A program made the translations under genes and the position numbers. From the NCBI RefSeq assembly GCF_900103665.1, contig NZ_FNGY01000002.1, positions 620,001 through 684,000 of the forward strand: a stretch of DNA of 64,000 nt, in the 5' to 3' direction. Positions within the stretch are counted from its first letter, which is position 1. Every line of letters begins with the position of its first letter. The notes under the pieces were generated by a model. It worked only from the letters and a program-made list of their open reading frames with translations, did no database searches and was not told where the DNA came from. Below, piece after piece: positions 1 to 64,000 of the stretch. This DNA is from Pedobacter steynii (GTDB taxonomy: Bacteria; Bacteroidota; Bacteroidia; Sphingobacteriales; Sphingobacteriaceae).

Positions 1-577
1 TGTGGGACAGGAGCAGGTCCAGGTGTGTGACCACATCAGGCGTGCAATCCTTTAACATGAAGACCTTTCCAGCCTGACTTCTTCTTGCCGGATCGATGTA
101 AATATTATCGAATTGTGTTTTGGTGTCTTCCAGGTAGGCCATGCCATCTCCCGCCAGAAACTGAATATTATCCTGGTTCAGTGCTGTTGCATTGTGCGCC
201 GCGATTGCTGAAAGTTCTTCGTTGAGCTCACAATGGGTCACAGATTTCAGTCTCTTGGAAAAGTAAAGGCTGTCCACCCCAAAACCGCCGGTCAGGTCGA
301 TCAGTGTTTCTCCCTGTACAAGACTGGCTTTATAGGCCGCAGTGCTTTCAGAAGAACATTGTTCAATAGATAAGAGCAGGGGGTAATAGATGCGTTCCTG
401 ATGGTACCAGGTAGGCAATTTCTTTACCGATTTATTTTTAGCGGCAATCTGATTGGCCAGTTCTTTTGAACTGACCTCAGGAAAGGGACTTTTAGCCATA
501 GCGATTTTATGTACATCGTCATTTAAATGATGATTGATGTATTGTTGTACTTCGCTATCTAAAATATGATCGTTCAA
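1..577 (-). CDS. Class I SAM-dependent methyltransferase, partial at the window edge
   Basis: The reading frame runs off the left edge, so about 192 N-terminal residues are visible. The SAM-binding signature LIDLTGGFGVDS is followed by an acidic strand end (THCELNEE) and a motif IV-like YIDPARR, typical of class I Rossmann methyltransferases, probably of the RNA or THUMP-related kind common in Bacteroidota; the substrate cannot be read. The start is uncertain. A TTG at 577 gives LNDHILDSEVQQYI as the N-terminus, 11 bases after the aspartokinase stop, while the first in-frame ATG is at 499 and would remove an N-terminal stretch that looks coding. It is last in the leftward operon seen here. 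Confidence 0.72.
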   Translation of the reverse strand, partial: MNDHILDSEVQQYINHHLNDDVHKIAMAKSPFPEVSSKELANQIAAKNKSVKKLPTWYHQERIYYPLLLSIEQCSSESTAAYKASLVQGETLIDLTGGFGVDSLYFSKRLKSVTHCELNEELSAIAAHNATALNQDNIQFLAGDGMAYLEDTKTQFDNIYIDPARRSQAGKVFMLKDCTPDVVTHLDLLLSH

Positions 578-588
578 AAGCTGATGAT

Positions 589-1866
589 TTAAGCGGCAGT
601 AGTTTGGTCTTTCATCACAATCTGACAAGTATGTCTGCTTTTCACTTCCAGCAAAATGTTCTTGTTGACCGTTACACGATCAATCGTTTGCTGGTTGTAA
701 TACCTGATGGTGACCAGTTCCAGACCAGTATTGTATTTCACTTTGTAATGTACAGACAGCTCTTCAATCAGTTTTTGTAATTTTTCAGGATCTTCATCAA
801 TGCTCACCGAGAAACTGATCGCAGAGTTCAGCATGGTATTGATCTTCACTTTGTGATTATGGAAAAGGCTGAAAATATCGCTCAGGTTCTCCTCAATGAT
901 GAAAGAGAAATCTTTAGGAAAAATAGAGATCAGGACCTGCTGTACTTTAAAGATAAAAGAAGGCACAGGCAACTGGTTTTCCGATGCGGTAATGTCGGTT
1001 CCTTCGGCTTCCGGATGAAGGAAAGAACGCACGTACAAAGGAATGTTTTTATTCTGAATCGGCTTAATGGTTTTTGGGTGGATCACCGTTGCGCCATAAT
1101 AGGCCAGTTCTATGGCATCATGGTAGGATAGCTGTGGAATCCGCTCTGTTTCATCAAACCATTTGGGATCTGCATTGAGTACGCCCGGAACATCTTTCCA
1201 GATCGTTAAGGATTGCGCATTCAGGCAGGAAGCAAAAATGGCCGCTGAGTAATCGGATCCTTCGCGACCTAAGGTGGTGGTGAAGTTTTCGCTTGTACCG
1301 CCAATAAAACCCTGGGTAACGCCAATCTGGTGTTCCAGGACAGGAGCGAGGTTGTGCTGGATTTCCTGTTCCGTCTTTTCCCAGTTTACGTTTCCCTCCC
1401 GGTAGTTGTTGTCCGTCTGGATGAAATTTCTGGCATCCAGCCATTTTGCATTGCTGCCATCCAGGCTTAAGTAGGCGGCCACAATTTTAGTAGACACGAT
1501 TTCACCGATGGAAACGATCTGGTCATAGATATAATCAGGCGCATCATCAGGTGCTTCCTCAATCAGCCAGTCGACCTCCACAAAGCTGTTCGCAATGTCG
1601 TTATATACCGGGTGCTGGTGGTCTGGAAACAGTTTTTCCAGGATGCCAAAATGATAGGCTTTTACTTCTTCAAAAAGCTGATGCGTTTCTTCCTCTTCGC
1701 CATGCAAATACGCGCGGGTAAGTGCTTCGAGCTTATTGGTCATTTTTCCCATCGCAGAGACTACGATCAGGAGTTTTTCTTTGGGATAGCGTTTAACGAT
1801 TTGCGCAAGATTGATCACGCCTTCTGCATCTTTCACAGAAGCGCCTCCAAATTTGAATACGAGCAT
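589..1866 (-). CDS. lysC: Aspartate kinase
   Basis: Phosphorylates aspartate, the first step towards lysine, threonine, methionine and diaminopimelate. The N-terminal KFGGASVKD is the family's K-F-G-G-(T/S)-S nucleotide/substrate-binding motif; the middle holds GFIGGTSENFTTTLGREGSDYSAA, reported here in two parts (GFIGG, TTLGREGSD), and KDVPGVLNADP, both diagnostic for the amino-acid kinase fold. About 130 C-terminal residues resemble ACT-type regulatory repeats. At 425 residues it is slightly short for a monofunctional aspartokinase. It lies 2 bases from the upstream DUF3298 gene and 11 from the methyltransferase, so co-transcription is likely. No homoserine dehydrogenase domain is present. 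Confidence 0.93.
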   Translation of the reverse strand: MLVFKFGGASVKDAEGVINLAQIVKRYPKEKLLIVVSAMGKMTNKLEALTRAYLHGEEEETHQLFEEVKAYHFGILEKLFPDHQHPVYNDIANSFVEVDWLIEEAPDDAPDYIYDQIVSIGEIVSTKIVAAYLSLDGSNAKWLDARNFIQTDNNYREGNVNWEKTEQEIQHNLAPVLEHQIGVTQGFIGGTSENFTTTLGREGSDYSAAIFASCLNAQSLTIWKDVPGVLNADPKWFDETERIPQLSYHDAIELAYYGATVIHPKTIKPIQNKNIPLYVRSFLHPEAEGTDITASENQLPVPSFIFKVQQVLISIFPKDFSFIIEENLSDIFSLFHNHKVKINTMLNSAISFSVSIDEDPEKLQKLIEELSVHYKVKYNTGLELVTIRYYNQQTIDRVTVNKNILLEVKSRHTCQIVMKDQTTAA

Positions 1867-1868
1867 AG

Positions 1869-2684
1869 TTATAGTGTCGGACTGAGTAAAGTATTAGGTT
1901 TGGCAACGGTTTTTAGTTCACTGAAAGGAATGAGCAATTCAGTGCTTCCATAAGCGTATGCCTTAATTTCGTATGGATTGTAAAGGAATTTTAATCCTTC
2001 TTTAGTAATGGTAAAATTGCGGTTTAAGCTAAAGGTATCTTTTTCGAAAAAATAACCGTCTTTCAGGCTTGCTGTAGGAGTAAGCTTCTCATTTTTTCTG
2101 AATATCTTCTCTGCAATAGCGGTCAGCTCAGGAAGGCCTCCTTCTTTGATCAGCGATTCCAGGGTGATTTCCTTTAAGGTTTTTGGATCCAGGTTCCAGT
2201 ACACCATCGCACTGTTGGGATGGGCACCACCTGCATAGCTCACATTGCTGTGCTCCAGGCAAAGGTAATCCGGCTGGGTAACGAGCACTTTCGTTTGGTC
2301 GTCCAGGAACCAGGCAGACTGTGTTCCTCCGTTTTCTTTATTGAATTCATCAAACCCTTCCACAAAAGAAGTGGCCAGTTCTTTATAAGTCTTGTTCGTG
2401 TTTTGATCCGTTTGCTCTGCAGCCTTTACCGCCATTTGCTCAATCAGCTGGTTTAACTTTTGATCAGAAAATAACGGATAGACAATCTTTGCATAAGCGG
2501 TATCGGTATTGCCTTTTTCAGCCGGCTTGCTGAGTTTACTGAAAACCTGCAGGCTATCGTATTTGAAGGTTAAGCCGCTGCTGGCAGTAGTGCCGGCAAT
2601 GCTGTCTGTCTGAGCAGTCGTTTTCTTTTCACTTTGACAAGCGATGACGCTTAAAGAAATCAATAGTATACCTAATCTTTTCAT
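1869..2684 (-). CDS. DUF3298/RsiV-like lipoprotein
   Basis: 271 residues. The N-terminus MKRLGILLISLSVIACQSE has a lipobox (VIAC) and predicts an exported, lipid-anchored protein. The C-terminal half carries SYAGGAHPNSAMVYWNLD and a terminal TELLIPFSEL segment, hallmarks of the DUF3298 domain, usually preceded by a DUF4163-like region; here the middle (residues about 45-130) would be that region. The family resembles the extracytoplasmic part of RsiV, an anti-sigma factor that binds lysozyme in Bacillus, but this protein has no transmembrane anti-sigma part, so a regulatory role is not implied. Function is unknown. It sits between the GNAT gene and lysC. Confidence 0.8.
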   Translation of the reverse strand: MKRLGILLISLSVIACQSEKKTTAQTDSIAGTTASSGLTFKYDSLQVFSKLSKPAEKGNTDTAYAKIVYPLFSDQKLNQLIEQMAVKAAEQTDQNTNKTYKELATSFVEGFDEFNKENGGTQSAWFLDDQTKVLVTQPDYLCLEHSNVSYAGGAHPNSAMVYWNLDPKTLKEITLESLIKEGGLPELTAIAEKIFRKNEKLTPTASLKDGYFFEKDTFSLNRNFTITKEGLKFLYNPYEIKAYAYGSTELLIPFSELKTVAKPNTLLSPTL

Positions 2685-2742
2685 CTGATGTTTTATTTTA
2701 TTTAAACCATTCTCTCTGCAAAGGTCATGCCTTTAAAGCGGA

Positions 2743-3210
2743 TTATTTTGCAATCTGCTCTTTTGAAAAGGAAGCATTTAACCAGCCCGTCTCAATCTGA
2801 GCAGCATACTTATTGTAAAAATTGATCGCCGGTTCGTTCCAGTCGAGCACCTGCCAGGTCATCCCGTTGTAGTTCTTTTCCTGTGCTTCTTTCATCACCG
2901 TTTCAAAAAGGATTTTCCCTACGCCTTTACCTCTGTAGCTTTCGGTCACAAGAAAGTCTTCCAGGTATAGCCGACAGCCTTTCCAGGTCGAATATCTGGT
3001 GTAGTATAAAGCAAAACCGATGATCTGATGCTCATCTTCGGCAACAAAAGCTTTCCAGACCGGTGTTGCACCAAATCCGGCATCCTCAAATTCTGCCAGG
3101 GTAACCGTTACTTCTTCCGGCGCTTTTTCATATAGTGCAAGTTCATTGATCAGTTCTAAAAGTCTGGCGCAATCTTCTTGTTTTGCAACTCTGATGATGA
3201 TGTTATCCAT
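2743..3210 (-). CDS. GNAT-family N-acetyltransferase
   Basis: 155 residues with a complete GNAT fold. The acetyl-CoA pyrophosphate-binding motif A is ESYRGKGVGKILFETVMKEA, and QVLDWNEPAINFYNKY is motif B with the usual tyrosine. It resembles diamine/spermidine-type or YhdJ-like small GNATs, but the substrate cannot be assigned. Its ATG overlaps the last base of the upstream YggS-family stop codon (TAATG), so the two are probably translationally coupled. Confidence 0.88.
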   Translation of the reverse strand: MDNIIIRVAKQEDCARLLELINELALYEKAPEEVTVTLAEFEDAGFGATPVWKAFVAEDEHQIIGFALYYTRYSTWKGCRLYLEDFLVTESYRGKGVGKILFETVMKEAQEKNYNGMTWQVLDWNEPAINFYNKYAAQIETGWLNASFSKEQIAK

Positions 3211-3902
3211 TAGGCTTCCTCTTTCCAGTGTTTAATTTTTCTTTTACCAAATATACTGCTGCCCACACGAACCATGGTGCTTCCTGCTTCGATGGCGAGC
3301 TTATAGTCTCCCGACATGCCCATAGAGACCTCTTTAAAGCTGTCTTCTTTTCTGAAAAAGCTCACTTTGATGCCGTCAAAAAGGACTTTCAGTTCCGTAA
3401 ATTCGTCAAGAGTTTGTTTTTCCAGTGCATTATTGCTGGCAATTCCCATTAAGCCGACGATCCTGACATTTTTCAGGGCTGCAAACTCTTCTGAGCGCAG
3501 CAGTTCGACCGCTTCGTCAAATCCAAGACCAAACTTCGTGTCCTCGTCTGCAATATAAATCTGAAGCAGGCAATCGATCACTCTTTTATTTTTTGCGGCT
3601 TGTTTATCTATCTCCAGCAACAATTTTAAGCTGTCCACAGATTGGATCAGGCTGATGAAAGGGGCAATGTATTTGACCTTATTGGTCTGTAAATGACCGA
3701 TCAGGTGCCATTCAATATCTTGTGGAAGTTGTGCTTGTTTTTCTACCAGTTCCTGTACGATGTTCTCACCAAACACCCTTTGTCCGGCGTCATAAGCTTC
3801 CTGTACCGCTGCCGCTTCCTGGTATTTAGATACGGCGATTAATTTCACCGCGATCTCATCCAATTCGTTTTTATATTTTAATAAGTTATCTGCTATACTC
3901 AT
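3210..3902 (-). CDS. yggS: YggS/PROSC-family pyridoxal-phosphate homeostasis protein
   Basis: A PLP-binding TIM-barrel protein that buffers free pyridoxal phosphate and affects amino-acid balance. Family marks are LIAVSKYQ with the PLP lysine at about K26, RVFGENIVQEL, WHLIGHLQTNKVKYI, and MGMSGDYKLAIEAGSTMVRVGSSIFG, given here as MGMSGDY and GSTMVRVG. At 230 residues the length is normal. It is the first gene of a leftward operon whose members follow at spacings of -1 to about 60 bases. The divergent DUF4296 gene starts 71 bases away, so the 3903-3973 gap must hold promoters for both sides. Confidence 0.93.
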   Translation of the reverse strand: MSIADNLLKYKNELDEIAVKLIAVSKYQEAAAVQEAYDAGQRVFGENIVQELVEKQAQLPQDIEWHLIGHLQTNKVKYIAPFISLIQSVDSLKLLLEIDKQAAKNKRVIDCLLQIYIADEDTKFGLGFDEAVELLRSEEFAALKNVRIVGLMGIASNNALEKQTLDEFTELKVLFDGIKVSFFRKEDSFKEVSMGMSGDYKLAIEAGSTMVRVGSSIFGKRKIKHWKEEA

Positions 3903-3973
3903 TTATCAGTATTTTTGGTAAAATTAAGAACCTTAGCGAACTTTGTCTAAGAAATAATGATGTTTTAAGCATA

Positions 3974-4477
3974 ATGAGAAACTTTCTATATATCGTCTTC
4001 CTTTTTTTACTGATTTCAGGCTGTAAACCCGGTATTCCCAAGCAGGTCATTCAACCCGATCAGATGTCAGGACTTTTGGCTGATATCCATATCGTTGACG
4101 GCTATGTATCCTCGATTCCAAGTTCTGATTCTGCGAAAAAAGTGGCTGCAGCTTATTATAAAGGGATCTATAAAAAGTATGGCGTAGATTCTGCGAAGTA
4201 TGCAAAGAGTATGGCGTATTACAACAGTGAACCAAAGGTATTGGATGAGATTTATACCAAAGTAGTAGCCGACCTGAGCAGACAGAAAGCGATTGTTGTA
4301 AAGTCGGATTCCCTGTCGAATGCAAAAATCCAGAAAGCGTTATCCTTAAAAAACTCTGCTGATTCGCTGTTGAGAGCGGATCCGGAGTACAAAATCCGTT
4401 TCCTTCTGAAAGATACCACGAAGAAGAAAATTGATTTTATTCAACCAAAGATGGTTTATAAAGAACCCAAATTATAA
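3974..4477 (+). CDS. DUF4296 lipoprotein
   Basis: 167 residues beginning MRNFLYIVFLFLLISGCKPG, a signal peptide ending in a lipobox (ISGC). The following QMSGLLADIHIVDGYVSS and the YYKGIYKKYGVD segment match the Bacteroidota-specific DUF4296 domain, a small helical exported domain of unknown function. The stop codon lies 8 bases before mutS2, so the two are probably co-transcribed, though no functional link is evident. Confidence 0.82.
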   Translation: MRNFLYIVFLFLLISGCKPGIPKQVIQPDQMSGLLADIHIVDGYVSSIPSSDSAKKVAAAYYKGIYKKYGVDSAKYAKSMAYYNSEPKVLDEIYTKVVADLSRQKAIVVKSDSLSNAKIQKALSLKNSADSLLRADPEYKIRFLLKDTTKKKIDFIQPKMVYKEPKL

Positions 4478-4485
4478 ATATAAGT

Positions 4486-6858
4486 ATGTTATATCCGGAG
4501 AATTGTTTAGAGCGTTTGGGTTTTAGTGAGGTCAGACAACTTATTCATAAACACTGCTTAAGCCCAATGGGACAGCAGATGGTCGATAAAATGCAGGTCA
4601 TGACGAAGTATGACCAGATCAATAAGTTTTTACGACAAACCAATGAATTTAAAAGTATCCTGGAAAACCAGGAACCCCTGCAAATCAGTACCTTTTTTGA
4701 TATTAAAAGCCTTGCCGATAAGATTAAGGTAGAAGGAACGTACCTCGTAGAAGAGGAATTGCACCAAATGTATGCCTCCCTGCAGACCGTATTTTCGGTG
4801 CTCAGGTTTTTTGAAGAAAGAAAAGAAGTTTATCCCAACCTGGAAGCCTTATTGGAACACCTTCCTGTAGAGAAGAATATCCTGAAAAGAATTGAGACTG
4901 TTCTTGATCCTAAAGGAAAAATTAAGCCGAATGCATCTGCGACTTTGCAGACCATTATCGGCGACATTTCCAAAGCAGAACAGGACGTCCGCAAGCGGAT
5001 GGATTCCATTTTTAAGCAGGCAGTAGGCAACAACTGGGTGGCAGATGGAAGTCTGACCATTCGTGATGGAAGGATGTGTATCCCGATCCTTGCCGAGAAT
5101 AAAAGAAAACTGAAAGGTTTCATCCATGATGAGTCTGCCAGCGGGCAAACGGTGTATATGGAGCCGGAAGAGGTCTTTACGCTAAATAATAAGCTGAGAG
5201 ATCTGGAGTTTGATAAACGCCGGGAGATCATTAAGATCCTGATTGCGCTGACCACCGATTTGAGGCCTTATACGCCTTTATTGTTGTCGTACCATGGATT
5301 CCTGACGAAACTGGATTTTGTTCGTGCAAAAGCCCTGTTTGCCATAGAGGTGGAAGCCGATATGCCGGTGCTGATCAAGGAAGCACAAACCAAACTGATC
5401 AATGCACGTCATCCTTTGTTGTACCTTTCTTTTAAGGCAGATAAAAAGACGGTTGTACCGCTGAATATTCACATCACTCCGGAGCTTAGGATTGTATTGG
5501 TTTCCGGACCAAATGCGGGAGGAAAGTCGGTCTGTATGAAAACCGTAGGGCTCTTGCAGCTCATGGTGCAATCGGGTTTACTGATTCCTGTTCATGAATC
5601 AAGTGAGGTGGGGATTTTTGAAAATATCTTCGCCGATATCGGTGATGATCAGTCTATAGAGAGTGATTTGAGTACCTATAGTGCCCACTTAACGAAAATG
5701 CGTTATTTCGTAGCACATGCTTCTCCGAAAACACTGGTGCTGATCGATGAGTTCGGAACAGGGACCGATCCTCAGTTTGGAGGGCCGATGGCGGAAGCGG
5801 TACTGGAAGTGTTAAACAACAGGAAAGTAAGGGGCGTGATTACCACTCACTATTCCAACCTGAAGCTTTTTGCCGGCAATACCCCGGGATTGGAAAATGC
5901 ATCGATGTTGTTTGATAACGACAAGATGAAGCCGCTGTATGTATTGGAACTCGGGAAACCGGGAAGTTCTTATGCTTTTGAGATTGCACAGAATATCGGC
6001 CTTCAGAAAGAAGTGCTGGAACTGGCAAGAGCAAAAACAGGAACCAACCAGAACAGGATCGACAGCTTGCTGGTAGACCTGGAACGGGAAAAAAAGCAGA
6101 TCTACGATACGAAACTGCATTTGTCTACGCAACAGAACAAGGTGAAAAACCTCGTTGCTGAAAATGAGAAACTGAAACTGTTTTTAGATGAAAACAAGAA
6201 AGTGCTCATCAAGGAAGCGAAGCTGGAAGCGCAGGCGATCATCAAAAACGCCAATAAGCTGGTCGAAAATACCATTGCCGAAATTAAAGAGAACCAGGCC
6301 GATAAGACCGTAACGAAGCAATTGCGCCAAAACCTGCAAAAGGTATTGGTTCAGAATCAGGTCAAAGAAGAAAAGAAACCTGAGGTTGCGGTTCCGTTAA
6401 ATACGCCTATTGAGGTGGGCGACTGGGTGCAGCTGAATAACAGCGAAACCACGGGACAGGTCTTAGAGATCAACCGGGATAATTTGGTAGTGGCCTTAGG
6501 TGATCTGCGTTCTGTGTTAAAGAAAAACAGGGTCTACAAAATCAGCAATAAGCAAGCTAAAAAAGCCATTCAGAACAACTCTTATACCGGAAGTATTTCT
6601 GAGGCGATTGGCAATTTTACGGCAGAGCTGGACCTTAGGGGGATGCGTGGCGATAATGCGCTTCATGAGGTGGAGAAATATCTGGACAAATCGATCATGC
6701 TGGGCTTTCCTTTCATTAAGCTGATTCATGGAAAGGGAGATGGGATTCTAAGAAAGCTGATCCGTGAGTACCTGAAAAAATACAGTCAGGTGAACCGGGT
6801 AGAAGATGAACATGCGGATAGAGGAGGCGATGGCATCACTTACGTATATTTCAATTAA
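4486..6858 (+). CDS. mutS2: MutS2 family ATPase/endonuclease
   Basis: 790 residues with the full MutS2 layout: an N-terminal core/lever region without mismatch-recognition domains, an ABC-type ATPase with Walker A GPNAGGKS (341-348) and Walker B LVLIDEFGTGTD (417-428), a coiled coil around 530-630 rich in K and E, and a C-terminal Smr nuclease domain with LDLRG (715-719) and HGKG (748-751). MutS2 is not a mismatch-repair protein; in other bacteria it suppresses homologous recombination or acts on collided ribosomes. It should be kept apart from the two much shorter MutS-like proteins at 49.6-52.3 kb, which lack Smr. Confidence 0.96.
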   Translation: MLYPENCLERLGFSEVRQLIHKHCLSPMGQQMVDKMQVMTKYDQINKFLRQTNEFKSILENQEPLQISTFFDIKSLADKIKVEGTYLVEEELHQMYASLQTVFSVLRFFEERKEVYPNLEALLEHLPVEKNILKRIETVLDPKGKIKPNASATLQTIIGDISKAEQDVRKRMDSIFKQAVGNNWVADGSLTIRDGRMCIPILAENKRKLKGFIHDESASGQTVYMEPEEVFTLNNKLRDLEFDKRREIIKILIALTTDLRPYTPLLLSYHGFLTKLDFVRAKALFAIEVEADMPVLIKEAQTKLINARHPLLYLSFKADKKTVVPLNIHITPELRIVLVSGPNAGGKSVCMKTVGLLQLMVQSGLLIPVHESSEVGIFENIFADIGDDQSIESDLSTYSAHLTKMRYFVAHASPKTLVLIDEFGTGTDPQFGGPMAEAVLEVLNNRKVRGVITTHYSNLKLFAGNTPGLENASMLFDNDKMKPLYVLELGKPGSSYAFEIAQNIGLQKEVLELARAKTGTNQNRIDSLLVDLEREKKQIYDTKLHLSTQQNKVKNLVAENEKLKLFLDENKKVLIKEAKLEAQAIIKNANKLVENTIAEIKENQADKTVTKQLRQNLQKVLVQNQVKEEKKPEVAVPLNTPIEVGDWVQLNNSETTGQVLEINRDNLVVALGDLRSVLKKNRVYKISNKQAKKAIQNNSYTGSISEAIGNFTAELDLRGMRGDNALHEVEKYLDKSIMLGFPFIKLIHGKGDGILRKLIREYLKKYSQVNRVEDEHADRGGDGITYVYFN

Positions 6859-6870
6859 GTAAACATAATC

Positions 6871-6907
6871 AGGACATTGCTGTTATATTTATAAAAAGCA
6901 ATGTCCT
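6871..6907 (+). promoter_or_regulatory. Perfect 11-bp hairpin touching the sugar dehydrogenase start codon
   Basis: AGGACATTGCT (6871-6881) pairs perfectly with AGCAATGTCCT (6897-6907) around a 15-base loop, and the ATG begins at 6908. There is no T-run after it, so it does not look like an intrinsic terminator for mutS2. In the mRNA it would fold directly against the start codon and could restrict ribosome access, or it could be an operator. Its function is inferred only from position. Confidence 0.45.
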
Positions 6908-8005
6908 ATGAAAATATTGATCATCAGTGCTTTTGCACTTCTGCTTAGCTTTTCTGCCTGCAAGAAAAGTAAATCCGGAGGAAATGGAAATCCGCTTCCA
7001 AATGTGGAATTAAAAACCCGTGTAGTCAGTTCCGGACTGGTTCATCCATGGGAGATGATTTATGGCCCTGATCAGCAGATCTGGATGACGGAAAGACCGG
7101 GAAGGATCAGCAGGGTAGACCCCCAAACAGGAAAAGTAACCTTATTACATACCATTTCTGAAGTAGTTTCTACTGGTGAAGGTGGCTTGCTGGGGATGGC
7201 TTTACATCCCAATTTTAGTACCAACCCCTGGGTTTATGTCGTGTACAACTACGGGACGGGCTCGAATTACAGAGAAAAAGTAGTCCGTTTTAATTATGCA
7301 AACGGCGCGCTCAGTGCTCCCCTCACCATCATAGATCAGATTCCTGCTTCCAGCATTCACAATGGCTCGAGGCTGCTGATTACTTCAGATCAGAAACTGA
7401 TGATCAGTACCGGCGATGCCAGCAATTCTGCCAATGCACAAAATACCAATTCCCTTTCCGGAAAAATCCTGCGTTTAAATCTGGATGGAAGCATTCCTGG
7501 GGACAATCCGAATGCGGGGAGTCCGCTCTGGAGCTTCGGACATAGAAATCCTCAGGGATTAATCCAGGTAGGCGATAAGATCTATTCTTCTGAACATGGC
7601 GCGAATAGCGACGATGAGATCAACCTGATTGTAAAAGGAAGGAATTATGGCTGGCCCAATGTAGAGGGCTTTTGTAATACCTCGGCGGAGCAAGGTTTTT
7701 GTACCATTAATAACGTGGTGGAACCTTTGTTTGCCTGGACGCCTACCATCGCCACTGCGGGTATTTCTTATTACAACTCGGATTATATCCCCCAATGGAA
7801 AAATTCTTTGCTACTCGTGAGTTTGAAGGCCTCTAAGCTGACACAGCTTGTTTTGAACCCTGCGGGCGATAAAATCACAGAAGCGAAAGATTTTCTGGTC
7901 AATGATTTTGGCCGGCTAAGGGCCATTTGCCAGTCGCCGGACGGGAAGGTTTATATCGCAAGCAGTAACGGAAGCAATGATAAAATTATAGAAATAGCCA
8001 AATAA
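6908..8005 (+). CDS. PQQ-dependent sugar dehydrogenase-like lipoprotein (glucose/sorbosone dehydrogenase family)
   Basis: 365 residues. MKILIISAFALLLSFSACKK gives a lipoprotein signal (FSAC), followed by a six-bladed beta-propeller of the GSDH family. Family marks are LVHPWEMIYGPD with TERPGRI, a GEGGLLGMALHP motif, SIHNGSRLLI, and the signature EHGANSDDEINLI with GRNYGWP near residue 245. Members oxidise aldose sugars in the periplasm using PQQ. No PQQ biosynthesis gene is seen nearby, which is common because PQQ can be taken up from outside. It is monocistronic between mutS2 and the CoA-transferase genes. Confidence 0.88.
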   Translation: MKILIISAFALLLSFSACKKSKSGGNGNPLPNVELKTRVVSSGLVHPWEMIYGPDQQIWMTERPGRISRVDPQTGKVTLLHTISEVVSTGEGGLLGMALHPNFSTNPWVYVVYNYGTGSNYREKVVRFNYANGALSAPLTIIDQIPASSIHNGSRLLITSDQKLMISTGDASNSANAQNTNSLSGKILRLNLDGSIPGDNPNAGSPLWSFGHRNPQGLIQVGDKIYSSEHGANSDDEINLIVKGRNYGWPNVEGFCNTSAEQGFCTINNVVEPLFAWTPTIATAGISYYNSDYIPQWKNSLLLVSLKASKLTQLVLNPAGDKITEAKDFLVNDFGRLRAICQSPDGKVYIASSNGSNDKIIEIAK

Positions 8006-8053
8006 ATTGTTGGAACACATTTTATACTATAATTTAGTAGCAAAACCTTATAT

Positions 8054-8755
8054 ATGATCAATAAAGTAGTTTCGGGTGCTGATGAAGCCATCAGCGATAT
8101 CGAGAATGGGAATACCTTAATGCTCGGCGGTTTTGGACTGTGCGGTATTCCTGAAAATTGCATTACCGCTCTGGTAAAGAAAGGCGTTAAAGATTTAACA
8201 TGTATATCCAACAATGCAGGCGTAGATGATTTCGGAATCGGACTGATGTTACAAAAGCGTCAGGTAAAGAAAATGATCTCTTCCTATGTAGGTGAAAATG
8301 CAGAATTTGAACGTCAGTTACTCAGCGGAGAGTTGGAAGTAGAGCTGATCCCGCAAGGAACATTGGCAACAAGGTGCATGGCTTCCGGATATGGAATGCC
8401 TGCAATTTTTACTCCGGCAGGGGTAGGTACAGAAGTGGCCGAAGGAAAGGAAGTGCGAAACTTTAATGGTAAAGACTACCTGATGGAATATGCTTTTGAT
8501 GCTGATTTTGCAATTGTTAAAGCCTGGAAGGGAGATACTGCAGGAAACCTGATCTTCAGGTCAACGAGCAGGAACTTTAATCCGGTCATGGCGATGGCAG
8601 GAAAGATTACGATTGCTGAAGTAGAAGAGCTGGTGGAAGCAGGGGAGCTTGATCCTGATCACATTCATACGCCTGGTGTATTCGTTCACCGCATATTTCA
8701 AGGTGCCAATTACGAGAAGAGAATTGAGCAGCGCACAGTTAGAACAAAAAATTAA
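8054..8755 (+). CDS. scoA: 3-oxoacid CoA-transferase subunit A
   Basis: 233 residues. Transfers CoA between succinyl-CoA and an acetoacetate-type acid together with subunit B. Family marks are [15 protein letters not shown] near the N-terminus, [16 protein letters not shown] and the ARTS-like YMEYAF-type region [19 protein letters not shown], written here as two parts. The length is normal for the alpha subunit. Subunit B follows after 17 bases, giving a two-gene operon. A thiolase gene at 27 kb could feed the same acetoacetyl-CoA metabolism but is not linked. Confidence 0.93.
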
Positions 8756-8772
8756 TCCTATAAATTATTAGT

Positions 8773-9432
8773 ATGTTGGATAAGGACGGAATTGCGAAGC
8801 GTATCGCAAGAGAAATCAAAGACGGATTTTATGTGAACCTGGGGATCGGTATTCCTACCTTGGTGGCCAATTATATTCCTGCAGGAATCAATGTGGAATT
8901 GCAATCAGAAAACGGACTGCTGGGAATGGGACCATTCCCTTTTGAAGGAGAAGAAGATGCAGATTTGATCAATGCGGGAAAACAAACGATTACTACCTTA
9001 CCGGGATCTTCGATCTTTGACTCTGCATTGAGCTTTGGCATGATCAGAAGCCAGAAGATAGACCTTACTATATTAGGCGCAATGGAAGTGTCGGAGAACG
9101 GAGATATCGCGAACTGGAAGATCCCAGGGAAAATGGTGAAAGGAATGGGTGGCGCAATGGATCTTGTCGCTTCTGCAAAGAACATTATTGTAGCCATGCA
9201 GCATGTAAATAAGGCGGGAGAAAGTAAGCTTTTGCCGAAATGTACGTTGCCGCTTACAGGGGTGAATTGTATCAAGAAGATTGTAACTGAACTGGCAGTA
9301 TTGGATGTACTTCCGGGTGGAGGTTTTAAACTGATCGAAAGGGCACCGGGAGTGAGTGTGGACTATATCAGACAAGCAACTACAGGTAAATTGTTTGCGG
9401 ATGATGATGTTCCGGAAATGATTTTTGACTAA
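8773..9432 (+). CDS. scoB: 3-oxoacid CoA-transferase subunit B
   Basis: 219 residues. The catalytic glutamate motif [14 protein letters not shown] is near residue 45, preceded by [17 protein letters not shown], and the C-terminal half has [20 protein letters not shown] and [11 protein letters not shown], all typical of the beta subunit that carries the CoA thioester intermediate. It ends 39 bases before a strong bidirectional hairpin terminator that closes the operon. Confidence 0.94.
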
Positions 9433-9471
9433 AGATAAAGAGGAGCAGGAGGAATGCTTCTTGTTTAAACG

Positions 9472-9500
9472 AAAAAGGGACGCTAATTGCGTCCCTTTTT
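9472..9500. terminator. Bidirectional intrinsic terminator between scoB and udk
   Basis: AAAAAGGGACGC (9472-9483) and GCGTCCCTTTTT (9489-9500) form a perfect 12-bp stem with loop TAATT. The U-tract on each strand makes it suitable to end both scoB (rightward) and udk (leftward), which converge here. Confidence 0.9.
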
Positions 9501-10151
9501 TTATTCCTCTTGTTTGTGTTTACAGTATTTTACTTTTAAATCGGCAGAGATTTCATCTGTGATTTTAATAATGTCATCAGGAGTATCGAAATTGTTGACA
9601 ATGATCTTGTCGCAACTTTCTCTGTAAGGCAATAAATATTCATGATACGCCGGAACCACATGATTTACCCATTTGTAAGTCACATCTTCTTCAGAATATC
9701 CACGTTCCATTCCATCACGTTTGATTCTTCTTGCCAGGGCAACTGCATTTTCCGCTTCTACAAAAATGCGGTGATCCAGCATGGCTGCGATCTCTTCAAA
9801 ATGCAAAATAAAAAGTCCTTCTACAATAATAATAGGAGCAGGATTGATCTCCAGAATTTTAGTTACTGCCAAAGGATTATTGAAATTATATTCCTTTTTG
9901 TAAATCACTTCCCCCTTTACCAGTTTTTTAATATCGAACAAGAACTGTTCTTTATCAATGGTTGAAGGTAAATCAAAATTATAAAGTTTGTTTTCTTCCT
10001 GAGTCATTTCTCCCACAGGAATGTAATAGTCATCCTGAGATACCAGGGTAACCTCATCATTTTTAAAATGATGTAAGAAACAATTTAAAAAAAAGGTTTT
10101 ACCGGAACCACTTCCCCCCGCAATACCAATGATAAATGGTTTATTGTTCAT
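9501..10151 (-). CDS. udk: Uridine kinase
   Basis: Phosphorylates uridine and cytidine for pyrimidine salvage. The N-terminal IGIAGGSGSGKT is a P-loop; SQDDYYIP and NFDLPSTID are the substrate-binding segments of the uridine kinase/PRK family, and IIIVEGLFILHFEE holds the Walker B-like strand. About 216 residues from the ATG at 10151. A start at 10163 (MDKTMNNKPF) is possible but lengthens the overlap with the upstream LysM gene from 11 to 23 bases. Its stop codon abuts the shared terminator. Overlap with the LysM gene suggests one transcript. Confidence 0.9.
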   Translation of the reverse strand: MNNKPFIIGIAGGSGSGKTFFLNCFLHHFKNDEVTLVSQDDYYIPVGEMTQEENKLYNFDLPSTIDKEQFLFDIKKLVKGEVIYKKEYNFNNPLAVTKILEINPAPIIIVEGLFILHFEEIAAMLDHRIFVEAENAVALARRIKRDGMERGYSEEDVTYKWVNHVVPAYHEYLLPYRESCDKIIVNNFDTPDDIIKITDEISADLKVKYCKHKQEE

Positions 10152-11415
10152 TGTCTTGTCCACCGTACGTTAAATTACAAAAAAATCTTTTGTCTAAGGC
10201 CCCTAATGCATCAGCAACAGCTTTAGTCATTACAATGATAACATCTTTTGTGGACTCATTCTCTGTAAATTTACCAACAACCTTTGCGAAGGTCGATCTG
10301 TTGCTCATTGGATTGGTGATTTTCATCACTGTTCCAATAGGTGCAGTGCGGTGTAATACCAGCATTTTTGAGGGGTCAAGATCCGGATCAGCGATCCAGA
10401 TTCCTGTTCCTTTTTCGTCCATTTGGTTGAGGCCATATCTGCTGGCCGGCAACCTTAACGAAGGATTTTTTATAGAATTTAAAGTATCCGCAGGATTTTC
10501 CACCTCATTGTGTGCTGAAGGTAGCGGTTTTGGCGGATACTGACCTCTGATTAATAATTTCTGACCCACAGTTAGTGAGTTGTTGATGAGTCCGTTTTTT
10601 GCTTTTAGCTGATCCATTGTCATCTTATAGGTCGTGGCAATGGAATATATCGTTTCATTGGAGGCAACAGTATGGACCAGAAGTTCCTCAGAAGAAGCTT
10701 CGGTGTTGGTTGGTGTGGTTTGTGCCGGACTGGTTTGATTTGCTGTGTTTTGGGCAGGATTAACTGGTTGTTTTTTAGGGAAAATAGGAACCAGAACATC
10801 TTCTTTTTTCTTAGTTTCTATTGGAGGGTTCTGTTGAGCTACGACAGCCGGGGTATTCGGTTTCGTGGTGCTTAGGGTTTCTGCAGGTTGTTCTTCTACT
10901 GCATTTTTAGCAGGGATTTTTAATAATTGGCCGATTTGCAGGTTTATTGACCTCATGTTATTGACCCTTTTGATCTCATTTACCGTGGTGCCATACTTTT
11001 CAGCAAGCATATTCAGGTTTTCTTTCTTCTGGACCGTATGTTCGATCAGACCACCTTCTGCTGCCTCATTTACACTGCTGTTGGAGGTATTGCTTTGAAC
11101 AGTAGGGCTTGTTTTACCGGAAGCCGTTGTTCTTCCCGGAGCTTGTTCCGAAACGAAAGGAACATTGGTAGGTACTTTAATGACCACACCAATCTGTAAG
11201 AACTTGTTGTCATTGAAAGTCATGATGTCTTTGGGAGTCACACTGTACCTTCTTCCGATAGAATAATAAGTGTCTTTGGCTATTACCTGATGGATGATTA
11301 GCTTTTTGCCGTTGCGGTTTTCTACGCCTATAGAATCCCTTGTGTTGGTATTCGCACTGGCAGCAGATAGGTTTAAAACCACTGCAAATAACGATACTAT
11401 ATAATATTTATACAT
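10141..11415 (-). CDS. Exported LysM-repeat protein with a C-terminal RlpA-like domain
   Basis: 424 residues from the ATG at 11415 (an ATG at 11442 adds nine residues before the signal peptide). MYKYYIVSLFAVVLNLSAAS is a signal peptide. Three LysM modules follow, about 40-85, 120-165 and 245-290, each with a YSIG/LNML/YSIA core and a terminal (I/L)LKIP-like strand. Between them are low-complexity Pro/Thr/Gln linkers. The last 90 residues (GTGIWIADPDLDPSKMLVLH, then APIGTVMKITNP) resemble the double-psi barrel of RlpA-like proteins. It probably binds peptidoglycan. The gene overlaps udk by 11 bases. Confidence 0.83.
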   Translation of the reverse strand: MYKYYIVSLFAVVLNLSAASANTNTRDSIGVENRNGKKLIIHQVIAKDTYYSIGRRYSVTPKDIMTFNDNKFLQIGVVIKVPTNVPFVSEQAPGRTTASGKTSPTVQSNTSNSSVNEAAEGGLIEHTVQKKENLNMLAEKYGTTVNEIKRVNNMRSINLQIGQLLKIPAKNAVEEQPAETLSTTKPNTPAVVAQQNPPIETKKKEDVLVPIFPKKQPVNPAQNTANQTSPAQTTPTNTEASSEELLVHTVASNETIYSIATTYKMTMDQLKAKNGLINNSLTVGQKLLIRGQYPPKPLPSAHNEVENPADTLNSIKNPSLRLPASRYGLNQMDEKGTGIWIADPDLDPSKMLVLHRTAPIGTVMKITNPMSNRSTFAKVVGKFTENESTKDVIIVMTKAVADALGALDKRFFCNLTYGGQDNEQ

Positions 11416-11598
11416 TAATGTCCTGTTAAATTTAATGAGCAATTATACGAATAATAAAAGAAAGCGGGAATTTTGAATATTAAACGCTCATTCCAAAGTG
11501 GTATTGTACGTCAAAATAACAATTTTCAAAACCATTTATACCCCCTATTGTTATATATGCGATCCCTATGATCAGAACAAAATAAAAAAATATATACC

Positions 11599-12078
11599 AT
11601 GGACGCAAAAGAAATCAGTTTAAATGAGAAGAAAGTAAAGCCGGTAGTAGATATGTTGAACGACTATCTGGCTAATTATCATATGCATTACCAGAAATTA
11701 AGAGGCTGTCACTGGAATGTCAAAGGTCAGAACTTTTTCACCCTGCACCTCAAATTCGAAGAGTTATATACCAATGCCCAGTTAACTATAGATGAAATTG
11801 CCGAGCGCGTACTGACCTTAGGAAAGGCACCGCACAGCCGTTTTTCAGATTACATCAAAGAATCAGTCATTAAAGAAGCAGATACAATCGGAATGAAGGA
11901 TTTGGATATGGTGGATGCCGTTCTCGACGATATGTCTCAGCTGATACAAATAGAAAGAGAATTATTAGATGCAACCGATGCGGCCGGCGACGATGGTTCC
12001 AATGATATGGTGAACAGATTTATGCAGTTCAAGGAAAAAAACACCTGGATGTTGCGTTCGTTTGCCGGTAAAAAATAG
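11599..12078 (+). CDS. dps: Dps-family ferritin-like DNA-protection protein
   Basis: 159 residues. Dps dodecamers oxidise and store iron and protect DNA under oxidative stress and starvation. The inter-subunit ferroxidase ligands are all present with the exact family spacing: H38, H50, D65 and E69 in GCHWNVKGQNFFTLH and IDEIAERV. The N-terminus has several lysines (KEISLNEKKVK), which can mediate DNA binding. It stands alone, divergent from the LysM gene, and is followed by its own terminator. Confidence 0.95.
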   Translation: MDAKEISLNEKKVKPVVDMLNDYLANYHMHYQKLRGCHWNVKGQNFFTLHLKFEELYTNAQLTIDEIAERVLTLGKAPHSRFSDYIKESVIKEADTIGMKDLDMVDAVLDDMSQLIQIERELLDATDAAGDDGSNDMVNRFMQFKEKNTWMLRSFAGKK

Positions 12079-12098
12079 AAGAACTTCCCTCCAATGAT

Positions 12099-12127
12099 AA
12101 AGACCATGCATTTATGTGTGGTCTTTT
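12099..12127 (+). terminator. Likely intrinsic terminator of dps
   Basis: AAAGACCA (12099-12106) pairs with TGGTCTTT (12119-12126) about 20 bases after the dps stop and is followed by T. The loop is 12 bases. The stem is short, so confidence is moderate. Confidence 0.6.
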
Positions 12128-12164
12128 CTATTTAATGGCTGTATGTCAAACAACAATTGTTTAA

Positions 12165-12172
12165 TATCTTTG
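12165..12172 (+). promoter_or_regulatory. Candidate Bacteroidota -7 promoter element for the UbiD gene
   Basis: TATCTTTG matches the Bacteroidota -7 consensus TAnnTTTG. It ends only 7 bases before the ATG at 12180, so the transcript would start at or within a few bases of the start codon, implying a leaderless or nearly leaderless mRNA. No clear TTTG -33 element is seen at the right spacing, so this may be chance. Confidence 0.35.
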
Positions 12173-12179
12173 GCGCGTA

Positions 12180-13994
12180 ATGGGATATAAAAGTTTAGCA
12201 GAATGTGTTGCCGATTTAGAGAAGCACGGCCATTTAATCAGGATTAAAGAAGAAGTAGATCCATATCTGGAGATGGCTGCCATTCATTTAAGGGTGTACG
12301 AACAACAGGGACCTGCCTTGTTGTTTGAAAAGGTTAAGGGAAGTCCTTTTCCGGCAGTGTCCAATTTGTTTGGCACCTTGGAGCGCGCTAAGTTTATGTT
12401 CAGGGATAGTCTGGATAAGGTAGAGCAGCTGGTCGGACTGAGGAATGACCCGATGAAGGTCCTGAAGAACCCTTTGAAGCTTCCGGGGATAGGTTTCACT
12501 GCATTAACTGCTTTGCCCTTAAAGCAAACCTTTAAATCTACGTTTAGCAAAACAACGATCAGTGCCTTGCCACAGATCGTGAACTGGCCTATGGATGGTG
12601 GCCCATTTATCACCATGCCACAGGTGTATACTGAAGATATTGATAAACCGGGAATCATGAATGCCAATCTGGGTATGTACCGCATCCAGCTTGCCGGCAA
12701 TGATTATATAAAAGATAAAGAGATTGGATTGCATTACCAGATCCACAGAGGAATAGGCGTGCATCAGTCTAAGGCCAACGCTAAGGGGCAGCCTTTAAAG
12801 GTGAGCATCTTTGTGGGCGGGCCGCCATCTCATCCGCTGGCAGCAGTCATGCCATTGCCGGAAGGGTTGTCAGAAATGACTTTTGCCGGTGCCCTGGGGA
12901 ACAGAAGGTTCCGGTATTTCTATGATGAAGAAGGCTTCTGTATTTCTGCAGATGCTGATTTTGTCATCACAGGGACTGTTTATCCTCAGGAAAACAAACC
13001 TGAAGGTCCTTTTGGAGACCACCTGGGCTATTATAGCCTGACGCATCCTTTTCCATTGATGAAGGTTCATAACGTGTACCACCGCAAGGATGCCATCTGG
13101 TCGTTTACCGTGGTTGGAAGACCTCCCCAGGAGGATACCAGTTTTGGTGCACTGATTCATGAAATTGCAGGATCGGCATTGCCGAAAGAAATTCACGGAT
13201 TAAAAGAACTGAATGCAGTAGATGCGGCAGGGGTACACCCTTTACTATTTGCGATTGGAAGTGAGCGTTATACCCCATTTCTTAAAGAACGCAGACCCCA
13301 GGAAATCCTGACCATTGCGAATCATATCCTGGGTAAGAACCAACTGAGTCTGGCAAAATACCTTTTTATTGCCGCCAGGGAAGATGATGAAACTTTAGAT
13401 ACGCACGATATTTCTGCTTTTATGCAGCATGTGTTGAGCAGGATAGATTTCCGGACCGACCTGCATTTCCATACGAATACGACGATTGATACCTTAGATT
13501 ATAGTGGTGATGGCTTAAACAGTGGTTCTAAAGTGGTGTTCGCTGCGGCGGGAGATCAACGCAGAACCTTATCTGCCCAGCTTCCATCCGGATTCAGTCT
13601 TCCTGAATCCTTTAAAGACGCACAGGTTGCGATTCCGGGGGTATTGACGATTCAGGGGCTTCCTTATGGAAGTCAGGATCAGGCGAACGGGGAAGTGGCA
13701 TCTTTAAATCAACACTTAAAGGGGCAAAATCTGGAGGGAATTGCTTTAATCGTTTTATGTGATGACAGTATATTTGCTGCTGAGACGATAAACAACCTGG
13801 TCTGGATTACTTTTACCCGGAGTAACCCTGCTTCGGATATTCACGGAATTGGTGCTTTTACGGAACATAAACATTGGGGCTGCACTGGTCCTGTGATCAT
13901 TGATGCACGTAAGAAGCCGCATCATGCACCGGAACTGATTAAAGATCCGGAAGTAGAAAAGAAGCTGGAGCGGTTTGCCGGATTGTTCAAATAA
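12180..13994 (+). CDS. UbiD-family decarboxylase
   Basis: 604 residues, as in the long Bacteroidota UbiD proteins. These enzymes decarboxylate aromatic or alpha,beta-unsaturated acids with prenylated FMN. Family signs are LRVYEQQGPALLFEKVKG near the N-terminus, IQLAGNDYI with IHRGIGVHQSKA in the centre, the PEGPFGDHLGYYS motif carrying the conserved acidic residue, and VVGRPPQEDTSFG. A role in menaquinone synthesis is plausible because Bacteroidota use menaquinone, but no other menaquinone gene lies here, so the substrate stays open. No UbiX-type prenyltransferase gene is seen in the window. Confidence 0.88.
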   Translation: MGYKSLAECVADLEKHGHLIRIKEEVDPYLEMAAIHLRVYEQQGPALLFEKVKGSPFPAVSNLFGTLERAKFMFRDSLDKVEQLVGLRNDPMKVLKNPLKLPGIGFTALTALPLKQTFKSTFSKTTISALPQIVNWPMDGGPFITMPQVYTEDIDKPGIMNANLGMYRIQLAGNDYIKDKEIGLHYQIHRGIGVHQSKANAKGQPLKVSIFVGGPPSHPLAAVMPLPEGLSEMTFAGALGNRRFRYFYDEEGFCISADADFVITGTVYPQENKPEGPFGDHLGYYSLTHPFPLMKVHNVYHRKDAIWSFTVVGRPPQEDTSFGALIHEIAGSALPKEIHGLKELNAVDAAGVHPLLFAIGSERYTPFLKERRPQEILTIANHILGKNQLSLAKYLFIAAREDDETLDTHDISAFMQHVLSRIDFRTDLHFHTNTTIDTLDYSGDGLNSGSKVVFAAAGDQRRTLSAQLPSGFSLPESFKDAQVAIPGVLTIQGLPYGSQDQANGEVASLNQHLKGQNLEGIALIVLCDDSIFAAETINNLVWITFTRSNPASDIHGIGAFTEHKHWGCTGPVIIDARKKPHHAPELIKDPEVEKKLERFAGLFK

Positions 13995-14021
13995 CCAGAT
14001 TGTTCAAATAAAAAATAAGGG

Positions 14022-14058
14022 CATAAAAAAAGGAAGTAAGCTACTTCCTTTTTTTATG
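14022..14058. terminator. Bidirectional intrinsic terminator between UbiD and OmpP1-like genes
   Basis: A perfect 17-bp stem: CATAAAAAAAGGAAGTA (14022-14038) pairs with TACTTCCTTTTTTTATG (14042-14058) with loop AGC. The A- and T-runs give a U-tract in both directions, suiting the two convergent genes. Confidence 0.9.
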
Positions 14059-14063
14059 TTTGA

Positions 14064-15551
14064 TTAAAACCTCACGCCAAAAGTTAAGAAAACATTGTTT
14101 CTTGCTACTTTAATATTTGCAACAGGTTCCGATTCGTTATTTAAGTAATAACCGCTCAGGTCTACATTATTTTCAACACGTTGGTAAGCAAGGTCAAAGT
14201 AATAGTTATTGATGCGGTAACCTAAACCTCCGGTGTATATTTTGGTGGCGAAATAATTGTCCTTATCATTTTTTAGCGCGCTGCCATTGTTACCGTAACC
14301 TGCTCTAAGGCTAAAAGCGTTATCTACTTTATATTCCGCACCTATTCTATAGTTCACGGTCTCTTTGTAGTTTTCCTTTATCGTTTGATTTGCTCTGTTT
14401 ATAGCGCCCTGGTTGTTGTCCTGATCTAAAGAGTAATGCATTGTGCTGTAATCGATATAGTCGATATCTGCTGAAATCAGGGCTTTGTTTGCAATCACAT
14501 AGCTGGCACCAAATGAACCTTTTAAGGGCGTACGCAATTGATACGTAAGGCTTGAAGTTGCTGTTGGATTCGAATAAATTCCAGGCATTGTTCCCGCATA
14601 TAGTTTCGAGTTTAAGTTGGTCGATTCCACATCGTCAAAGTACAACCAGGTCGGTGTTTGGAAAGTTACCCCTAAACGTAAGTTGGTTTCCGGTCTGTAA
14701 ATTAAGCCCAGACGGCCATTGATACCAGAACCTTTAACCTCTGAACTCACATTATAGCTCAGGTCATATTTAGAAGAATAGGTATCGTTGAATCCTGATT
14801 CGCTTACATTACGGTCATTCAGGTAACGGACATTTACGAAAGCGATACTTGCGCCGATATAGAATTGATTAGAGATATTTAATGCACCTGCAACGTTCAG
14901 TTCTGAGGTAGATCCTGTTCTGATTTCCGATTGTTTCTGGTTGCTAATTGATTCCACATTTGAGAGGAACTTGTCTGTGGGTGCATTGTAATCGATCATT
15001 TTCTGTCCCAAAGCCATGCTTTCAATGGTGTTATCGTCCAGTGCTGATCCTGATTTGAACCGGTTTGCTTCTTCTGTAAAATAATCGGTTACTGAGTTTG
15101 GTACGTTTGAACTCTCATAAGTATGGTTAGCCGTGAAATCATTGTTGCGGTTATAACCTACGCCAAAGACTGCACTGATGACCCCTTTTGTAGGATCCTG
15201 ACCTTTAGGTTTAAAAGTAGGGCTGTAGAATACAGCACCGATGTTATTGAGGTTTAACCTGTCTTTTGAAGCTGCTGTTGTCTGACCCAGAAAGCTGGCC
15301 TTTCCTTTCACCATGTTGAATTCCGGTGTCAGGCTAAACTCTGATTTTGTGAATAGACCTAAGCCTGCAGGATTACCTCCTAAAGAACTCATGTCTCCAC
15401 CTACGCCGATTTGTGCGCCGCCCATGCTTTTGAATCTGGCTGAGCTTCCGTAATTTGTTTGAGAAAAACGAAGGGCATCAGGGGTATATTGGGCATATAA
15501 TGATCCTGCAGTAGCTACTGTAGCTACTAAAGATAGTATCAGTTTTTTCAT
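14064..15551 (-). CDS. OmpP1/FadL-like outer membrane beta-barrel protein
   Basis: About 495 residues from the ATG at 15551, where MKKLILSLVATVATAGSLYA forms a normal signal peptide. An upstream in-frame ATG at 15596 would put 15 residues encoded by a hairpin before it and is rejected. The mature start YTPDALRFSQTNYGSSARF and MGGAQIGVGGDMSSLGGNPA, then the many alternating Tyr/Asn-rich strands ending in NNVFLTFGVRF with a terminal aromatic residue, fit the FadL/OmpP1 family of hydrophobic-compound channels. Substrate unknown. It converges with the UbiD gene. Confidence 0.85.
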   Translation of the reverse strand: MKKLILSLVATVATAGSLYAQYTPDALRFSQTNYGSSARFKSMGGAQIGVGGDMSSLGGNPAGLGLFTKSEFSLTPEFNMVKGKASFLGQTTAASKDRLNLNNIGAVFYSPTFKPKGQDPTKGVISAVFGVGYNRNNDFTANHTYESSNVPNSVTDYFTEEANRFKSGSALDDNTIESMALGQKMIDYNAPTDKFLSNVESISNQKQSEIRTGSTSELNVAGALNISNQFYIGASIAFVNVRYLNDRNVSESGFNDTYSSKYDLSYNVSSEVKGSGINGRLGLIYRPETNLRLGVTFQTPTWLYFDDVESTNLNSKLYAGTMPGIYSNPTATSSLTYQLRTPLKGSFGASYVIANKALISADIDYIDYSTMHYSLDQDNNQGAINRANQTIKENYKETVNYRIGAEYKVDNAFSLRAGYGNNGSALKNDKDNYFATKIYTGGLGYRINNYYFDLAYQRVENNVDLSGYYLNNESEPVANIKVARNNVFLTFGVRF

Positions 15552-15575
15552 TGGAGAATATTTTTTTACGGTTAT

Positions 15576-15625
15576 GAAGCGATGATCAGCATGCAACTTG
15601 CAAATAGCATGCTGATCATCGTTTC
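15576..15625 (-). promoter_or_regulatory. 19-bp inverted repeat in the leader of the OmpP1-like gene
   Basis: The arms 15576-15594 and 15607-15625 pair over 19 bp with one G-U pair; the core is CGATGATCAGCATGC and its complement, with a 12-base loop. Reading leftward it is not followed by a T-run. It ends 25 bases before the ATG at 15551, within the 5' leader of the OmpP1-like gene and after the stop of the glycine-rich gene. It could be a terminator without U-tract, a leader structure, or a binding palindrome. Confidence 0.5.
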
Positions 15626-15661
15626 AATTTGTATGTCTGAATAATAAAATATTTGATTTGG

Positions 15662-16639
15662 TTAGCCTCTTCCTGCTCTCGATGATCTGCCACCGCCGCC
15701 GCTTTCACCTGAAGACCTGCCGCTACCTCCACCTTCATTACCTCCACGTGATGGTGGGGGAGTATAAGTTGGCCTGTTTTGTTGAGGTTCTGGTCTGTAG
15801 CTTTCTCCACGGCTGGATCTTTCCTGACGTGGTGGGTTGTAGCCCTGATTGTCCGTTCTTGAGCTTTCTCCACGTGATGATCTGACGTTTTCTCTGGCAA
15901 CTCTGCCAGCGGCTCTGTTTGCTTCCCTGTTAGGTGCATAAGCTTCCGCTCTGCCTCCTCTGGAAATGACATTTCCGTTAAAGTCAGTCCTTACCGTTCC
16001 TCCTGATGATCCTCTGCCACCGTAAGATGATCTTGCTCCATCTCCATACGATCTTGTAGCTCTTGGGGCATTGGTTGTTCTGCCGGTATAGGTTCCGCCG
16101 CCAATGTATCCACCGCCGTAATAACCGCCTCCGTAGCCACCTCCATAGTATCCGCCACCATAATAACCACCTCCGTAGCCTCCGCCATAATAGCTATTCC
16201 ATCCCCATGGGTTATAGCCAAAAGGAGAATAATAATTGCCCCATCCATAATATGGAGAATTCCATAATGAACCGAAGCTAAGGCCTAAAGAGAAGCCGTT
16301 ATAGCCATATCCGTTGCCGTGGCCATAATATCCGTTGTCAAAATATGGATCGTAGTATGATCTCCATGGGCTGGAGTAAGAGAATCTGTTGATACGGGAA
16401 GAGTAATCCATGTCATAATACGGATCACTGGTGCCATAGTATTCGTCACTTTGATCGTAATCGTCCTGAGGTGCCTGTGTTCTTGGTCTTTCCTGCGGCG
16501 TATAGATCTGCGCCTTTGCAGTAGAGCCGTAAACATCATCCTCATGAGTGCTTTGCTGCGCGTACCTTGGCGCAGAGCAGGACGCAACAACAATTGTTGT
16601 CAGGGCCAGCATACTGGTGAATAAATGGTTAGGTTTCAT
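15662..16639 (-). CDS. Glycine/tyrosine-rich surface lipoprotein
   Basis: About 325 residues from the ATG at 16639 (MKPNHLFTSMLALTTIVVASC; lipobox VASC). A start at 16666 is possible but puts nine residues before the signal. The mature protein is low-complexity: an acidic Tyr/Asp segment (QDDYDQSDEYYG), a Tyr/Gly/Trp-rich stretch of YYGGGY and GGGYGGG repeats (about 160-195), then Arg/Ser/Gly-rich sequence to the C-terminus (ESGGGGRSSRAGRG). No enzyme domain is seen. Such vitellogenin-like prolipoproteins are common in Pedobacter and have no established function. Confidence 0.7.
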   Translation of the reverse strand: MKPNHLFTSMLALTTIVVASCSAPRYAQQSTHEDDVYGSTAKAQIYTPQERPRTQAPQDDYDQSDEYYGTSDPYYDMDYSSRINRFSYSSPWRSYYDPYFDNGYYGHGNGYGYNGFSLGLSFGSLWNSPYYGWGNYYSPFGYNPWGWNSYYGGGYGGGYYGGGYYGGGYGGGYYGGGYIGGGTYTGRTTNAPRATRSYGDGARSSYGGRGSSGGTVRTDFNGNVISRGGRAEAYAPNREANRAAGRVARENVRSSRGESSRTDNQGYNPPRQERSSRGESYRPEPQQNRPTYTPPPSRGGNEGGGSGRSSGESGGGGRSSRAGRG

Positions 16640-16672
16640 AACTATATGTTTTCTTTGTGTGTGCACGTTTTT

Positions 16673-16705
16673 TGTAGGTATAAATTTATAAATTTGTAGC
16701 CTACA
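16673..16705. promoter_or_regulatory. Palindrome and candidate -7 element between divergent lipoprotein and proS genes
   Basis: TGTAGG (16673-16678) and CCTACA (16700-16705) flank an AT-rich self-complementary core. TAAATTTG at 16689-16696 fits the TAnnTTTG -7 consensus and would start a proS transcript about 45 bases before its ATG. A TTTG at 16671-16674 is closer than the usual spacing, so the promoter call is weak. Confidence 0.3.
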
Positions 16706-16743
16706 TTACAAGCAAACTTACACAAAAAACGTTCCAAATAGTT

Positions 16744-18216
16744 ATGAGCAAAGGTATTACAAGTAAAAACGAAGATTATTCCCAGTGGTATAACGACATT
16801 GTTATAAAGGCTGACCTTGCAGAGCATTCTTCTGTAAAGGGGTGTATGGTGATAAAACCCTATGGATACTCCATTTGGGAGAAGATACAGGCGGTTTTGG
16901 ACCAAAAATTTAAAGATACAGGCCACAGTAACGCTTACTTTCCTTTATTCATTCCTAAGTCATATTTTTCTAAGGAAGCGTCCCATGTAGAAGGCTTTGC
17001 GACAGAATGTGCAGTTGTGACACATTATCGTCTTAAAAATGACGGAAACGGCAACATTATCGTAGATGAAACCGCAAAACTGGAAGAGGAACTGATCGTA
17101 AGACCAACTTCCGAAACCATCATCTGGAACACTTACAAAGGATGGATTCAATCTTACCGTGACCTTCCTTTACTGATTAACCAATGGGCTAACGTAGTAC
17201 GTTGGGAAATGCGTACCCGTTTATTCCTGCGTACCACAGAATTCCTTTGGCAGGAAGGGCATACTGCCCATTCTACCGCTCAGGAAGCAGTCGAAGAAAC
17301 GGAAAGAATGCTGGATGTCTATGCAGATTTCGCAGAAAACTGGATGGCTGTTCCGGTAGTTAAAGGGATCAAAACACCAAACGAGCGTTTCGCAGGTGCT
17401 TTAGAGACTTATTGCATTGAGGCTTTGATGCAGGATGGAAAAGCTTTACAGGCAGGAACATCACACTTCTTAGGTCAAAACTTTGCGAAAGCATTTGACG
17501 TGAAATTTACCAATAAAGAAGGTAAAATCGAACATGTATGGGCGACTTCATGGGGTGTTTCGACACGCTTAATGGGTGCTTTGATCATGGCACATAGTGA
17601 TGATGCCGGTTTGGTATTGCCTCCGAAATTAGCACCTATCCAGGTGGTGATCGTTCCGATCTATAAAGGAGAAGAAGACCTTAAAAATATCTCTGCTTTT
17701 GTGGATGAACTCATGCCGAAATTGAAAAAGATGGGCATCTCTGTAAAATATGACGACCGTGACACACAACGTCCGGGATTCAAGTTTGCCGAATACGAAT
17801 TGAAAGGCGTACCGATTCGTCTGGCAATTGGTGGCAGAGATATGGAAAATGGTACTGTTGAACTTGCCCGCAGGGATACAAGAGAGAAACAAACCGTAAT
17901 CCAGGAAGGTCTTGACATTCATATCGCTCAGTTACTGGAAGAAATTCAGGCTAATATTTACAATAAAGCAGCTGCATTCAGAACCGATCATACCACAGAC
18001 GCAAACTCTTATGATGAGTTTAAAGAATTGCTGGATGGCAAAGCCGGATTCATTTCTGCGCATTGGGATGGAACGCCTGAAACAGAGCAAAAGATTAAAG
18101 AAGAGACAAAAGCAACCATCAGGTGCATTCCTTTAAACAATAAGCTGGAAGATGGTGTTTGTATCTATTCTGGAAAACCATCTAAGCAAAGGGTTTTATT
18201 CGCCAGAGCTTATTAA
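16744..18216 (+). CDS. proS: Prolyl-tRNA synthetase, type 3 (archaeal/eukaryotic-like)
   Basis: 490 residues. Charges tRNA-Pro. The length and lack of the bacterial insertion domain place it in the ProS3 group, usual in Bacteroidota. Class II motifs are visible: [39 protein letters not shown] with WQEGHTAH, and the [11 protein letters not shown] and [20 protein letters not shown] segments. The anticodon-binding domain ([19 protein letters not shown]) follows, then a C-terminal domain ending FARAY. Three tRNA-Pro(TGG) genes lie 14 kb away. Confidence 0.96.
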
Positions 18217-18259
18217 TATTGATTGGAGCATTAGTATGCTTTAAATAAAAAGACACGGA

Positions 18260-18955
18260 ATGGATACGGAAAACTACGGTAAAATACTTAAAGAATTTGA
18301 GTGTAAGGCTTCTTTAAAACAAGCCATTTACAGGAATACAACAGAAATTTTTGAGCAGTTAAAAAAGCAATTGTCAAAGACTGCCGGGCGACTGAAACAT
18401 GATTACGGTGCGAAGGACAGTTCTGTAGAAATTGATTACAAAGAGAACAATAAGTTTGAAGCACAGCTGAAGTTTTCCGGTGACATGCTCATGGTATCGA
18501 TGCATAGCAATATCTTTAACTTTGAACCGACTCATTCTATATTTCAAACGAAATACATCAAGGATGATCCCTATTTGAGTTATTGCGGTATTATTTATAT
18601 CCACAATTTCCTGGCGGATTCCATTAGGTACAACCGGCTGGCAGATCAGGGTTCTCTGATCGCGCGCATCCTGATCAATAAAGACAAACACTTTATGGTA
18701 GAAGGAGAGGGCGCATTGGATTTCCTTTATCAGGACATTGCCAATAACCTGGTTACAGAAGAAAAGCTGACCGACATCATAGAAAGGTCAATTTTGTTCT
18801 GTTTGGATTCCGATCTGCTAATCCCTCCATTTGCGCAAATAAAAGACGTAACTTTAAATCAAAAACAATCCATGTTGGCTGCAAGCGGATTCCCTACAGG
18901 CAAACGCCTTGGATATCAGTTTAAAGCAGAAATAGAGCAAAATAATAACATATGA
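18260..18955 (+). CDS. Conserved hypothetical protein
   Basis: 231 residues, no signal peptide and no membrane segment; predicted soluble and cytoplasmic. I do not recognise a domain. Features are a helical, lysine-rich N-terminus (IFEQLKKQLSKTAGRLKHDY), a central beta-rich part (MLMVSMHSNIFNFEPTHSIF, YCGIIYIHNFLADSIRY) and a polar end. Its stop overlaps the start of the cystathionine gamma-synthase-like gene (ATGA), so translational coupling is likely. The proS stop is 43 bases upstream. Confidence 0.6.
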   Translation: MDTENYGKILKEFECKASLKQAIYRNTTEIFEQLKKQLSKTAGRLKHDYGAKDSSVEIDYKENNKFEAQLKFSGDMLMVSMHSNIFNFEPTHSIFQTKYIKDDPYLSYCGIIYIHNFLADSIRYNRLADQGSLIARILINKDKHFMVEGEGALDFLYQDIANNLVTEEKLTDIIERSILFCLDSDLLIPPFAQIKDVTLNQKQSMLAASGFPTGKRLGYQFKAEIEQNNNI

Positions 18956-20091
18956 AGTTCGCAACGAAAGCAATACATGCCGGTCAGGAACCTGACCCAT
19001 CTACCGGAGCAGTAATGACTCCCATATATCAAACCTCTACCTATTGGCAGAAATCTCCTGGTGACCACCAGGGTTTCGAATATTCCAGAGGAACAAACCC
19101 TACCCGTAAAGCTTTAGAGGCTTGCCTTGCCGCTTTGGAAAATGCAAAACATGGTTTAGCTTTCTCCAGCGGGATGGGTGCTACAGACACTGTTTTGAGG
19201 TTGTTACAACCAGGAGATGAGGTTATCACCGGTAATGATCTTTACGGAGGTTCTTATCGCATCTTCACGAAAGTATACGCGAAATACGGCATTAAATTCC
19301 ATTTCCTGGATTTGTCAAAACCAGAGAACATGTTGCCTTATATCAATGATAAAACAAAGTTGGTATGGATTGAAACCCCTACAAACCCAACGATGCAGAT
19401 CATTGACATCGAAGGGATTGCTAAAATTACAAAAGAGCGTAAACTGATCCTTACTGTAGACAATACCTTTGCTTCTCCTTACCTGCAAAACCCTATTGAC
19501 CTTGGTGCTGATATCGTAATGCATTCCGTAACCAAATACATCGGAGGTCACTCTGACGTCGTAATGGGTGCTTTATTGGTAAATGACGATCAGTTATACA
19601 AAGACCTTTGGTTTATCTATAATGCCTGTGGTGCTACTCCGGGACCTCAGGATGCCTTTTTGGTACTTAGAGGAATCAAAACCCTTCATTTACGCATGAA
19701 AGCCCATTGTGAAAATGGCGAGAAAGTTGCCCGTTTCCTTAAAACCCATCCAAAAGTAGATAAGATCTACTGGCCTGGTTTTGAAGATCATCCTAACCAC
19801 GACATCGCTAAAAAGCAAATGCGTGGCTTCGGAGGTATGGTTTCCATCACTTTAAAAGATGCTGATCTTCAGGAAACTTTCAGGGTAGCTTCTTCCTTCA
19901 AAGTGTTTACACTTGCGGAATCTTTAGGTGGCGTAGAATCCCTGATCAATCACCCGGTAAGCATGACACATGGTTCTATCCCTAAAGAAGAACGTGAAAA
20001 GGTAGGCGTTACAGATAACCTTTTACGCCTAAGTGTAGGTGTTGAAGACATTGATGATTTAATCGCAGATTTAGAACAAGCTTTAAAATAA
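18952..20091 (+). CDS. metB: Cystathionine gamma-synthase-like PLP enzyme
   Basis: 379 residues of the Cys/Met metabolism PLP family. The start KFATKAIHAGQEPDPSTGAV with PIYQTSTY, YSRGTNPTR, FSSGMGATD and GNDLYGGSYR are family motifs; the PLP lysine is K195 in HSVTKYIGGHSDVVMG, and SLGGVESLINHP closes the active site. Members include cystathionine gamma-synthase, gamma-lyase and homocysteine synthase, which cannot be separated safely by eye; the synthase is the closest fit. It is translationally coupled to the upstream unknown gene. Confidence 0.85.
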   Translation: MKFATKAIHAGQEPDPSTGAVMTPIYQTSTYWQKSPGDHQGFEYSRGTNPTRKALEACLAALENAKHGLAFSSGMGATDTVLRLLQPGDEVITGNDLYGGSYRIFTKVYAKYGIKFHFLDLSKPENMLPYINDKTKLVWIETPTNPTMQIIDIEGIAKITKERKLILTVDNTFASPYLQNPIDLGADIVMHSVTKYIGGHSDVVMGALLVNDDQLYKDLWFIYNACGATPGPQDAFLVLRGIKTLHLRMKAHCENGEKVARFLKTHPKVDKIYWPGFEDHPNHDIAKKQMRGFGGMVSITLKDADLQETFRVASSFKVFTLAESLGGVESLINHPVSMTHGSIPKEEREKVGVTDNLLRLSVGVEDIDDLIADLEQALK

Positions 20092-20097
20092 CAAACA

Positions 20098-20955
20098 TTG
20101 GAATTCCTGGAACTTAAAGATTTTTTGGACCACAAAGTTGAACAATACAACCGGCCCAACTTCATCACCAATGATCCGATTTGCATTCCACATCGTTTTT
20201 CTAAAAAACAAGACGTTGAAATTGCCGCATTCTTTGCGGCAATTTTAGCTTGGGGGCAACGCAAAACGATCATTAACAAATGTACAGAGCTCTTCCAGCG
20301 AATGGATAATGAGCCCTACGACTTCATGTTGAACCATAGCGATGACGACCTGAAGCGCCTGTTAAATTTCAAACACCGTACCTTCAACGACACCGATTTG
20401 TTGTACTTCGTGTCTTTCTTCAAGCACCATTACGAACAATCAGATAGTCTCGAAGCCGCCTTTTTAGCTCCCGAACCAATCTTCAGAGAAGAATACCTGA
20501 CGGAAAAAACCTCAAGGGCCAAAAAAAAGTATGCTTCCTCCGCCTGTATGCTCGCTGAATTTGAGCAGATCCCCCCGGCAGAAAGGGCCCTAAATCATTT
20601 CAGGTCCTATTTCTTCAGTCTTCCTGATTTTCCAAGAAGAACCATTAAACATGTCTCTTCACCCTTACAAAAATCCACCTGCAAGCGTCTGAACATGTTT
20701 TTACGCTGGATGGTAAGAAAGGACAACAAAGGCGTAGATTTCGGCATCTGGAACACCATTAAACCTGCTGATCTCATCTGTCCCTGCGATGTCCACGTAG
20801 ACCGCGTAGCACGTAAACTCGGATTAATCAGCAGAAAACAAACCGATTGGCAAACCGCCGTAGAGTTAAGCGCTCAGCTATCCAAATTCGATCCCATTGA
20901 CCCCGTAAAATACGATTTCGCTTTATTCGGCCTCGGCGTTGAAGAAAAGTTCTAA
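20098..20955 (+). CDS. TIGR02757 (DUF2400) family protein
   Basis: 285 residues. Starts at TTG 20098, six bases after the metB-like stop. ITNDPICIPHRFSKKQDVEIA, FFAAILAWGQRKTIINK, then MFLRWMVRKDNKGVDFGIW and LICPCDVHVDRVARKLGL are diagnostic of this family, present in many bacteria and of unknown biochemical function; it has been grouped with HhH-type DNA-glycosylase-like folds, which I cannot confirm here. Probably co-transcribed with metB. Confidence 0.8.
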   Translation: MEFLELKDFLDHKVEQYNRPNFITNDPICIPHRFSKKQDVEIAAFFAAILAWGQRKTIINKCTELFQRMDNEPYDFMLNHSDDDLKRLLNFKHRTFNDTDLLYFVSFFKHHYEQSDSLEAAFLAPEPIFREEYLTEKTSRAKKKYASSACMLAEFEQIPPAERALNHFRSYFFSLPDFPRRTIKHVSSPLQKSTCKRLNMFLRWMVRKDNKGVDFGIWNTIKPADLICPCDVHVDRVARKLGLISRKQTDWQTAVELSAQLSKFDPIDPVKYDFALFGLGVEEKF

Positions 20956-20964
20956 GCATATCAC

Positions 20965-21129
20965 ATCCTGCTTAACAAACTCTGCTTAATAAATCCTGCT
21001 TAACACACCCTGCTTTAGCCCCCCTCTCCAGTGGAGCAGGATTATAAAAAAAGAGGTGTTTATGTGATGGCCTAGGAATTTTGCCCCTTCAGGCAAAGGT
21101 TCCAGCCAGAACAAAACACCTCTTTTTTT
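20965..21129. repeat. Repeat-bearing spacer: CTGCTTAA tandem units and a long 16-bp inverted repeat
   Basis: From about 20965 to 21015 the unit (T/C)CTGCTTAA recurs four times at roughly 14-17 base spacing. Then AAAAAAAGAGGTGTTT (21046-21061) pairs perfectly with AAACACCTCTTTTTTT (21114-21129). The 52-base interior holds a second hairpin (TTTGCC/GGCAAA with flanking GGAA/TTCC). The outer stem plus T-run could terminate the TIGR02757 transcript, but the branched interior is more like a small mobile or RNA-structured repeat. Confidence 0.55.
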
Positions 21130-21163
21130 AAGAGATAGCGAACAATTTTTTACCTTTATTATT

Positions 21164-21679
21164 ATGATTACTTTCAAAGCAGAAATAGAGCGTTTCGCAG
21201 AAATGGGTGAAAAAACAGGCTGGACCTATATCTTTATCCCTTCCGCTCTCGCCAATGAAATCAAGGAAAACTGTAAAAAGAGCTATAGGGTCAAAGGCAC
21301 ACTAGACCAGATCCCTTTTGAAGGACTTTCGCTTATCCCAATGGGAGAGGGCGATTTTATCATCTCCTTAAACGCCACTATACGCAAAAAGCTAAAAAAA
21401 GAAAAAGGTGCTGTGCTTGATGTTTCCCTCGAAGAGGATACCACCTTCAAAATAGAAATGCCAGAAGACCTTGAACTGTGTTTATCCGACGACGAGCCCG
21501 AGCTGTTAAAAAGGTTTTTAAAGCTCCCTAAATCCCATCAAAACTGGTACATCAACTGGCTAAACTCTGCAAAAACAGAACCTACAAGAACAAAAAGAAT
21601 CGTGAAAATTGTCTCTGCAATGGCAAAGAACTGGGATTTCGGCACCATGATGCGGGACGGTAAGCCTCCAAAGCAGTAG
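21164..21679 (+). CDS. DUF1905/YdeI-OmpD-associated family protein
   Basis: 171 residues, cytoplasmic. The N-terminal half (GWTYIFIPSALANEI, YRVKGTLDQIPFEGLSLIPM) is a DUF1905 domain; the C-terminal part (KSHQNWYINWLNSAKTEPTR, RIVKIVSAMAKNWDFG) matches the YdeI/OmpD-associated C-terminal helix pair. Biochemical role unknown. It starts 35 bases after the long inverted repeat and converges with the glycosyltransferase gene. Confidence 0.8.
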   Translation: MITFKAEIERFAEMGEKTGWTYIFIPSALANEIKENCKKSYRVKGTLDQIPFEGLSLIPMGEGDFIISLNATIRKKLKKEKGAVLDVSLEEDTTFKIEMPEDLELCLSDDEPELLKRFLKLPKSHQNWYINWLNSAKTEPTRTKRIVKIVSAMAKNWDFGTMMRDGKPPKQ

Positions 21680-21700
21680 TGCTTACCTGAGCAATAATGT

Positions 21701-22429
21701 TTACCTGTTATACTTCCTGAACCAGCTCCAGACCTTCATTTGAATTACGCCCACAAAAGCCTCTCTGAAGATCCTGGTGCTCATTTTAGAAGTTCCTTCA
21801 GTACGGTCCGTAAAGATAATTGGAACCTCTACTACTTTAAAGCCATATTTGATTGCCGTGAACTTCATTTCAATCTGAAACGCATAACCTACAAACTTGA
21901 TTTTATCTAAAGGAATCGTTGCCAATACCTGTTTACGGTAACATTTAAAACCTGCTGTCGCATCCTGTATATCAATTCTGGTAATCATTCTCACATACAT
22001 CGAGGCAAAGTACGACATCAGCACCCTGTTCATTGGCCAGTTGACTACATTTACGCCATTTACATAACGCGAACCGATCGCCAGATCTGCACCATTTACA
22101 CAAGCTTCACGAAGTCTGACCAGGTCGTCCGGATTGTGGGAGAAATCGGCATCCATTTCAAAAATATACTCATATTTAGCATAAGACAATGCCCATCTGA
22201 AACCATGGATGTAAGCCGTGCCTAATCCTAGTTTTCCTGTTCGTTCTTCCAGGTGCAGCGCCGGATATTCCTGTTGTAATTTTTTAACAATGTCAGCTGT
22301 TCCATCAGGGGATCCATCATCAATGATTAATATTTCAAAGAAATAAGGTAAGGAAAAAACCTTCCTGATGATCTTTTCAATATTTTCTTTCTCGTTGTAA
22401 GTGGGGATTATAATTAGACTGTCTGACAC
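21701..22429 (-). CDS. Polyprenol-phosphate mannosyltransferase-like glycosyltransferase (GT2)
   Basis: 242 residues. A GT-A fold enzyme: LIIIPTYNEKENIEKII at the N-terminus, ILIIDDGSPDGTADIV, the metal-binding FEMDADFSHNPDDL (DxD) and ATAGFKCYRKQVL, then FTDRTEGTSKMS, typical of the dolichol-phosphate mannose synthase (DPM1) group. There is no C-terminal membrane domain, so it would be a soluble or peripheral enzyme making polyprenyl-phosphate sugar for envelope glycosylation. Converges with the YdeI-like gene. Confidence 0.88.
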   Translation of the reverse strand: MSDSLIIIPTYNEKENIEKIIRKVFSLPYFFEILIIDDGSPDGTADIVKKLQQEYPALHLEERTGKLGLGTAYIHGFRWALSYAKYEYIFEMDADFSHNPDDLVRLREACVNGADLAIGSRYVNGVNVVNWPMNRVLMSYFASMYVRMITRIDIQDATAGFKCYRKQVLATIPLDKIKFVGYAFQIEMKFTAIKYGFKVVEVPIIFTDRTEGTSKMSTRIFREAFVGVIQMKVWSWFRKYNR

Positions 22430-22472
22430 GTAAAATAAATTAATTAGCGAAATTATGGATTCTAAACGAAAA

Positions 22473-22503
22473 AACCCTCAGTATATGCGATATACTGAGG
22501 GTT
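22473..22503 (-). terminator. Intrinsic terminator of the first POT transporter gene
   Basis: AACCCTCAGTATAT (22473-22486) pairs perfectly with ATATACTGAGGGTT (22490-22503), loop GCG. On the leftward strand it is followed by a T-rich run, and it lies 29 bases after the transporter stop. Confidence 0.88.
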
Positions 22504-22531
22504 AAATTATGTTAAAAGCTATAAAAGCCTG

Positions 22532-24085
22532 TTATTTGACATCTTGCATTAGTTTTTTCACCAAAGGAGAGATGACAATCAGCAGGACTCCGGCAATTAG
22601 CGCATAAACAGCAAGCTGTTTATAACCATCTGTAAAGGTCGCCAGTTTTTGTATGGTCGTATCATTTTGACCACCTTTAGCCATATTTGCGCCAATAATA
22701 CCGGCTACATACTGGCCATAGGCAGCTGCAAGAAACCACATTCCCATCATTACCCCCTGAAGTTTCACTGGAGATAACTTTGTCATGATCGATAAGCCGA
22801 TAGGAGAGAGGCAAAGTTCACCGAAGGTAATCACCAGGTACGACAAAGTAAAGGCGTCTAAAGAAGTAATACCTTGCGCATTTGCAAAAAATCTCGTGCT
22901 GTACAAGATAAAGAACCCTCCCGCTAAGAATAAGAAGCCCATACCGAATTTCACTACCGTGTTTGGTTCGATCTTTTTCTTTGCCAGTCCAATCCATACC
23001 AGACTGAAAATGAAAGCGAAAATGATCACAAAGAAAGAGTTTGCAGAATTGTTAACTCCGTTTGGATCCAGTGTGAGTACACCAAGCAGTTTATTGTCCA
23101 GGTTTCTTGCCGCAAACAGAGACATCGAGCCTCCGCTTTGTTCATAGATTCCCCAGAAAATGATGGCGAACAAAATGAAAATAATGGCCGCAATCAGCTT
23201 TTTGTTTTCCGCCCAGGAATATTTAGTCATCTCATAGATGAGATAAATTAAGGTGGCCGGACCAATGGTATACATAAACCAGTCTGTATACTGTGTTTTA
23301 GCTACCATAATCATGATGACCGGGATGATTGCCAGTGAGCCTGCGTAAACCGCGTAGTCGTACCATTTCTTCCCCGTTGCTTTACTCTTGATGGTTACTG
23401 CTGCTGAAGGGCTTTTTGGGTCAAGGCCATCGGCAAAAGTCTCTTCTATCTCCTCATTTTTGAAAGGCGATAATCCGATAGGGCCAAGGCTGTTTTTAGT
23501 AAAGATGAACGTCAGTAAACTGATCGTCATTACGATTCCCGCCAGGCCGAATGCCAGGTGCCATGAATATTCTTTTCCGAGGTAGATACAAGCATATCCG
23601 CCTAACAGGCCTCCGATATTAATCCCTGCATAGAACAGGGAAAAGCCTGCGTCACGACGAACATCATTTCCTTTGTACAACGCACCTACCATTGTCGAGA
23701 TATTCGGTTTAAAGAAACCTGTTCCGACTACCGTAAAGCTGATTCCAAGAAAGAAGAACTGATGTGGATCGTAGGCAAGGATAGCACTTCCGACAATCAT
23801 TAAGATACCGCCCCAGAAAAGGGACTTTCTAAAACCAAGGATTTTATCTGCGAACAGACCACCTATAAAGGTAAATGCGTAAACGAAAGCTTGTGTTGCA
23901 CCGTATTGTAAATTGGCATTTTCATCCGTCATGCTCAACTGACTGACCATGAAAAAGGTGAGCATTCCCCGCATTCCGTAGAAGCAGAAGCGTTCCCACA
24001 TTTCGGAGAAGAACAGGTACCAAAGTTGCCGGGGGTACTTGCCTTTAAAATTCTGTATTTGTTCGAGCGTAAGATTTTCTGCCAT
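22532..24085 (-). CDS. POT/PTR-family proton-dependent oligopeptide transporter
   Basis: 517 residues with about 12-14 hydrophobic segments. The N-terminal FFSEMWERFCFYGMRGMLTFF carries the POT ExxER-type signature, and GFFKPNISTMVGALY, FSLFYAGINIGGLLGGY (PTR2 signature region) and GELCLSPIGLSIM are characteristic. It imports di/tripeptides with protons across the inner membrane. A paralogue lies 65 bases upstream on the same strand, separated by a terminator, so the two are adjacent duplicates with separate transcripts. Confidence 0.93.
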   Translation of the reverse strand: MAENLTLEQIQNFKGKYPRQLWYLFFSEMWERFCFYGMRGMLTFFMVSQLSMTDENANLQYGATQAFVYAFTFIGGLFADKILGFRKSLFWGGILMIVGSAILAYDPHQFFFLGISFTVVGTGFFKPNISTMVGALYKGNDVRRDAGFSLFYAGINIGGLLGGYACIYLGKEYSWHLAFGLAGIVMTISLLTFIFTKNSLGPIGLSPFKNEEIEETFADGLDPKSPSAAVTIKSKATGKKWYDYAVYAGSLAIIPVIMIMVAKTQYTDWFMYTIGPATLIYLIYEMTKYSWAENKKLIAAIIFILFAIIFWGIYEQSGGSMSLFAARNLDNKLLGVLTLDPNGVNNSANSFFVIIFAFIFSLVWIGLAKKKIEPNTVVKFGMGFLFLAGGFFILYSTRFFANAQGITSLDAFTLSYLVITFGELCLSPIGLSIMTKLSPVKLQGVMMGMWFLAAAYGQYVAGIIGANMAKGGQNDTTIQKLATFTDGYKQLAVYALIAGVLLIVISPLVKKLMQDVK

Positions 24086-24116
24086 ATCTTAATTTATTTT
24101 ATCTGTTGAGCAAAAA

Positions 24117-24142
24117 AAGCCTTTGGAGAGATCCAAAGGCTT
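24117..24142 (-). terminator. Intrinsic terminator of the second POT transporter gene
   Basis: AAGCCTTTGGA (24117-24127) pairs with TCCAAAGGCTT (24132-24142), loop GAGA. Leftward, it is followed by a run of seven T, shortly after the stop of the 24151-25920 gene. Confidence 0.9.
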
Positions 24143-24150
24143 CATTTCGT

Positions 24151-25920
24151 TTATTTTACACCGTGCATTAATTTTTTCAGAACAGGAGTCAGCATCATGA
24201 TGAACAGCCCCAGTCCGATTGGAATGAACGTGAAGATCAGGAAGAAGGTCGTCATCGAGTATTTAGACGTGATCTCATCGATCATACCACCCATTGTACC
24301 AGCAATCTTATTACCGATTGCAATCGCAAGGTACCAGATTCCAAACATGATGGCGATCATTCTGCCCGGAACCAGTTTACTTACATAAGATAAACCTACC
24401 GGAGAGATGAACAATTCACCCATGGTATGGAAGAAATAAGCCAGTACCAGCCAGACCATACTTACAGAAGCTACAGCCGCTCCCTGAGGGATTGTGCTTG
24501 CGCCATAAGCCAATGCCGCAAAACCGATCCCTAATAAGATCATTCCGAAACCATTTTTAAACGTTGCGGATGGGTTGTATTTACTTTCCCAGATTTTGGA
24601 TACCAGTGGTGCACAGCTGATGATGAATAAAGAGTTTAAGATTCCGAACCAGGTGGCAGGAACTTCAGATTTTACCTCACTATATTGGTTTTTAAGCATG
24701 TAAATTACGATCACCCAGATGATGAGGAATCCGCAAGCTAAAATGATGTTACCTATAGAATATTTACCGAAAGTTTTAGCGAACAGTTTCAGCAGAACGT
24801 AAGAGATGATGACTAATGGAACAACGGTGATCAGCGTATTCACAATATTGAAAATCACTTTGGAATCACCCGTTAATAAGCGTTGTGTATAATCCTTTGC
24901 AAAGATCGTCATCGATCCACCAGCCTGCTCAAAGGAAGCCCAGAAGAAAATGGTGATGAAGGCAAGAACGATTACGGCAATCATCTTATCGCGCAATACA
25001 GGTGTGTATTGAGAGATCCTTTTAACCAGGATAAAGAGGAAAAGCACTAAAGCAACCATGATCATGACATTGCTACCTTCCATATTGCCAATTTTGAAAT
25101 TGAACAGGTTCATGCTCGTGATTTTGGAAACCGGATCATTGATGATCCAGGATAAGCCGATGACAGAGATCAGACCGATCAATAACAAGTCGAACTTAGA
25201 AAATGGATTTCTTGTAGATTCTTCCAGGTTATCAGAAACCTCTTCTTCTTTGTTTTGAACTGGTTTCAGACCGATATTACCGAAAATGTTTTGAGTGAAA
25301 TAGAACTGAAGCATTCCTATAAACATAAAGATACCCGCTAATCCGAAGCCATACGCCCATCCCCAGTCTTTGCTTTCTCCGATGTATCCGCACAATAACA
25401 TTCCTAAGAACGCACCTGAATTTACACCCATATAGAAAATCGTATAAGCACCATCCTTTTTCTCGGGGTGTTGTTTATACATCTGAGCGATGATCGAAGT
25501 CATGTTTGGTTTGAAGAAACCGTTACCAAGTACCAATAGACAAAGGCCTAAATACATGAAAACATGGTCAATTTCAATCGCCATGGATAAGTGACCCAGG
25601 GTCATGAGTAAGGCACCCACAACAACCGCCCAGCGGTAGCCAATGATTCTGTCGGCAATATAACCGCCTAAGATAGGGGTAAGGTAAGCCAGACCGGTAT
25701 AAGAACCGTAGATTGCCAGTGCGTGAGCTCTTGGCCATCCCCATCCCGGATTGTCGCCGATGATAGAAGAGGTCAGGAAAAGCACGAGTAATGCCCGCAT
25801 CCCATAGTAGGAAAATCTTTCCCACATCTCCGTAAAGAATAGAACAAACAGCCCCGCCGGATGTCCTAGTACTTTACTCTCAAAAAAGTTATTTGGAGAG
25901 TCCAAATTTTGTGCATTCAT
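24151..25920 (-). CDS. POT/PTR-family oligopeptide transporter, longer paralogue
   Basis: 589 residues with the same signature as its neighbour: FFTEMWERFSYYGMRALLVLF, GNGFFKPNMTSIIAQMY, YTIFYMGVNSGAFLGMLL and GELFISPVGLSYVSK. It is about 70 residues longer, mainly from a central cytoplasmic loop (about 205-240, rich in Glu) and additional hydrophobic segments. Imports short peptides. It stands upstream of its paralogue and has its own terminator; a 180-base spacer (25921-26102) with no recognisable feature separates it from the leftward gene at 26103. Confidence 0.93.
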   Translation of the reverse strand: MNAQNLDSPNNFFESKVLGHPAGLFVLFFTEMWERFSYYGMRALLVLFLTSSIIGDNPGWGWPRAHALAIYGSYTGLAYLTPILGGYIADRIIGYRWAVVVGALLMTLGHLSMAIEIDHVFMYLGLCLLVLGNGFFKPNMTSIIAQMYKQHPEKKDGAYTIFYMGVNSGAFLGMLLCGYIGESKDWGWAYGFGLAGIFMFIGMLQFYFTQNIFGNIGLKPVQNKEEEVSDNLEESTRNPFSKFDLLLIGLISVIGLSWIINDPVSKITSMNLFNFKIGNMEGSNVMIMVALVLFLFILVKRISQYTPVLRDKMIAVIVLAFITIFFWASFEQAGGSMTIFAKDYTQRLLTGDSKVIFNIVNTLITVVPLVIISYVLLKLFAKTFGKYSIGNIILACGFLIIWVIVIYMLKNQYSEVKSEVPATWFGILNSLFIISCAPLVSKIWESKYNPSATFKNGFGMILLGIGFAALAYGASTIPQGAAVASVSMVWLVLAYFFHTMGELFISPVGLSYVSKLVPGRMIAIMFGIWYLAIAIGNKIAGTMGGMIDEITSKYSMTTFFLIFTFIPIGLGLFIMMLTPVLKKLMHGVK

Positions 25921-26102
25921 GTGTTGGTTTTTTTGTGTAATAATTTATAGAAAGGTTCAGTTAGTTCTTATTGATAAATATGGTGGTAAGGAGTGTTTCG
26001 GGAGGATTTTTGTGTGTTCTTGAAATAAACCATCGCGCAAGATAGGCACACGGACTCAAACTCACAAATTTTTAGCGTAGATTAAAACTCCATAATCGTT
26101 GT

Positions 26103-27020
26103 TTAAAGCTTCTTAATAGGTTGTATCTTTTTGTTTTTTGGGTCTATATAGAACTCGTCCTTATCATTGGGCGTATTCTTTAGTTCCACATTCTCAACGA
26201 GTTTTAGCCTTCCTCCTGTAAGTTTATACGCATCAAAGCTGAGATCGGATGCATAAAATTCAAAATTTCCTGTCATTTCCGGATTAAAAGGAGCAAGATG
26301 ATCAAATACGATCATGTTCATGCTTTTTTCCATTGTCAGCGTCATTGAATTCAATTTATTGTATTCAAAGATGATTCTGTTTTTTCCCGGGTTTTGCTTT
26401 TGATCGAAAATCGCTTTTCCAAAGATGGGTTCTCCCTTTTCAAAAGAAAGTACTTCGATCAGTTTTTTTGACGTCTTGGTATTGTTGCCTTTCCATCCGA
26501 TCAGGGCATAACAAGACGTTTTGCCATTGGCGGTGATTGGGACCATTTCATAATAGTTTGCACCATACCAGTTTTTATTGCCCGTCTGGGCATTCGTGTC
26601 CTTCAGGTTGTCTGTCCCGTCAATAAGCGGGTATAGTTTTAACTTACCATCCTTTGTGGCCATTTGTATCGCTCCAAAATAACGGTAAGAGCCATCATCT
26701 AAGGGCAGGTACCAGGAAAAGATGCGAAAGTTTTTATCCGGCGACTCAAGAATAGAAATTCTTTTTAAAGAATCGAAAGGGTAGCTGAAGGAGGATGGCG
26801 TTTTTAGAGAGTTCACCAGTGTCTTAATGAACTGGGCATTTAGCGCAAAGCGTGTGGCGTTGTCCGGGGCATTTTGAACCCCTTCACTGAAGTTGATCAG
26901 CGAATCCTGATACCTCGTCATTCCCGGGATATTGGTCAGCTTAAAACTATGCTGCGCATAGACCGTAGTCATTGCGCAGCATAAGATGATCAACAGGAAA
27001 GGTTTTGAAGCCTTTACCAT
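26103..27020 (-). CDS. Exported protein of unknown function
   Basis: 305 residues. A signal peptide (KPFLLIILCCAMTTVYA) without a lipobox cysteine at the cleavage site, so probably periplasmic or secreted. The rest has beta-rich segments (NFRIFSWYLPLDDGSYRYFG, LKLYPLIDGTDNLKD, SCYALIGWKGNN) and a C-terminal lysine-rich tail (DPKNKKIQPIKKL). I do not recognise a family. Its ATG directly follows the thiolase TAA with no gap, so it is likely co-translated with the thiolase, though no link in function is evident. Confidence 0.6.
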   Translation of the reverse strand: MVKASKPFLLIILCCAMTTVYAQHSFKLTNIPGMTRYQDSLINFSEGVQNAPDNATRFALNAQFIKTLVNSLKTPSSFSYPFDSLKRISILESPDKNFRIFSWYLPLDDGSYRYFGAIQMATKDGKLKLYPLIDGTDNLKDTNAQTGNKNWYGANYYEMVPITANGKTSCYALIGWKGNNTKTSKKLIEVLSFEKGEPIFGKAIFDQKQNPGKNRIIFEYNKLNSMTLTMEKSMNMIVFDHLAPFNPEMTGNFEFYASDLSFDAYKLTGGRLKLVENVELKNTPNDKDEFYIDPKNKKIQPIKKL

Positions 27021-28199
27021 TTAGTTTAATTTTTCGATAACGATTGCGCTGGCACCACCACCGCCATTACAGATTCCGGCTACGCCGATACTTCCGTTAT
27101 TTTGAGCCAGTACAGCCAGCAAAGTAACGACGATTCTTGCACCTGAAGCACCCAGCGGATGACCAAGAGAAACAGCACCGCCATTTACATTCACTTTATT
27201 GCCATCCAGTTCCAATAATTTATTGTTCGCTAAAGAAACGACAGAGAAAGCTTCATTGATCTCAAAATAATCAACATCAGCAATGCTTTTGCCGGCATTT
27301 TTAAGCGCCAGTGGAATTGCTTTTGCAGGAGCGGTAGTAAACCATTCCGGTGCCTGTTGTGCATCTGCATAAGAAAGAATTTTTGCCAATGGCTTTAATC
27401 CAAGTTCTTTTGCTTTATCAGCGCTCATCAGGACCAATGCAGCAGCGCCATCATTTAAAGTAGAGGCATTTGCTGCGGTTACTGTTCCGTCTTTCTTGAA
27501 AACTGGTTTTAATCCAGGGATCTTATCAAACTTCACTGCAAAAGGTTCTTCATCTTTAGCGATCAGGGTCACATCGCCCTTGCGGTCTTTCACTTCTACT
27601 GCGATAATTTCTGAGTCGAATTTACCTTCAGTTTGTGCCGCCTGTGATTTTTTGTAAGAGCTGATCGCGAATTCATCCTGTTCTTCACGGGTAATTGCAC
27701 AGTCAGCAGCACATAGCTCTGCAGCAGAACCCATGTGGTAATCATTGTATACATCCCAGAGACCGTCTTTTACCAATCCGTCGGTAATCTGACCATGGCC
27801 TAAACGATATCCGTTTCTTGCTTTATCTAAATAATAAGGGACATTGCTCATGCTTTCCATACCTCCGGCCACGATGATGTCGTTTTGACCAAGGGCAATA
27901 CTTTGTGCGGCAAGCATGATGGCTTTCGTTCCTGAAGCACAAACTTTATTGATTGTTGTGGAAGGAACGTCCGGTAATCCGGCAAACTTTGCGGCCTGTG
28001 TAGCTGGGGCCTGACCAATATTAGCGGACAATACATTGCCCATATAAACTTCCTGAACGTCAGCAGGCTTGATACCTGCTTTTTCTACAGCCGCTTTAAT
28101 CGCTAAACCACCCAGTTGGGTAGCTGAAAAACCCGCTAATGCACCACCAAAACTTCCTATTGGGGTTCTAACGGCTGATACTATAACTACTTCTCTCAT
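27021..28199 (-). CDS. atoB: Acetyl-CoA C-acetyltransferase (thiolase)
   Basis: 392 residues, the normal thiolase length. Condenses two acetyl-CoA to acetoacetyl-CoA or runs in reverse. The acylated cysteine is C87 ([11 protein letters not shown]), the general-base pair is H347 in [17 protein letters not shown] and C377 in [21 protein letters not shown] precedes the second half. It probably works with the CoA-transferase at 8 kb in acetoacetate metabolism, though the genes are unlinked. The exported-protein gene follows immediately. Confidence 0.94.
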
Positions 28200-28225
28200 T
28201 GATGTCTTTTAATTTTGGTTAAAAG

Positions 28226-28233
28226 CAAAGTTA
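28226..28233 (-). promoter_or_regulatory. Candidate -7 promoter element for the thiolase operon
   Basis: On the leftward strand this reads TAACTTTG, a match to the Bacteroidota TAnnTTTG element, 26 bases before the thiolase ATG. The -33 region has only a weak TTTA at roughly the right place. Confidence 0.35.
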
Positions 28234-28277
28234 AGTAATTACTGGCATCTGCTGGTTAAAGTCGGTTATTTTTAACG

Positions 28278-28457
28278 TTATGCCTCTGTATCATTTTTGT
28301 TTATCCGTCGTTTTCTTTTCGATTTCAATGCTTCATTTAACAGGTATTCTATCTGTCCGTTGGTGCTTCTAAACTCATCCCCGGCCCAATTCTCAATCTC
28401 TTTGAGCAGGGCGGGGTTGATTCTCAGCACAAAAGCCTTTTTATCTTTCTCAGACAT
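28278..28457 (-). CDS. Small Arc-like ribbon-helix-helix protein
   Basis: 59 residues: MSEKDKKAFVLRINPALLKE, then the helices IENWAGDEFRSTNGQIEYLL and a basic tail of the form KSKRKRRINKN. This fits the ribbon-helix-helix (MetJ/Arc) fold: a basic beta strand (KAFVLRI) that contacts DNA as a dimer, followed by two helices. The gene starts 25 bases after the SPFH stop, so it is likely in the same operon and may act as a local regulator. Proteins of this type beside SPFH genes are known in Bacteroidota, from recall. Confidence 0.78.
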   Translation of the reverse strand: MSEKDKKAFVLRINPALLKEIENWAGDEFRSTNGQIEYLLNEALKSKRKRRINKNDTEA

Positions 28458-28482
28458 ATCTTTTTTGTACTCCTTGTGATCT

Positions 28483-29340
28483 TTAGTTATATAACGTTCC
28501 TGTATTGACTACCGGTTGTACATTGCGGTCGCCACAAAGGACCACCAGCAGGTTGCTCACCATTGCGGCTTTGCGTTCCTCATCCAGTTCCACGATGTTT
28601 TTCTCTGAAAGTCTTTCCAGCGCCATCTCTACCATACCTACGGCGCCTTCAACAATCAGCTTGCGGGCAGCGATTACTGCGGTTGCCTGCTGGCGTTGTA
28701 ACATCGCACTGGCAATTTCCTGAGCATAGGCAAGGTGGGAGATCCGGGCCTCCACTACTTCTATTCCTGCTCTGGATAATCTTTCACTCAATTCTGCCTC
28801 CAGGAGGGAGCTTACTTTCTCGGCACCATCTTTTAGTGTAATTGTGGCTTCTTCATCCTCAAAATTGTCGTAAGGAAAGATATTGGCCAGGTGCCTTACT
28901 GCGGCTTCACTTTGTATGTTTACGTATTGGTGGTAATCTTCGACTGCAAACATTGCTTTTGCGGTTTCCTGAACCTGCCATACCACTACAGCGGCAATTT
29001 CGATTGGATTCCCCAATTTGTCATTTACTTTGATCTGATGGCCGTTCAGGTTTCTTGCTTTAAGGGAAACCTTCTTTTTAACGGTTAAGGGATTCACCCA
29101 GAAAAAGCCGTCAGTTTTTACGGTGCCTACATACTTCCCGAAAAGGGTGAGGACTTTGGATTCATTAGGGTTGTTGATGATCAGTCCCGGCAGTACCAGG
29201 ATGAAATTCAAGGCAAGAGCGACTGCCCCAACAGCAAATTGTTCAACGGCCAATGCGAAAATTCCACCAGCTAATAAGGCTAGGAATAATACAAAGGTTA
29301 AATAGCCAGATGGCGGAGTGATGATTTTTTCCTGATACAT
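28483..29340 (-). CDS. SPFH/Band 7-domain membrane protein
   Basis: 285 residues. Two hydrophobic segments near the N-terminus (about 12-32 and 36-56) anchor it; an SPFH domain follows (residues about 60-230: [49 protein letters not shown]), then an alanine/glutamate-rich helix ([20 protein letters not shown]) and a C-terminal helical tail. SPFH proteins form oligomeric rings in membranes and can scaffold proteases. The downstream small RHH gene is probably co-transcribed. No NfeD-type protease is beside it. Confidence 0.88.
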
Positions 29341-29485
29341 AATGATATTGATTTGATATCATAAAGTAAAGTATAATTATGCAGATAAACAAGGTAAATC
29401 CCATCCTTTCGCATGATTACCTCTTCCAAAACAGGATTTGAAGAAAAATTGTATTATTTTTGAATGAAATCAATCTATATCTATC

Positions 29486-31564
29486 TTGGCTAAAATTAAA
29501 AAGAATTCCCATAGGGTGCTTTACCGTAAGTATTCATCAAACATCAAATACGTGATGATGGTGCTTTCCGTATTGATCATAACTGTGTTTTTACCCAAAC
29601 AGCCCCGGTTCAGATATGAATTTGAAAAGGGAGAGATCTGGAAAAATAAGGATTTAGTTTCTCCTTTCAGCTTTGCTATTTTAAAAACCACCCCACAGGT
29701 AACGACGGATAAGAAGGATGCATTGAATAATGTGCTTCCAATCTATAAGATGAATAAAGATCAGATCAATTCAGTAGAGGAAGCCTATCTGAATGAGTTT
29801 GATGTGAAATGGAAAACGAATGCTTTTCCTGAAACTGAAAAGGCAGGTTACAAGAGTTCCTCCTTTAAATTACTCGAAGCGATTTATACCCGGGGCATCA
29901 TCGCGATGAATGCCAAACATCAAAAAGGAAACAAGTATTATGATTTTGCATTGATGACCAATAACATCAGCAGGAATTTAAGTACCCAGGATGTGTTTAC
30001 CGTTCAGTCTGCGCTGGAGTATTTTGATAAGAACTACAATTCGATCAATCTGAAAGTTAAAGAAATGATCCTTAATCTCGTAGAAGACCATTTGACCCCC
30101 AATATCACTTTTGATGAGAAATTAACCACCATTGTACAGAACAATACCGTGAGCAGCCTTTCTACTACCAGGGGGATGGTGCAGAAAGGGGAGCTGATCA
30201 TTGCCAAGGATAATGTGGTGGATGATGAGATCTATCAGAAGCTGCTTTCCTTTAAAGAAGCATACGAAGCGCAAACCAAGACCATAGGGGATAGCAAGCT
30301 CGTTTATTTCGGACAAATACTACTCGTTGGTTTTATTGTGAGTTTACTCATGTTCTTTTTGAAGCTGTTCAGGAAAGACATCTTTGCAGACAACAGACAA
30401 TTGTCTTTGTTGCTGCTCGTGATCACCACCATGTTGCTTTGTCTGACCTGGGCGATTAAATTAAACCTGCCAAGCATTTATTATATTCCGTTTTGTATCG
30501 TTCCGATCATCATCAGGATCTTATTTGATACCAGGCTGGCGCTTTACCTGCATTTGCTGGTGATCCTGATTGCCGGCTTCTTTGTGCCCAACAGTTTTGA
30601 ATTTGTATTCTATCAGATTACTTCCGGAATGGTGGCAATTTATAGCATCAGGAACCTGATCAAAAGAGAACAACTGCTGTTGTCGGCTTTATTCATCTTA
30701 TCCGCGTACTTCGTTTCCTTTGTGGGCATCGGGTTGTTAAGGGAAGGATCATTCGACCAGATCGAATGGATTAACTTTGTTCCTTTCCTCATCAGTGTGT
30801 TGTTGTCCCTGCTGGCTTATCCTTTGATCTATGCTTTTGAAAGGATGTTTGGGATCACTTCTGATGTGGCTTTGATTGAGCTCACCAATACGAATAACAA
30901 ATTACTAAGGGAGCTTGCTTTTAAAGCTCCGGGTACTTTTCAGCATTCTTTACAGGTCGCCAACCTTGCTGAAGCTGCGATCTTTAAAATAGGAGGGAAT
31001 TCGCTATTGGTAAGAGCAGGTGCCCTATATCATGACATCGGTAAGATTGAGAACCCTCAGTATTTTATAGAGAATCAAAATACAGCCCTTAGCCCGCATG
31101 ATAAGCTGCCGTATGAACAAAGTGCCCAGATCATTATTAAACATGTGCACAAGGGTATCGAGATTACGCGCAGGCACCAATTGCCGGAAAGTGTGATCGA
31201 TTTTATCAGAACACACCATGGAAATACCAGGGTCGATTATTTTTATCAGAGTTTTTTAAAGAATTCTCCGGAGAAATTTGTGGATGAAAACATCTTCCGA
31301 TACCCTGGTCCGATCCCTTTTTCTAAGGAAACTGGTGTTTTAATGCTCGCAGATTCGGTGGAAGCGGCCTCAAGAAGCCTGAAAAATCCGGACGCTCAAA
31401 GCATAAATGACATCGTCGAACGGATCATTAACTATAAATTAGAACAAAATCAATTAGATAACTGCGATATTACTTTAAAAGATTTAGAAACTATAAAGCT
31501 GATCTTCAAGACGATGCTTATGAGCATCTATCATGTGCGTATAGATTACTTACAAAATGTGTAA
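29486..31564 (+). CDS. PgpH-like 7TM HD-domain phosphohydrolase
   Basis: 692 residues from TTG 29486 (MAKIKKNSHRVLYRKYSSN). One membrane segment near residues 22-41, a long extracytoplasmic 7TMR-HDED-like region to about 270, several membrane segments (about 270-465), then a cytoplasmic HD domain with HDIGK at 516-520 and HHG further on. This is the PgpH layout, which in Firmicutes and Bacteroidota degrades cyclic di-AMP. The substrate is inferred from the family. A TATTTTTG at 29455-29462 is a plausible -7 element. It is followed by a tRNA cluster. Confidence 0.88.
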   Translation: MAKIKKNSHRVLYRKYSSNIKYVMMVLSVLIITVFLPKQPRFRYEFEKGEIWKNKDLVSPFSFAILKTTPQVTTDKKDALNNVLPIYKMNKDQINSVEEAYLNEFDVKWKTNAFPETEKAGYKSSSFKLLEAIYTRGIIAMNAKHQKGNKYYDFALMTNNISRNLSTQDVFTVQSALEYFDKNYNSINLKVKEMILNLVEDHLTPNITFDEKLTTIVQNNTVSSLSTTRGMVQKGELIIAKDNVVDDEIYQKLLSFKEAYEAQTKTIGDSKLVYFGQILLVGFIVSLLMFFLKLFRKDIFADNRQLSLLLLVITTMLLCLTWAIKLNLPSIYYIPFCIVPIIIRILFDTRLALYLHLLVILIAGFFVPNSFEFVFYQITSGMVAIYSIRNLIKREQLLLSALFILSAYFVSFVGIGLLREGSFDQIEWINFVPFLISVLLSLLAYPLIYAFERMFGITSDVALIELTNTNNKLLRELAFKAPGTFQHSLQVANLAEAAIFKIGGNSLLVRAGALYHDIGKIENPQYFIENQNTALSPHDKLPYEQSAQIIIKHVHKGIEITRRHQLPESVIDFIRTHHGNTRVDYFYQSFLKNSPEKFVDENIFRYPGPIPFSKETGVLMLADSVEAASRSLKNPDAQSINDIVERIINYKLEQNQLDNCDITLKDLETIKLIFKTMLMSIYHVRIDYLQNV

Positions 31565-31570
31565 ATTTTT

Positions 31571-31601
31571 TTTGGATCAATGAATGAAGTTGCTATATTT
31601 G
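31571..31601 (+). promoter_or_regulatory. Strong Bacteroidota promoter for the tRNA cluster
   Basis: TTTG at 31571-31574 and TATATTTG at 31594-31601 are separated by 19 bases, matching the Bacteroidota -33 and -7 consensus exactly. It lies about 45 bases before the tRNA-Ser gene and could drive the whole Ser-Pro-Pro-Pro unit to the terminator at 32181. Confidence 0.7.
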
Positions 31602-31644
31602 CAATCCCGAAAAACAGGAGCGTTTTTCGGAAAAGAATTGAAAA

Positions 31645-31732
<88 letters not shown>

Positions 31733-31818
31733 TGAAATAATGATTTGCAGAATAGGATATGTAGTTTTAATATCGTTCCTTTGCAGCCCTTCGAAAAAGG
31801 GAAAAGAAGATACCAGTT

Positions 31819-31892
31819 CGGGGTGTAGCGTAGCCCGGTATCGCGCCTGCTTTGGGAGCAGGAGGTCGTAGGTTCGAATCCTGCCACCCCGA
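31819..31892 (+). tRNA. tRNA-Pro(TGG), first copy
   Basis: 74 bases. Acceptor arms CGGGGTG/CACCCCG, anticodon stem CCTGC/GCAGG with loop TTTGGGA giving anticodon TGG, T-arm GGTTCGAATCC. CCA is not encoded. Identical in the tRNA body to the two following copies. Confidence 0.95.
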
Positions 31893-31951
31893 CACAAATT
31901 ACTTGGAAGAGTAGTTTTATAATGACCAGTTAAAAAAAGAAGATACCAGTT

Positions 31952-32025
31952 CGGGGTGTAGCGTAGCCCGGTATCGCGCCTGCTTTGGGAGCAGGAGGTC
32001 GTAGGTTCGAATCCTGCCACCCCGA
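31952..32025 (+). tRNA. tRNA-Pro(TGG), second copy
   Basis: Same 74-base sequence as the first copy, 133 bases downstream, with matching upstream flank AGAAGATACCAGTT, so it is part of a tandem duplication. Confidence 0.95.
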
Positions 32026-32081
32026 CCAAATTATTCGGAAGAGTAATTTTATATTGACCAGTAAAAAAGAAGATACCAGTT

Positions 32082-32155
32082 CGGGGTGTAGCGTAGCCCG
32101 GTATCGCGCCTGCTTTGGGAGCAGGAGGTCGTAGGTTCGAATCCTGCCACCCCGA
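32082..32155 (+). tRNA. tRNA-Pro(TGG), third copy
   Basis: Same 74-base sequence again, 130 bases after the second copy. It is the last RNA of the cluster, 26 bases before the terminator, and is the tRNA nearest the integrase gene, so its 3' end is the natural candidate attachment site for the island. Confidence 0.95.
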
Positions 32156-32180
32156 CATTATAGAAATCAAATTCTATCAA

Positions 32181-32212
32181 AAACCCTCTAAATTTCACAG
32201 TTTAGAGGGTTT
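32181..32212 (+). terminator. Intrinsic terminator of the tRNA cluster
   Basis: AAACCCTCTAAA (32181-32192) pairs with TTTAGAGGGTTT (32201-32212) around an 8-base loop and is followed by more T. About 225 bases (32213-32437) then separate it from the integrase; that spacer holds a repeated GGGCATAAA shortly before the integrase start but no other recognisable feature. Confidence 0.88.
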
Positions 32213-32437
32213 TTTCGTTTTTATCAAATCAAAGAAAAGTAAAGAATATCAAGGTTTTTATGCCCTATTCTACACCCTCTTTTTTTCTTGTATCATTGTC
32301 CTGATAGAAAATGTAAAAGTCACTGCTTGAATTTTTTATTTCACCACCTGTTTGGCCATCAAATTTTGCTACTCATTTTAACAAAAAAACTAAAGAGGGC
32401 ATAAAAGGGCATAAATGGGTTTAAAACAGTTTAAAGC

Positions 32438-33679
32438 ATGAAAAGCACACACACCTTCAGCGTTTCTTTTTTCTTAAAAAAGGACAAAGCTAAAAACGGG
32501 AAAGCCCCACTATTCGCTAGGATTACCGTGGATGGGACATTTACGGACATTTCCACTAAACAACGGGTAGATACCTCAGCCTGGAATCAGGGAAAACAAA
32601 TGCTTTCAGGTAATGGAATGGAGGAAGTAATGATAAGGGAAAAGATGCGCCTTTTAATTAACGATCTCAACAATGCCTACAATGATCTAAGGCATGAAAA
32701 TAAAGGTGTGAATGCTGAATCCATAAAAGCAAGAACGGACGGTAGGGATAACGATCAATGTTCATTAATCTTTTTGATGAACTATCATAATACTGAACTC
32801 GCATCATTAATAGAACCAGGTACATTAAAGAATTACTTTTCGACTGAGCGTTTTTTACAAGAGTTCTTGATAAGAAAAAAGAATGTGAAGGATATTTACC
32901 TGGATAAGATTGATAATAAGTTCATAACCGATTTTGGTATATATATGCTTAACCGTGTGCCGGATAAGGGGCAGAAGCCTTGTGGAAATAACACACTTAT
33001 GAAACACATGGAACGCTTTAAGAAGGTATTTGGAGTCGCTTTGAAAAACGGATGGACTATGAATCAGCCTTTCCTTCATTTTGAACGGAAAATAATACAT
33101 AAAGATCGTGACTGTCTCGAAATTGAAGAATTGAATCGCATCAGAGCAGTTGATGGGTTAAAAAGTGGTCAATTAATCGTTCGTGATCTTTTTATGTTTT
33201 GTTGTTTAACCGGGTTGGCGTATTGTGATTTAATAAGTTTGACTAAAAATCATCTGGTTAAAGATAGTGCGGGGGAATATTGGATAGAAATGATAAGGCA
33301 GAAGAATAGAAACTTTTCGCAACATAAGTTTCATGTACTATTACTACCTGAGGCTCTGGAAATTATTGAACGATATACAAATAGCCAGTTTGCCAAAGAA
33401 AACGGAGCAGTTTTTCCATCCTTTTCAAATCAAACCGTAAACCGCTATCTAAAAATAATTGCAAGGGCGGCAAATGTTACTAAAATAGTTACTTTTCACT
33501 TGGCTAGGCATACTTTTGCCACAACTGTTACATTGGAAAATGGGGTGCCAATGGAAAGCGTTTCACACATGCTCGGTCATGCGAGTATACGGACGACTCA
33601 GATCTACTCAAAGGTTAAAAAGAAAAAGGTTTTTAATGATATGAAGACCTTAAGACAAAAATTAAATTTAACCTACTGA
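32438..33679 (+). CDS. Tyrosine recombinase (integrase), IntDOT-like
   Basis: 413 residues. An N-terminal arm-binding domain (FFLKKDKAKNGKAPLFARIT), a SAM-like core-binding domain (about 110-215) and the catalytic domain (about 225-405). Catalytic residues seen are H354 and R357 in HLARH, H381 in LGHAS and the nucleophile Y390 in TQIYSKV. Where most tyrosine recombinases have the first arginine, this one has TGLAYCD with A261, as in IntDOT-type integrases of Bacteroides conjugative transposons, which also lack it. It sits just after the tRNA-Pro cluster and points away from it, the usual position for an integrative element. Confidence 0.92.
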   Translation: MKSTHTFSVSFFLKKDKAKNGKAPLFARITVDGTFTDISTKQRVDTSAWNQGKQMLSGNGMEEVMIREKMRLLINDLNNAYNDLRHENKGVNAESIKARTDGRDNDQCSLIFLMNYHNTELASLIEPGTLKNYFSTERFLQEFLIRKKNVKDIYLDKIDNKFITDFGIYMLNRVPDKGQKPCGNNTLMKHMERFKKVFGVALKNGWTMNQPFLHFERKIIHKDRDCLEIEELNRIRAVDGLKSGQLIVRDLFMFCCLTGLAYCDLISLTKNHLVKDSAGEYWIEMIRQKNRNFSQHKFHVLLLPEALEIIERYTNSQFAKENGAVFPSFSNQTVNRYLKIIARAANVTKIVTFHLARHTFATTVTLENGVPMESVSHMLGHASIRTTQIYSKVKKKKVFNDMKTLRQKLNLTY

Positions 33680-33735
33680 AGTGAATTGCGGTTTTAAGTA
33701 TATTTAGAATTATTTATATTTATTAACGCAATCAA

Positions 33736-35448
33736 ATGAGTTTAGAACAAAAATCTAAAGAACTAAAAAACCTGATCTCTTCATATGACACAGAGTGGTT
33801 TTTGGGCGATTTGTCAGGTCTTATGAAAAATATTTCTGACGATCGAGCAAAGGATCAATTGGGTGAATTATCCTCTCCATTAAGACAATTATACTACCTT
33901 GGAGGACTCCTGATTTCGGCTGACCCAGCAAACGGCAATGATTTCCAATATTCTCCAGAAAAGTGGAAAGAAATCGTACGTTTATTAAATGAGATTGAAA
34001 AAGAGTATGAACTGGTCTTTTCTCCAAAGGAAGATGAACATATTGACGAAGAATGGCAACGCATCAGAATGGTAGCCATGCCATCATTTTTATCTTATTT
34101 TAATCAGGGACCGCTAAATTACGAGGAACAAATAATTAATTGGATCAATGATCTTTATACTCCATTAGATGAAATCATTCAACAAAAAACAGGACTAAAG
34201 ACGGAGGATTTTATTCAATTTTACAAAAAAATTGATGCTCTAAATCAGAGTAATTTTCAGAGTGTTTCGAATAAAGGTGGCGTTCCACGCGAAAATTGGA
34301 AATCATATACTAAACTTTCTGCTGGGGTTGCGGAAGGTGTTCCTGACTTCATAAGAGAAATGGGCGAAAAGAATGCTCCATTATTTACATTTATGTCTGA
34401 TCATGGAATTATACAAAGATTCTTGCCAGAAGAATTAGTTACAAATACCTTATCCTTGGAGAGTGTAAAAACGATATTAAACATCCTAAGTTGCCAAAGA
34501 GTGGAATCGGACTTTTTATATTATACTTCAACAAAACCGGGCAATCCGCTGTATGATAAACCCATCATTCAAATTAGGGAGAATATGTTTCAGGTTTTTG
34601 AAGTAAAACAAGTTATCCATGCAATAGAACGTTTTTTCGAAAGCATTTGTTCGGTGGGTAAAGAAAGCTTGAACAAACTTGTTACTAGAAAGGGTAAATT
34701 ACTTGAAAATAGAATAGTAGAACTATTTAAAGTCTTCTTTAATGATGACTTTGAGGTATATACTAGTTTTTACATTGATGGTAACGAGCAAGATATCCTT
34801 TTCCTATGGAAAAAATATGCCTTCATAATTGAAGCCAAAGGATATAAACTTAATGAGCCGTTTAGAGATCCTAATCGGGCATTTGTTAGAATCAAACAAG
34901 ACTTTGATGCATGTATAGGGTATGGTTATAAACAAGCAAAACGTGTGCAACAGCAATTTATTGATCAAGTACCATTAAAGATGGAAGATAAAAATGGAAA
35001 TGTGACCAAGGAAATAGACACAACAAAGTATGAAAATAACTATTTTTCAATCATTGTGAACCTACACTCTTTTGGGCAGATTCAAAATGATCTTTCAACA
35101 CTCTTGGAAATTGAAGAGGATGATGTTTTTCCATGGGCAGTAAAACTTGATGATTTGGAAGTTCTTTTGTTAACTTTCAAAGCCAAAGGAAAGTCTAAGT
35201 TATCATTTGTAGACTTTTTATTATTAAGGGAGAATCTACATGGGAAACTAATTTGTTCAGATGAACTACAAGTGGGGGGCGCATTTTTGCAAGGGAGACT
35301 TAGTGATAAGGATATAGAGCAAGCTGAAGTTATAGTTCTAACCCCAGATTTGGCGAATATTTTTGATGAGCAATATAGAAAAGGAATGGGCTTTAAAGAC
35401 GAGAATATGCTCGCTGAAAAAAAGAGTGGCAGTCACATTTTCTGGTAA
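33736..35448 (+). CDS. Large protein with a PD-(D/E)XK nuclease-like C-terminal domain; possible defence cargo
   Basis: 570 residues, no signal peptide or membrane segment. Residues 322-368 hold a pattern of the PD-(D/E)XK fold: E324 in KLLENRIVELF, D353 in NEQDILFLW, and E366-x-K368 in AFIIEAKGYK, the acidic-acidic-x-lysine set seen in NERD, Mrr and restriction endonuclease cores. Residues 1-300 are helical with no family I recognise, and 400-570 are also unassigned. It starts 57 bases after the integrase and has low GC, consistent with recent transfer. This placement is typical of phage-defence cargo, but defence is inferred from the position and motif only. Confidence 0.5.
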   Translation: MSLEQKSKELKNLISSYDTEWFLGDLSGLMKNISDDRAKDQLGELSSPLRQLYYLGGLLISADPANGNDFQYSPEKWKEIVRLLNEIEKEYELVFSPKEDEHIDEEWQRIRMVAMPSFLSYFNQGPLNYEEQIINWINDLYTPLDEIIQQKTGLKTEDFIQFYKKIDALNQSNFQSVSNKGGVPRENWKSYTKLSAGVAEGVPDFIREMGEKNAPLFTFMSDHGIIQRFLPEELVTNTLSLESVKTILNILSCQRVESDFLYYTSTKPGNPLYDKPIIQIRENMFQVFEVKQVIHAIERFFESICSVGKESLNKLVTRKGKLLENRIVELFKVFFNDDFEVYTSFYIDGNEQDILFLWKKYAFIIEAKGYKLNEPFRDPNRAFVRIKQDFDACIGYGYKQAKRVQQQFIDQVPLKMEDKNGNVTKEIDTTKYENNYFSIIVNLHSFGQIQNDLSTLLEIEEDDVFPWAVKLDDLEVLLLTFKAKGKSKLSFVDFLLLRENLHGKLICSDELQVGGAFLQGRLSDKDIEQAEVIVLTPDLANIFDEQYRKGMGFKDENMLAEKKSGSHIFW

Positions 35449-35621
35449 TTGTTTTATAAAAATTAATGAAACCGAAGTTCGTTTAGTTAACCTTTCATTC
35501 TGTTATCAGTAAAGTACTCATAATTCTTCTACAGCTTTGCTATACTGTTTGAAGGGGTAGAATTATCTTTGGGTACTACCCAACTAGGCACCAATTTAAC
35601 AATCATAGTTTTTCAAATTTT

Positions 35622-35654
35622 GCTGCCATAACCTAAAATGTTAGATATGGCAGC
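35622..35654. other. Hairpin just left of the IS21 element
   Basis: GCTGCCATA (35622-35630) pairs with TATGGCAGC (35646-35654), and CTAA/TTAG pair inside the loop. Neither side has a terminator-like T-run. Upstream, TATCTTTG at 35564-35571 looks like a -7 promoter element pointing into the IS, so this may be the control region of a gene whose body is now gone. The whole 35449-35673 stretch has no other coding signal. Confidence 0.35.
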
Positions 35655-35673
35655 TGGATAAAACACTCCAAAG

Positions 35674-35776
35674 TGCCCCCCCTTCGCCAGATGAAACTGA
35701 CCCCCTCTGCCAGAGCAAAGTGATCCCCTTCCGCCAAACGAAAGTGATCCCCCTTCGCCAGGCCAATTGACCCCCT
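35674..35776 (+). repeat. Four tandem transposase-site-like repeats at the IS21 left end
   Basis: The motif (C)GCCA, 4-6 bases, AA(A/T)(C/G/T)TGA(C/T)CCCC recurs four times at 23-26 base spacing. The right end carries two inverted copies near 38260-38296. IS21 elements have multiple IstA-binding repeats at the ends, which these fit. Confidence 0.65.
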
Positions 35777-35863
35777 GAAAAGAACATAAAGTAGTTTGCC
35801 GATCGGTTTACCAGGACGAGGTTTTTGTTTAGATTTTTTGCTGAACAAAACCCCTTGATTACG

Positions 35864-37408
35864 ATGTCCAATAACCCGATCAAAATGAATAAACTACGAC
35901 AGATTATCCGCCTTTATTGCCAGGGAACCGGCACAAAGACCATCAACGGGATGGTGGGCACTTCCCGTACCACCATCAAAAAGTATTTACGCATATGGCA
36001 TGAGCTGGGTATTACCCACGAAGAATTCAATTCCAGGAGCGATAGTGAGCTATCTGTTCTTTTTAACACCCCTGCTGCTAAAACGATCAACAGCCCGCGC
36101 ATGCAGGAGTTGGAGTTATTGCTTCCTGATTACTGTAAAAGACTTAAAAAGAAGGGTGTAACCCGTGAATTACTTCATCTGGATTACTTATCCAAACACC
36201 CCCAGGGGTATGGCCGGTCCCGTTTTAACAATGCCATTCATACTTATCTTCAGCTTTCTAAGCCGGTCATGCATCTTGATCATAAGGCAGGTGACAAGAT
36301 CTATATCGACTTCGCCGGAAGTAAGCTGCAGCTTCATCCTGCCTCAGGTCCAGAGCGTGATGCGGAGGTATTTGTAGCGATATTGGGCTGCAGCCAGCTT
36401 ACGTATGTGGAGGCGGTAGAAAGTCAGCGCAAAGAAGACCTGATCAAGGCCTGTGAGAATGCGCTGCACTATTTCGGAGGTGTCCCAGCAGCCATTGTTC
36501 CCGATAACCTGCGTTCAGCAGTGACCAAGGGAAGCAAATACGAAGCAGTGCTCAATGATGAGTTTGCGGCCTTTGCTGAGCATTATGCGGTTACGGTGGT
36601 TCCTGCCAGAGCATATAAGCCCCGTGACAAGTCTTTAGTGGAAGGAGCTGTTAAACTGATCTACCGGAGCATCTACCAGCGGCTGGAAGGCCGCAGGTTC
36701 AGTGATCTGGAATCGCTGAACGCTGCAATACGGTCTGCATTGGAGATCCACAACAACAAGCCTTTTTCAGGACGGAGTTATTCGCGAAGGGAACAGTTCG
36801 AGGAGGTGGAACGGGAAGCTTTGGGACCGCTCAACCCGATTCGCTACGAGGTTCACAGACAAGTCATGGTAACAGTGATGAAGAACGGATATGTGCGTTT
36901 GGGTGAGGATATTCACTATTACAGCGTTCCTTAAACCTATATCGGTAAGAAAGTAAAAGTACTTTATACCTCCGGTATGGTCCAGATCTATTACCACTAC
37001 ACGCAGATTGCGGCCCATAAACGCAGCCGGACCAAGTATCATTACACTACCGATAAAGAACACCTGGCCTCACAGCACCGCTTCCTGACTGAATGGACAC
37101 CGGAAAAGTTTATCCAGGAGGCTGAGCAGATCCACGAGGATGTTGCCAAATACATTTCTCAGGTCCTGGAACGTAAAGCCTATCCTGAGCAGGCTTATAA
37201 GTCGTGTTCTGGTATCCTGAGCTTTGCCAGACGTGTCGGACCAGAGCGCTTGGCGAATGCCTGCCGCTGGGCAGAAAACCTGGGCCAGTATAACTATCCG
37301 GTCATTGAAGAGATTCTTAGAAAACAACTGGACCAGCTAACACCTGAAGATGAACCGGCGGCCATTCCTTCACATGATAACATCAGAGGCAAAGAATATT
37401 ATCAGTAA
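35864..37408 (+). pseudogene. istA: IS21 istA transposase, interrupted by an in-frame TAA
   Basis: The start is taken at ATG 35864 (MSNNPIKMNKLRQIIRLY); an earlier TTG at 35825 is less likely. The N-terminus has an HTH (GTGTKTINGMVGTSRTTIKKY), followed by an RVE/DDE domain: the acidic residues include D in IYIDFAG and D in AAIVPDNLRSAV, and KSLVEGAVKLIYR supplies the glutamate. At 36932-36934 a TAA replaces the expected tyrosine or similar codon in HYYSVPxTYIGKKVK; the frame then continues without a shift to 37408. The DDE domain is before the stop, but the conserved C-terminal part is cut off, so the transposase is probably inactive unless the stop is read through. Confidence 0.85.
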
Positions 37409-37428
37409 GCTATAAACCCATAAAAAGC

Positions 37429-38175
37429 ATGAACAACGAAACATTAGAGAAGATGCGTCAGCTTCGCCTGTACGGCATGTATGATGCCTTCAAAACCAAT
37501 CTGGAGACTTCAGTGAAAGAATCCCTTACCGCAGACCAGTTTGTCGCATTGCTGGTGGCCAACGAATGGGACGACCGGCGGAACCGCTCTGTACAAAGGG
37601 CCATTAGAGGTGCAAGCTTCCGTTACAATGCCTCTTTAGAACAAATAGACTACTCTTTTGAACGTGGTCTGGATAAGAACCAGGTCCACAGGCTTGCAGG
37701 ACTAGAGTTTATCAAAGAACACAAAGATGTGTTTATTACTGGTTCCACTGGAACCGGTAAAAGTTATCTGGCAACTGCTTTGGGTTACCATGCCTGCCAG
37801 AATGGTTACAAAGTAATGTACGTGAATACGGCTAAACTAATGGGCCAGCTAAAGCTGGCCAAAGCAAAAGGGACCATGCTAGCAGAATTGAAGCGCATAG
37901 AACGCCTGGATATGCTTATACTCGATGACTTCGGCCTGCAGCCCTTCGATCCTCAGTCCAGGCTTGCATTGCTTGATATCATTGAAGACAGGCACCAGAA
38001 GCGTTCTACGGTGATTACTTCTCAGATCCCGGTAAAAGAATGGTACGACATTATTGGTGAAAAAACAGTCGCTGACGCGGTGCTTGACCGCATAGTTCAC
38101 CACTCATTAAGGGTCGAATTGTTTGGAGAATCACTAAGGAGAAAAAAAACTAATCCGGAAAATGTATTTTTGTAG
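37429..38175 (+). CDS. istB: IS21 helper ATPase IstB
   Basis: 248 residues, intact. A DnaC-like AAA+ ATPase: Walker A GSTGTGKS in FITGSTGTGKSYLATALGYH, Walker B LDMLILDDFGLQ, and the sensor-like STVITSQIPVKEWYDIIGE. It assists IstA in target choice and transposition. It starts 20 bases after the istA stop. With istA broken, IstB alone cannot move the element, but could serve another copy of the IS in trans. Confidence 0.93.
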   Translation: MNNETLEKMRQLRLYGMYDAFKTNLETSVKESLTADQFVALLVANEWDDRRNRSVQRAIRGASFRYNASLEQIDYSFERGLDKNQVHRLAGLEFIKEHKDVFITGSTGTGKSYLATALGYHACQNGYKVMYVNTAKLMGQLKLAKAKGTMLAELKRIERLDMLILDDFGLQPFDPQSRLALLDIIEDRHQKRSTVITSQIPVKEWYDIIGEKTVADAVLDRIVHHSLRVELFGESLRRKKTNPENVFL

Positions 38176-38296
38176 AAATAACAGTTGTTAAACCGGACAA
38201 AAAATATCCGTTCAAGGAGCCGATCTGCACAACAACTTTTTGTTCTTTTCAAACCTCAACTCTGAGGGGACAGTTTGCAGTGGCGAACGGGGGTCA

Positions 38297-38898
38297 TTTT
38301 AATTGGTATATCCATTCAGAGCATTGAGCAGGTAAAAAAGGAGTATGGTGCGGAACAGGCGGAAATCATTTTAGGAATTTGCGCGAATATCATTTCTGGG
38401 CAGGTGAGCGGTGATAGTGGCAGGAAGTTTTCGGAGACTTTTGGGAAGATCATGCAGGACAGGCAGAGCATGAGCATCAATAGCAGCGATACCTCTATTT
38501 CTAAATCTACGCAGATGGACTATGCGATCCCGGCCTCTAAGATCGCTACGCTTTCCTCTGGTGAATTTGTGGGTATTGTGGCGGATAGCCCAGATGTAAA
38601 GATCAGGCAAAAGATGTTCCATGCAGAGATTCAAAATGATCACGATGCTATTAAAAGGGAGGAAGAGGGCTACAGGCCGCTTCCGTTTATTCAACAGGTT
38701 ACTGCTGAGGATGTGCGGGAGAATTATTTGAAAATTAAAAGGGACGTGAATGAACTGTTGAAAAATGAATTGCAGAAGATTAAAACAAAAAAGGCCGCTA
38801 GAATGGAAAAACGGAAGAAAAAAGAAAGCATGTGCAGTTCCCCGCCTGCAAAGAAATCTATAAACAAACAAAAGATGGCAAAAACACTATCACGATAG
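38297..38898 (+). pseudogene. 3' fragment of a MobC/TraG-like conjugation coupling gene
   Basis: About 200 residues remain, beginning right after the IS end: QSIEQVKKEYGAEQAEIILG, ANIISGQVSGDSGRKFSETF, ATLSSGEFVGIVADSP, then a highly charged C-terminal tail. This matches the C-terminal region of Bacteroidota MobC/TraG-type coupling ATPases (IEQVKKEYG..QA..I is the end of the ATPase core). The Walker A/B part is absent. The only possible upstream start is a TTG inside the IS, so this is a truncated gene. The IS insertion, or a deletion ending at it, removed the 5' part. 38899-39082 contains no recognisable gene. Confidence 0.75.
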
Positions 38899-39082
38899 CA
38901 TATCACATTTACTTTTTGATGTGAAAAAGGTGGTAAATAAATTAGGAATGTTACTTTTTCTGTTTAAAAAAATAGATCTTGCTTATACATTGTAATAAGT
39001 AAAGATTAAAAGCATTATCGAATTTATTACATATTATTGTGGCTATAAAAGCGTAAATTTAAAGTATAGGTGTAAATTAAAA

Positions 39083-39673
39083 ATGGCTATTAAACCCCTT
39101 AAAAATGAAACTGAATTATTGCTCAGCATTGCTGAAGGGAATCAAGAGGCTTTTACTGTAGTCTTTAATTACTATTACGATTATGTCTTTTCTTTTAGCA
39201 GGAAACTGACGCGTTCAGAAGAATTAGGAAAGGAAGTTGCTCAGGATATTTTCATGAAGATTTGGTTCGATAGAAATAACTTAGTAAATATTGAAAATTT
39301 CGGTGGCTTTGTGAATAGATTGGTTCGTAATCATTCCTTTGATATATTGAGAAAATTAGCTACCCATGAAAGAGCTAGTCATGAAATAGGACTTTCTTCT
39401 ACTGAATTAGATTCAAATACCGAGCAAACCCTTGATTATAATGAAACGCTAAAAATTCTGGAAGAGGCTATTGAGCTTTTACCTGATCAGCAAAAAAGAG
39501 TTTATGTGCTTTGCCATCAGGAAGGACTAAAATATGATGAGGCTGCGAAAGAATTAAATATTTCTTCTGCAACTGTTCATTATCATATGAAGTTGGCTCT
39601 TAGTGTTATACGGGGTCATTTTAAACGAAATGCAGTTGCTTTTCCGTTTCTTATGATGTGTTTTTTAAAATAA
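39083..39673 (+). CDS. ECF sigma factor, FecI-like Bacteroidota type
   Basis: 196 residues. Sigma region 2 (NYYYDYVFSFSRKLTRSEEL with VAQDIFMKIWFDR) and region 4 (LLPDQQKRVYVLCHQEGLKY, ELNISSATVHYHMKLAL) are complete. It directs RNA polymerase to the promoter of the SusC-led cluster under control of the FecR-like anti-sigma encoded next, the standard Bacteroidota arrangement for TonB-dependent receptor loci. Confidence 0.93.
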   Translation: MAIKPLKNETELLLSIAEGNQEAFTVVFNYYYDYVFSFSRKLTRSEELGKEVAQDIFMKIWFDRNNLVNIENFGGFVNRLVRNHSFDILRKLATHERASHEIGLSSTELDSNTEQTLDYNETLKILEEAIELLPDQQKRVYVLCHQEGLKYDEAAKELNISSATVHYHMKLALSVIRGHFKRNAVAFPFLMMCFLK

Positions 39674-39766
39674 TTTTCAAAAACCACTACCCGATAGGTT
39701 GAGTTGTTCGTCACTATTATAAATCAAGGTTAATTTAACTTTAAGATTTTACTAATTATTGGAACA

Positions 39767-40927
39767 ATGGATCATAATAATAAGCGACTATCTGAACTTT
39801 TTAACGGGTATCTTTCTCAAATCAATACAGATGAGGAGCGGATCGAATTTTTCGATTATGTACAAGATCCATTTTATGCGGTAGATATTCAGGAGTTAAT
39901 TTCTGATGCTTATGAAAACCAAGTTGAACCGGTTAACATAGATGCGCGAATAAAAGCAGAAGTCCTGAATTCAATTTTAGCTGAAAAACAATTTATAAAT
40001 ACACCGAAGCGGATTAAACTTTGGCCTGGTATAGCTGCAGCTGTGGCTATAATTACTGTAGTTGGTTTAGGTCTTTTATTTTATAATGATAAAGCAGTTG
40101 AGCAGAGCGTTGTTACAAACCAAGCCAATGATGCTTCTCCGGGAAAAAATACAGCCACATTAACACTTGCAGATGGCAGGAAAATTATGCTGTCCAATGT
40201 AAAGAATGGACAGTTGGCAAACGAGTCTGGTTCGATTATCTCTAAAACAGTGGATGGTCAGCTTGTTTATCAGGACGGGAAAATGATAAGTGATGAAAAA
40301 GTTAGTCCCAATGTATTATCGACAACCAGAGGCCAGACTTATAAGGTTCAGTTACCTGATGGTACAAATGTATGGCTAAATTCGGCCTCTTCGATTAAAT
40401 ACCCGGCATCTTTTGCTAATCTTAAAGACAGAACTGTTGAGTTAACTGGCGAAGCTTATTTTGAAGTGGCTAAGGAAAAAAATCATCCTTTTATAGTTAG
40501 GACGGATCGTCAGGAGGTAAGGGTGCTTGGAACGCATTTCAATATAAATAGTTATAAAGATGAACCGGCAATTGTCACGACCTTACTTGAGGGATCCATT
40601 AGAATTAACAACGTAAAAACGCTTAAACCCGGGGAACAGGCGGATTTGGATAAAAGTGGTGAGCTGATTGTTTCCCAGGGGAACAGCGATGCGGCAGCCT
40701 GGAAGGATGGAAAATTCAGATTCCTTAATACTGATTTGGAAACCGTATTAAGACAGCTTGGTCGTTGGTATGATGTTGAGATTAAATATGAGGATGCAAT
40801 ACCTCAGCGGAAGTTCACTGGTGGTATTGACAGAAGTCTGAAGGCTTCGGAGGCTTTGGATATTCTTAGGTATACTAAAGTAAATTTTAGAATCGAGGGA
40901 AAAACAATAATCGTAAGTAATAAGTAA
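39767..40927 (+). CDS. FecR-like anti-sigma factor
   Basis: 386 residues. A short cytoplasmic N-terminal part, one membrane segment at about 86-106 (LWPGIAAAVAIITVVGLGLL), then a periplasmic FecR domain (TTRGQTYKVQLPDGTNVWLN, VELTGEAYFEVAKEKNHPF, FIVRTDRQEVRVLGTHFNIN) and a C-terminal DUF4974-like domain (FLNTDLETVLRQLGRWYDVE). It holds the sigma factor until the SusC plug signals a bound substrate through STN contacts. Confidence 0.93.
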   Translation: MDHNNKRLSELFNGYLSQINTDEERIEFFDYVQDPFYAVDIQELISDAYENQVEPVNIDARIKAEVLNSILAEKQFINTPKRIKLWPGIAAAVAIITVVGLGLLFYNDKAVEQSVVTNQANDASPGKNTATLTLADGRKIMLSNVKNGQLANESGSIISKTVDGQLVYQDGKMISDEKVSPNVLSTTRGQTYKVQLPDGTNVWLNSASSIKYPASFANLKDRTVELTGEAYFEVAKEKNHPFIVRTDRQEVRVLGTHFNINSYKDEPAIVTTLLEGSIRINNVKTLKPGEQADLDKSGELIVSQGNSDAAAWKDGKFRFLNTDLETVLRQLGRWYDVEIKYEDAIPQRKFTGGIDRSLKASEALDILRYTKVNFRIEGKTIIVSNK

Positions 40928-41153
40928 GTAATCACAAACGGCTCTTCAATCAACTTTTTTATAAACCTAATAACCAAACCGAAAATGAAAAAAAAGATAC
41001 CAACCTAACTAAGAGCAGATAAGGTGCTTAATAAAAAGCCGGAAAGTGTTGGAACCACGATCCGGCAGATGATTGAGTCAACCTCCCTTATGAGTTTAAC
41101 TTCTTAAGGAAAAACGTGAAACATTTGACCATCAACTCAACCTAATCAAAAGT

Positions 41154-44100
41154 ATGAAAATAAATGCTTTTATCCTAGGCAGGCTTATTCATAGGCGGCC
41201 AGGTAAACTTATATTAATCATGAAATTAACCACTTTCATATTAATTTTAGCCTTAACGCAAGTATGCGCAAAGGGATTTGGACAAAAGATCAATCTGAAT
41301 GAAAAAGATGTGTCCCTGGAAAAAATCTTACAAATGATAAGACAACAATCGGGGTATGAGTTTTTTTATGATGTGAAAGATCTGCAAGGCAAGAAGATAA
41401 CTGTTAAGCTAATGAATGCTGCAGTAGAGGATGCTGTAAAACAATCGCTCGTTGGTTTTCCCTTATCCTATAAAATCTTAAATAAAACTATTGTACTGAC
41501 AAGGACATCAGTTACGGAAATGGTTAATAGTGAGGTTATTGATCCTGTGAGAATTACTGGGAAAATTACCGATTCCCTGGGTAAACCACTAGAGGGTGCG
41601 ACCATCTCGGTACAAAGAAAAACTCGGGAAAAAGACATCAGAATTAGTAGTTCTGGACTAATTGTTGGCCCATCAGGTGAATTTGAAATGATTGTTGGGG
41701 AAGGGGACAAGATTTTCATTACTTATATTGGATATGCTGCTTTTTCTTTTACCGCAAAAAGAAATTTGGCCTATCAGAATATAGTTCTTCAAAAGTCCAG
41801 TCAGAACTTAACTGAAGTAACAGTCTCTACCGGTTATCAAAAATTGTCAAAAGAACGCGTTACAGGTTCCTTTGCCAAACCGGATATGAAGGTCTTTTCT
41901 AATCGTACCGGTACGATGGATGTGGTTGCCAGACTCGAGGGGCAAATAGCCGGTTTATCTGTTGGACAAGAATATGACATAGATGTTAATACCGGAGCAA
42001 AGACTCGAAAATCACTCATTAGAGGTACTGGTAGTATGCTGCTTTCTACAGAGCCATTATATGTTTTAAACGGTGTGATCATTAAGGATTTTAGCCTGGT
42101 GAATATTGACGATATCGACGATATTACTGTATTGAAGGATGCTGCTGCAGCAGCGATTTGGGGTGCTCAGGCTGCCAATGGTGTAATTGTTGTCAATACC
42201 AAGTCCGGAAAAAAGAATCAAAGAGTCAGGGTTTCATATAGCGGATTCGCGGATTTTCAAAACAAGCCGGATATGAACTATGAAAAAACTTTAAACAGTC
42301 GTCAGCTCATCGAGTCAGCAAAGGAAATCTTTGATCCAACATTTTACCCTTATAATTCGCTTACTTATAGTATGATAGCTCCACATGAAACCATATTGTA
42401 TAATCGGTCCGGTGGGAAAATAACAGAGGCTCAGGCAAATGCAAGCCTGGATAGTCTTGCCAATATAGACAATCGGTCCCAGGCCAAAGATTTGTTTTAT
42501 CGCAATACCTACACGACCAACCATACTGTTTCAGCATCTGGAGGTAATAATATGTATTCCTTTTATACTTCTTTAGGTTATACGGGGTCAAAGGGGCCGG
42601 CTCCAGGTTCGAACTCGGATACATACAAAATAGGATTTAATCAGGATTTTAGCCCTAATGACCGGATCACGACAGGGCTTAGTGTACAATTGTTAAGTTC
42701 AAAAGCAAAAGGTAATAATGCATTTAGCTATAATAGAATGTCTGTGTTACCTTACCAATTGTTTAAGGATGCTCAGGGAAACAACTTAAGTATGCCCTAT
42801 ATGGTGTCTCGCTTCTCGCCGGAGCTTCGCGATTCTTATCAGACACAAAGTGGAGTGGATCTTTCTACTTATAGCCCGCTGGATGAAGTAAATTATGGGT
42901 ATTCAAAAAATAATATGCTCAGTGTTAATGCGGTTTCAAATACTACAATAAAATTATGGAAAGGACTGAGTTTTTTGGGTACATATGGCTATTCAACTGC
43001 TCCGAGAACTACAAAATCCTATGAGGATCATGCTAAGTATAGTTCACGTGCCCAATCCATAGATTTTATTCCTGTAGATGGTTCTGAACCTTATATTCCA
43101 TTGACGGGTGGAACATTAAATACTATTGAAGCGAATCAGAGAAACTGGACGGTTCGTAATCAGCTTGTTTACAACTACACAGGTAGGGAAGGAAAGGATA
43201 TGTTTACATTTCAAGGAGGTCATGAGGCTAGTGAAAGCTTGACAAACAGCACCAAAACTTATGTGCTTGGCTGGGATGAACAACTTCAGACTTCTGCAGA
43301 TGTAGATTATAAATTGCTTAAGCAAGGGGTATTCAATACGATTACCGGAGCGGGTTTTCTATACATTTTTCCGTACCAAGCTACGGAAGTGTTTTCGAGG
43401 TTTAATTCCTATTTTGCTATGGGAAGTTATACTTTAAACCAAAAGTATACTATAGATGGAAGTTGGCGGGTTGATAAAAGTAGTTTGTTTGGCAGTGATA
43501 TATCTGCGCAGAATAAGCCTGTTTATAGTATTGGTGGTAAATGGAATATGGCCAGTGAGAACTTCATGAAGCCGATAACATGGATCAATCAATTGGCACT
43601 TAGGGCAACCTATGGTATTACGGGGAATTCACCTTACACAGGTTTTGCTACAATATATGACGTAATCAGCCCTGAACAGTTTTTATTTTACCCTCAGATT
43701 GCAGGTCCTTCCTACGGACTGGCGACTCCGGCCAACAGGAAGCTGAGCTGGGAAACAAGTAAGACGATCAATTTAGGGGTAGATTTTGGGATTTTGAATG
43801 GTCGCTTACGCGGTAATATGGAGTATTATCGTAAAAATACCAGCAATTTATTAGGTTTTCTTCCTTTGGATCCCTTTACCGGCTTAGGGAGCGCAGCATC
43901 AAATGGTGGAGATGTGGTTAATCGCGGTTGGAACATTTCACTGTTTAGTACAAACATTACTTCGAAGGATTTCAGCTGGAATACAGCACTTATATTTTCT
44001 GCCAATAGAAATAAGTTGCTGAGTTATGGTCCGGTGAAGAGCTACGAAAACCAGCCTGATTTTAGGACTTCTGCAACCTATGTTACTGGTTATTCATATA

Positions 44101-44741
44101 TGCCTTTATTTGCGTATAAGTACGCTGGTTTGGATAACCAGGGTGATCCCCAGATATATTTGGCTGATGGGACGATAACTAAAGATCCTTCAAAGGTTCA
44201 GGCAAAGGATTTGGTGTATATGGGATCTACAATACCCAAGTTTAATGGCGGGATGAGTAATACATTTAAGTATAATCAATTTACGCTCATGCTGAATATG
44301 GTCTATAATTTTGGAGCTGTAATGCGCAGAGATGTGAATGAGTTTTATACCGGTAGACTTAGTACATGGAACGTATCACCTGAGTTTTTAAATCGATGGA
44401 AAAAACCTGGGGACGAGAATAAGACCAATATTCCTGGCTATCGTGCAGATCCCAATTACTTTGACCGAAGCACATCGTTTTATACTTTAGCAGATATCAA
44501 TGTTGCAGATGCTTCTTATGTCAAGCTTAGAGAGACTACTTTAGGGTACGATCTTAATCCAAAGCTTCTTAAGGGGCTAAAAATTCAAAGTGCAAGCCTA
44601 TTTGTGCAGATGAAGAACATCATGCTCTGGAAAGCCAATAAATATGGGATTGATCCGGAGTATCATGATTTTAGACGAGGGACACGTGCTCAAAGAGCAG
44701 GGGAACATTCCATGTCAATAGGGGTAAATATTAATTTTTAG
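41154..44741 (+). CDS. SusC/RagA-type TonB-dependent outer membrane transporter
   Basis: 1195 residues. A signal sequence follows MKLTTFILILALTQVC (internal ATG at 41220; the 41154 start adds a 22-residue leader, as in many SusC proteins). Then an STN signalling domain (about 45-115: DVSLEKILQMIRQQSGYEFF), a CarboxypepD_reg-like domain (about 135-200), the plug (VTVSTGYQKLSKERVTGSFA and ITVLKDAAAAAIWGAQAANG) and a long beta-barrel ending in a terminal aromatic residue (SIGVNINF). It imports an unknown ligand, using energy from TonB, together with the SusD lipoprotein. The STN domain fits control through the upstream sigma/anti-sigma pair. The 40928-41153 spacer holds no gene. Confidence 0.94.
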   Translation: MKINAFILGRLIHRRPGKLILIMKLTTFILILALTQVCAKGFGQKINLNEKDVSLEKILQMIRQQSGYEFFYDVKDLQGKKITVKLMNAAVEDAVKQSLVGFPLSYKILNKTIVLTRTSVTEMVNSEVIDPVRITGKITDSLGKPLEGATISVQRKTREKDIRISSSGLIVGPSGEFEMIVGEGDKIFITYIGYAAFSFTAKRNLAYQNIVLQKSSQNLTEVTVSTGYQKLSKERVTGSFAKPDMKVFSNRTGTMDVVARLEGQIAGLSVGQEYDIDVNTGAKTRKSLIRGTGSMLLSTEPLYVLNGVIIKDFSLVNIDDIDDITVLKDAAAAAIWGAQAANGVIVVNTKSGKKNQRVRVSYSGFADFQNKPDMNYEKTLNSRQLIESAKEIFDPTFYPYNSLTYSMIAPHETILYNRSGGKITEAQANASLDSLANIDNRSQAKDLFYRNTYTTNHTVSASGGNNMYSFYTSLGYTGSKGPAPGSNSDTYKIGFNQDFSPNDRITTGLSVQLLSSKAKGNNAFSYNRMSVLPYQLFKDAQGNNLSMPYMVSRFSPELRDSYQTQSGVDLSTYSPLDEVNYGYSKNNMLSVNAVSNTTIKLWKGLSFLGTYGYSTAPRTTKSYEDHAKYSSRAQSIDFIPVDGSEPYIPLTGGTLNTIEANQRNWTVRNQLVYNYTGREGKDMFTFQGGHEASESLTNSTKTYVLGWDEQLQTSADVDYKLLKQGVFNTITGAGFLYIFPYQATEVFSRFNSYFAMGSYTLNQKYTIDGSWRVDKSSLFGSDISAQNKPVYSIGGKWNMASENFMKPITWINQLALRATYGITGNSPYTGFATIYDVISPEQFLFYPQIAGPSYGLATPANRKLSWETSKTINLGVDFGILNGRLRGNMEYYRKNTSNLLGFLPLDPFTGLGSAASNGGDVVNRGWNISLFSTNITSKDFSWNTALIFSANRNKLLSYGPVKSYENQPDFRTSATYVTGYSYMPLFAYKYAGLDNQGDPQIYLADGTITKDPSKVQAKDLVYMGSTIPKFNGGMSNTFKYNQFTLMLNMVYNFGAVMRRDVNEFYTGRLSTWNVSPEFLNRWKKPGDENKTNIPGYRADPNYFDRSTSFYTLADINVADASYVKLRETTLGYDLNPKLLKGLKIQSASLFVQMKNIMLWKANKYGIDPEYHDFRRGTRAQRAGEHSMSIGVNINF

Positions 44742-44762
44742 AATGTATTAACTAATCATACG

Positions 44763-46274
44763 ATGAAAAGATTTGATAATGTGAAAGTGGTATTTATGAT
44801 AGCACTTTCACTCACAATAAGTTCATGCAAAAAAAGTTTTCTGGAAAAAGTGCCGAAAGGAGTGTTAGTTGCCACGACTTATGAAGACTATGATAAACTA
44901 ATGAACAATACAAGTTATTATATCTATAATAATGCAGGGCCATGGCAACCAGCAATGTTAATGGGAGATGAGGTGTCCGCTGAAGATGCAAATTATAATC
45001 AGGAGGGGATGGAACAGGCAGGTTTCTTTTTCCAGTGGGAAAAAAACATTTTTATAGCCAATGCGAGTTCATTTCAGCCTTTGGATAATCCTGGTTTTTT
45101 ATCCCGGTTTTTAGGAGAGCTGTATACTGTTAACATGATTGTCAATGGAGTGAACGGTGCATCAGGTGGCTCGGCACAACAAAAGCTTGATATTCAGGCT
45201 CAGGCAAAAGTTACTCGTGCTTTTATCCAATTTCAACTGTTAAATTACTTTACGAAACCTTATTCAGCGGCAACAGCCTCAACTGATTTGGGCTTCCCAA
45301 TAATTAGGACAGCTGAGGCTACAGCTACCGATTTCAAGCGGGGAACACTTCAGCAGTCGTATGATGCCATAATCGATGATATTTCCTCATCTATACCCAA
45401 CTTGAAAATTCAGCCAGCGTTTCCAACCCGTATGTCAAAATCTGCTGCAGAGGCGCTTTTGGGGAAAATTTATTTATTTATGGGAAGGAATGCAGAGGCG
45501 CTTAAGCAGTTCAACGACGCTTTCAGTGATCTTTCAAAAATGAGCAATCCACCACGCTTATATGACTATAATGAAACTTTTGCTGCTAACGGATCCTTTT
45601 TGCCAATTAGTCCTGTATCGGGACCGAATTCTCCGTTTAATAACAGTACCGATATTATTGAATCGCTGGTGGCTAAAATGTCTTATTCAGGTAGCTACAA
45701 TGGTAATGGTTATAGCAATGATTTTTTGACAATTAGTCCTCAGACTGTTGCATTATACGAAAATTCGGATTGGAGACTTCAGTTTTATACTGATCTGCAA
45801 GCAGATTTTAATCCGATTCCTGTTTCTGGAGGAAATGTTCGTCTGCGTAAATATGGTTTGAGGTTTGCACGGATTGGAATGCAGTTATCTGAATTATATT
45901 TATTAAGAGCTGAAGCCAGGGCAAGAGCAGGTGATCTGTCTGGAGCAAAAGAAGATGTTGAAGCCTTACGGGTTAAAAGAATGCCCGCGGCTCAGGCAGT
46001 TGTACCTACGCTAATTGCCGGTAATAAAGAAGCACTCATCAAATTCATCATAGAAGAACGTATCCGGGAATTTGCTGTTGAAGGCTATCGTTGGTTTGAT
46101 ATGCGCAGATTGTCGGTAGATCCATTGTTCGCCAACCAGCCAGCTGCCAAGCATATTCGATATGCTGCTGATGGTACAGTTTTCAAAGAGTTTACTTTGA
46201 CTCCTGCAAGGTTAACACTTAAAATACCGCCTCCTTATCTGAATGCCCATCCTGAAATGCAGGATAATCCTTAG
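44763..46274 (+). CDS. SusD/RagB-family outer membrane lipoprotein
   Basis: 503 residues. Lipobox SSCKKS with the lipidated cysteine at about 22. SusD helical features are the N-terminal TYEDYDKLMNNTSYY region, the TPR-like SAAEALLGKIYLFMGRNAEAL and LSELYLLRAEARARAGDLSG, and the C-terminal IIEERIREFAVEGYRWFDMRRL signature. It caps the SusC barrel and binds the substrate. Spacing of 21 bases after susC indicates an operon. Confidence 0.94.
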   Translation: MKRFDNVKVVFMIALSLTISSCKKSFLEKVPKGVLVATTYEDYDKLMNNTSYYIYNNAGPWQPAMLMGDEVSAEDANYNQEGMEQAGFFFQWEKNIFIANASSFQPLDNPGFLSRFLGELYTVNMIVNGVNGASGGSAQQKLDIQAQAKVTRAFIQFQLLNYFTKPYSAATASTDLGFPIIRTAEATATDFKRGTLQQSYDAIIDDISSSIPNLKIQPAFPTRMSKSAAEALLGKIYLFMGRNAEALKQFNDAFSDLSKMSNPPRLYDYNETFAANGSFLPISPVSGPNSPFNNSTDIIESLVAKMSYSGSYNGNGYSNDFLTISPQTVALYENSDWRLQFYTDLQADFNPIPVSGGNVRLRKYGLRFARIGMQLSELYLLRAEARARAGDLSGAKEDVEALRVKRMPAAQAVVPTLIAGNKEALIKFIIEERIREFAVEGYRWFDMRRLSVDPLFANQPAAKHIRYAADGTVFKEFTLTPARLTLKIPPPYLNAHPEMQDNP

Positions 46275-46347
46275 GTAAGTATAGAACATCATTAATACAA
46301 TTAGCAATGACTTAAAGGGTCATAAGGGAATACTATATAAAAAAATA

Positions 46348-47277
46348 ATGAAACAAAGTATTGTAAAAATTGAAAGTCTATCCCATAAGTATACACGGGA
46401 CTGGGCTATTCGCGACATCGGCTTCGAGGTCGATAAGATAGGTATACTAGGTCTTTTAGGTTCCAATGGGGCTGGTAAATCAACAATAATGAATATTCTT
46501 TGCGGGGTTTTAAACCAGACTGAAGGAAATGTATTTATTGATGATATTGATTTACGCAGTAAACCTGAAGATGCAAAACGATTACTAGGGTTTTTGCCGC
46601 AAAATGCGCCTCTTCATTTGGAATTAACGGTTGAAGAATATCTAACTTATTGCGCTAATATCCGTGATATTGAAAAAAATAAAATAAAAAGTGCAGTTGA
46701 TGGGGTTATGGAGAAATGCGGAGTATCGCATTTCTCTAAAAGACTCTTACAGAATCTTTCTGGTGGATATCGCCAGCGTGTAGGGATTGCCCAGGCAATT
46801 ATTCACCAGCCAAAATTAGTAGTGCTTGATGAACCTACCAATGGACTGGATCCGAATCAGATTATCGAGGTTAGAAAACTCATTAAGGAGATTGGGGAAG
46901 AAAGAGCAGTAATATTTTCTTCTCATATTCTGTCAGAAGTTCAGGCAATTTGTAAGCAGGTTAAAATGATTGAAAGTGGACGTATGGTGTTTTCTGATTC
47001 CATGGATGCTTTTAATAATTATGTGTTGCCCGATACCATGATAGTATCAATGGATAATCCGCCTTCGGTGGAGGAACTGAATGCTTTTCCTGGAGTAACT
47101 AAGGTAGAATTGCTGAATGACAGAAGCATCAGGTTACATTTTACGCCAAATAAGAATATTTCCAAAGAGGTTATTGCAGCCAGTGTACAGCGCGGCTGGG
47201 AATTAAATGAAATAATGTTTGAGAGAACATCTCTTGATGAGGTGTTTGCTCAATTATCCAATAAGACAAAACGATAG
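46348..47277 (+). CDS. ABC transporter ATP-binding protein, GldA-like
   Basis: 309 residues. Walker A GSNGAGKST at 38-46, ABC signature LSGGYRQRVGIAQA from 137, Walker B LVVLDEPTNG around 157-165, and the H-loop SSHILSE. This is the ATPase of an ABC-2 type transporter, closest in form to GldA of the gliding-type GldAFG transporter. The partner membrane protein follows after 6 bases. Confidence 0.92.
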   Translation: MKQSIVKIESLSHKYTRDWAIRDIGFEVDKIGILGLLGSNGAGKSTIMNILCGVLNQTEGNVFIDDIDLRSKPEDAKRLLGFLPQNAPLHLELTVEEYLTYCANIRDIEKNKIKSAVDGVMEKCGVSHFSKRLLQNLSGGYRQRVGIAQAIIHQPKLVVLDEPTNGLDPNQIIEVRKLIKEIGEERAVIFSSHILSEVQAICKQVKMIESGRMVFSDSMDAFNNYVLPDTMIVSMDNPPSVEELNAFPGVTKVELLNDRSIRLHFTPNKNISKEVIAASVQRGWELNEIMFERTSLDEVFAQLSNKTKR

Positions 47278-47283
47278 AGACAA

Positions 47284-49584
47284 ATGAGAAAGATATTAAA
47301 AATTGCAAAATTAGAACTTAGTATACTCGTGTACTCTCCAGTGGTCTGGTTGGTACTCCCTATATTTTTTGTGCTTTGCGGATTAGGTTTTATCGATAAT
47401 CTGCAGAATACCCTAGTGCTCATATCTTATGGGAAGGGTAAGCCACTTACAACTTTATTATTCGGAGGAGAGTATGGATTGTTTACCACTATTCAGCAAA
47501 CTTTGTACCTCTATTTGCCAATCTTAACGATGAGTCTGATGAGCCGGGAAACAAATAGTGGTTCAATTAAGCTACTGTTATCCTCTCCGGTAAAATTGCG
47601 GGAGATTATTTTAGGTAAATATCTGGCAATTGTGGCTCTGGGCCTTGCTTTCATCGCTATTTTGGCAGTATTTGGAGTTATCGGTTTCTTTTCTGTACCA
47701 CATATGGAGGTAGGAATGGTAATTTCAGGGTTGTTTGGACTGTTTCTGCTGGTTTGTACGTATGCTGCTATCGGGTTGTTTATGTCATGTCTAACTATTT
47801 ATCAAATAGTGGCTGCAATAGCTACGCTCTCTATTTTTGTTGCATTGAGGTACGTAGGAGATGTATGGCAATCTGTAAATTTTGTACGTGATCTGACCTA
47901 TTTTTTATCGATTTCCGGCCGGACCGATCTTATGATTGCGGGTCTGATTAAAACAGCAGACGTATTTTATTATTTGATTGTCATCTATATGTTCCTGTCG
48001 TTCTCCATACTTTATTTGAAGAACCAACGTGAGTTAAAAACCTGGAAAGTAAAACTTGGCAAATACTTGCTGGTATTTACATCTGCTTTGGCTTTGGGGT
48101 ATATAACCTCAAGACCAGCTTTGACTGGATATTTAGACACAACTGTAGGCAAATCTATGAGTCTAACAGATGCTGGACAGGAAATTGCTAAAAAGATTGA
48201 TGGTGAGCTTAAAATAACTACTTATGTGAATTTGCTAAGTCCAGGTTTGTATTCTTTTTTACCGCAAAAGAGAAATGCTGATTTGGGCCAGCAGGAACCT
48301 TATAGAAGGTATATACCTGGGATGAAAAACGAATATGTTTATTATTATCATCTAACCACTGATACTACTTTGGCTTTTTATAAGAACAATCCACTTTATG
48401 CAAAGCTTAAAGATACCAAAGCAATTGCAGAAAAAGTTGCGTATTCTATGGATTTAAATATCAAAGATTTTATGACTCCTGATGAAATCGACAAAATGAT
48501 AGATCTAAAATCCGAAGGATATTTGCATTTAAGAAAACTGGAATATAAAGGTAGAACTACTACTCAGCGTCTTTTTGTACTGGATCAAGATGCATACCCA
48601 AAAGAATCTGAATGGATGGCTTCATTAAAACAATTGCTTGGTGACACCGCTAAAATGGTGTTTTTAACCGGTAATAATGAAAGTGATATTATTAACAAAA
48701 ATGATAGGGGATACAAAACTGTTGCTTTTGATAAGACACAAAGGAAATCTTTTATCAATCAAGGATTTGATGTGGATACACTTAACCTCAATACCCAGGA
48801 CATCCCTGATAAGGGTGAGATCCTGGTAATGGGAGACCCAACTGTACCATTCAGTGCTGCTGCAGAAAAAAAGCTGTCTGATTATATTAAAAATGGTGGA
48901 AATATGTTGATTACGACTAACCCCGGAAGACAAGATATTGTCAATCCTATTTTATCAAAATTAGGGTTGCAGTTAAAGAATGGTATGCTTGTTAAACCAG
49001 ATAAAGATATGGCAGTGGATAAAATCAAATCCAGAATTTCAAGCGATGCGGTTGGAATGGATCGAAATATAGATTTGCTACATAATGGGAACTGGGAGTT
49101 AACTCTAAAAGAGGTCTCGGCTATTGCTTATTCCGATTCGAGTGAATTTAAAATAAAATCATTGTGGAAAAGCCCCGATGGAGGATGGAATAAGGTGGTT
49201 CCATTGGATATCAATGCTACAGCCTTGGAATTTAACTCGTCGCAAGGAGATCAGAAGGGAATTTTTGCCACTTCTGTAGCCCTGACCAGAAATGTCAAAA
49301 ATAAAGAGCAGCGGATTATTGTTACTGGAGATGCCGATTTCATGAGTAATGTTGAGCTTGACAATTTCCCTCCTACGGCAACGCAAATGAATATTAATTC
49401 AATATTCAGATGGCTTGCTTATGGCAAATTTCCAGTTGATGAAATAAGACCTAACGCTAAGGATATTGATATAACAGTTTCAAAGGAACAAATTAGTGCT
49501 TTTGGCATCGTATGTAAGTTTGTTCTTCCTGCTATTCTGGTGGTTATAGGTATGATTGTGTTATTTAAAAGACGGAGGAACTAA
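47284..49584 (+). CDS. GldF-GldG fused ABC transporter membrane protein
   Basis: 766 residues. The N-terminal 250 residues have six or so membrane segments of an ABC-2 permease (VWLVLPIFFVLCGLGFI, LLLSSPVKLREIILGKYLAI). After a further membrane segment (about 255-275) a large extracytoplasmic part resembles GldG: LTDAGQEIAKKIDGELKITT, the Rossmann-like VFLTGNNESDI, LVMGDPTVPFSAAAEKKLSDYIKNGG (given as separate parts) and a final membrane helix (FVLPAILVVIGMIVLFKRRR). In typical gliding loci GldF and GldG are separate genes; here they are one. Cargo unknown. Confidence 0.82.
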   Translation: MRKILKIAKLELSILVYSPVVWLVLPIFFVLCGLGFIDNLQNTLVLISYGKGKPLTTLLFGGEYGLFTTIQQTLYLYLPILTMSLMSRETNSGSIKLLLSSPVKLREIILGKYLAIVALGLAFIAILAVFGVIGFFSVPHMEVGMVISGLFGLFLLVCTYAAIGLFMSCLTIYQIVAAIATLSIFVALRYVGDVWQSVNFVRDLTYFLSISGRTDLMIAGLIKTADVFYYLIVIYMFLSFSILYLKNQRELKTWKVKLGKYLLVFTSALALGYITSRPALTGYLDTTVGKSMSLTDAGQEIAKKIDGELKITTYVNLLSPGLYSFLPQKRNADLGQQEPYRRYIPGMKNEYVYYYHLTTDTTLAFYKNNPLYAKLKDTKAIAEKVAYSMDLNIKDFMTPDEIDKMIDLKSEGYLHLRKLEYKGRTTTQRLFVLDQDAYPKESEWMASLKQLLGDTAKMVFLTGNNESDIINKNDRGYKTVAFDKTQRKSFINQGFDVDTLNLNTQDIPDKGEILVMGDPTVPFSAAAEKKLSDYIKNGGNMLITTNPGRQDIVNPILSKLGLQLKNGMLVKPDKDMAVDKIKSRISSDAVGMDRNIDLLHNGNWELTLKEVSAIAYSDSSEFKIKSLWKSPDGGWNKVVPLDINATALEFNSSQGDQKGIFATSVALTRNVKNKEQRIIVTGDADFMSNVELDNFPPTATQMNINSIFRWLAYGKFPVDEIRPNAKDIDITVSKEQISAFGIVCKFVLPAILVVIGMIVLFKRRRN

Positions 49585-49614
49585 GTTTCTCCTGATTTAT
49601 CCATTGTAAAAAAG

Positions 49615-50961
49615 ATGAGTTTTAAAACTGACAAGCAAACCCTTCATGATCTGAATATCTTCGGTAAACAGGGTAATGATTCTATATTTAGCCTTTATAA
49701 CAACACTTTTACTCGTGGGGGATCTGATATTTTAGAGAATATGTTTCTGTATCCTTTGTCAGATGCTGATTCCATAAACGATAGGAGCCTGACTATTCAA
49801 TATTTCAGCACGCTTAAAGTTCAATTTCCTATTAAGACAGAGTTTCTAGATAGTGCGGAAATCTATTTGTCAATGACAGACCCACGTACAAAATTGGTAC
49901 TGGATAATAATAATTTATCTGGGAAATTTACCCGGTTGATTTCTGTCGATGGGGATTATCAATTAATTTATAAGGGTGTTACAGCTATTATAGAAATACT
50001 TGGTAGTTTGCTAGAATTTGTAGATACCGTAAAGTTGTCTGCAAGATCAACTCCATTTGATAAAGAGCTGCAATCATTACAAAACTTATTAGGGGAAGAA
50101 GAAATAACCGGTACAATTAATCAGGGAAATCCAGGTCGAAAATTGTCGTATGAGCAGGTTGTGCCCTATGATAATTTGTTTAGATTTCGAATCAGTAAAA
50201 AGATCAAGGAAATTCTGACTTGTATTTATTATTTAGATGTCTACATGTCTATTGCCAATGTAGCAGCTAAAAAGGGGTACGTCTTTCCAACTGCCCTAAA
50301 TAAGGAGCGTCATACGGTAAGGCTGTCCCAGCTCTACCATCCATTGGTTAAAAATGCAAAAGCGAATAGCATTGATATTACTCCAGAGAAAAATATTGTG
50401 TTTTTAACAGGGGCGAATATGGCTGGAAAATCAACTTTTATGAAGTCGTTGGGGATTGCTTTGTATCTGGCACACATGGGGTTTCCTGTCGCTGCATCAG
50501 CCATGGAATTCTCTATTCGTGATGGCATTTATACCACGATTAATCTTCCGGATGATTTAAGCTCAGGTAAAAGTCACTTTTATGCCGAAGTCTTAAGGGT
50601 GAAAACAGTAGCAAAAGAACTCGGGTCATCAAAGAATCTATTTGTAATTTTTGATGAATTGTTCCGGGGGACTAATGTTAAGGATGCTTACGATGGAACT
50701 ATAGCAATTACTGAAGCTTTTGCTCAGAAAACCAATAGCATGTTTGTGGTATCTACACACATCATTGAAGCAGGGGAGGTATTGAAAGAGACTTGTAAAA
50801 ATATAAATTTTGTTTACCTGCCCACTTTGATGGAAAATAATGTACCTGTGTATACCTATCGCATTGAAAGTGGGATTACTGCTGATCGGCATGGGATGAT
50901 CATTATTAATAACGAGGGGATTTTGGAGATTATTAGAAGCAAAAATAAAAGAACAACATGA
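49615..50961 (+). CDS. Short MutS-like ATPase, first of a pair
   Basis: 448 residues. A MutS core/lever region (DLNIFGKQGNDSIFSLYNN, then ILENMFLYPLSDADSINDR) leads into the MutS ATPase: Walker A TGANMAGKST (265-274) and Walker B VIFDELFRGTN (344-354), plus STHIIEAGE. MutS usually reads GPNMGGKST and DEIGRGT, so both motifs deviate in the same way in both paralogues. The mismatch-recognition and connector domains of MutS and the Smr domain of MutS2 are absent. The role is unknown. Its stop overlaps the second gene's start by 4 bases. Confidence 0.87.
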   Translation: MSFKTDKQTLHDLNIFGKQGNDSIFSLYNNTFTRGGSDILENMFLYPLSDADSINDRSLTIQYFSTLKVQFPIKTEFLDSAEIYLSMTDPRTKLVLDNNNLSGKFTRLISVDGDYQLIYKGVTAIIEILGSLLEFVDTVKLSARSTPFDKELQSLQNLLGEEEITGTINQGNPGRKLSYEQVVPYDNLFRFRISKKIKEILTCIYYLDVYMSIANVAAKKGYVFPTALNKERHTVRLSQLYHPLVKNAKANSIDITPEKNIVFLTGANMAGKSTFMKSLGIALYLAHMGFPVAASAMEFSIRDGIYTTINLPDDLSSGKSHFYAEVLRVKTVAKELGSSKNLFVIFDELFRGTNVKDAYDGTIAITEAFAQKTNSMFVVSTHIIEAGEVLKETCKNINFVYLPTLMENNVPVYTYRIESGITADRHGMIIINNEGILEIIRSKNKRTT

Positions 50962-52313
50962 GCTTTTACGTAGACAAACAAACCCAGGAAGATTTGAATC
51001 TTTTGGGTAGATATAAAAACAATTCCATAGTTCGTCTTTTTGATGAAACGGTAACTACTGGCGGAAGAAAGCTATTGGAGAAAATGTTTCAGGAACCTTT
51101 AACAGATCCGGATTCCATAAACAAGCGGACCAGCATTTTTAGTTATTTTTCAACCCAACCCATTTCCTTTCCATTTTCTACTGAAGAGTTTGAAGTAGTA
51201 GAGAATTATCTTGCATCAAATGGTAGTGAAAACATATTCGATGCTGGCTTGGGGATTGCTTATAAGAAAGTATTATATGTTTTGGCAAATGACAAAGATT
51301 ATGAGCAGCTTAACCTTGAGATCTGTAACACTATCGGGCTGCTAATCCGGTTTTCAGATTTTATAGCGCAGTTTTCTGCCAATACCAATAACCCTTACAG
51401 TGAAAATCTTGAACTGATCAGGCGGATATATAGTCATCCAAAGTTACAATGGTTAAAATCTCAGGATGGCGTAAAAGACATTCCTCTTTTTAAGTTGATC
51501 AGATATGATTATTTATTAAGAACAATATTGCATAAAGAAATGCAGGTACTAAGCTCAATAGTATTTGATCTGGATGTTTGTATCGCAATTTCCCAGGTGG
51601 CTGTAAAAAGGGGCTTTAGTTATGCTAATGCTTTAGCTGGTAATGCCAATAAGCTTAGCATTACGGGCCTTTATCACCCTTGTATAGCCCAGGCGATTGG
51701 TAATGATCTTTCATTGATTGAAAACAGTAATGTCTTATTCCTGACCGGAGCTAATATGGCGGGAAAATCGACTTTAATGAAGTCTTTTGGAATTTCTATG
51801 TACCTGGCGCATATGGGCTTTCCTGTTGCTGCTCACCGTATGGAGTTTTCTGTTAAAGATGGGCTTTACACTTCGATCAATGTCCCCGATAATCTTGAGA
51901 TGGGCTATAGTCATTTTTATGCTGAAGTATTGCGTGTAAAAAAGGTAGCTGAGGAAGTTGCTGAATCGAAAGATCTTATTGTAATTTTTGATGAGCTCTT
52001 TAAAGGAACAAATGTCAAAGATGCTTATGATGCGACTTTGTCAATAACTGAAGCGTTTTCCGAACACAGCAATTGCTTCTTTATGATATCTACTCACATT
52101 ATTGAAGTGGCGCATGAGTTGAGTAAGCGATGTGATAATTTTCAATTTATCTACCTGCCAACTGTAATGGATGGTGTTGTACCCCGATATACCTATAAAC
52201 TGACACAAGGAATTACTGAAGATCGTCAGGGAATGATCATTATTGAGAATGAGGGAATCATTGATATTATAAAAAATACACATCATTCAAGTTCAGTAAC
52301 ATCAACCATTTAG
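50958..52313 (+). CDS. Short MutS-like ATPase, second of a pair
   Basis: 451 residues, similar along its length to the preceding protein: DLNLLGRYKNNSIVRLFDET, LLEKMFQEPLTDPDSINKR, Walker A TGANMAGKST (263-272), Walker B VIFDELFKGTN (342-352), FFMISTHIIEVAH. Like its partner it lacks a mismatch-binding domain. The ATGA overlap and same length suggest the two gene products form a heterodimer, which is inferred. The C-terminus (TEDRQGMIIIENEGIIDIIK) matches the partner's (TADRHGMIIINNEGILEII). Confidence 0.87.
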   Translation: MSFYVDKQTQEDLNLLGRYKNNSIVRLFDETVTTGGRKLLEKMFQEPLTDPDSINKRTSIFSYFSTQPISFPFSTEEFEVVENYLASNGSENIFDAGLGIAYKKVLYVLANDKDYEQLNLEICNTIGLLIRFSDFIAQFSANTNNPYSENLELIRRIYSHPKLQWLKSQDGVKDIPLFKLIRYDYLLRTILHKEMQVLSSIVFDLDVCIAISQVAVKRGFSYANALAGNANKLSITGLYHPCIAQAIGNDLSLIENSNVLFLTGANMAGKSTLMKSFGISMYLAHMGFPVAAHRMEFSVKDGLYTSINVPDNLEMGYSHFYAEVLRVKKVAEEVAESKDLIVIFDELFKGTNVKDAYDATLSITEAFSEHSNCFFMISTHIIEVAHELSKRCDNFQFIYLPTVMDGVVPRYTYKLTQGITEDRQGMIIIENEGIIDIIKNTHHSSSVTSTI

Positions 52314-52356
52314 ATATTACCTAGAATAACATTATAAATAAAAAAACACATTAGAA

Positions 52357-53490
52357 ATGAAAAAGATATTTTTATTAGGGCTATTTGCCTTTCCTTTTAC
52401 GGTTTGGGCACAGAACGGAATCTTTTTACTTACAGGTCAAGTTGGTCAGGAATCTGCACCAGCTAAAGTTTACTTAAACTATCAACAGGACGGTCAGTTA
52501 AAGACATTAACCTCAGCGGTAGTCAAGGGTGCGTTCCAATTTAAAGGAACACTAACAGATCCAAAGCAGGCACAATTGGTATTTGATCATGAGGGCACTG
52601 GGATGGAAAAATTAGGGAGAACTGCTGATGTCAAAATCCTCTTTCTTGAAAAAGGAAGTTTGCTTCTTAGCTCAAAAGACTCTGTTAAAAATGCTTCTAT
52701 ATCAGGATCTCCGCTAAATGAAACTTATAAAAGGTTCCAGGCTTTGATGGTGCCATCTGAAAAGGCAATGAGAATGGTGGAGCTTGAATACAGGAATGCA
52801 CCTGAGGCTAAGCAAAAAAGCCAGCAGTTTCAAGAGAGCCTACAGTCTAAGCTTATGAAATTAAGTGCTGAACAGCGGGTCATCATTCTGCAATACGCGA
52901 AGAAGAATCCGACTTCTTTTTTAAGCCTGCATCTGTTAACGCAATTGGCATCTCCGGATATGGATACACAGGTTATGAGGTCTGCATTTAATGCACTTTC
53001 TACTAATCTGCGCGGCAGTAAGCTTGGAAAGGAGCTAGTGGGTAAGTTGGGTACTGCTTCTGCTACTGCTGTAGGGGGGATGGCACCTAACTTTACTCAG
53101 AATGATGTTAATGGGAAGCCTGTTAAGCTGTCGGACTTTAAAGGTAAATATGTTCTACTTGATTTTTGGGCTAGCTGGTGTGTGCCCTGCCGCGCGCAAC
53201 ATCCTAATCTGGTAAAGACCTATAATAAATACAAAGGTAAAAACTTTACGATTCTAGGCGTTTCATTAGATGATGCTGGAAAGAAAGCAGACTGGCTTAA
53301 AGCAATTAAATCAGATGGTTTAACCTGGACACAGGTATCTGATCTTAAATTTCGTGATAATGAGGTCGCTAAATTGTATAACATCAATGCCATCCCTCAG
53401 AACTTTTTGATTGATCCTAGTGGAAAGATCATTGGAAAAAATCTCCATGGTGAAGAACTCAATAAAAAATTAGCTTCAATATTCAAATAA
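52357..53490 (+). CDS. TlpA-like thioredoxin with an N-terminal DUF4369-like domain
   Basis: 377 residues. A signal peptide (KKIFLLGLFAFPFTVWA), a beta-rich DUF4369-like region (about 20-130), a helical linker, then a thioredoxin domain with the redox motif WASWCVPC (C275, C278), LLDFWASW and the cis-proline NAIPQNFLIDP. It would act as a periplasmic thiol oxidoreductase. Such proteins are often encoded with SusCD pairs and M16 peptidases in Sphingobacteria. Confidence 0.9.
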   Translation: MKKIFLLGLFAFPFTVWAQNGIFLLTGQVGQESAPAKVYLNYQQDGQLKTLTSAVVKGAFQFKGTLTDPKQAQLVFDHEGTGMEKLGRTADVKILFLEKGSLLLSSKDSVKNASISGSPLNETYKRFQALMVPSEKAMRMVELEYRNAPEAKQKSQQFQESLQSKLMKLSAEQRVIILQYAKKNPTSFLSLHLLTQLASPDMDTQVMRSAFNALSTNLRGSKLGKELVGKLGTASATAVGGMAPNFTQNDVNGKPVKLSDFKGKYVLLDFWASWCVPCRAQHPNLVKTYNKYKGKNFTILGVSLDDAGKKADWLKAIKSDGLTWTQVSDLKFRDNEVAKLYNINAIPQNFLIDPSGKIIGKNLHGEELNKKLASIFK

Positions 53491-53510
53491 CATTCTAAAA
53501 TTATATTCTA

Positions 53511-56294
53511 ATGAAAATCAAGTATTTATTTGCCTGGGGCTTTATCTTAGTTGGGCTTTGTTCAGCTAATGCTCAAGTTTTGCCGCTGGATCCTGATGTA
53601 AGAACAGGTAAATTGCCTAATGGATTTACGTATTACATACGACAAAATAACGAACCAAAGAACCGAGTGGTCTTATATCTTGCAAACAAGGTAGGTTCTA
53701 TTCTTGAAACAGATGAGCAACAGGGGTTGGCGCATTTTATGGAGCATATGAGCTTTAATGGTACCAAAAATTTCCCAAAAAATGAATTGGTGAATTACCT
53801 TCAAAAAACTGGGGTCAGGTTTGGTGCAGATTTAAATGCCTATACAGGGTTTGATGAAACTGTCTATCAACTTCCTTTACCAAGTGATGATCCTCAGGTA
53901 CTCCGCAATGGGATTCAGATCCTGAGAGACTGGGCTGCTGAGGCAACGCTGGAAACATCAGAGATCGATCAGGAACGCGGAGTAATTATAGAGGAAAAGC
54001 GGTTGGGAAAAGGTGCTAACCAGCGTATACAGGAGCAGATTCTTCCTGTACTTCTTAATAACTCCCGTTATGCCAAACGGTTGCCAATTGGAACCGATGA
54101 GGTATTACTTAATTTTAAACCAGAAGCTATCCGTAATTATTATCGTGACTGGTATCGTCCGAATCTTCAGGCGCTGATCGTGGTGGGAGATATTAATGTG
54201 GACGAAATGGAGAAAGTGATTAGGGATAAATTCTCCGATCTTAAGAATCCAGCAGATGAAAAGCCAAGAGAGAACTATGAAGTGCCTTTAACCGGGAAGA
54301 ATCAATTTTTGGTGGCAACAGATAAGGAAATGACCTCAACGGTTGCACAATTGATTATTAAACATAAGGCACCGGAACTTAAAACTGAAAATGATTATCG
54401 GAATCTTTTGATACGCAGTTTATTTAACCAAATGTTAGGTAACAGATATATGGAGTTATCACGTCAGGCGAATCCTCCTTATGTTCAAGGCTCGGCAAAA
54501 ATTGAAACGCTTATGGGAGGTTTAGATTCTTTTTCAATTTTAGTGGTTGCAAAACCTAACGAATTGGAGAATGGTTTCAAGGCGGTGTTGCGTGAAATGT
54601 GCCGGGTTCAACAATCCGGTTTTAGTGAGACAGAACTTGATAGGGCAAAACAGGGATATTTAAGTTCGATGGAAGCTGCTGTTAAAGAAAGGGATAAGAC
54701 CCCCTCTGATGCTTATGTTCAGGAATATCTGCAACATTTTCTGCTGGAAACTGGTGCTCCTGGAATTGATAAGGAATTTGAACTAGTCAGCAAGATTATT
54801 CCAGAAATTACAAATGAAGACATCAATAGGATATGTGCGGAATATATAAGTAATATCAATAGAGACATTATCATTACGGCGCCAGAGAAAGACAAGTCTA
54901 GTCTTCCTGATGAATCAACTGTACTGAACTGGGTGAATAGTGTTGAAAAGGAAAATTTTGCTGCATTTAAAGATGATGTTAGTAATCTACCATTACTTGC
55001 ATCAACTCCTGTACCGGGAAAGGTTGTTGGAAAAGACGTAAATTCAAAACTTGGTATCACTACCTTAAAACTGAGCAATGGAGCGAAAGTTGTATTAAAG
55101 AAAACGGATTTTAGGAACAATGAGATTTTGTTTAAAGCATATTCTGAGGGGGGTACATCTTTATATGGTGATAACGATTATGAAACAGCTCATAGCGCTG
55201 CGGGATTAATTGCATCAGGTGGATTGGGTAATTATAATGTAACTCAATTGAGTAAGTATTTGTCTGGAAAACAGTTAAGCGTAGCGCCTTTTATTGGAGA
55301 ACGTACTCAGGGATTTTATGGAAGTTCTAGCCCAAAAGATTTGGAAATGGCATTCCAGTTGTTGTATGGTTACTTTACAGAACCACGCAAAGATGCTGAG
55401 CTTGTAAAAGGGTTATTGGCAAATGCTAAAAATGGACTTGCAAACCGTGAAGATGATCCTAGTCAGGTTTTTAATGATACGGTGTCTGCCGTGTTGAATA
55501 ATTATAACATACGCAGGACTGGGCCTTCAATTGAAAAAGTAAACCAGATTGATCTTGATCGCGCATTACAAATATATAAAGAGCGTTTTTCTAATGCATC
55601 GAACATGATTTTTACTTTTGTTGGTAGCATTGATGAGGCGCAGATTATACCACTTTTGGAGAAATATATAGCTTCATTACCATCTACAGGAAAAGTTGAA
55701 ACTGCCAGGGATTTGGGGATTGAAATTCCGAAAGGAAAAATTTCGAAAACTGTTTTCAAAGGAAAGGAACAAAAATCAACGGTTTATCTGGTATACTCAG
55801 GTCCGTTTGATTATAGTCATCAAAATACTTTGAATATGAATGCCTTAAACGAGAGTTTACAAATCAGATTAAATGAAAGATTGCGTGAGGAGGAAAGTGG
55901 GGTTTATACGCCAAAGATTCAAATCGGAGTAACTAAATATCCTAAGAGCAGTTTTAATTTGGTGATATCATTTGGATGTGCACCGGAAAATGTAGATCGG
56001 CTGATCGTTGCTGCTGTAGAAGAAATAGAGAAATTAAGAAAACTCGGACCTGGACAGGAGAATGTTGATAAATTCAAAGCTGAGGATTCAAGGATGCGTG
56101 AAATGGGACTAAAAACCAACGGTTTCTGGTCTGGTTATTTAAATGAACAAATGCTTTCTAAAGAACCTTTGGATCAGGTATTTAATTATGATGCTGCTAT
56201 GTCTAAGGTAACGGTTCGAAGTATACAGGAACTAGCTGCTAAATATTTAACGGGAGAAAATTATATAAAATTAGTTTTGATGCCCGAAAAGTAA
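53511..56294 (+). CDS. M16-family zinc metalloprotease (insulinase/pitrilysin type)
   Basis: 927 residues, a full two-domain M16 enzyme. A signal peptide (YLFAWGFILVGLCSANA), then the inverted zinc motif HFMEH (H75, E78, H79) and the distal glutamate in the RGVIIEEKRLG region around residue 155. The second half (from about 490) is the inactive M16 repeat, with a QL/YG-type clamp. Located in the periplasm or outer membrane, it would degrade peptides taken up through the SusCD pair. It ends the long rightward array. Confidence 0.92.
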   Translation: MKIKYLFAWGFILVGLCSANAQVLPLDPDVRTGKLPNGFTYYIRQNNEPKNRVVLYLANKVGSILETDEQQGLAHFMEHMSFNGTKNFPKNELVNYLQKTGVRFGADLNAYTGFDETVYQLPLPSDDPQVLRNGIQILRDWAAEATLETSEIDQERGVIIEEKRLGKGANQRIQEQILPVLLNNSRYAKRLPIGTDEVLLNFKPEAIRNYYRDWYRPNLQALIVVGDINVDEMEKVIRDKFSDLKNPADEKPRENYEVPLTGKNQFLVATDKEMTSTVAQLIIKHKAPELKTENDYRNLLIRSLFNQMLGNRYMELSRQANPPYVQGSAKIETLMGGLDSFSILVVAKPNELENGFKAVLREMCRVQQSGFSETELDRAKQGYLSSMEAAVKERDKTPSDAYVQEYLQHFLLETGAPGIDKEFELVSKIIPEITNEDINRICAEYISNINRDIIITAPEKDKSSLPDESTVLNWVNSVEKENFAAFKDDVSNLPLLASTPVPGKVVGKDVNSKLGITTLKLSNGAKVVLKKTDFRNNEILFKAYSEGGTSLYGDNDYETAHSAAGLIASGGLGNYNVTQLSKYLSGKQLSVAPFIGERTQGFYGSSSPKDLEMAFQLLYGYFTEPRKDAELVKGLLANAKNGLANREDDPSQVFNDTVSAVLNNYNIRRTGPSIEKVNQIDLDRALQIYKERFSNASNMIFTFVGSIDEAQIIPLLEKYIASLPSTGKVETARDLGIEIPKGKISKTVFKGKEQKSTVYLVYSGPFDYSHQNTLNMNALNESLQIRLNERLREEESGVYTPKIQIGVTKYPKSSFNLVISFGCAPENVDRLIVAAVEEIEKLRKLGPGQENVDKFKAEDSRMREMGLKTNGFWSGYLNEQMLSKEPLDQVFNYDAAMSKVTVRSIQELAAKYLTGENYIKLVLMPEK

Positions 56295-56500
56295 TGACAA
56301 AAGCTATTGAATGTACTTGATAATATACTTTTCGAATACAATTTTTTGTATAAAACATTTTAGGTGAATTAAATTCAAGCTTCATAAATTAAAATAAACA
56401 AGCTTATCGTAAAAATAATTTAGGTGGATGTGGTAGCGGGTCTGGATGGAACCTATCGCTTCAATAGTTAATAATTAGTTTGAAATGAGTGCGTTTGGAG

Positions 56501-56524
56501 TAGTCCCGGTTAATATCCGGGCTA
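56501..56524 (+). terminator. Possible terminator after the M16 gene
   Basis: TAGTCCCGG (56501-56509) and CCGGGCTA (56517-56524) pair with one bulged T and a 7-base loop, followed by TTCTTT. It lies 200 bases after the stop, so it is not certain to belong to it. The rest of 56295-56563 is AT-rich with no gene seen. Confidence 0.45.
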
Positions 56525-56563
56525 TTCTTTAAGAATTCATTTGTTATTGCCAAATCTATCCCT

Positions 56564-57136
56564 ATGATAAAAGCAACAAAACTTGATAAATCTACCGTTG
56601 TCCGGATTTTATCAAGATCATTTCAGGACAACAAAAGTGTCAATTACATTGTCCGGCAGGACAGTGGCCGGCTTTTAAGAATAGACAGACTTATAGAGTA
56701 TTCCTTCCTGACCTGCATGGATTCTGGGGAAATATTCCTTTCTGAAGACGAGCAGTGTTGTGCGTTAGTCCTTTTTCCTGACCGGAAGAAGGTAACATTA
56801 AATGCTATCTGGAGAGATTTGAAACTGATTTTTTCGGTTACAGGCTTGAGAACTGTATTGAAAGTGCTTAAAAGAGAGTCCCTGATCAAAAAGCAATACC
56901 CCTCTGGCGGTGAACTATATTATATATGGTTTGTCGCGTGTACGCCTGAATCACAGGGAAAGGGAAAAGGTACGCGAATGATGAGGTTCCTATTGTCAGA
57001 GGCATTGAGTATGAAACGCCCGGTATATCTTGAGACTTCTACCGAACGTAATATCCGCTGGTATGAAGGTTTGGGCTTGCATGTCTATAATCAACTGGAT
57101 CTGGGCTATACTTTATATTTTCTGAAAAACTATTAG
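56564..57136 (+). CDS. GNAT-family N-acetyltransferase
   Basis: 190 residues. Motif A is VACTPESQGKGKGTRMMRFL (Q-x-x-G-x-G), followed by VYLETSTERNIRWYEGLGL. The first half is longer than in minimal GNATs and contains a Leu/Lys-rich segment (ILSRSFQDNKSVNYIVRQD). Substrate unknown. It begins a four-gene rightward group of accessory genes. Confidence 0.82.
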   Translation: MIKATKLDKSTVVRILSRSFQDNKSVNYIVRQDSGRLLRIDRLIEYSFLTCMDSGEIFLSEDEQCCALVLFPDRKKVTLNAIWRDLKLIFSVTGLRTVLKVLKRESLIKKQYPSGGELYYIWFVACTPESQGKGKGTRMMRFLLSEALSMKRPVYLETSTERNIRWYEGLGLHVYNQLDLGYTLYFLKNY

Positions 57137-57161
57137 CGTTCACGCTTTCTTTTTTAATATC

Positions 57162-58097
57162 ATGGTGGATTTTGGAGAGATGCATGGGCTGACTGCTGTC
57201 TTTATTGTGCTAGAACTAATGATGTTCAGTGTACAATTGCATTTTTATTTAATATGGCCCTATGACAAGCGCCGTTTGGCCTATCTGGTATTGCTGGTGT
57301 TGCTGATCGGCTATAATGTGACGGGCGGTTTTTTCCCTGATCCTGATATTAGGTGGCTTTCTATTCCCTTGCAGAACATCATTGCTTATGGTTCCGGCTT
57401 TTTAATGTCCGCATATTTTCCATACTATTTCTATATTTCATTTGATCTGAAATCGCTCAGGCTCCATGCTTTGTACGGAACTTCTACCTTTTTGCTCCTG
57501 CCATACTTTTTATTTTTTGTGATATTGTATCCTATTTCAGGGAACCTGGAATTTGCAGTCAATTACGGATTGATCATTCCGGCATTGTATTCTCCGGTAT
57601 TGCTATACGCGATGTTTGCCGCGATCCAGCTACGTTTTTCCAGGAATAGCGAAGATACGAATCCTTATACCCGTGTGGAAATGCTCGCGGTTTACGGAGC
57701 AGTCTCGCCCTGGGTGTTTATGTCTTTATTTGCTTATCTGCAGGTGCCTCAATGGGTCGAAGCGTTGTTTACCAATACTGGCTTTGTCATTATAGCGGTA
57801 CTGTTTCTCTATCAGTCCGGCAAATATGAACGAAATGAGAAAAAAAGACAAATAGAAAGAGATGCAATGGATGAAAAGCAGAAAGCAGATTTTAACCAGA
57901 CTTGCAAAGATAGCGGATTGAGTACAAGGGAGGCCGAGGTGGCCCTTATGCTTTGTCAGGGAAGAGAATACAAGTCTATTGCACTTATATTACACATTTC
58001 AGCCCGTACAGTCGACACCCATGCACATAGGATATACTACAAATTAGATGTTAAAAATAAAATAGAACTACAGCAGAAACTTGGGTTTGCTGGCTAA
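57162..58097 (+). CDS. Membrane protein with a C-terminal LuxR-type DNA-binding domain
   Basis: 311 residues. About seven membrane segments between residues 8 and 225 (VFIVLELMMFSVQLHFYLIW, YLVLLVLLIGYNVTG, then others), followed by a basic linker (YERNEKKRQIERD) and a LuxR-type HTH at about 243-305 (LSTREAEVALMLCQGREYKS, HISARTVDTHAHRIYYKLDV). It looks like a one-component, membrane-embedded transcription regulator. The signal is unknown. The Crp-like regulator follows after 18 bases. Confidence 0.85.
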   Translation: MVDFGEMHGLTAVFIVLELMMFSVQLHFYLIWPYDKRRLAYLVLLVLLIGYNVTGGFFPDPDIRWLSIPLQNIIAYGSGFLMSAYFPYYFYISFDLKSLRLHALYGTSTFLLLPYFLFFVILYPISGNLEFAVNYGLIIPALYSPVLLYAMFAAIQLRFSRNSEDTNPYTRVEMLAVYGAVSPWVFMSLFAYLQVPQWVEALFTNTGFVIIAVLFLYQSGKYERNEKKRQIERDAMDEKQKADFNQTCKDSGLSTREAEVALMLCQGREYKSIALILHISARTVDTHAHRIYYKLDVKNKIELQQKLGFAG

Positions 58098-58115
58098 AAT
58101 TTAAACCCGCTCATT

Positions 58116-58727
58116 ATGTCTATACATCCCATATCTGAAAATGCTTTTAATGAATTGATTGAGGTTTTAGAACGGTTTATTAAGCTTAATCATAAATTTA
58201 AGCTAGAGCTAAAAGGTGTGCTTTTCGAAACTACTTATAATAAAAGAGTGAGAATTTTAAGTGCAAAGTCACAACAGGACATGGCTTGGTTCATGTTGGT
58301 AGGGTTGAGCAGAGAAATTCGGATACACAAGGAAACCTTTGAAGAAAATACTGTTTGGTTTTGGTTTGCAAAGGATTTTATTTATACCACGCCCGGTTTT
58401 TTTAGCAGGGAGCCATCGGAAAGTACGGTTGAAGTGTTGGAGGACAGTAAAGTAGTGTTGATCAGTTATGAAAATTGGACGATCATGAAGAATACCTTTC
58501 CCGAGATGGAAATCCTTACAGAGAAAATCCGGGCAGAATATGACAAGATGCGGTCACTCCATGCTGATGACATCAAGAATTTAAGTACGGATGAAAGGTA
58601 CCTGAAGCTTGAAAAGACCTTGGATATTTTGTTTGGACGAACTCAATTGCGCTTTATTGCCGAATACCTTGGTATGTCGCCTGATACACTGGGCAAATTA
58701 AGAAAAAAGTATAGTGGGCGCCGTTAG
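58116..58727 (+). CDS. Crp/Fnr-family transcriptional regulator
   Basis: 203 residues. A cyclic-nucleotide-binding-like beta-roll (about 20-125; VLFETTYNKRVRILSAKSQQ, FFSREPSESTVEVLEDSKVV) and a C-terminal HTH (RYLKLEKTLDILFGRTQLRF, AEYLGMSPDTLGKLRKKYSG). Typical Crp residues for cAMP binding are not evident, as in most Bacteroidota members. It is adjacent to the LuxR-type membrane regulator and may form a two-regulator unit, which is inferred. Confidence 0.83.
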   Translation: MSIHPISENAFNELIEVLERFIKLNHKFKLELKGVLFETTYNKRVRILSAKSQQDMAWFMLVGLSREIRIHKETFEENTVWFWFAKDFIYTTPGFFSREPSESTVEVLEDSKVVLISYENWTIMKNTFPEMEILTEKIRAEYDKMRSLHADDIKNLSTDERYLKLEKTLDILFGRTQLRFIAEYLGMSPDTLGKLRKKYSGRR

Positions 58728-58848
58728 TCTGCTTTATATCCGATTTCTGTCGGTTTATTTTCAGATATGCGTCTGATTAAATAACGATATATATCGGATA
58801 GTTTTGTTTTTTTCTTGTCGAGATTAGGGTTAATCAAACATCCCTAGT

Positions 58849-59659
58849 ATGAAAAATTTTGAATTTAATCCGATCCTACCTTTTATAGGTATCGTTATGA
58901 TTGTCCTCCTCTTCACTTATACAGCAATCAGCATTTTGGTCAAAACCGGCTGCTGCGCCGGAAGATAAATTTGTAAGTGGGGTTAAATCAGGTGTTGACT
59001 TTTATAATGGAATGAGCGTGCCTGCCGTGACGGAAATAAAGGATGGCCGTTTCCTATTGGCTGGCTGGATTCCGATGGCAGGCTGGGGTGGATCAATGAT
59101 CATTCACGAAATGGTTCAATCTCCCGAGGGAAGGATTGGAACAAAATGGATGAAAGAAATCATTCCGGCAACTCAAAAAGAAAAACTACTAGCGAAAGAA
59201 ATCAATAGGAGTGCCTCTTTCGCTACGGAATCTTCCTCTTTCTTGCTGACCTTCGATGTGGAACCGGGAACAGACCTGACTGGGAAATTGGGGGCACTTT
59301 TTCTGGCTGCGGATGATGAAACGAATGCCTGTGAAATGCAAATAAGCCCAAAACAGAAAAAAGCACAATTTGGAAATGGACAACTCCGAAATTTCTCTGG
59401 TATGGAGAAATCATTACGTGAGGGAGGTGCTCCAAGCAATGCACGTAATTACGCTATTGAAAATTTGATCGATACGGATAAACCGTTTACCGTTCGCATA
59501 ATTGTCAAATATGACAGCAAATTCGGCGGTTCTCTGATCGATACTGAGATTGCTGGCAAGCGCACTATGATCGCTTTCCGTCCGGACTTAAAGGTAGGAA
59601 AGCTCTTGTTGAGATCAGAAGAACCTGGAATTAAAAACGTCAAAATCGCTAAAATTTAA
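58849..59659 (+). pseudogene. Glycoside-hydrolase-like fragment (GH32-type C-terminal part) with a detached signal peptide
   Basis: An ATG at 58849 starts a 39-residue frame with a hydrophobic signal-like segment (FIGIVMIVLLFTYTA). A second frame, from TTG 58901 to 59659, encodes 252 residues: DGRFLLAGWIPMAGWGG with HEMVQSPEGRIGTKW resembles the end of the five-bladed propeller of GH32 enzymes, followed by a beta-sandwich-like C-terminal part (ESSSFLLTFDVEPGTDL, FTVRIIVKYDSKFGGSLIDT). The two frames are offset by one base, and the catalytic N-terminal domain is missing. I read it as a decayed gene with an internal deletion and frameshift. The GH32 link is by motif only. Confidence 0.42.
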
Positions 59660-59757
59660 ATTGTATGTACTGATTTTTAATTTGACTGTGGCGTCCGAAT
59701 TGCGTTACCCAAGATGATCAGCTTATGTTACCAATATATGCGATCAGATATTAAATG

Positions 59758-59792
59758 AAAATGCCCGGTAGCTTATGGTTACCGGGCATTTT
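59758..59792. terminator. Intrinsic terminator after the glycosidase-like fragment
   Basis: AAAATGCCCGGTA (59758-59770) pairs perfectly with TACCGGGCATTTT (59780-59792), 13 bp, loop of 9. Rightward it ends in TTTT; leftward it ends in TTTT as well, so it may serve the leftward alpha/beta-hydrolase remnant too. Confidence 0.75.
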
Positions 59793-59852
59793 GCTGTAGC
59801 TAATTAAAAAGACTTTCGTATCGTCTGCATTGCAATAAACATCTTTCCCGTA

Positions 59853-60296
59853 TCAGGAATCAGGATGAAACCAAAGTGCTGATAAATAAGACCTTTGAAT
59901 CGCCCGAAGTTCAGGTCCTGTGCAGGCAATATAGGTGATAGGTACCTTGTTGCCATATTGATTTTTGAGTACCAATTTTTGGGAAAATGTTCTATAGGGT
60001 TGATTTGTCAGTTTGGCATCGGCCCACTTGATTGCTGCTGGGTCGGTTACCCCGAAAAACTCGCTTGATAATATTGGGATAGAAAGTCCGTTGTCGTTTT
60101 TAACAGCTGCTGTTTTGAAGCTTTCCACTACCTCAGCTGGATTTAGATCATTTACACTTTGGCCGTTATCCACAATCAGTGCATCTAAAAATACAAGCTT
60201 TGACAGACGCTCAGGAATCCGATCGGCAACCCCTGCAATTACCGCACCTGCATAACTATGTCCCATTAATATTACTTCATGCAAATCTTCCATCAC
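59853..60296 (-). pseudogene. Alpha/beta-hydrolase, truncated at both ends
   Basis: 147 residues. The nucleophile elbow GHSYAG (serine) is near the start, with YIACTGPELRAIQRS near the end. The usual N-terminal part (oxyanion-hole HG and the first strands) is missing, and the C-terminal histidine region is lost after a short unrelated tail (YLSALWFHPDS). Intact relatives of this salicylate-esterase-like type run to about 230-260 residues. It is next to a divergent, also broken, HxlR-type regulator, a common functional pairing. Confidence 0.62.
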
Positions 60297-60360
60297 AATA
60301 GTATTTTGATCTTAAGCCAATTGTTTTCATGTTATATTTATTTTGACCAAAATTAGAACC

Positions 60361-60397
60361 GTGAGGTTTATCAAATAATAACTCACCACAAAGTGAG
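60361..60397. promoter_or_regulatory. Candidate operator, GTGAG/CTCAC repeats
   Basis: GTGAG (60361-60365), CTCAC (60382-60386) and GTGAG (60393-60397) lie between the divergent hydrolase and HxlR pseudogenes. CTCAC-CACAAA-GTGAG forms a short palindrome. HxlR-family regulators bind palindromic sites in such divergent gaps, so this is a plausible operator. Short motif, so low confidence. Confidence 0.3.
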
Positions 60398-60412
60398 CAA
60401 ACCCATAAAAAA

Positions 60413-60767
60413 ATGGCTAGTAAACTCAAACCCGGCACTTCAAATGCGTGTAACCGATTAGTTTTAAGTGAATCATGTGAGGTGAATGAGCTGCTGTTGA
60501 ATATCAGTTCCAGGTGGAAAATGCAAGTTCTTCATAGTATCGCTGCTGGCCGGAACCAGTTTAACCTGTTGAAAAAAAGCTTTTCCTTCACGTTCAGATC
60601 AGACCCTGGGTCGACGCCTATCCGAATTAACGAATGAGGAGTTGGTTGTTAAAAATGTCTTAGTGGATAAATCTTCAATTCAGATTTTATACACGCCAAC
60701 CCAAAAAGGTAATGGTCTATTAAAAATCATCGATGATCTTCATAAATGGGGTATTGCCTGGTCCTAA
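60413..60767 (+). pseudogene. HxlR-family transcriptional regulator with a single-base frameshift
   Basis: The first frame from ATG 60413 reads VNELLLNISSRWKMQVLHSI with FNLLKKSFS, the start of an HxlR winged helix. The second frame, ending at TAA 60767, reads KKAFPSRSDQTLGRRLSEL then LYTPTQKGNGLLKIIDDLHK, its end. Both halves align perfectly if one A is removed from the seven-A run at 60572-60578 (KKS becomes KKA, followed by FPSRSDQTL). The cause may be a real mutation, slippage, or a sequencing error. Confidence 0.8.
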
Positions 60768-60860
60768 TTATGAAACAGTTTCAACACCCATTTGCTTCAT
60801 AAAATATCAAGGTAAAATATTAACTTACAGTATCTGGTTTTTTAAATTAAACTAATAATT

Positions 60861-61016
60861 ATGGTACTTAAACCTGGGCCAAAAGAATTGCTATATCAAC
60901 AGGACCTGATAAGCGTCAAAGAGATAAAAAGGATACTCCTGGTAATAGATCAAGACTCTTCTAAAAATGAATATGCTTTACTTGAATCAGTAGCACAACA
61001 TAATAAAGCTCAATAA
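60861..61016 (+). CDS. Small hypothetical protein, 51 residues
   Basis: An ATG ORF starting MVLKPGPKELLYQQDLISVK and ending EYALLESVAQHNKAQ. Composition is plausible for a coding gene, with charged helices, but there is no family I recognise. It sits alone between the HxlR remnant and the Cys-rich gene. It may not be a real gene. Confidence 0.35.
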   Translation: MVLKPGPKELLYQQDLISVKEIKRILLVIDQDSSKNEYALLESVAQHNKAQ

Positions 61017-61079
61017 GTCAACTATGCACGCTCCTTGGTTAAATAAATCAATATAATGTGCATTAACGCCAACTCACTC

Positions 61080-61424
61080 ATGAAAAATCTTAGTTTGTTA
61101 GTCCTATTATTCAGTACGCTTTCCTTTAACAATGTTTCTGCATTTAAAGACGCGGCTAAAGTCGATCCGCATGTTGCAACATGTACAGGAAGCAGGAGTT
61201 GTTATGCCTGCAGTAGCTGCAGGTATTGTAAACACTGTAATGCTGGTGGTACCTGCGGTGTATGTACCTCAGGAACTAGTACTGCTCGTAAAAATGTACC
61301 GGCCTCCGGGCCAACCGTCAAAAGCAGTAATTCGAGCTCTTCGCAATGCCAGGGCACCACAAAAAAAGGAGCAAGGTGCAAACGGATTGTCAGAGGTGGT
61401 GGATATTGTTGGCAGCATAAATAG
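61080..61424 (+). CDS. Secreted Cys-rich protein with a C-terminal CCH zinc-knuckle-like motif
   Basis: About 114 residues from the ATG at 61080, where MKNLSLLVLLFSTLSFNNVS is a signal peptide; an ATG at 61056 adds eight residues. Cysteines cluster in SRSCYACSSCRYCKHCN and GGTCGVCTSG. The end CQGTTKKGARCKRI and GGGYCWQHK resembles a C-x-T-x-x-x-G-x-x-C...C-x-x-H domain found in several Bacteroidota proteins (DUF5763-like, from recall). Zinc or disulphide binding is likely. Function unknown. Confidence 0.6.
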   Translation: MKNLSLLVLLFSTLSFNNVSAFKDAAKVDPHVATCTGSRSCYACSSCRYCKHCNAGGTCGVCTSGTSTARKNVPASGPTVKSSNSSSSQCQGTTKKGARCKRIVRGGGYCWQHK

Positions 61425-61521
61425 AACCAAATTTTATTACTTCTATTTACTATCCGATTATTAATAAATTACGAATTGCTAATATTATTAGTAATTTTGT
61501 TGACAATTAATAATAGGGGGC

Positions 61522-61665
61522 ATGGTATTAGAAAATGAATTAAATGAAGCATTCGTTGAATGGATTGAACGAAGCAAGGTTTCTGCTGTTATAAAAGATA
61601 AATACAGGTTCATTGTATTTACTGGCAAAAATCAAATAGGGGTAGATTTTCAGCAGTTACCATAA
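61522..61665 (+). CDS. Small hypothetical protein, 47 residues
   Basis: ATG 61522 after a purine-rich AATAGGGGG, encoding MVLENELNEAFVEWIERSKV and ending VFTGKNQIGVDFQQLP. The purine-rich stretch just before the ATG could serve as a ribosome-binding site. No family recognised, and it may be spurious. Confidence 0.35.
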   Translation: MVLENELNEAFVEWIERSKVSAVIKDKYRFIVFTGKNQIGVDFQQLP

Positions 61666-61780
61666 ACACCTTCTCAACCAAAAACAAAAATTCAATGTAA
61701 ACCCTAATCAGTAATGTACTTTTTGAATGTTGTCTTATAGGCACCTGGAAGTCTCCTAATACGTTCTATACTTGCTCTTA

Positions 61781-61884
61781 GGTTGGAAGGTAGTTGAGAG
61801 GTAGTTGGAAGGTTGTTGAGAGGTAGTTGCATAGTTATTTTGCCTTCCAATTACCTTCCAACTACCTCTCAACTACCTCTCAAA
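61781..61884. repeat. Inverted 11-bp repeat array
   Basis: Four units of about GGTAGTTGAGA/GGTAGTTGGAA (61789-61832) in direct tandem at 11-bp period are followed, after a short gap, by four complementary units CCTTCCAATTA, CCTTCCAACTA, CCTCTCAACTA, CCTCTCAAAGA (61842-61885). The array can fold as a long cruciform or hairpin. It lies in the gene-free stretch before the first DUF6266 gene. Confidence 0.75.
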
Positions 61885-62324
61885 GAAAGATCCATTCTGG
61901 AGTGTCTCGATCGGGAAATTATTTCTCTTATTTTGTGTAATTATTTAATGTTTTCATCAATACTATTTGGTGATTTCCTATAGTGAGTTTTTATTATGTT
62001 TATTAGAAATTTATTCACCAATAAAAAAACATTTATTATTTGGAATTTTGATTCCTGTTTTTTATTTTTATACTCAATTGTTTATTTATAGGATATTTTT
62101 GTTTTAATTATGAAAAATAAAATTATAAATTTTTCATATTCCTATAGCTTAATTTATATTTTAAATATTGCTTTTAATGTACTTTTTTCTCTTTTTAACC
62201 ATGTTTTGATTTTAAGCTGGCTATTCATTTCTTGTTAAGGGCTGATTAATCAAAAAGGTGGTGTTTTGTAATTGTATCATTCGATAATATAAATACAATC
62301 AGTTAACCTAAATCTATATTAATT
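61885..62324. other. AT-rich gene-free stretch
   Basis: About 440 bases between the repeat array and the first DUF6266 gene, very AT-rich with many T-runs. I see no ORF with coding character. A small 7-bp stem ATTGTAT/ATACAAT (62271-62299) lies 26 bases before the DUF6266 ATG. Confidence 0.5.
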
Positions 62325-62954
62325 ATGGCCCGACAAAAAAATGGAGTAACTACCGGAAAGATTGGAGAAACAGTAACTTATCTCCTAAATGGTGAACTTG
62401 TGACACGCGGTATTGGCGTGACGAATAAGAAACCTACCAAACCACAACTGACCTTCAGACAGAAAACCAGAATCTTAAATGCATTTTTTAAGAAGATAGC
62501 TGAATTTATTAGTGTTGGATTTGAGTTTGAGGGATTGAAAAAAAGAAAAAGGGCCTATGCATTAGCATTTGGCTATAACCTGGTGAATGCGTTTAAAGGC
62601 ACATATCCTAAAATGAGTATTGATTTTACAAAAGTAAAACTTACATCAGGAGAAATGCCAGATATTTCCAATCCGACAGTGGAGGTTGTAGGTGAGGGTT
62701 TTAAATTTAGCTGGAATCCAAAAGCGATAGAGGTTGGAACACACTGGACGGACCAGGTCATGTTGATGGCTTATTTTCCTAAACTAAAAAAGGCAATGTA
62801 CATCACGGCCGGAGCAAATAGGGATACTGGAAGTTGCCTGTTGCCCTTGTATGAAACCAGCCATGGCCACATCGCTGAAACCTATATTTCATTCATCTCT
62901 AACGATCGTAGAAGTATTTCAAATAGCATTTACACCGGACAATGGTTCTGGTGA
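62325..62954 (+). CDS. DUF6266-like protein, first copy
   Basis: 209 residues. The start MARQKNGVTTGKIGETVTYL, with a G-K-x-G-x-V pattern, RPTKPQLTFRQK-like KKPTKPQLTFRQKTRILNA (written short), and the later AFKGTYP, FSWNPKA and CLLPLYE segments fit the Bacteroidota DUF6266 family, in which several copies per genome occur. No signal peptide. Function unknown. It is followed by a small HTH gene and a related DUF6266 gene. Confidence 0.72.
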   Translation: MARQKNGVTTGKIGETVTYLLNGELVTRGIGVTNKKPTKPQLTFRQKTRILNAFFKKIAEFISVGFEFEGLKKRKRAYALAFGYNLVNAFKGTYPKMSIDFTKVKLTSGEMPDISNPTVEVVGEGFKFSWNPKAIEVGTHWTDQVMLMAYFPKLKKAMYITAGANRDTGSCLLPLYETSHGHIAETYISFISNDRRSISNSIYTGQWFW

Positions 62955-62991
62955 ATTAGAACCTGATTTTAATCTATTAATCCCTATTGCT

Positions 62992-63261
62992 ATGATTTTA
63001 AAATTCATCCTTCAAATACTCAGGCAAATTCTTAACCTGCAGACAGAAAACACCAGTACGCTTATGCAAATAATTAACAGTCTGAAACCTATTCCCGTAG
63101 ATGAGGTTTGGCTTCATACAGAAGACGTGATGAAGCTCTTTAAAAAAAGTGAAAAAACCCTTTATAACTGGCGACAAAAAGGCCTGCTTCGTTATAAAAT
63201 TATCGGAAGAACGGTCTATTATCTGAGGTCTGACATCTATCAGATTTTGAGTAAAGAATAA
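62992..63261 (+). CDS. Small helix-turn-helix protein (HTH_17/excisionase-like)
   Basis: 89 residues from ATG 62992. The C-terminal part EVWLHTEDVMKLFKKSEKTL, then YNWRQKGLLRYKIIGRTVYY and LRSDIYQILS, is a MerR/excisionase-type HTH_17 domain. The N-terminal half is a helix (LKFILQILRQILNLQTEN). Such small DNA-binding proteins accompany integrative elements or regulate adjacent genes. It starts 37 bases after the DUF6266 stop, so it is likely in the same unit. Confidence 0.8.
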   Translation: MILKFILQILRQILNLQTENTSTLMQIINSLKPIPVDEVWLHTEDVMKLFKKSEKTLYNWRQKGLLRYKIIGRTVYYLRSDIYQILSKE

Positions 63262-63277
63262 TGTTTTCATCAGATAC

Positions 63278-63327
63278 CTCCGGTAAACTCCGGTAAACTC
63301 CGGTAAGTTCCGGTAATCTCCGGCAAT
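63278..63327 (+). repeat. Five-unit 10-bp tandem repeat
   Basis: The units CTCCGGTAAA, CTCCGGTAAA, CTCCGGTAAG, TTCCGGTAAT and CTCCGGCAAT run without gaps. 10 bp is about one helical turn, so all copies face the same side of the DNA, which fits repeated binding of a protein such as the HTH protein encoded just upstream. Confidence 0.85.
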
Positions 63328-63332
63328 AAGCC

Positions 63333-63446
63333 TTTGAAATTTAGGAAGTTAATAATTCTGTATTTACATTCGTTCAACGAGTCCGAAAAGCTACCGGTAC
63401 GCAATTGACTTGAACTAACAGAATTATTAACTTTTTAAATTTTAAA
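63333..63446 (+). promoter_or_regulatory. 29-bp leader hairpin of the second DUF6266 gene
   Basis: The arm 63333-63361 pairs with 63418-63446 over 29 bp with three G-U pairs. The central 16 bp are perfect (AAGTTAATAATTCTGT with ACAGAATTATTAACTT). A 56-base interior lies between. The right arm ends three bases before the ATG at 63450, so any ribosome-binding site is inside the stem. It could control translation or be an inverted repeat of an invertible or mobile unit. Confidence 0.6.
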
Positions 63447-63449
63447 ATT

Positions 63450-64000
63450 ATGGGTACGTATAATCCAGGTGTGTTTGGCACCTTCAACGGAAAAGTAGGC
63501 AGCGTTGTTGCCTCCAAATGGAAAGGGATAAAAGTGGTTAAGAATTATCCTGAAAAATCCACCAAGCCGAAGTCTGAGCCTCAGCTGAGCCATACTTCAA
63601 AGTTCGGATTAGTGGGTAGTTTTTTAAAAAGGGCTTCCGCACTTATTTCGGTAGGTTATCAGGGAGTTTCAGGAGCTGTTACTCCCTGGAACATCGCGCT
63701 TAAGTATCATCTAAAAGAGGCAATAACCGGAACTTATCCGAATTTTCAGCTTAAATATGAGATGGTTCGTCTGAGCTTAGACGATAGTTTAATGAGTCAA
63801 GCGCATGATGTAAAGGCAGTAGCTGTAGCAGGCGCGATGGTTAAGGTAAGCTGGAAAATGGAGACGAATGCGGATAAGTCGACGCTGCCTACTGATAAAG
63901 CCTACATTCTATTGTACAATCCGGCAAAAAAAACCAGCCTGTCCGTGACCGGATGGGTGCTTAGAAGTGGATTGTCTGTAGACTTGCCATTGCCGGGCTA
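63450..64000 (+). CDS. DUF6266-like protein, second copy, partial
   Basis: At least 183 residues, cut by the right edge. MGTYNPGVFGTFNGKVGSVV (G-K-V-G-x-V, as in the first copy), VKNYPEKSTKPKSEPQLSHT, LISVGY, TGTYPNF and VKVSWKMET match DUF6266. The protein shares the GxxxGKxG start and the SxGY and GTYP blocks with the first copy, so the two are paralogues. Function unknown. Its leader carries the strong hairpin described above. Confidence 0.72.
   Translation, partial: MGTYNPGVFGTFNGKVGSVVASKWKGIKVVKNYPEKSTKPKSEPQLSHTSKFGLVGSFLKRASALISVGYQGVSGAVTPWNIALKYHLKEAITGTYPNFQLKYEMVRLSLDDSLMSQAHDVKAVAVAGAMVKVSWKMETNADKSTLPTDKAYILLYNPAKKTSLSVTGWVLRSGLSVDLPLPG

Follow-up and report, generated by a model that had tools for sequence, protein, structure and literature searches.

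MutS is the textbook sensor of DNA mismatches. MutS1 has a mismatch domain, a connector, and a clamp, and the MSH proteins are composed of two different subunits. KamC is a MutS-related ATPase that, judged by the name of its model only, reactivates lysine 5,6-aminomutase, and a Cloacamonas gene cluster with a MutS-family gene is associated with lysine fermentation. The MutS-family gene is drawn in that cluster in a paper on an acyl-CoA transaminase (PMC3149608). MutS2, which is without domains I and II, is described as binding branched DNA (PMC12292046) and as splitting stalled ribosomes by means of its ATPase (PMC10897456), the latter being a precedent for a MutS-type ATPase that acts off DNA. 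The two short MutS-family proteins of Pedobacter steynii described here, MutS-A and MutS-B, resemble MutS1 and MSH2–MSH6 in the domain III/V fold, the Walker A and Walker B motifs, and the signature stretch, and resemble the MSH proteins in being two different subunits; unlike MutS1/MSH2–MSH6, they sit in a transporter cassette and score far below the MutS1 cut-off. They share with MutS2 the lack of domains I and II and a core structure that matches the MutS-A model, whereas Smr is not found in them and MutS2 is a homodimer. KamC, too, is a MutS-type ATPase, and its name points to work away from DNA; its genome context presumably differs from that of the MutS-A/B cassette.

The neighbors of this pair also have described relatives. 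The gliding transporter GldA–GldF–GldG combines an ABC ATPase and a permease of the same kind as those in the cassette with a PF09822 domain, but the cassette proteins remain below the gliding-specific cut-offs (ABC ATPase, 277.4 bits vs. 402.6 for TIGR03522; permease, 79.5 bits vs. 288.5 for TIGR03518), have the permease and PF09822 domain fused, and occur within SusCD cassettes, in many copies in some genomes. SusCD/RagAB-type uptake cassettes similarly carry an ECF sigma factor, FecR, SusC, SusD, and M16/S41 peptidases, with DUF4843 or PKD-like proteins in some, but the MutS cassettes add ABC–GldFG and the MutS pair. Among the literature matches listed, no open-licence description of a MutS pair or of GldG with SusCD was found, nor a study of ABC–GldFG as an inner-membrane part of SusCD systems.

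The window is a stretch of 64,000 nucleotides of P. steynii DNA, and all genes discussed lie on its forward strand. A Bacteroidetes-type ECF sigma factor (39083–39673; TIGR02985) and a FecR anti-sigma factor (39767–40927; Pfam match) precede a 1195-residue SusC/RagA TonB-dependent outer-membrane transporter (41154–44741; TIGR04056, 512 bits vs. a cut-off of 368) and a SusD-like protein (44763–46274; Pfam match), so that SusC and SusD stand side by side with ECF sigma/FecR as in a SusCD cassette. These are followed by a GldA/DrrA-like ABC ATPase (46348–47277; GldA model) and by GldFG (47284–49584), in which model matches show an ABC-2 permease joined in one protein with a GldG-like PF09822 domain and hydropathy marks residues 7–234 and 735–764 as hydrophobic. 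MutS-A (49615–50961; 448 residues, core/lever plus domain V) has its Walker A motif, GANMAGKST, at 50410–50436, and its paralogue MutS-B (50958–52313; 451 residues, 44% identity) overlaps it by ATGA and has the same motif at 51747–51773. Downstream lie a TlpA/ResA-like thioredoxin (AhpC-TSA) with an N-terminal DUF4369 and a WCxPC motif (52357–53490) and an M16 peptidase whose N-terminal part has a hydrophobic, signal-like stretch (53511–56294). Both MutS reading frames, their overlap, and their position between a fused GldFG and TlpA in a sigma/anti-sigma/SusCD/M16 cluster had been given in a preliminary description of this DNA, and the domain models bear out the neighbors named there. The arrangement is a conserved unit beyond chance, because the genome has another full cassette with its genes in identical order and because each of the 80 closest public loci has a MutS unit of two copies.

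Both proteins match PF00488 (MutS_V; E 6.3e-30 for MutS-A and 3.7e-27 for MutS-B) and PF05192 (MutS_III). As the Pfam scan gave no other family at E 0.001, MutS domains I, II, and IV and Smr are taken as absent; the proteins begin at the core domain, mismatch domain I and connector domain II are missing, and the PF05190 clamp gave no match. The preliminary description had already noted the lack of mismatch-recognition and Smr domains, to which the clamp can now be added. It had also read the Walker motifs correctly, Walker B being DELF(R/K)GTN, but its term "altered" for Walker A is not upheld, GANMAGKST being close to TGPNMSGKS in MutS1 of the same genome. The Walker A, Walker B, and signature motifs are conserved across 82 MutS-A and 81 MutS-B rows, and domain V motifs together with the core/lever–ATPase fold assign both proteins to the MutS ATPase superfamily. 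The equivalog models are matched far below their cut-offs by MutS-A and MutS-B, respectively: 132.7 and 111.8 bits vs. 641.7 for MutS1 (TIGR01070), and 82 and 70 bits vs. 400 for MutS2 (TIGR01069). Ordinary mismatch repair, from which the pair had been set apart earlier, is ruled out by domain content and these scores.

KamC (NF052383) is the top-scoring model outside the MutS1 models, with 121.3 and 103.2 bits. By analogy, the pair could reactivate or chaperone an enzyme, and the MutS-family gene in the Cloacamonas cluster (drawn in PMC3149608) would agree with such a role; however, the scores are far under the KamC cut-off of 300 bits, and the cassette has no obvious cytoplasmic enzyme to reactivate, because its proteins, except the sigma factor and the ABC ATPase, have hydrophobic or signal-like stretches (by hydropathy or by eye). 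This analogy is therefore improbable as an account of the pair. KamC itself had no match at E 1e-80 in 247 genomes of the phylum, but it had none in the 14 controls either, which makes this search uninformative. The simple hydropathy test is loose, since it also flags a lever helix (197–216) of MutS-B as membrane-like.

Structure models place the pair close to MutS domains III–V. The MutS-A model (pLDDT 91.5) and a model of a fused A–B protein (pLDDT 86.3, pTM 0.75) both match these domains, with best Z scores of 36.5 and 36.9, respectively; MutS-A aligns with MSH2 in 8omo_A (Z 36.5, 411 residues, 3.4 Å), with Escherichia coli MutS in 1e3m_B (Z 34.7, 401 residues), and with the MutS2 core structure 7vuk_B (Z 33.1). 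The region between the core and the ATPase comprises 122 columns in MutS-A/B vs. 205 in MutS1, i.e., it is about 80 residues shorter, and is helical in the MutS-A model up to about residue 220. At equal overall identity, its conservation is 0.33/0.26 (A/B) vs. 0.48 in MutS1, and that of the lever tip, near the position of the MutS1 clamp, is 0.24/0.21 vs. 0.65 for the clamp. The lever tip is thus among the least conserved parts of MutS-A/B, whereas in MutS1 the conservation of the clamp comes close to that of the ATPase. The missing clamp and the variable lever tip are in line with the earlier suggestion that the pair may sense something besides mismatched DNA. The net charge of the lever is uninformative as a sign of DNA binding, because MutS1 of the same genome is likewise negative there.

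It is unlikely that the pair still acts on DNA, whether by suppressing recombination between similar SusCD cassettes or by regulating cassette DNA through binding. The retained MutS fold and ATPase motifs would suit this role, as would the branched-DNA binding of MutS2 (PMC12292046), and genomes with many cassettes (22 pairs are listed in one) face recombination between them. The missing clamp match, the shortened, helical core-to-ATPase region, and the poorly conserved lever tip nevertheless argue against it, and a genome-wide guard against recombination could do without a separate pair beside the permease of each cassette.

When public loci are ranked by closeness to MutS-A, two MutS copies are present at all of the closest 80, as neighboring genes in 61 and fused into one protein in 19; this ranking means that solo relatives are expected below the list. 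MutS-A and MutS-B form two clades (support 85 and 95), which on the tree stem from one old duplication, and the B–A order occurs in only one of 82 loci (L077). Fusion or fission accounts for seven changes on a tree of 81 loci, at least six of them forced by well-supported branches. Within the family, an adjacent or fused pair is found in 14 of 201 genomes (E 1e-125). MutS-A and MutS-B very probably form a heterodimer, as had been hypothesized, because of the old duplication, the 19 fused loci, and a correlation of 0.81–0.91 between A and B distances.

The steadiest partner of the pair is ABC–GldFG rather than SusCD. At 76 of the 80 loci, GldFG lies next to the pair or elsewhere in its cassette, and in a chosen set of ten genomes it adjoins 63 of the 65 pairs; it was not seen at three Odoribacteraceae MAG loci (L037, L038, L048) or near two pairs on short MAG contigs. 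Of the 60 loci with adjacent MutS genes and full upstream sequence, SusC lies upstream in 54, and ABC–GldFG–MutSAB occurs without upstream SusC in the other six; in one of these, L053, a SusCD set follows immediately downstream. The order SusCD–ABC–GldFG–MutS–MutS–(TlpA)–(M16) is conserved, and the pair is not found to be independent of SusCD/GldFG; the SusCD context proposed earlier mostly holds, but is less steady than the ABC–GldFG context.

The linkage is asymmetric. In the ten-genome tally, for which coordinates were transcribed by hand and which covers 126 of the 148 GldFG matches, after removal of weak or partial ones, and 150 of 151 MutS matches, 56 of the 126 GldFG genes are not the nearest GldFG of any MutS unit; 22 of these 56 are in one Butyricimonas genome, and some are second tandem copies. 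The 20 single-match MutS units comprise seven beside GldFG, in which the second copy is truncated or missing, ten solos, and three fragments. ABC–GldFG cassettes without MutS were present in 18 of 20 regions, fetched mainly to look for such cases. Another reading, in which the pair is a ribosome or nascent-chain factor that tunes how the very large SusC, or GldFG, is made or inserted, draws on the splitting of stalled ribosomes by the MutS2 ATPase (PMC10897456), but SusC and GldFG also occur in these cassettes without the pair and no Smr or KOW model is among the Pfam matches, making it very improbable.

On the GldFG tree, MutS linkage changes 13 times, at least ten of them forced, which indicates repeated gain or loss of the linkage, mostly with the pair at the same place. 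Passive linkage, i.e., hitchhiking of the pair in mobile or amplified cassettes without a role there, would account for its patchy distribution in the family and for the amplification of cassettes in some genomes. It would hardly be expected to yield at least ten gains or losses with the position usually kept, conserved ATPase motifs, and no single copy in the 80 closest loci (solo relatives would rank lower), and it has scarcely any probability.

Distance correlations give a similar picture. In 13 paralogous cassettes of one genome, they are 0.91 for A–B, 0.89 for ABC–GldFG, and 0.94 for SusC–SusD, so that the agreement between A and B is as close as that between SusC and SusD; those of MutS are 0.70–0.82 with ABC/GldFG and 0.52–0.57 with SusC/SusD. 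In a second set, the values with ABC/GldFG (0.56–0.74) overlap those with SusCD (0.48–0.59), and in two of the three data sets MutS distances show a closer fit to ABC/GldFG than to SusC/SusD. Such correlations are no proof of contact, because genes of one operon share history. The lever and ATPase parts show no clear difference in the partner that each tracks.

Sequence shows that the pair consists of two genes that split into A and B long ago, that fusion or fission has recurred, that linkage to ABC–GldFG is strong, that both subunits keep the ATPase motifs, and that the clamp is absent. On balance, MutS-A and MutS-B probably make up an obligate heterodimer, a MutS ATPase without a clamp that is devoted to the ABC-2/GldFG transporter of SusCD cassettes. 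A DNA-repair machine may thus have been re-used for transport, because the DNA-gripping parts are missing and the pair is nearly always beside one kind of transporter. Neighboring domains (M16, S41, TlpA, and, in some cassettes, DUF4843 and PKD_2) suggest a peptide as cargo, against which stands a GH92 glycosidase in one cassette without MutS (L177). SusCD would import a peptide or small protein, TlpA would reduce and the M16/S41 peptidases would cut it, and ABC–GldFG would work in the inner membrane with the MutS-A/B dimer on its cytoplasmic side. The lever arms would open and close by ATP, as those of MutS do round DNA, but grip a protein, either a cytoplasmic part of ABC–GldFG or its cargo, and thereby gate, reset, or unload the transporter; a fast-evolving lever tip would fit the partner of each cassette.

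Some Bacteroidota MutS proteins of about 600 residues have two hydrophobic regions, with room for about four membrane helices. A broader reading, put forward tentatively and with a probability somewhat short of even, is that a branch of MutS has left nucleic acids, the clampless heterodimer being a second, ABC-like motor or gate on ABC-2/GldFG with lever tips re-shaped for each cassette partner, and the proteins of about 600 residues being membrane-anchored members. If true, the MutS ATPase fold would have a new job beyond its documented departure from DNA, that of MutS2 on ribosomes, and many MutS-like proteins of Bacteroidota would gain a function. ABC–GldFG would be marked as an inner-membrane part of SusCD uptake systems, and MutS-A/B are predicted to bind the transporter, not DNA.

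Other readings were considered and rejected. For anti-phage defense, the ABC ATPase matches ATPase models of several PADLOC systems (best, mad3, 3.9e-27), as expected of any ABC ATPase; MutS-A reaches only 3e-4, and the other four proteins have no match. For a phage or plasmid origin, the PHROGs matches (best, 2.6e-30) are all to models without a known function, and no plasmid record matches MutS-A at E 1e-40.

Outside the cassettes, a single-copy relative is present once per genome in all ten chosen genomes, and the family therefore has another role too. Among 13 compared neighborhoods of solo short MutS genes, eight share a gene read by eye as dihydroorotase.

The cassette in the window lies on the + strand and comprises genes for an ECF sigma factor (39083-39673), FecR (39767-40927), SusC (41154-44741), SusD (44763-46274), an ABC ATPase (46348-47277), a fused GldF/GldG-like permease (GldFG; 47284-49584), two short MutS-family ATPases, MutS-A (49615-50961) and MutS-B (50958-52313), TlpA (52357-53490), and an M16 peptidase (53511-56294). 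Intergenic gaps from SusC through M16 are at most 73 bases, and the MutS-A and MutS-B genes overlap by ATGA. The two proteins share 44% identity and have Pfam matches to MutS domains III and V only. Overlap, domain content, and gene order thus bear out the preliminary description, which had claimed an overlapping short MutS pair in a SusCD cassette. A further ATPase domain in the window (5497-6036) belongs to a 798-aa MutS-family protein that is probably MutS2, judging by its length.

Related loci come from a single pass over species genomes, queried with an alignment built from five of the short MutS proteins in the Pedobacter steynii genome; the best 80 of at least 547 relatives, ordered by closeness to MutS-A, were retained. 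All 80 loci have two MutS copies, either as adjoining separate genes (61 loci, including one cut by a contig end) or as a fused protein of 878-929 aa (19 loci). By record title, these 80 belong to Chitinophagaceae, Sphingobacteriaceae, Odoribacteraceae, Rikenellaceae, Dysgonomonas, and other Bacteroidota. In a quick tree of 177 proteins, first and second copies form two clades (support 85 and 95), with reversed copy order at one locus (L077). Twelve solo (single-copy) relatives fall outside both clades, their exact position being unsure because the tree program flagged their long branches. On a tree of 81 loci, the fused or split state requires seven changes, at least six of which are forced via well supported branches. 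At the level of sequence, MutS-A/B is established as a two-gene ATPase with obligate pairing in the loci seen.

Nine MutS_V matches occur in the P. steynii genome (8.06 Mb). Two are a second pair within a second complete cassette of the same gene order (L009/L010, C26 711600-729400), which has an enlarged GldFG of 941 aa and starts about 53 kb after the first, as measured between the sigma genes. It also has one solo short MutS (L011:9256-10617, C22), outside the SusCD-GldFG cassettes; each of the ten genomes checked likewise has one such solo gene, from which the pair may have arisen. A longer kind of MutS_V protein, about 600 aa, is present too (L012:6824-8659 and L013:6734-8602; L107-L123 in other Bacteroidota). 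Simple hydropathy, applied to eight of these, places hydrophobic stretches in two regions before the ATPase every time, and the two scanned have no mismatch, connector, or clamp match; proteins of this kind are possibly membrane-bound MutS relatives.

In the best 80 of at least 547 relatives, GldFG and ABC lie immediately upstream of the pair at 67 loci. GldFG is at a contig edge at three loci, separated from the pair by one gene at one (L066), and about 10 kb downstream of a pair that heads the cassette at five; one locus is cut at the edge, and no GldFG is seen at three, all from Odoribacteraceae MAG sequence. Sixty of the 67 loci have full upstream sequence, with SusC upstream in 54 and not in six; at one of these six (L053), a SusCD set lies shortly downstream. 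In ten genomes, picked via their own loci and with 37 of the 65 pairs coming from two of them, GldFG adjoins 57 pairs, lies on the same strand within 16 kb of six more, and is not seen for two, both on short MAG contigs; the ten solo genes, one per genome, have no nearby GldFG. A single Pseudoflavitalea genome has 22 pairs among the matches listed. This linkage identifies ABC-GldFG as the predicted partner of MutS-A/B.

GldFG often occurs apart from the pair. Of 126 GldFG genes tallied in the ten genomes, 70 are the closest GldFG of some MutS unit; the other 56 are not, and include some second tandem copies and 22 genes in one Butyricimonas genome. ABC-GldFG cassettes occur without the pair in 18 of 20 further regions, chosen mainly for GldFG without MutS. 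On a fast tree of 136 GldFG proteins, biased towards MutS-linked rows since MutS was the route by which loci were collected, MutS linkage requires 13 changes, at least 10 of them forced. The Butyricimonas genome of L082 has 25 tallied GldFG genes, and several of its SusCD cassettes (L178, L169, L182, L185) have tandem ABC-GldFG or GldFG-GldFG without MutS. At L176, L188, L173, and L178, the ECF sigma gene and FecR flank ABC-GldFG, and the transporter may therefore join in signalling to the sigma factor.

All distance correlations between cassette proteins are inflated by shared operon history. Incomplete cassettes were dropped from the three data sets (7/20, 1/15, and 39/82). For the 13 paralogous cassettes compared within one genome, correlations are 0.91 for A-B, 0.89 for ABC-GldFG, and 0.94 for SusC-SusD, which form a physical complex; those of MutS are 0.70-0.82 with ABC or GldFG and 0.52-0.57 with SusC or SusD. 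Among 14 cassettes of three genomes, A-B reaches 0.90, and the range of MutS with ABC/GldFG (0.56-0.74) overlaps that with SusCD (0.48-0.59). The values for 43 loci are 0.81, 0.52-0.62, and 0.34-0.40, respectively. The tight A-B, ABC-GldFG, and SusC-SusD blocks are present in all three sets, and MutS is clearly tied to ABC-GldFG in two of them. Lever and ATPase parts of MutS, correlated separately, show no clear difference.

A DNA function is a rival explanation, on which protein anatomy bears. Structure models of MutS-A (pLDDT 91.5) and of a fused Pedobacter A-B protein (L050; pLDDT 86.3, pTM 0.75) match MutS domains III-V, with MSH2 (8omo_A) as the best match (Z 36.5 and 36.9), and align with E. 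coli MutS from residue 264. The Walker A, SHFYAEV, DELF(R/K)GTN, and STH motifs are kept with small variants in 82 A and 81 B rows, the clearest difference being the residue after DELF (R in A, K in B). No PF05190 clamp match is found in MutS-A/B by Pfam scan; the core-to-ATPase region is about 80 residues shorter than in MutS1 (122 versus 205 columns) and consists of helices only in the MutS-A model. On sequence and model alike, the clamp is missing. Compared with 21 MutS1 proteins of the same phylum, overall identity (A 0.54, B 0.50; MutS1 0.51) and ATPase conservation (0.72, 0.70; 0.71) are similar, whereas conservation is lower across the whole core-to-ATPase region (0.33, 0.26; 0.48) and at the lever tip (residues 143-180, a stretch picked from the structure model), with 0.24 in A and 0.21 in B versus 0.65 for the MutS1 clamp. 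DNA-holding parts would be expected to stay conserved, and parts matched to a changing protein partner would be free to vary.

The other rivals are passive hitchhiking of the pair in its cassettes, a reactivase, and a ribosome factor. The last two have counterparts among MutS relatives: KamC (NF052383), named for reactivating lysine 5,6-aminomutase, and MutS2, which sets a precedent as a MutS-type ATPase working on ribosomes, not DNA (PMC10897456; PMC12292046). MutS-A and MutS-B score far under the cut-offs of the MutS1, MutS2, and KamC models, and no NCBIfam model reached its own cut-off for the MutS proteins tested. MutS-A/B is classed as a MutS subfamily that has no name and occupies a new setting; no description of such a combination was found among the matches listed in open-licence literature, and one may exist elsewhere. 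In the preferred reading, a cytoplasmic MutS-A/B dimer would target ABC-GldFG or its cargo by a lever motion of the MutS kind. A direct transport role, if true, would put the MutS fold to a novel use.

Cassettes have DUF4397, DUF4843 plus PKD-like, or other genes between SusD and ABC, and some have M16, S41, TlpA, or DUF1028 downstream. In the four-gene stretch that follows the first MutS, M16 occurs at 28, TlpA at 12, and S41 at three of the best 80 loci of at least 547. Such surroundings suggest that the putative cargo is peptides or small proteins. A MutS-less P. steynii cassette (L177) has a GH92 glycosidase beside M16 and TlpA genes. In L050 (15436-18496) and Pedobacter loci like it, the fused MutS and M16 are followed by another GldFG and by a gene of the fatty-acid-hydroxylase family.
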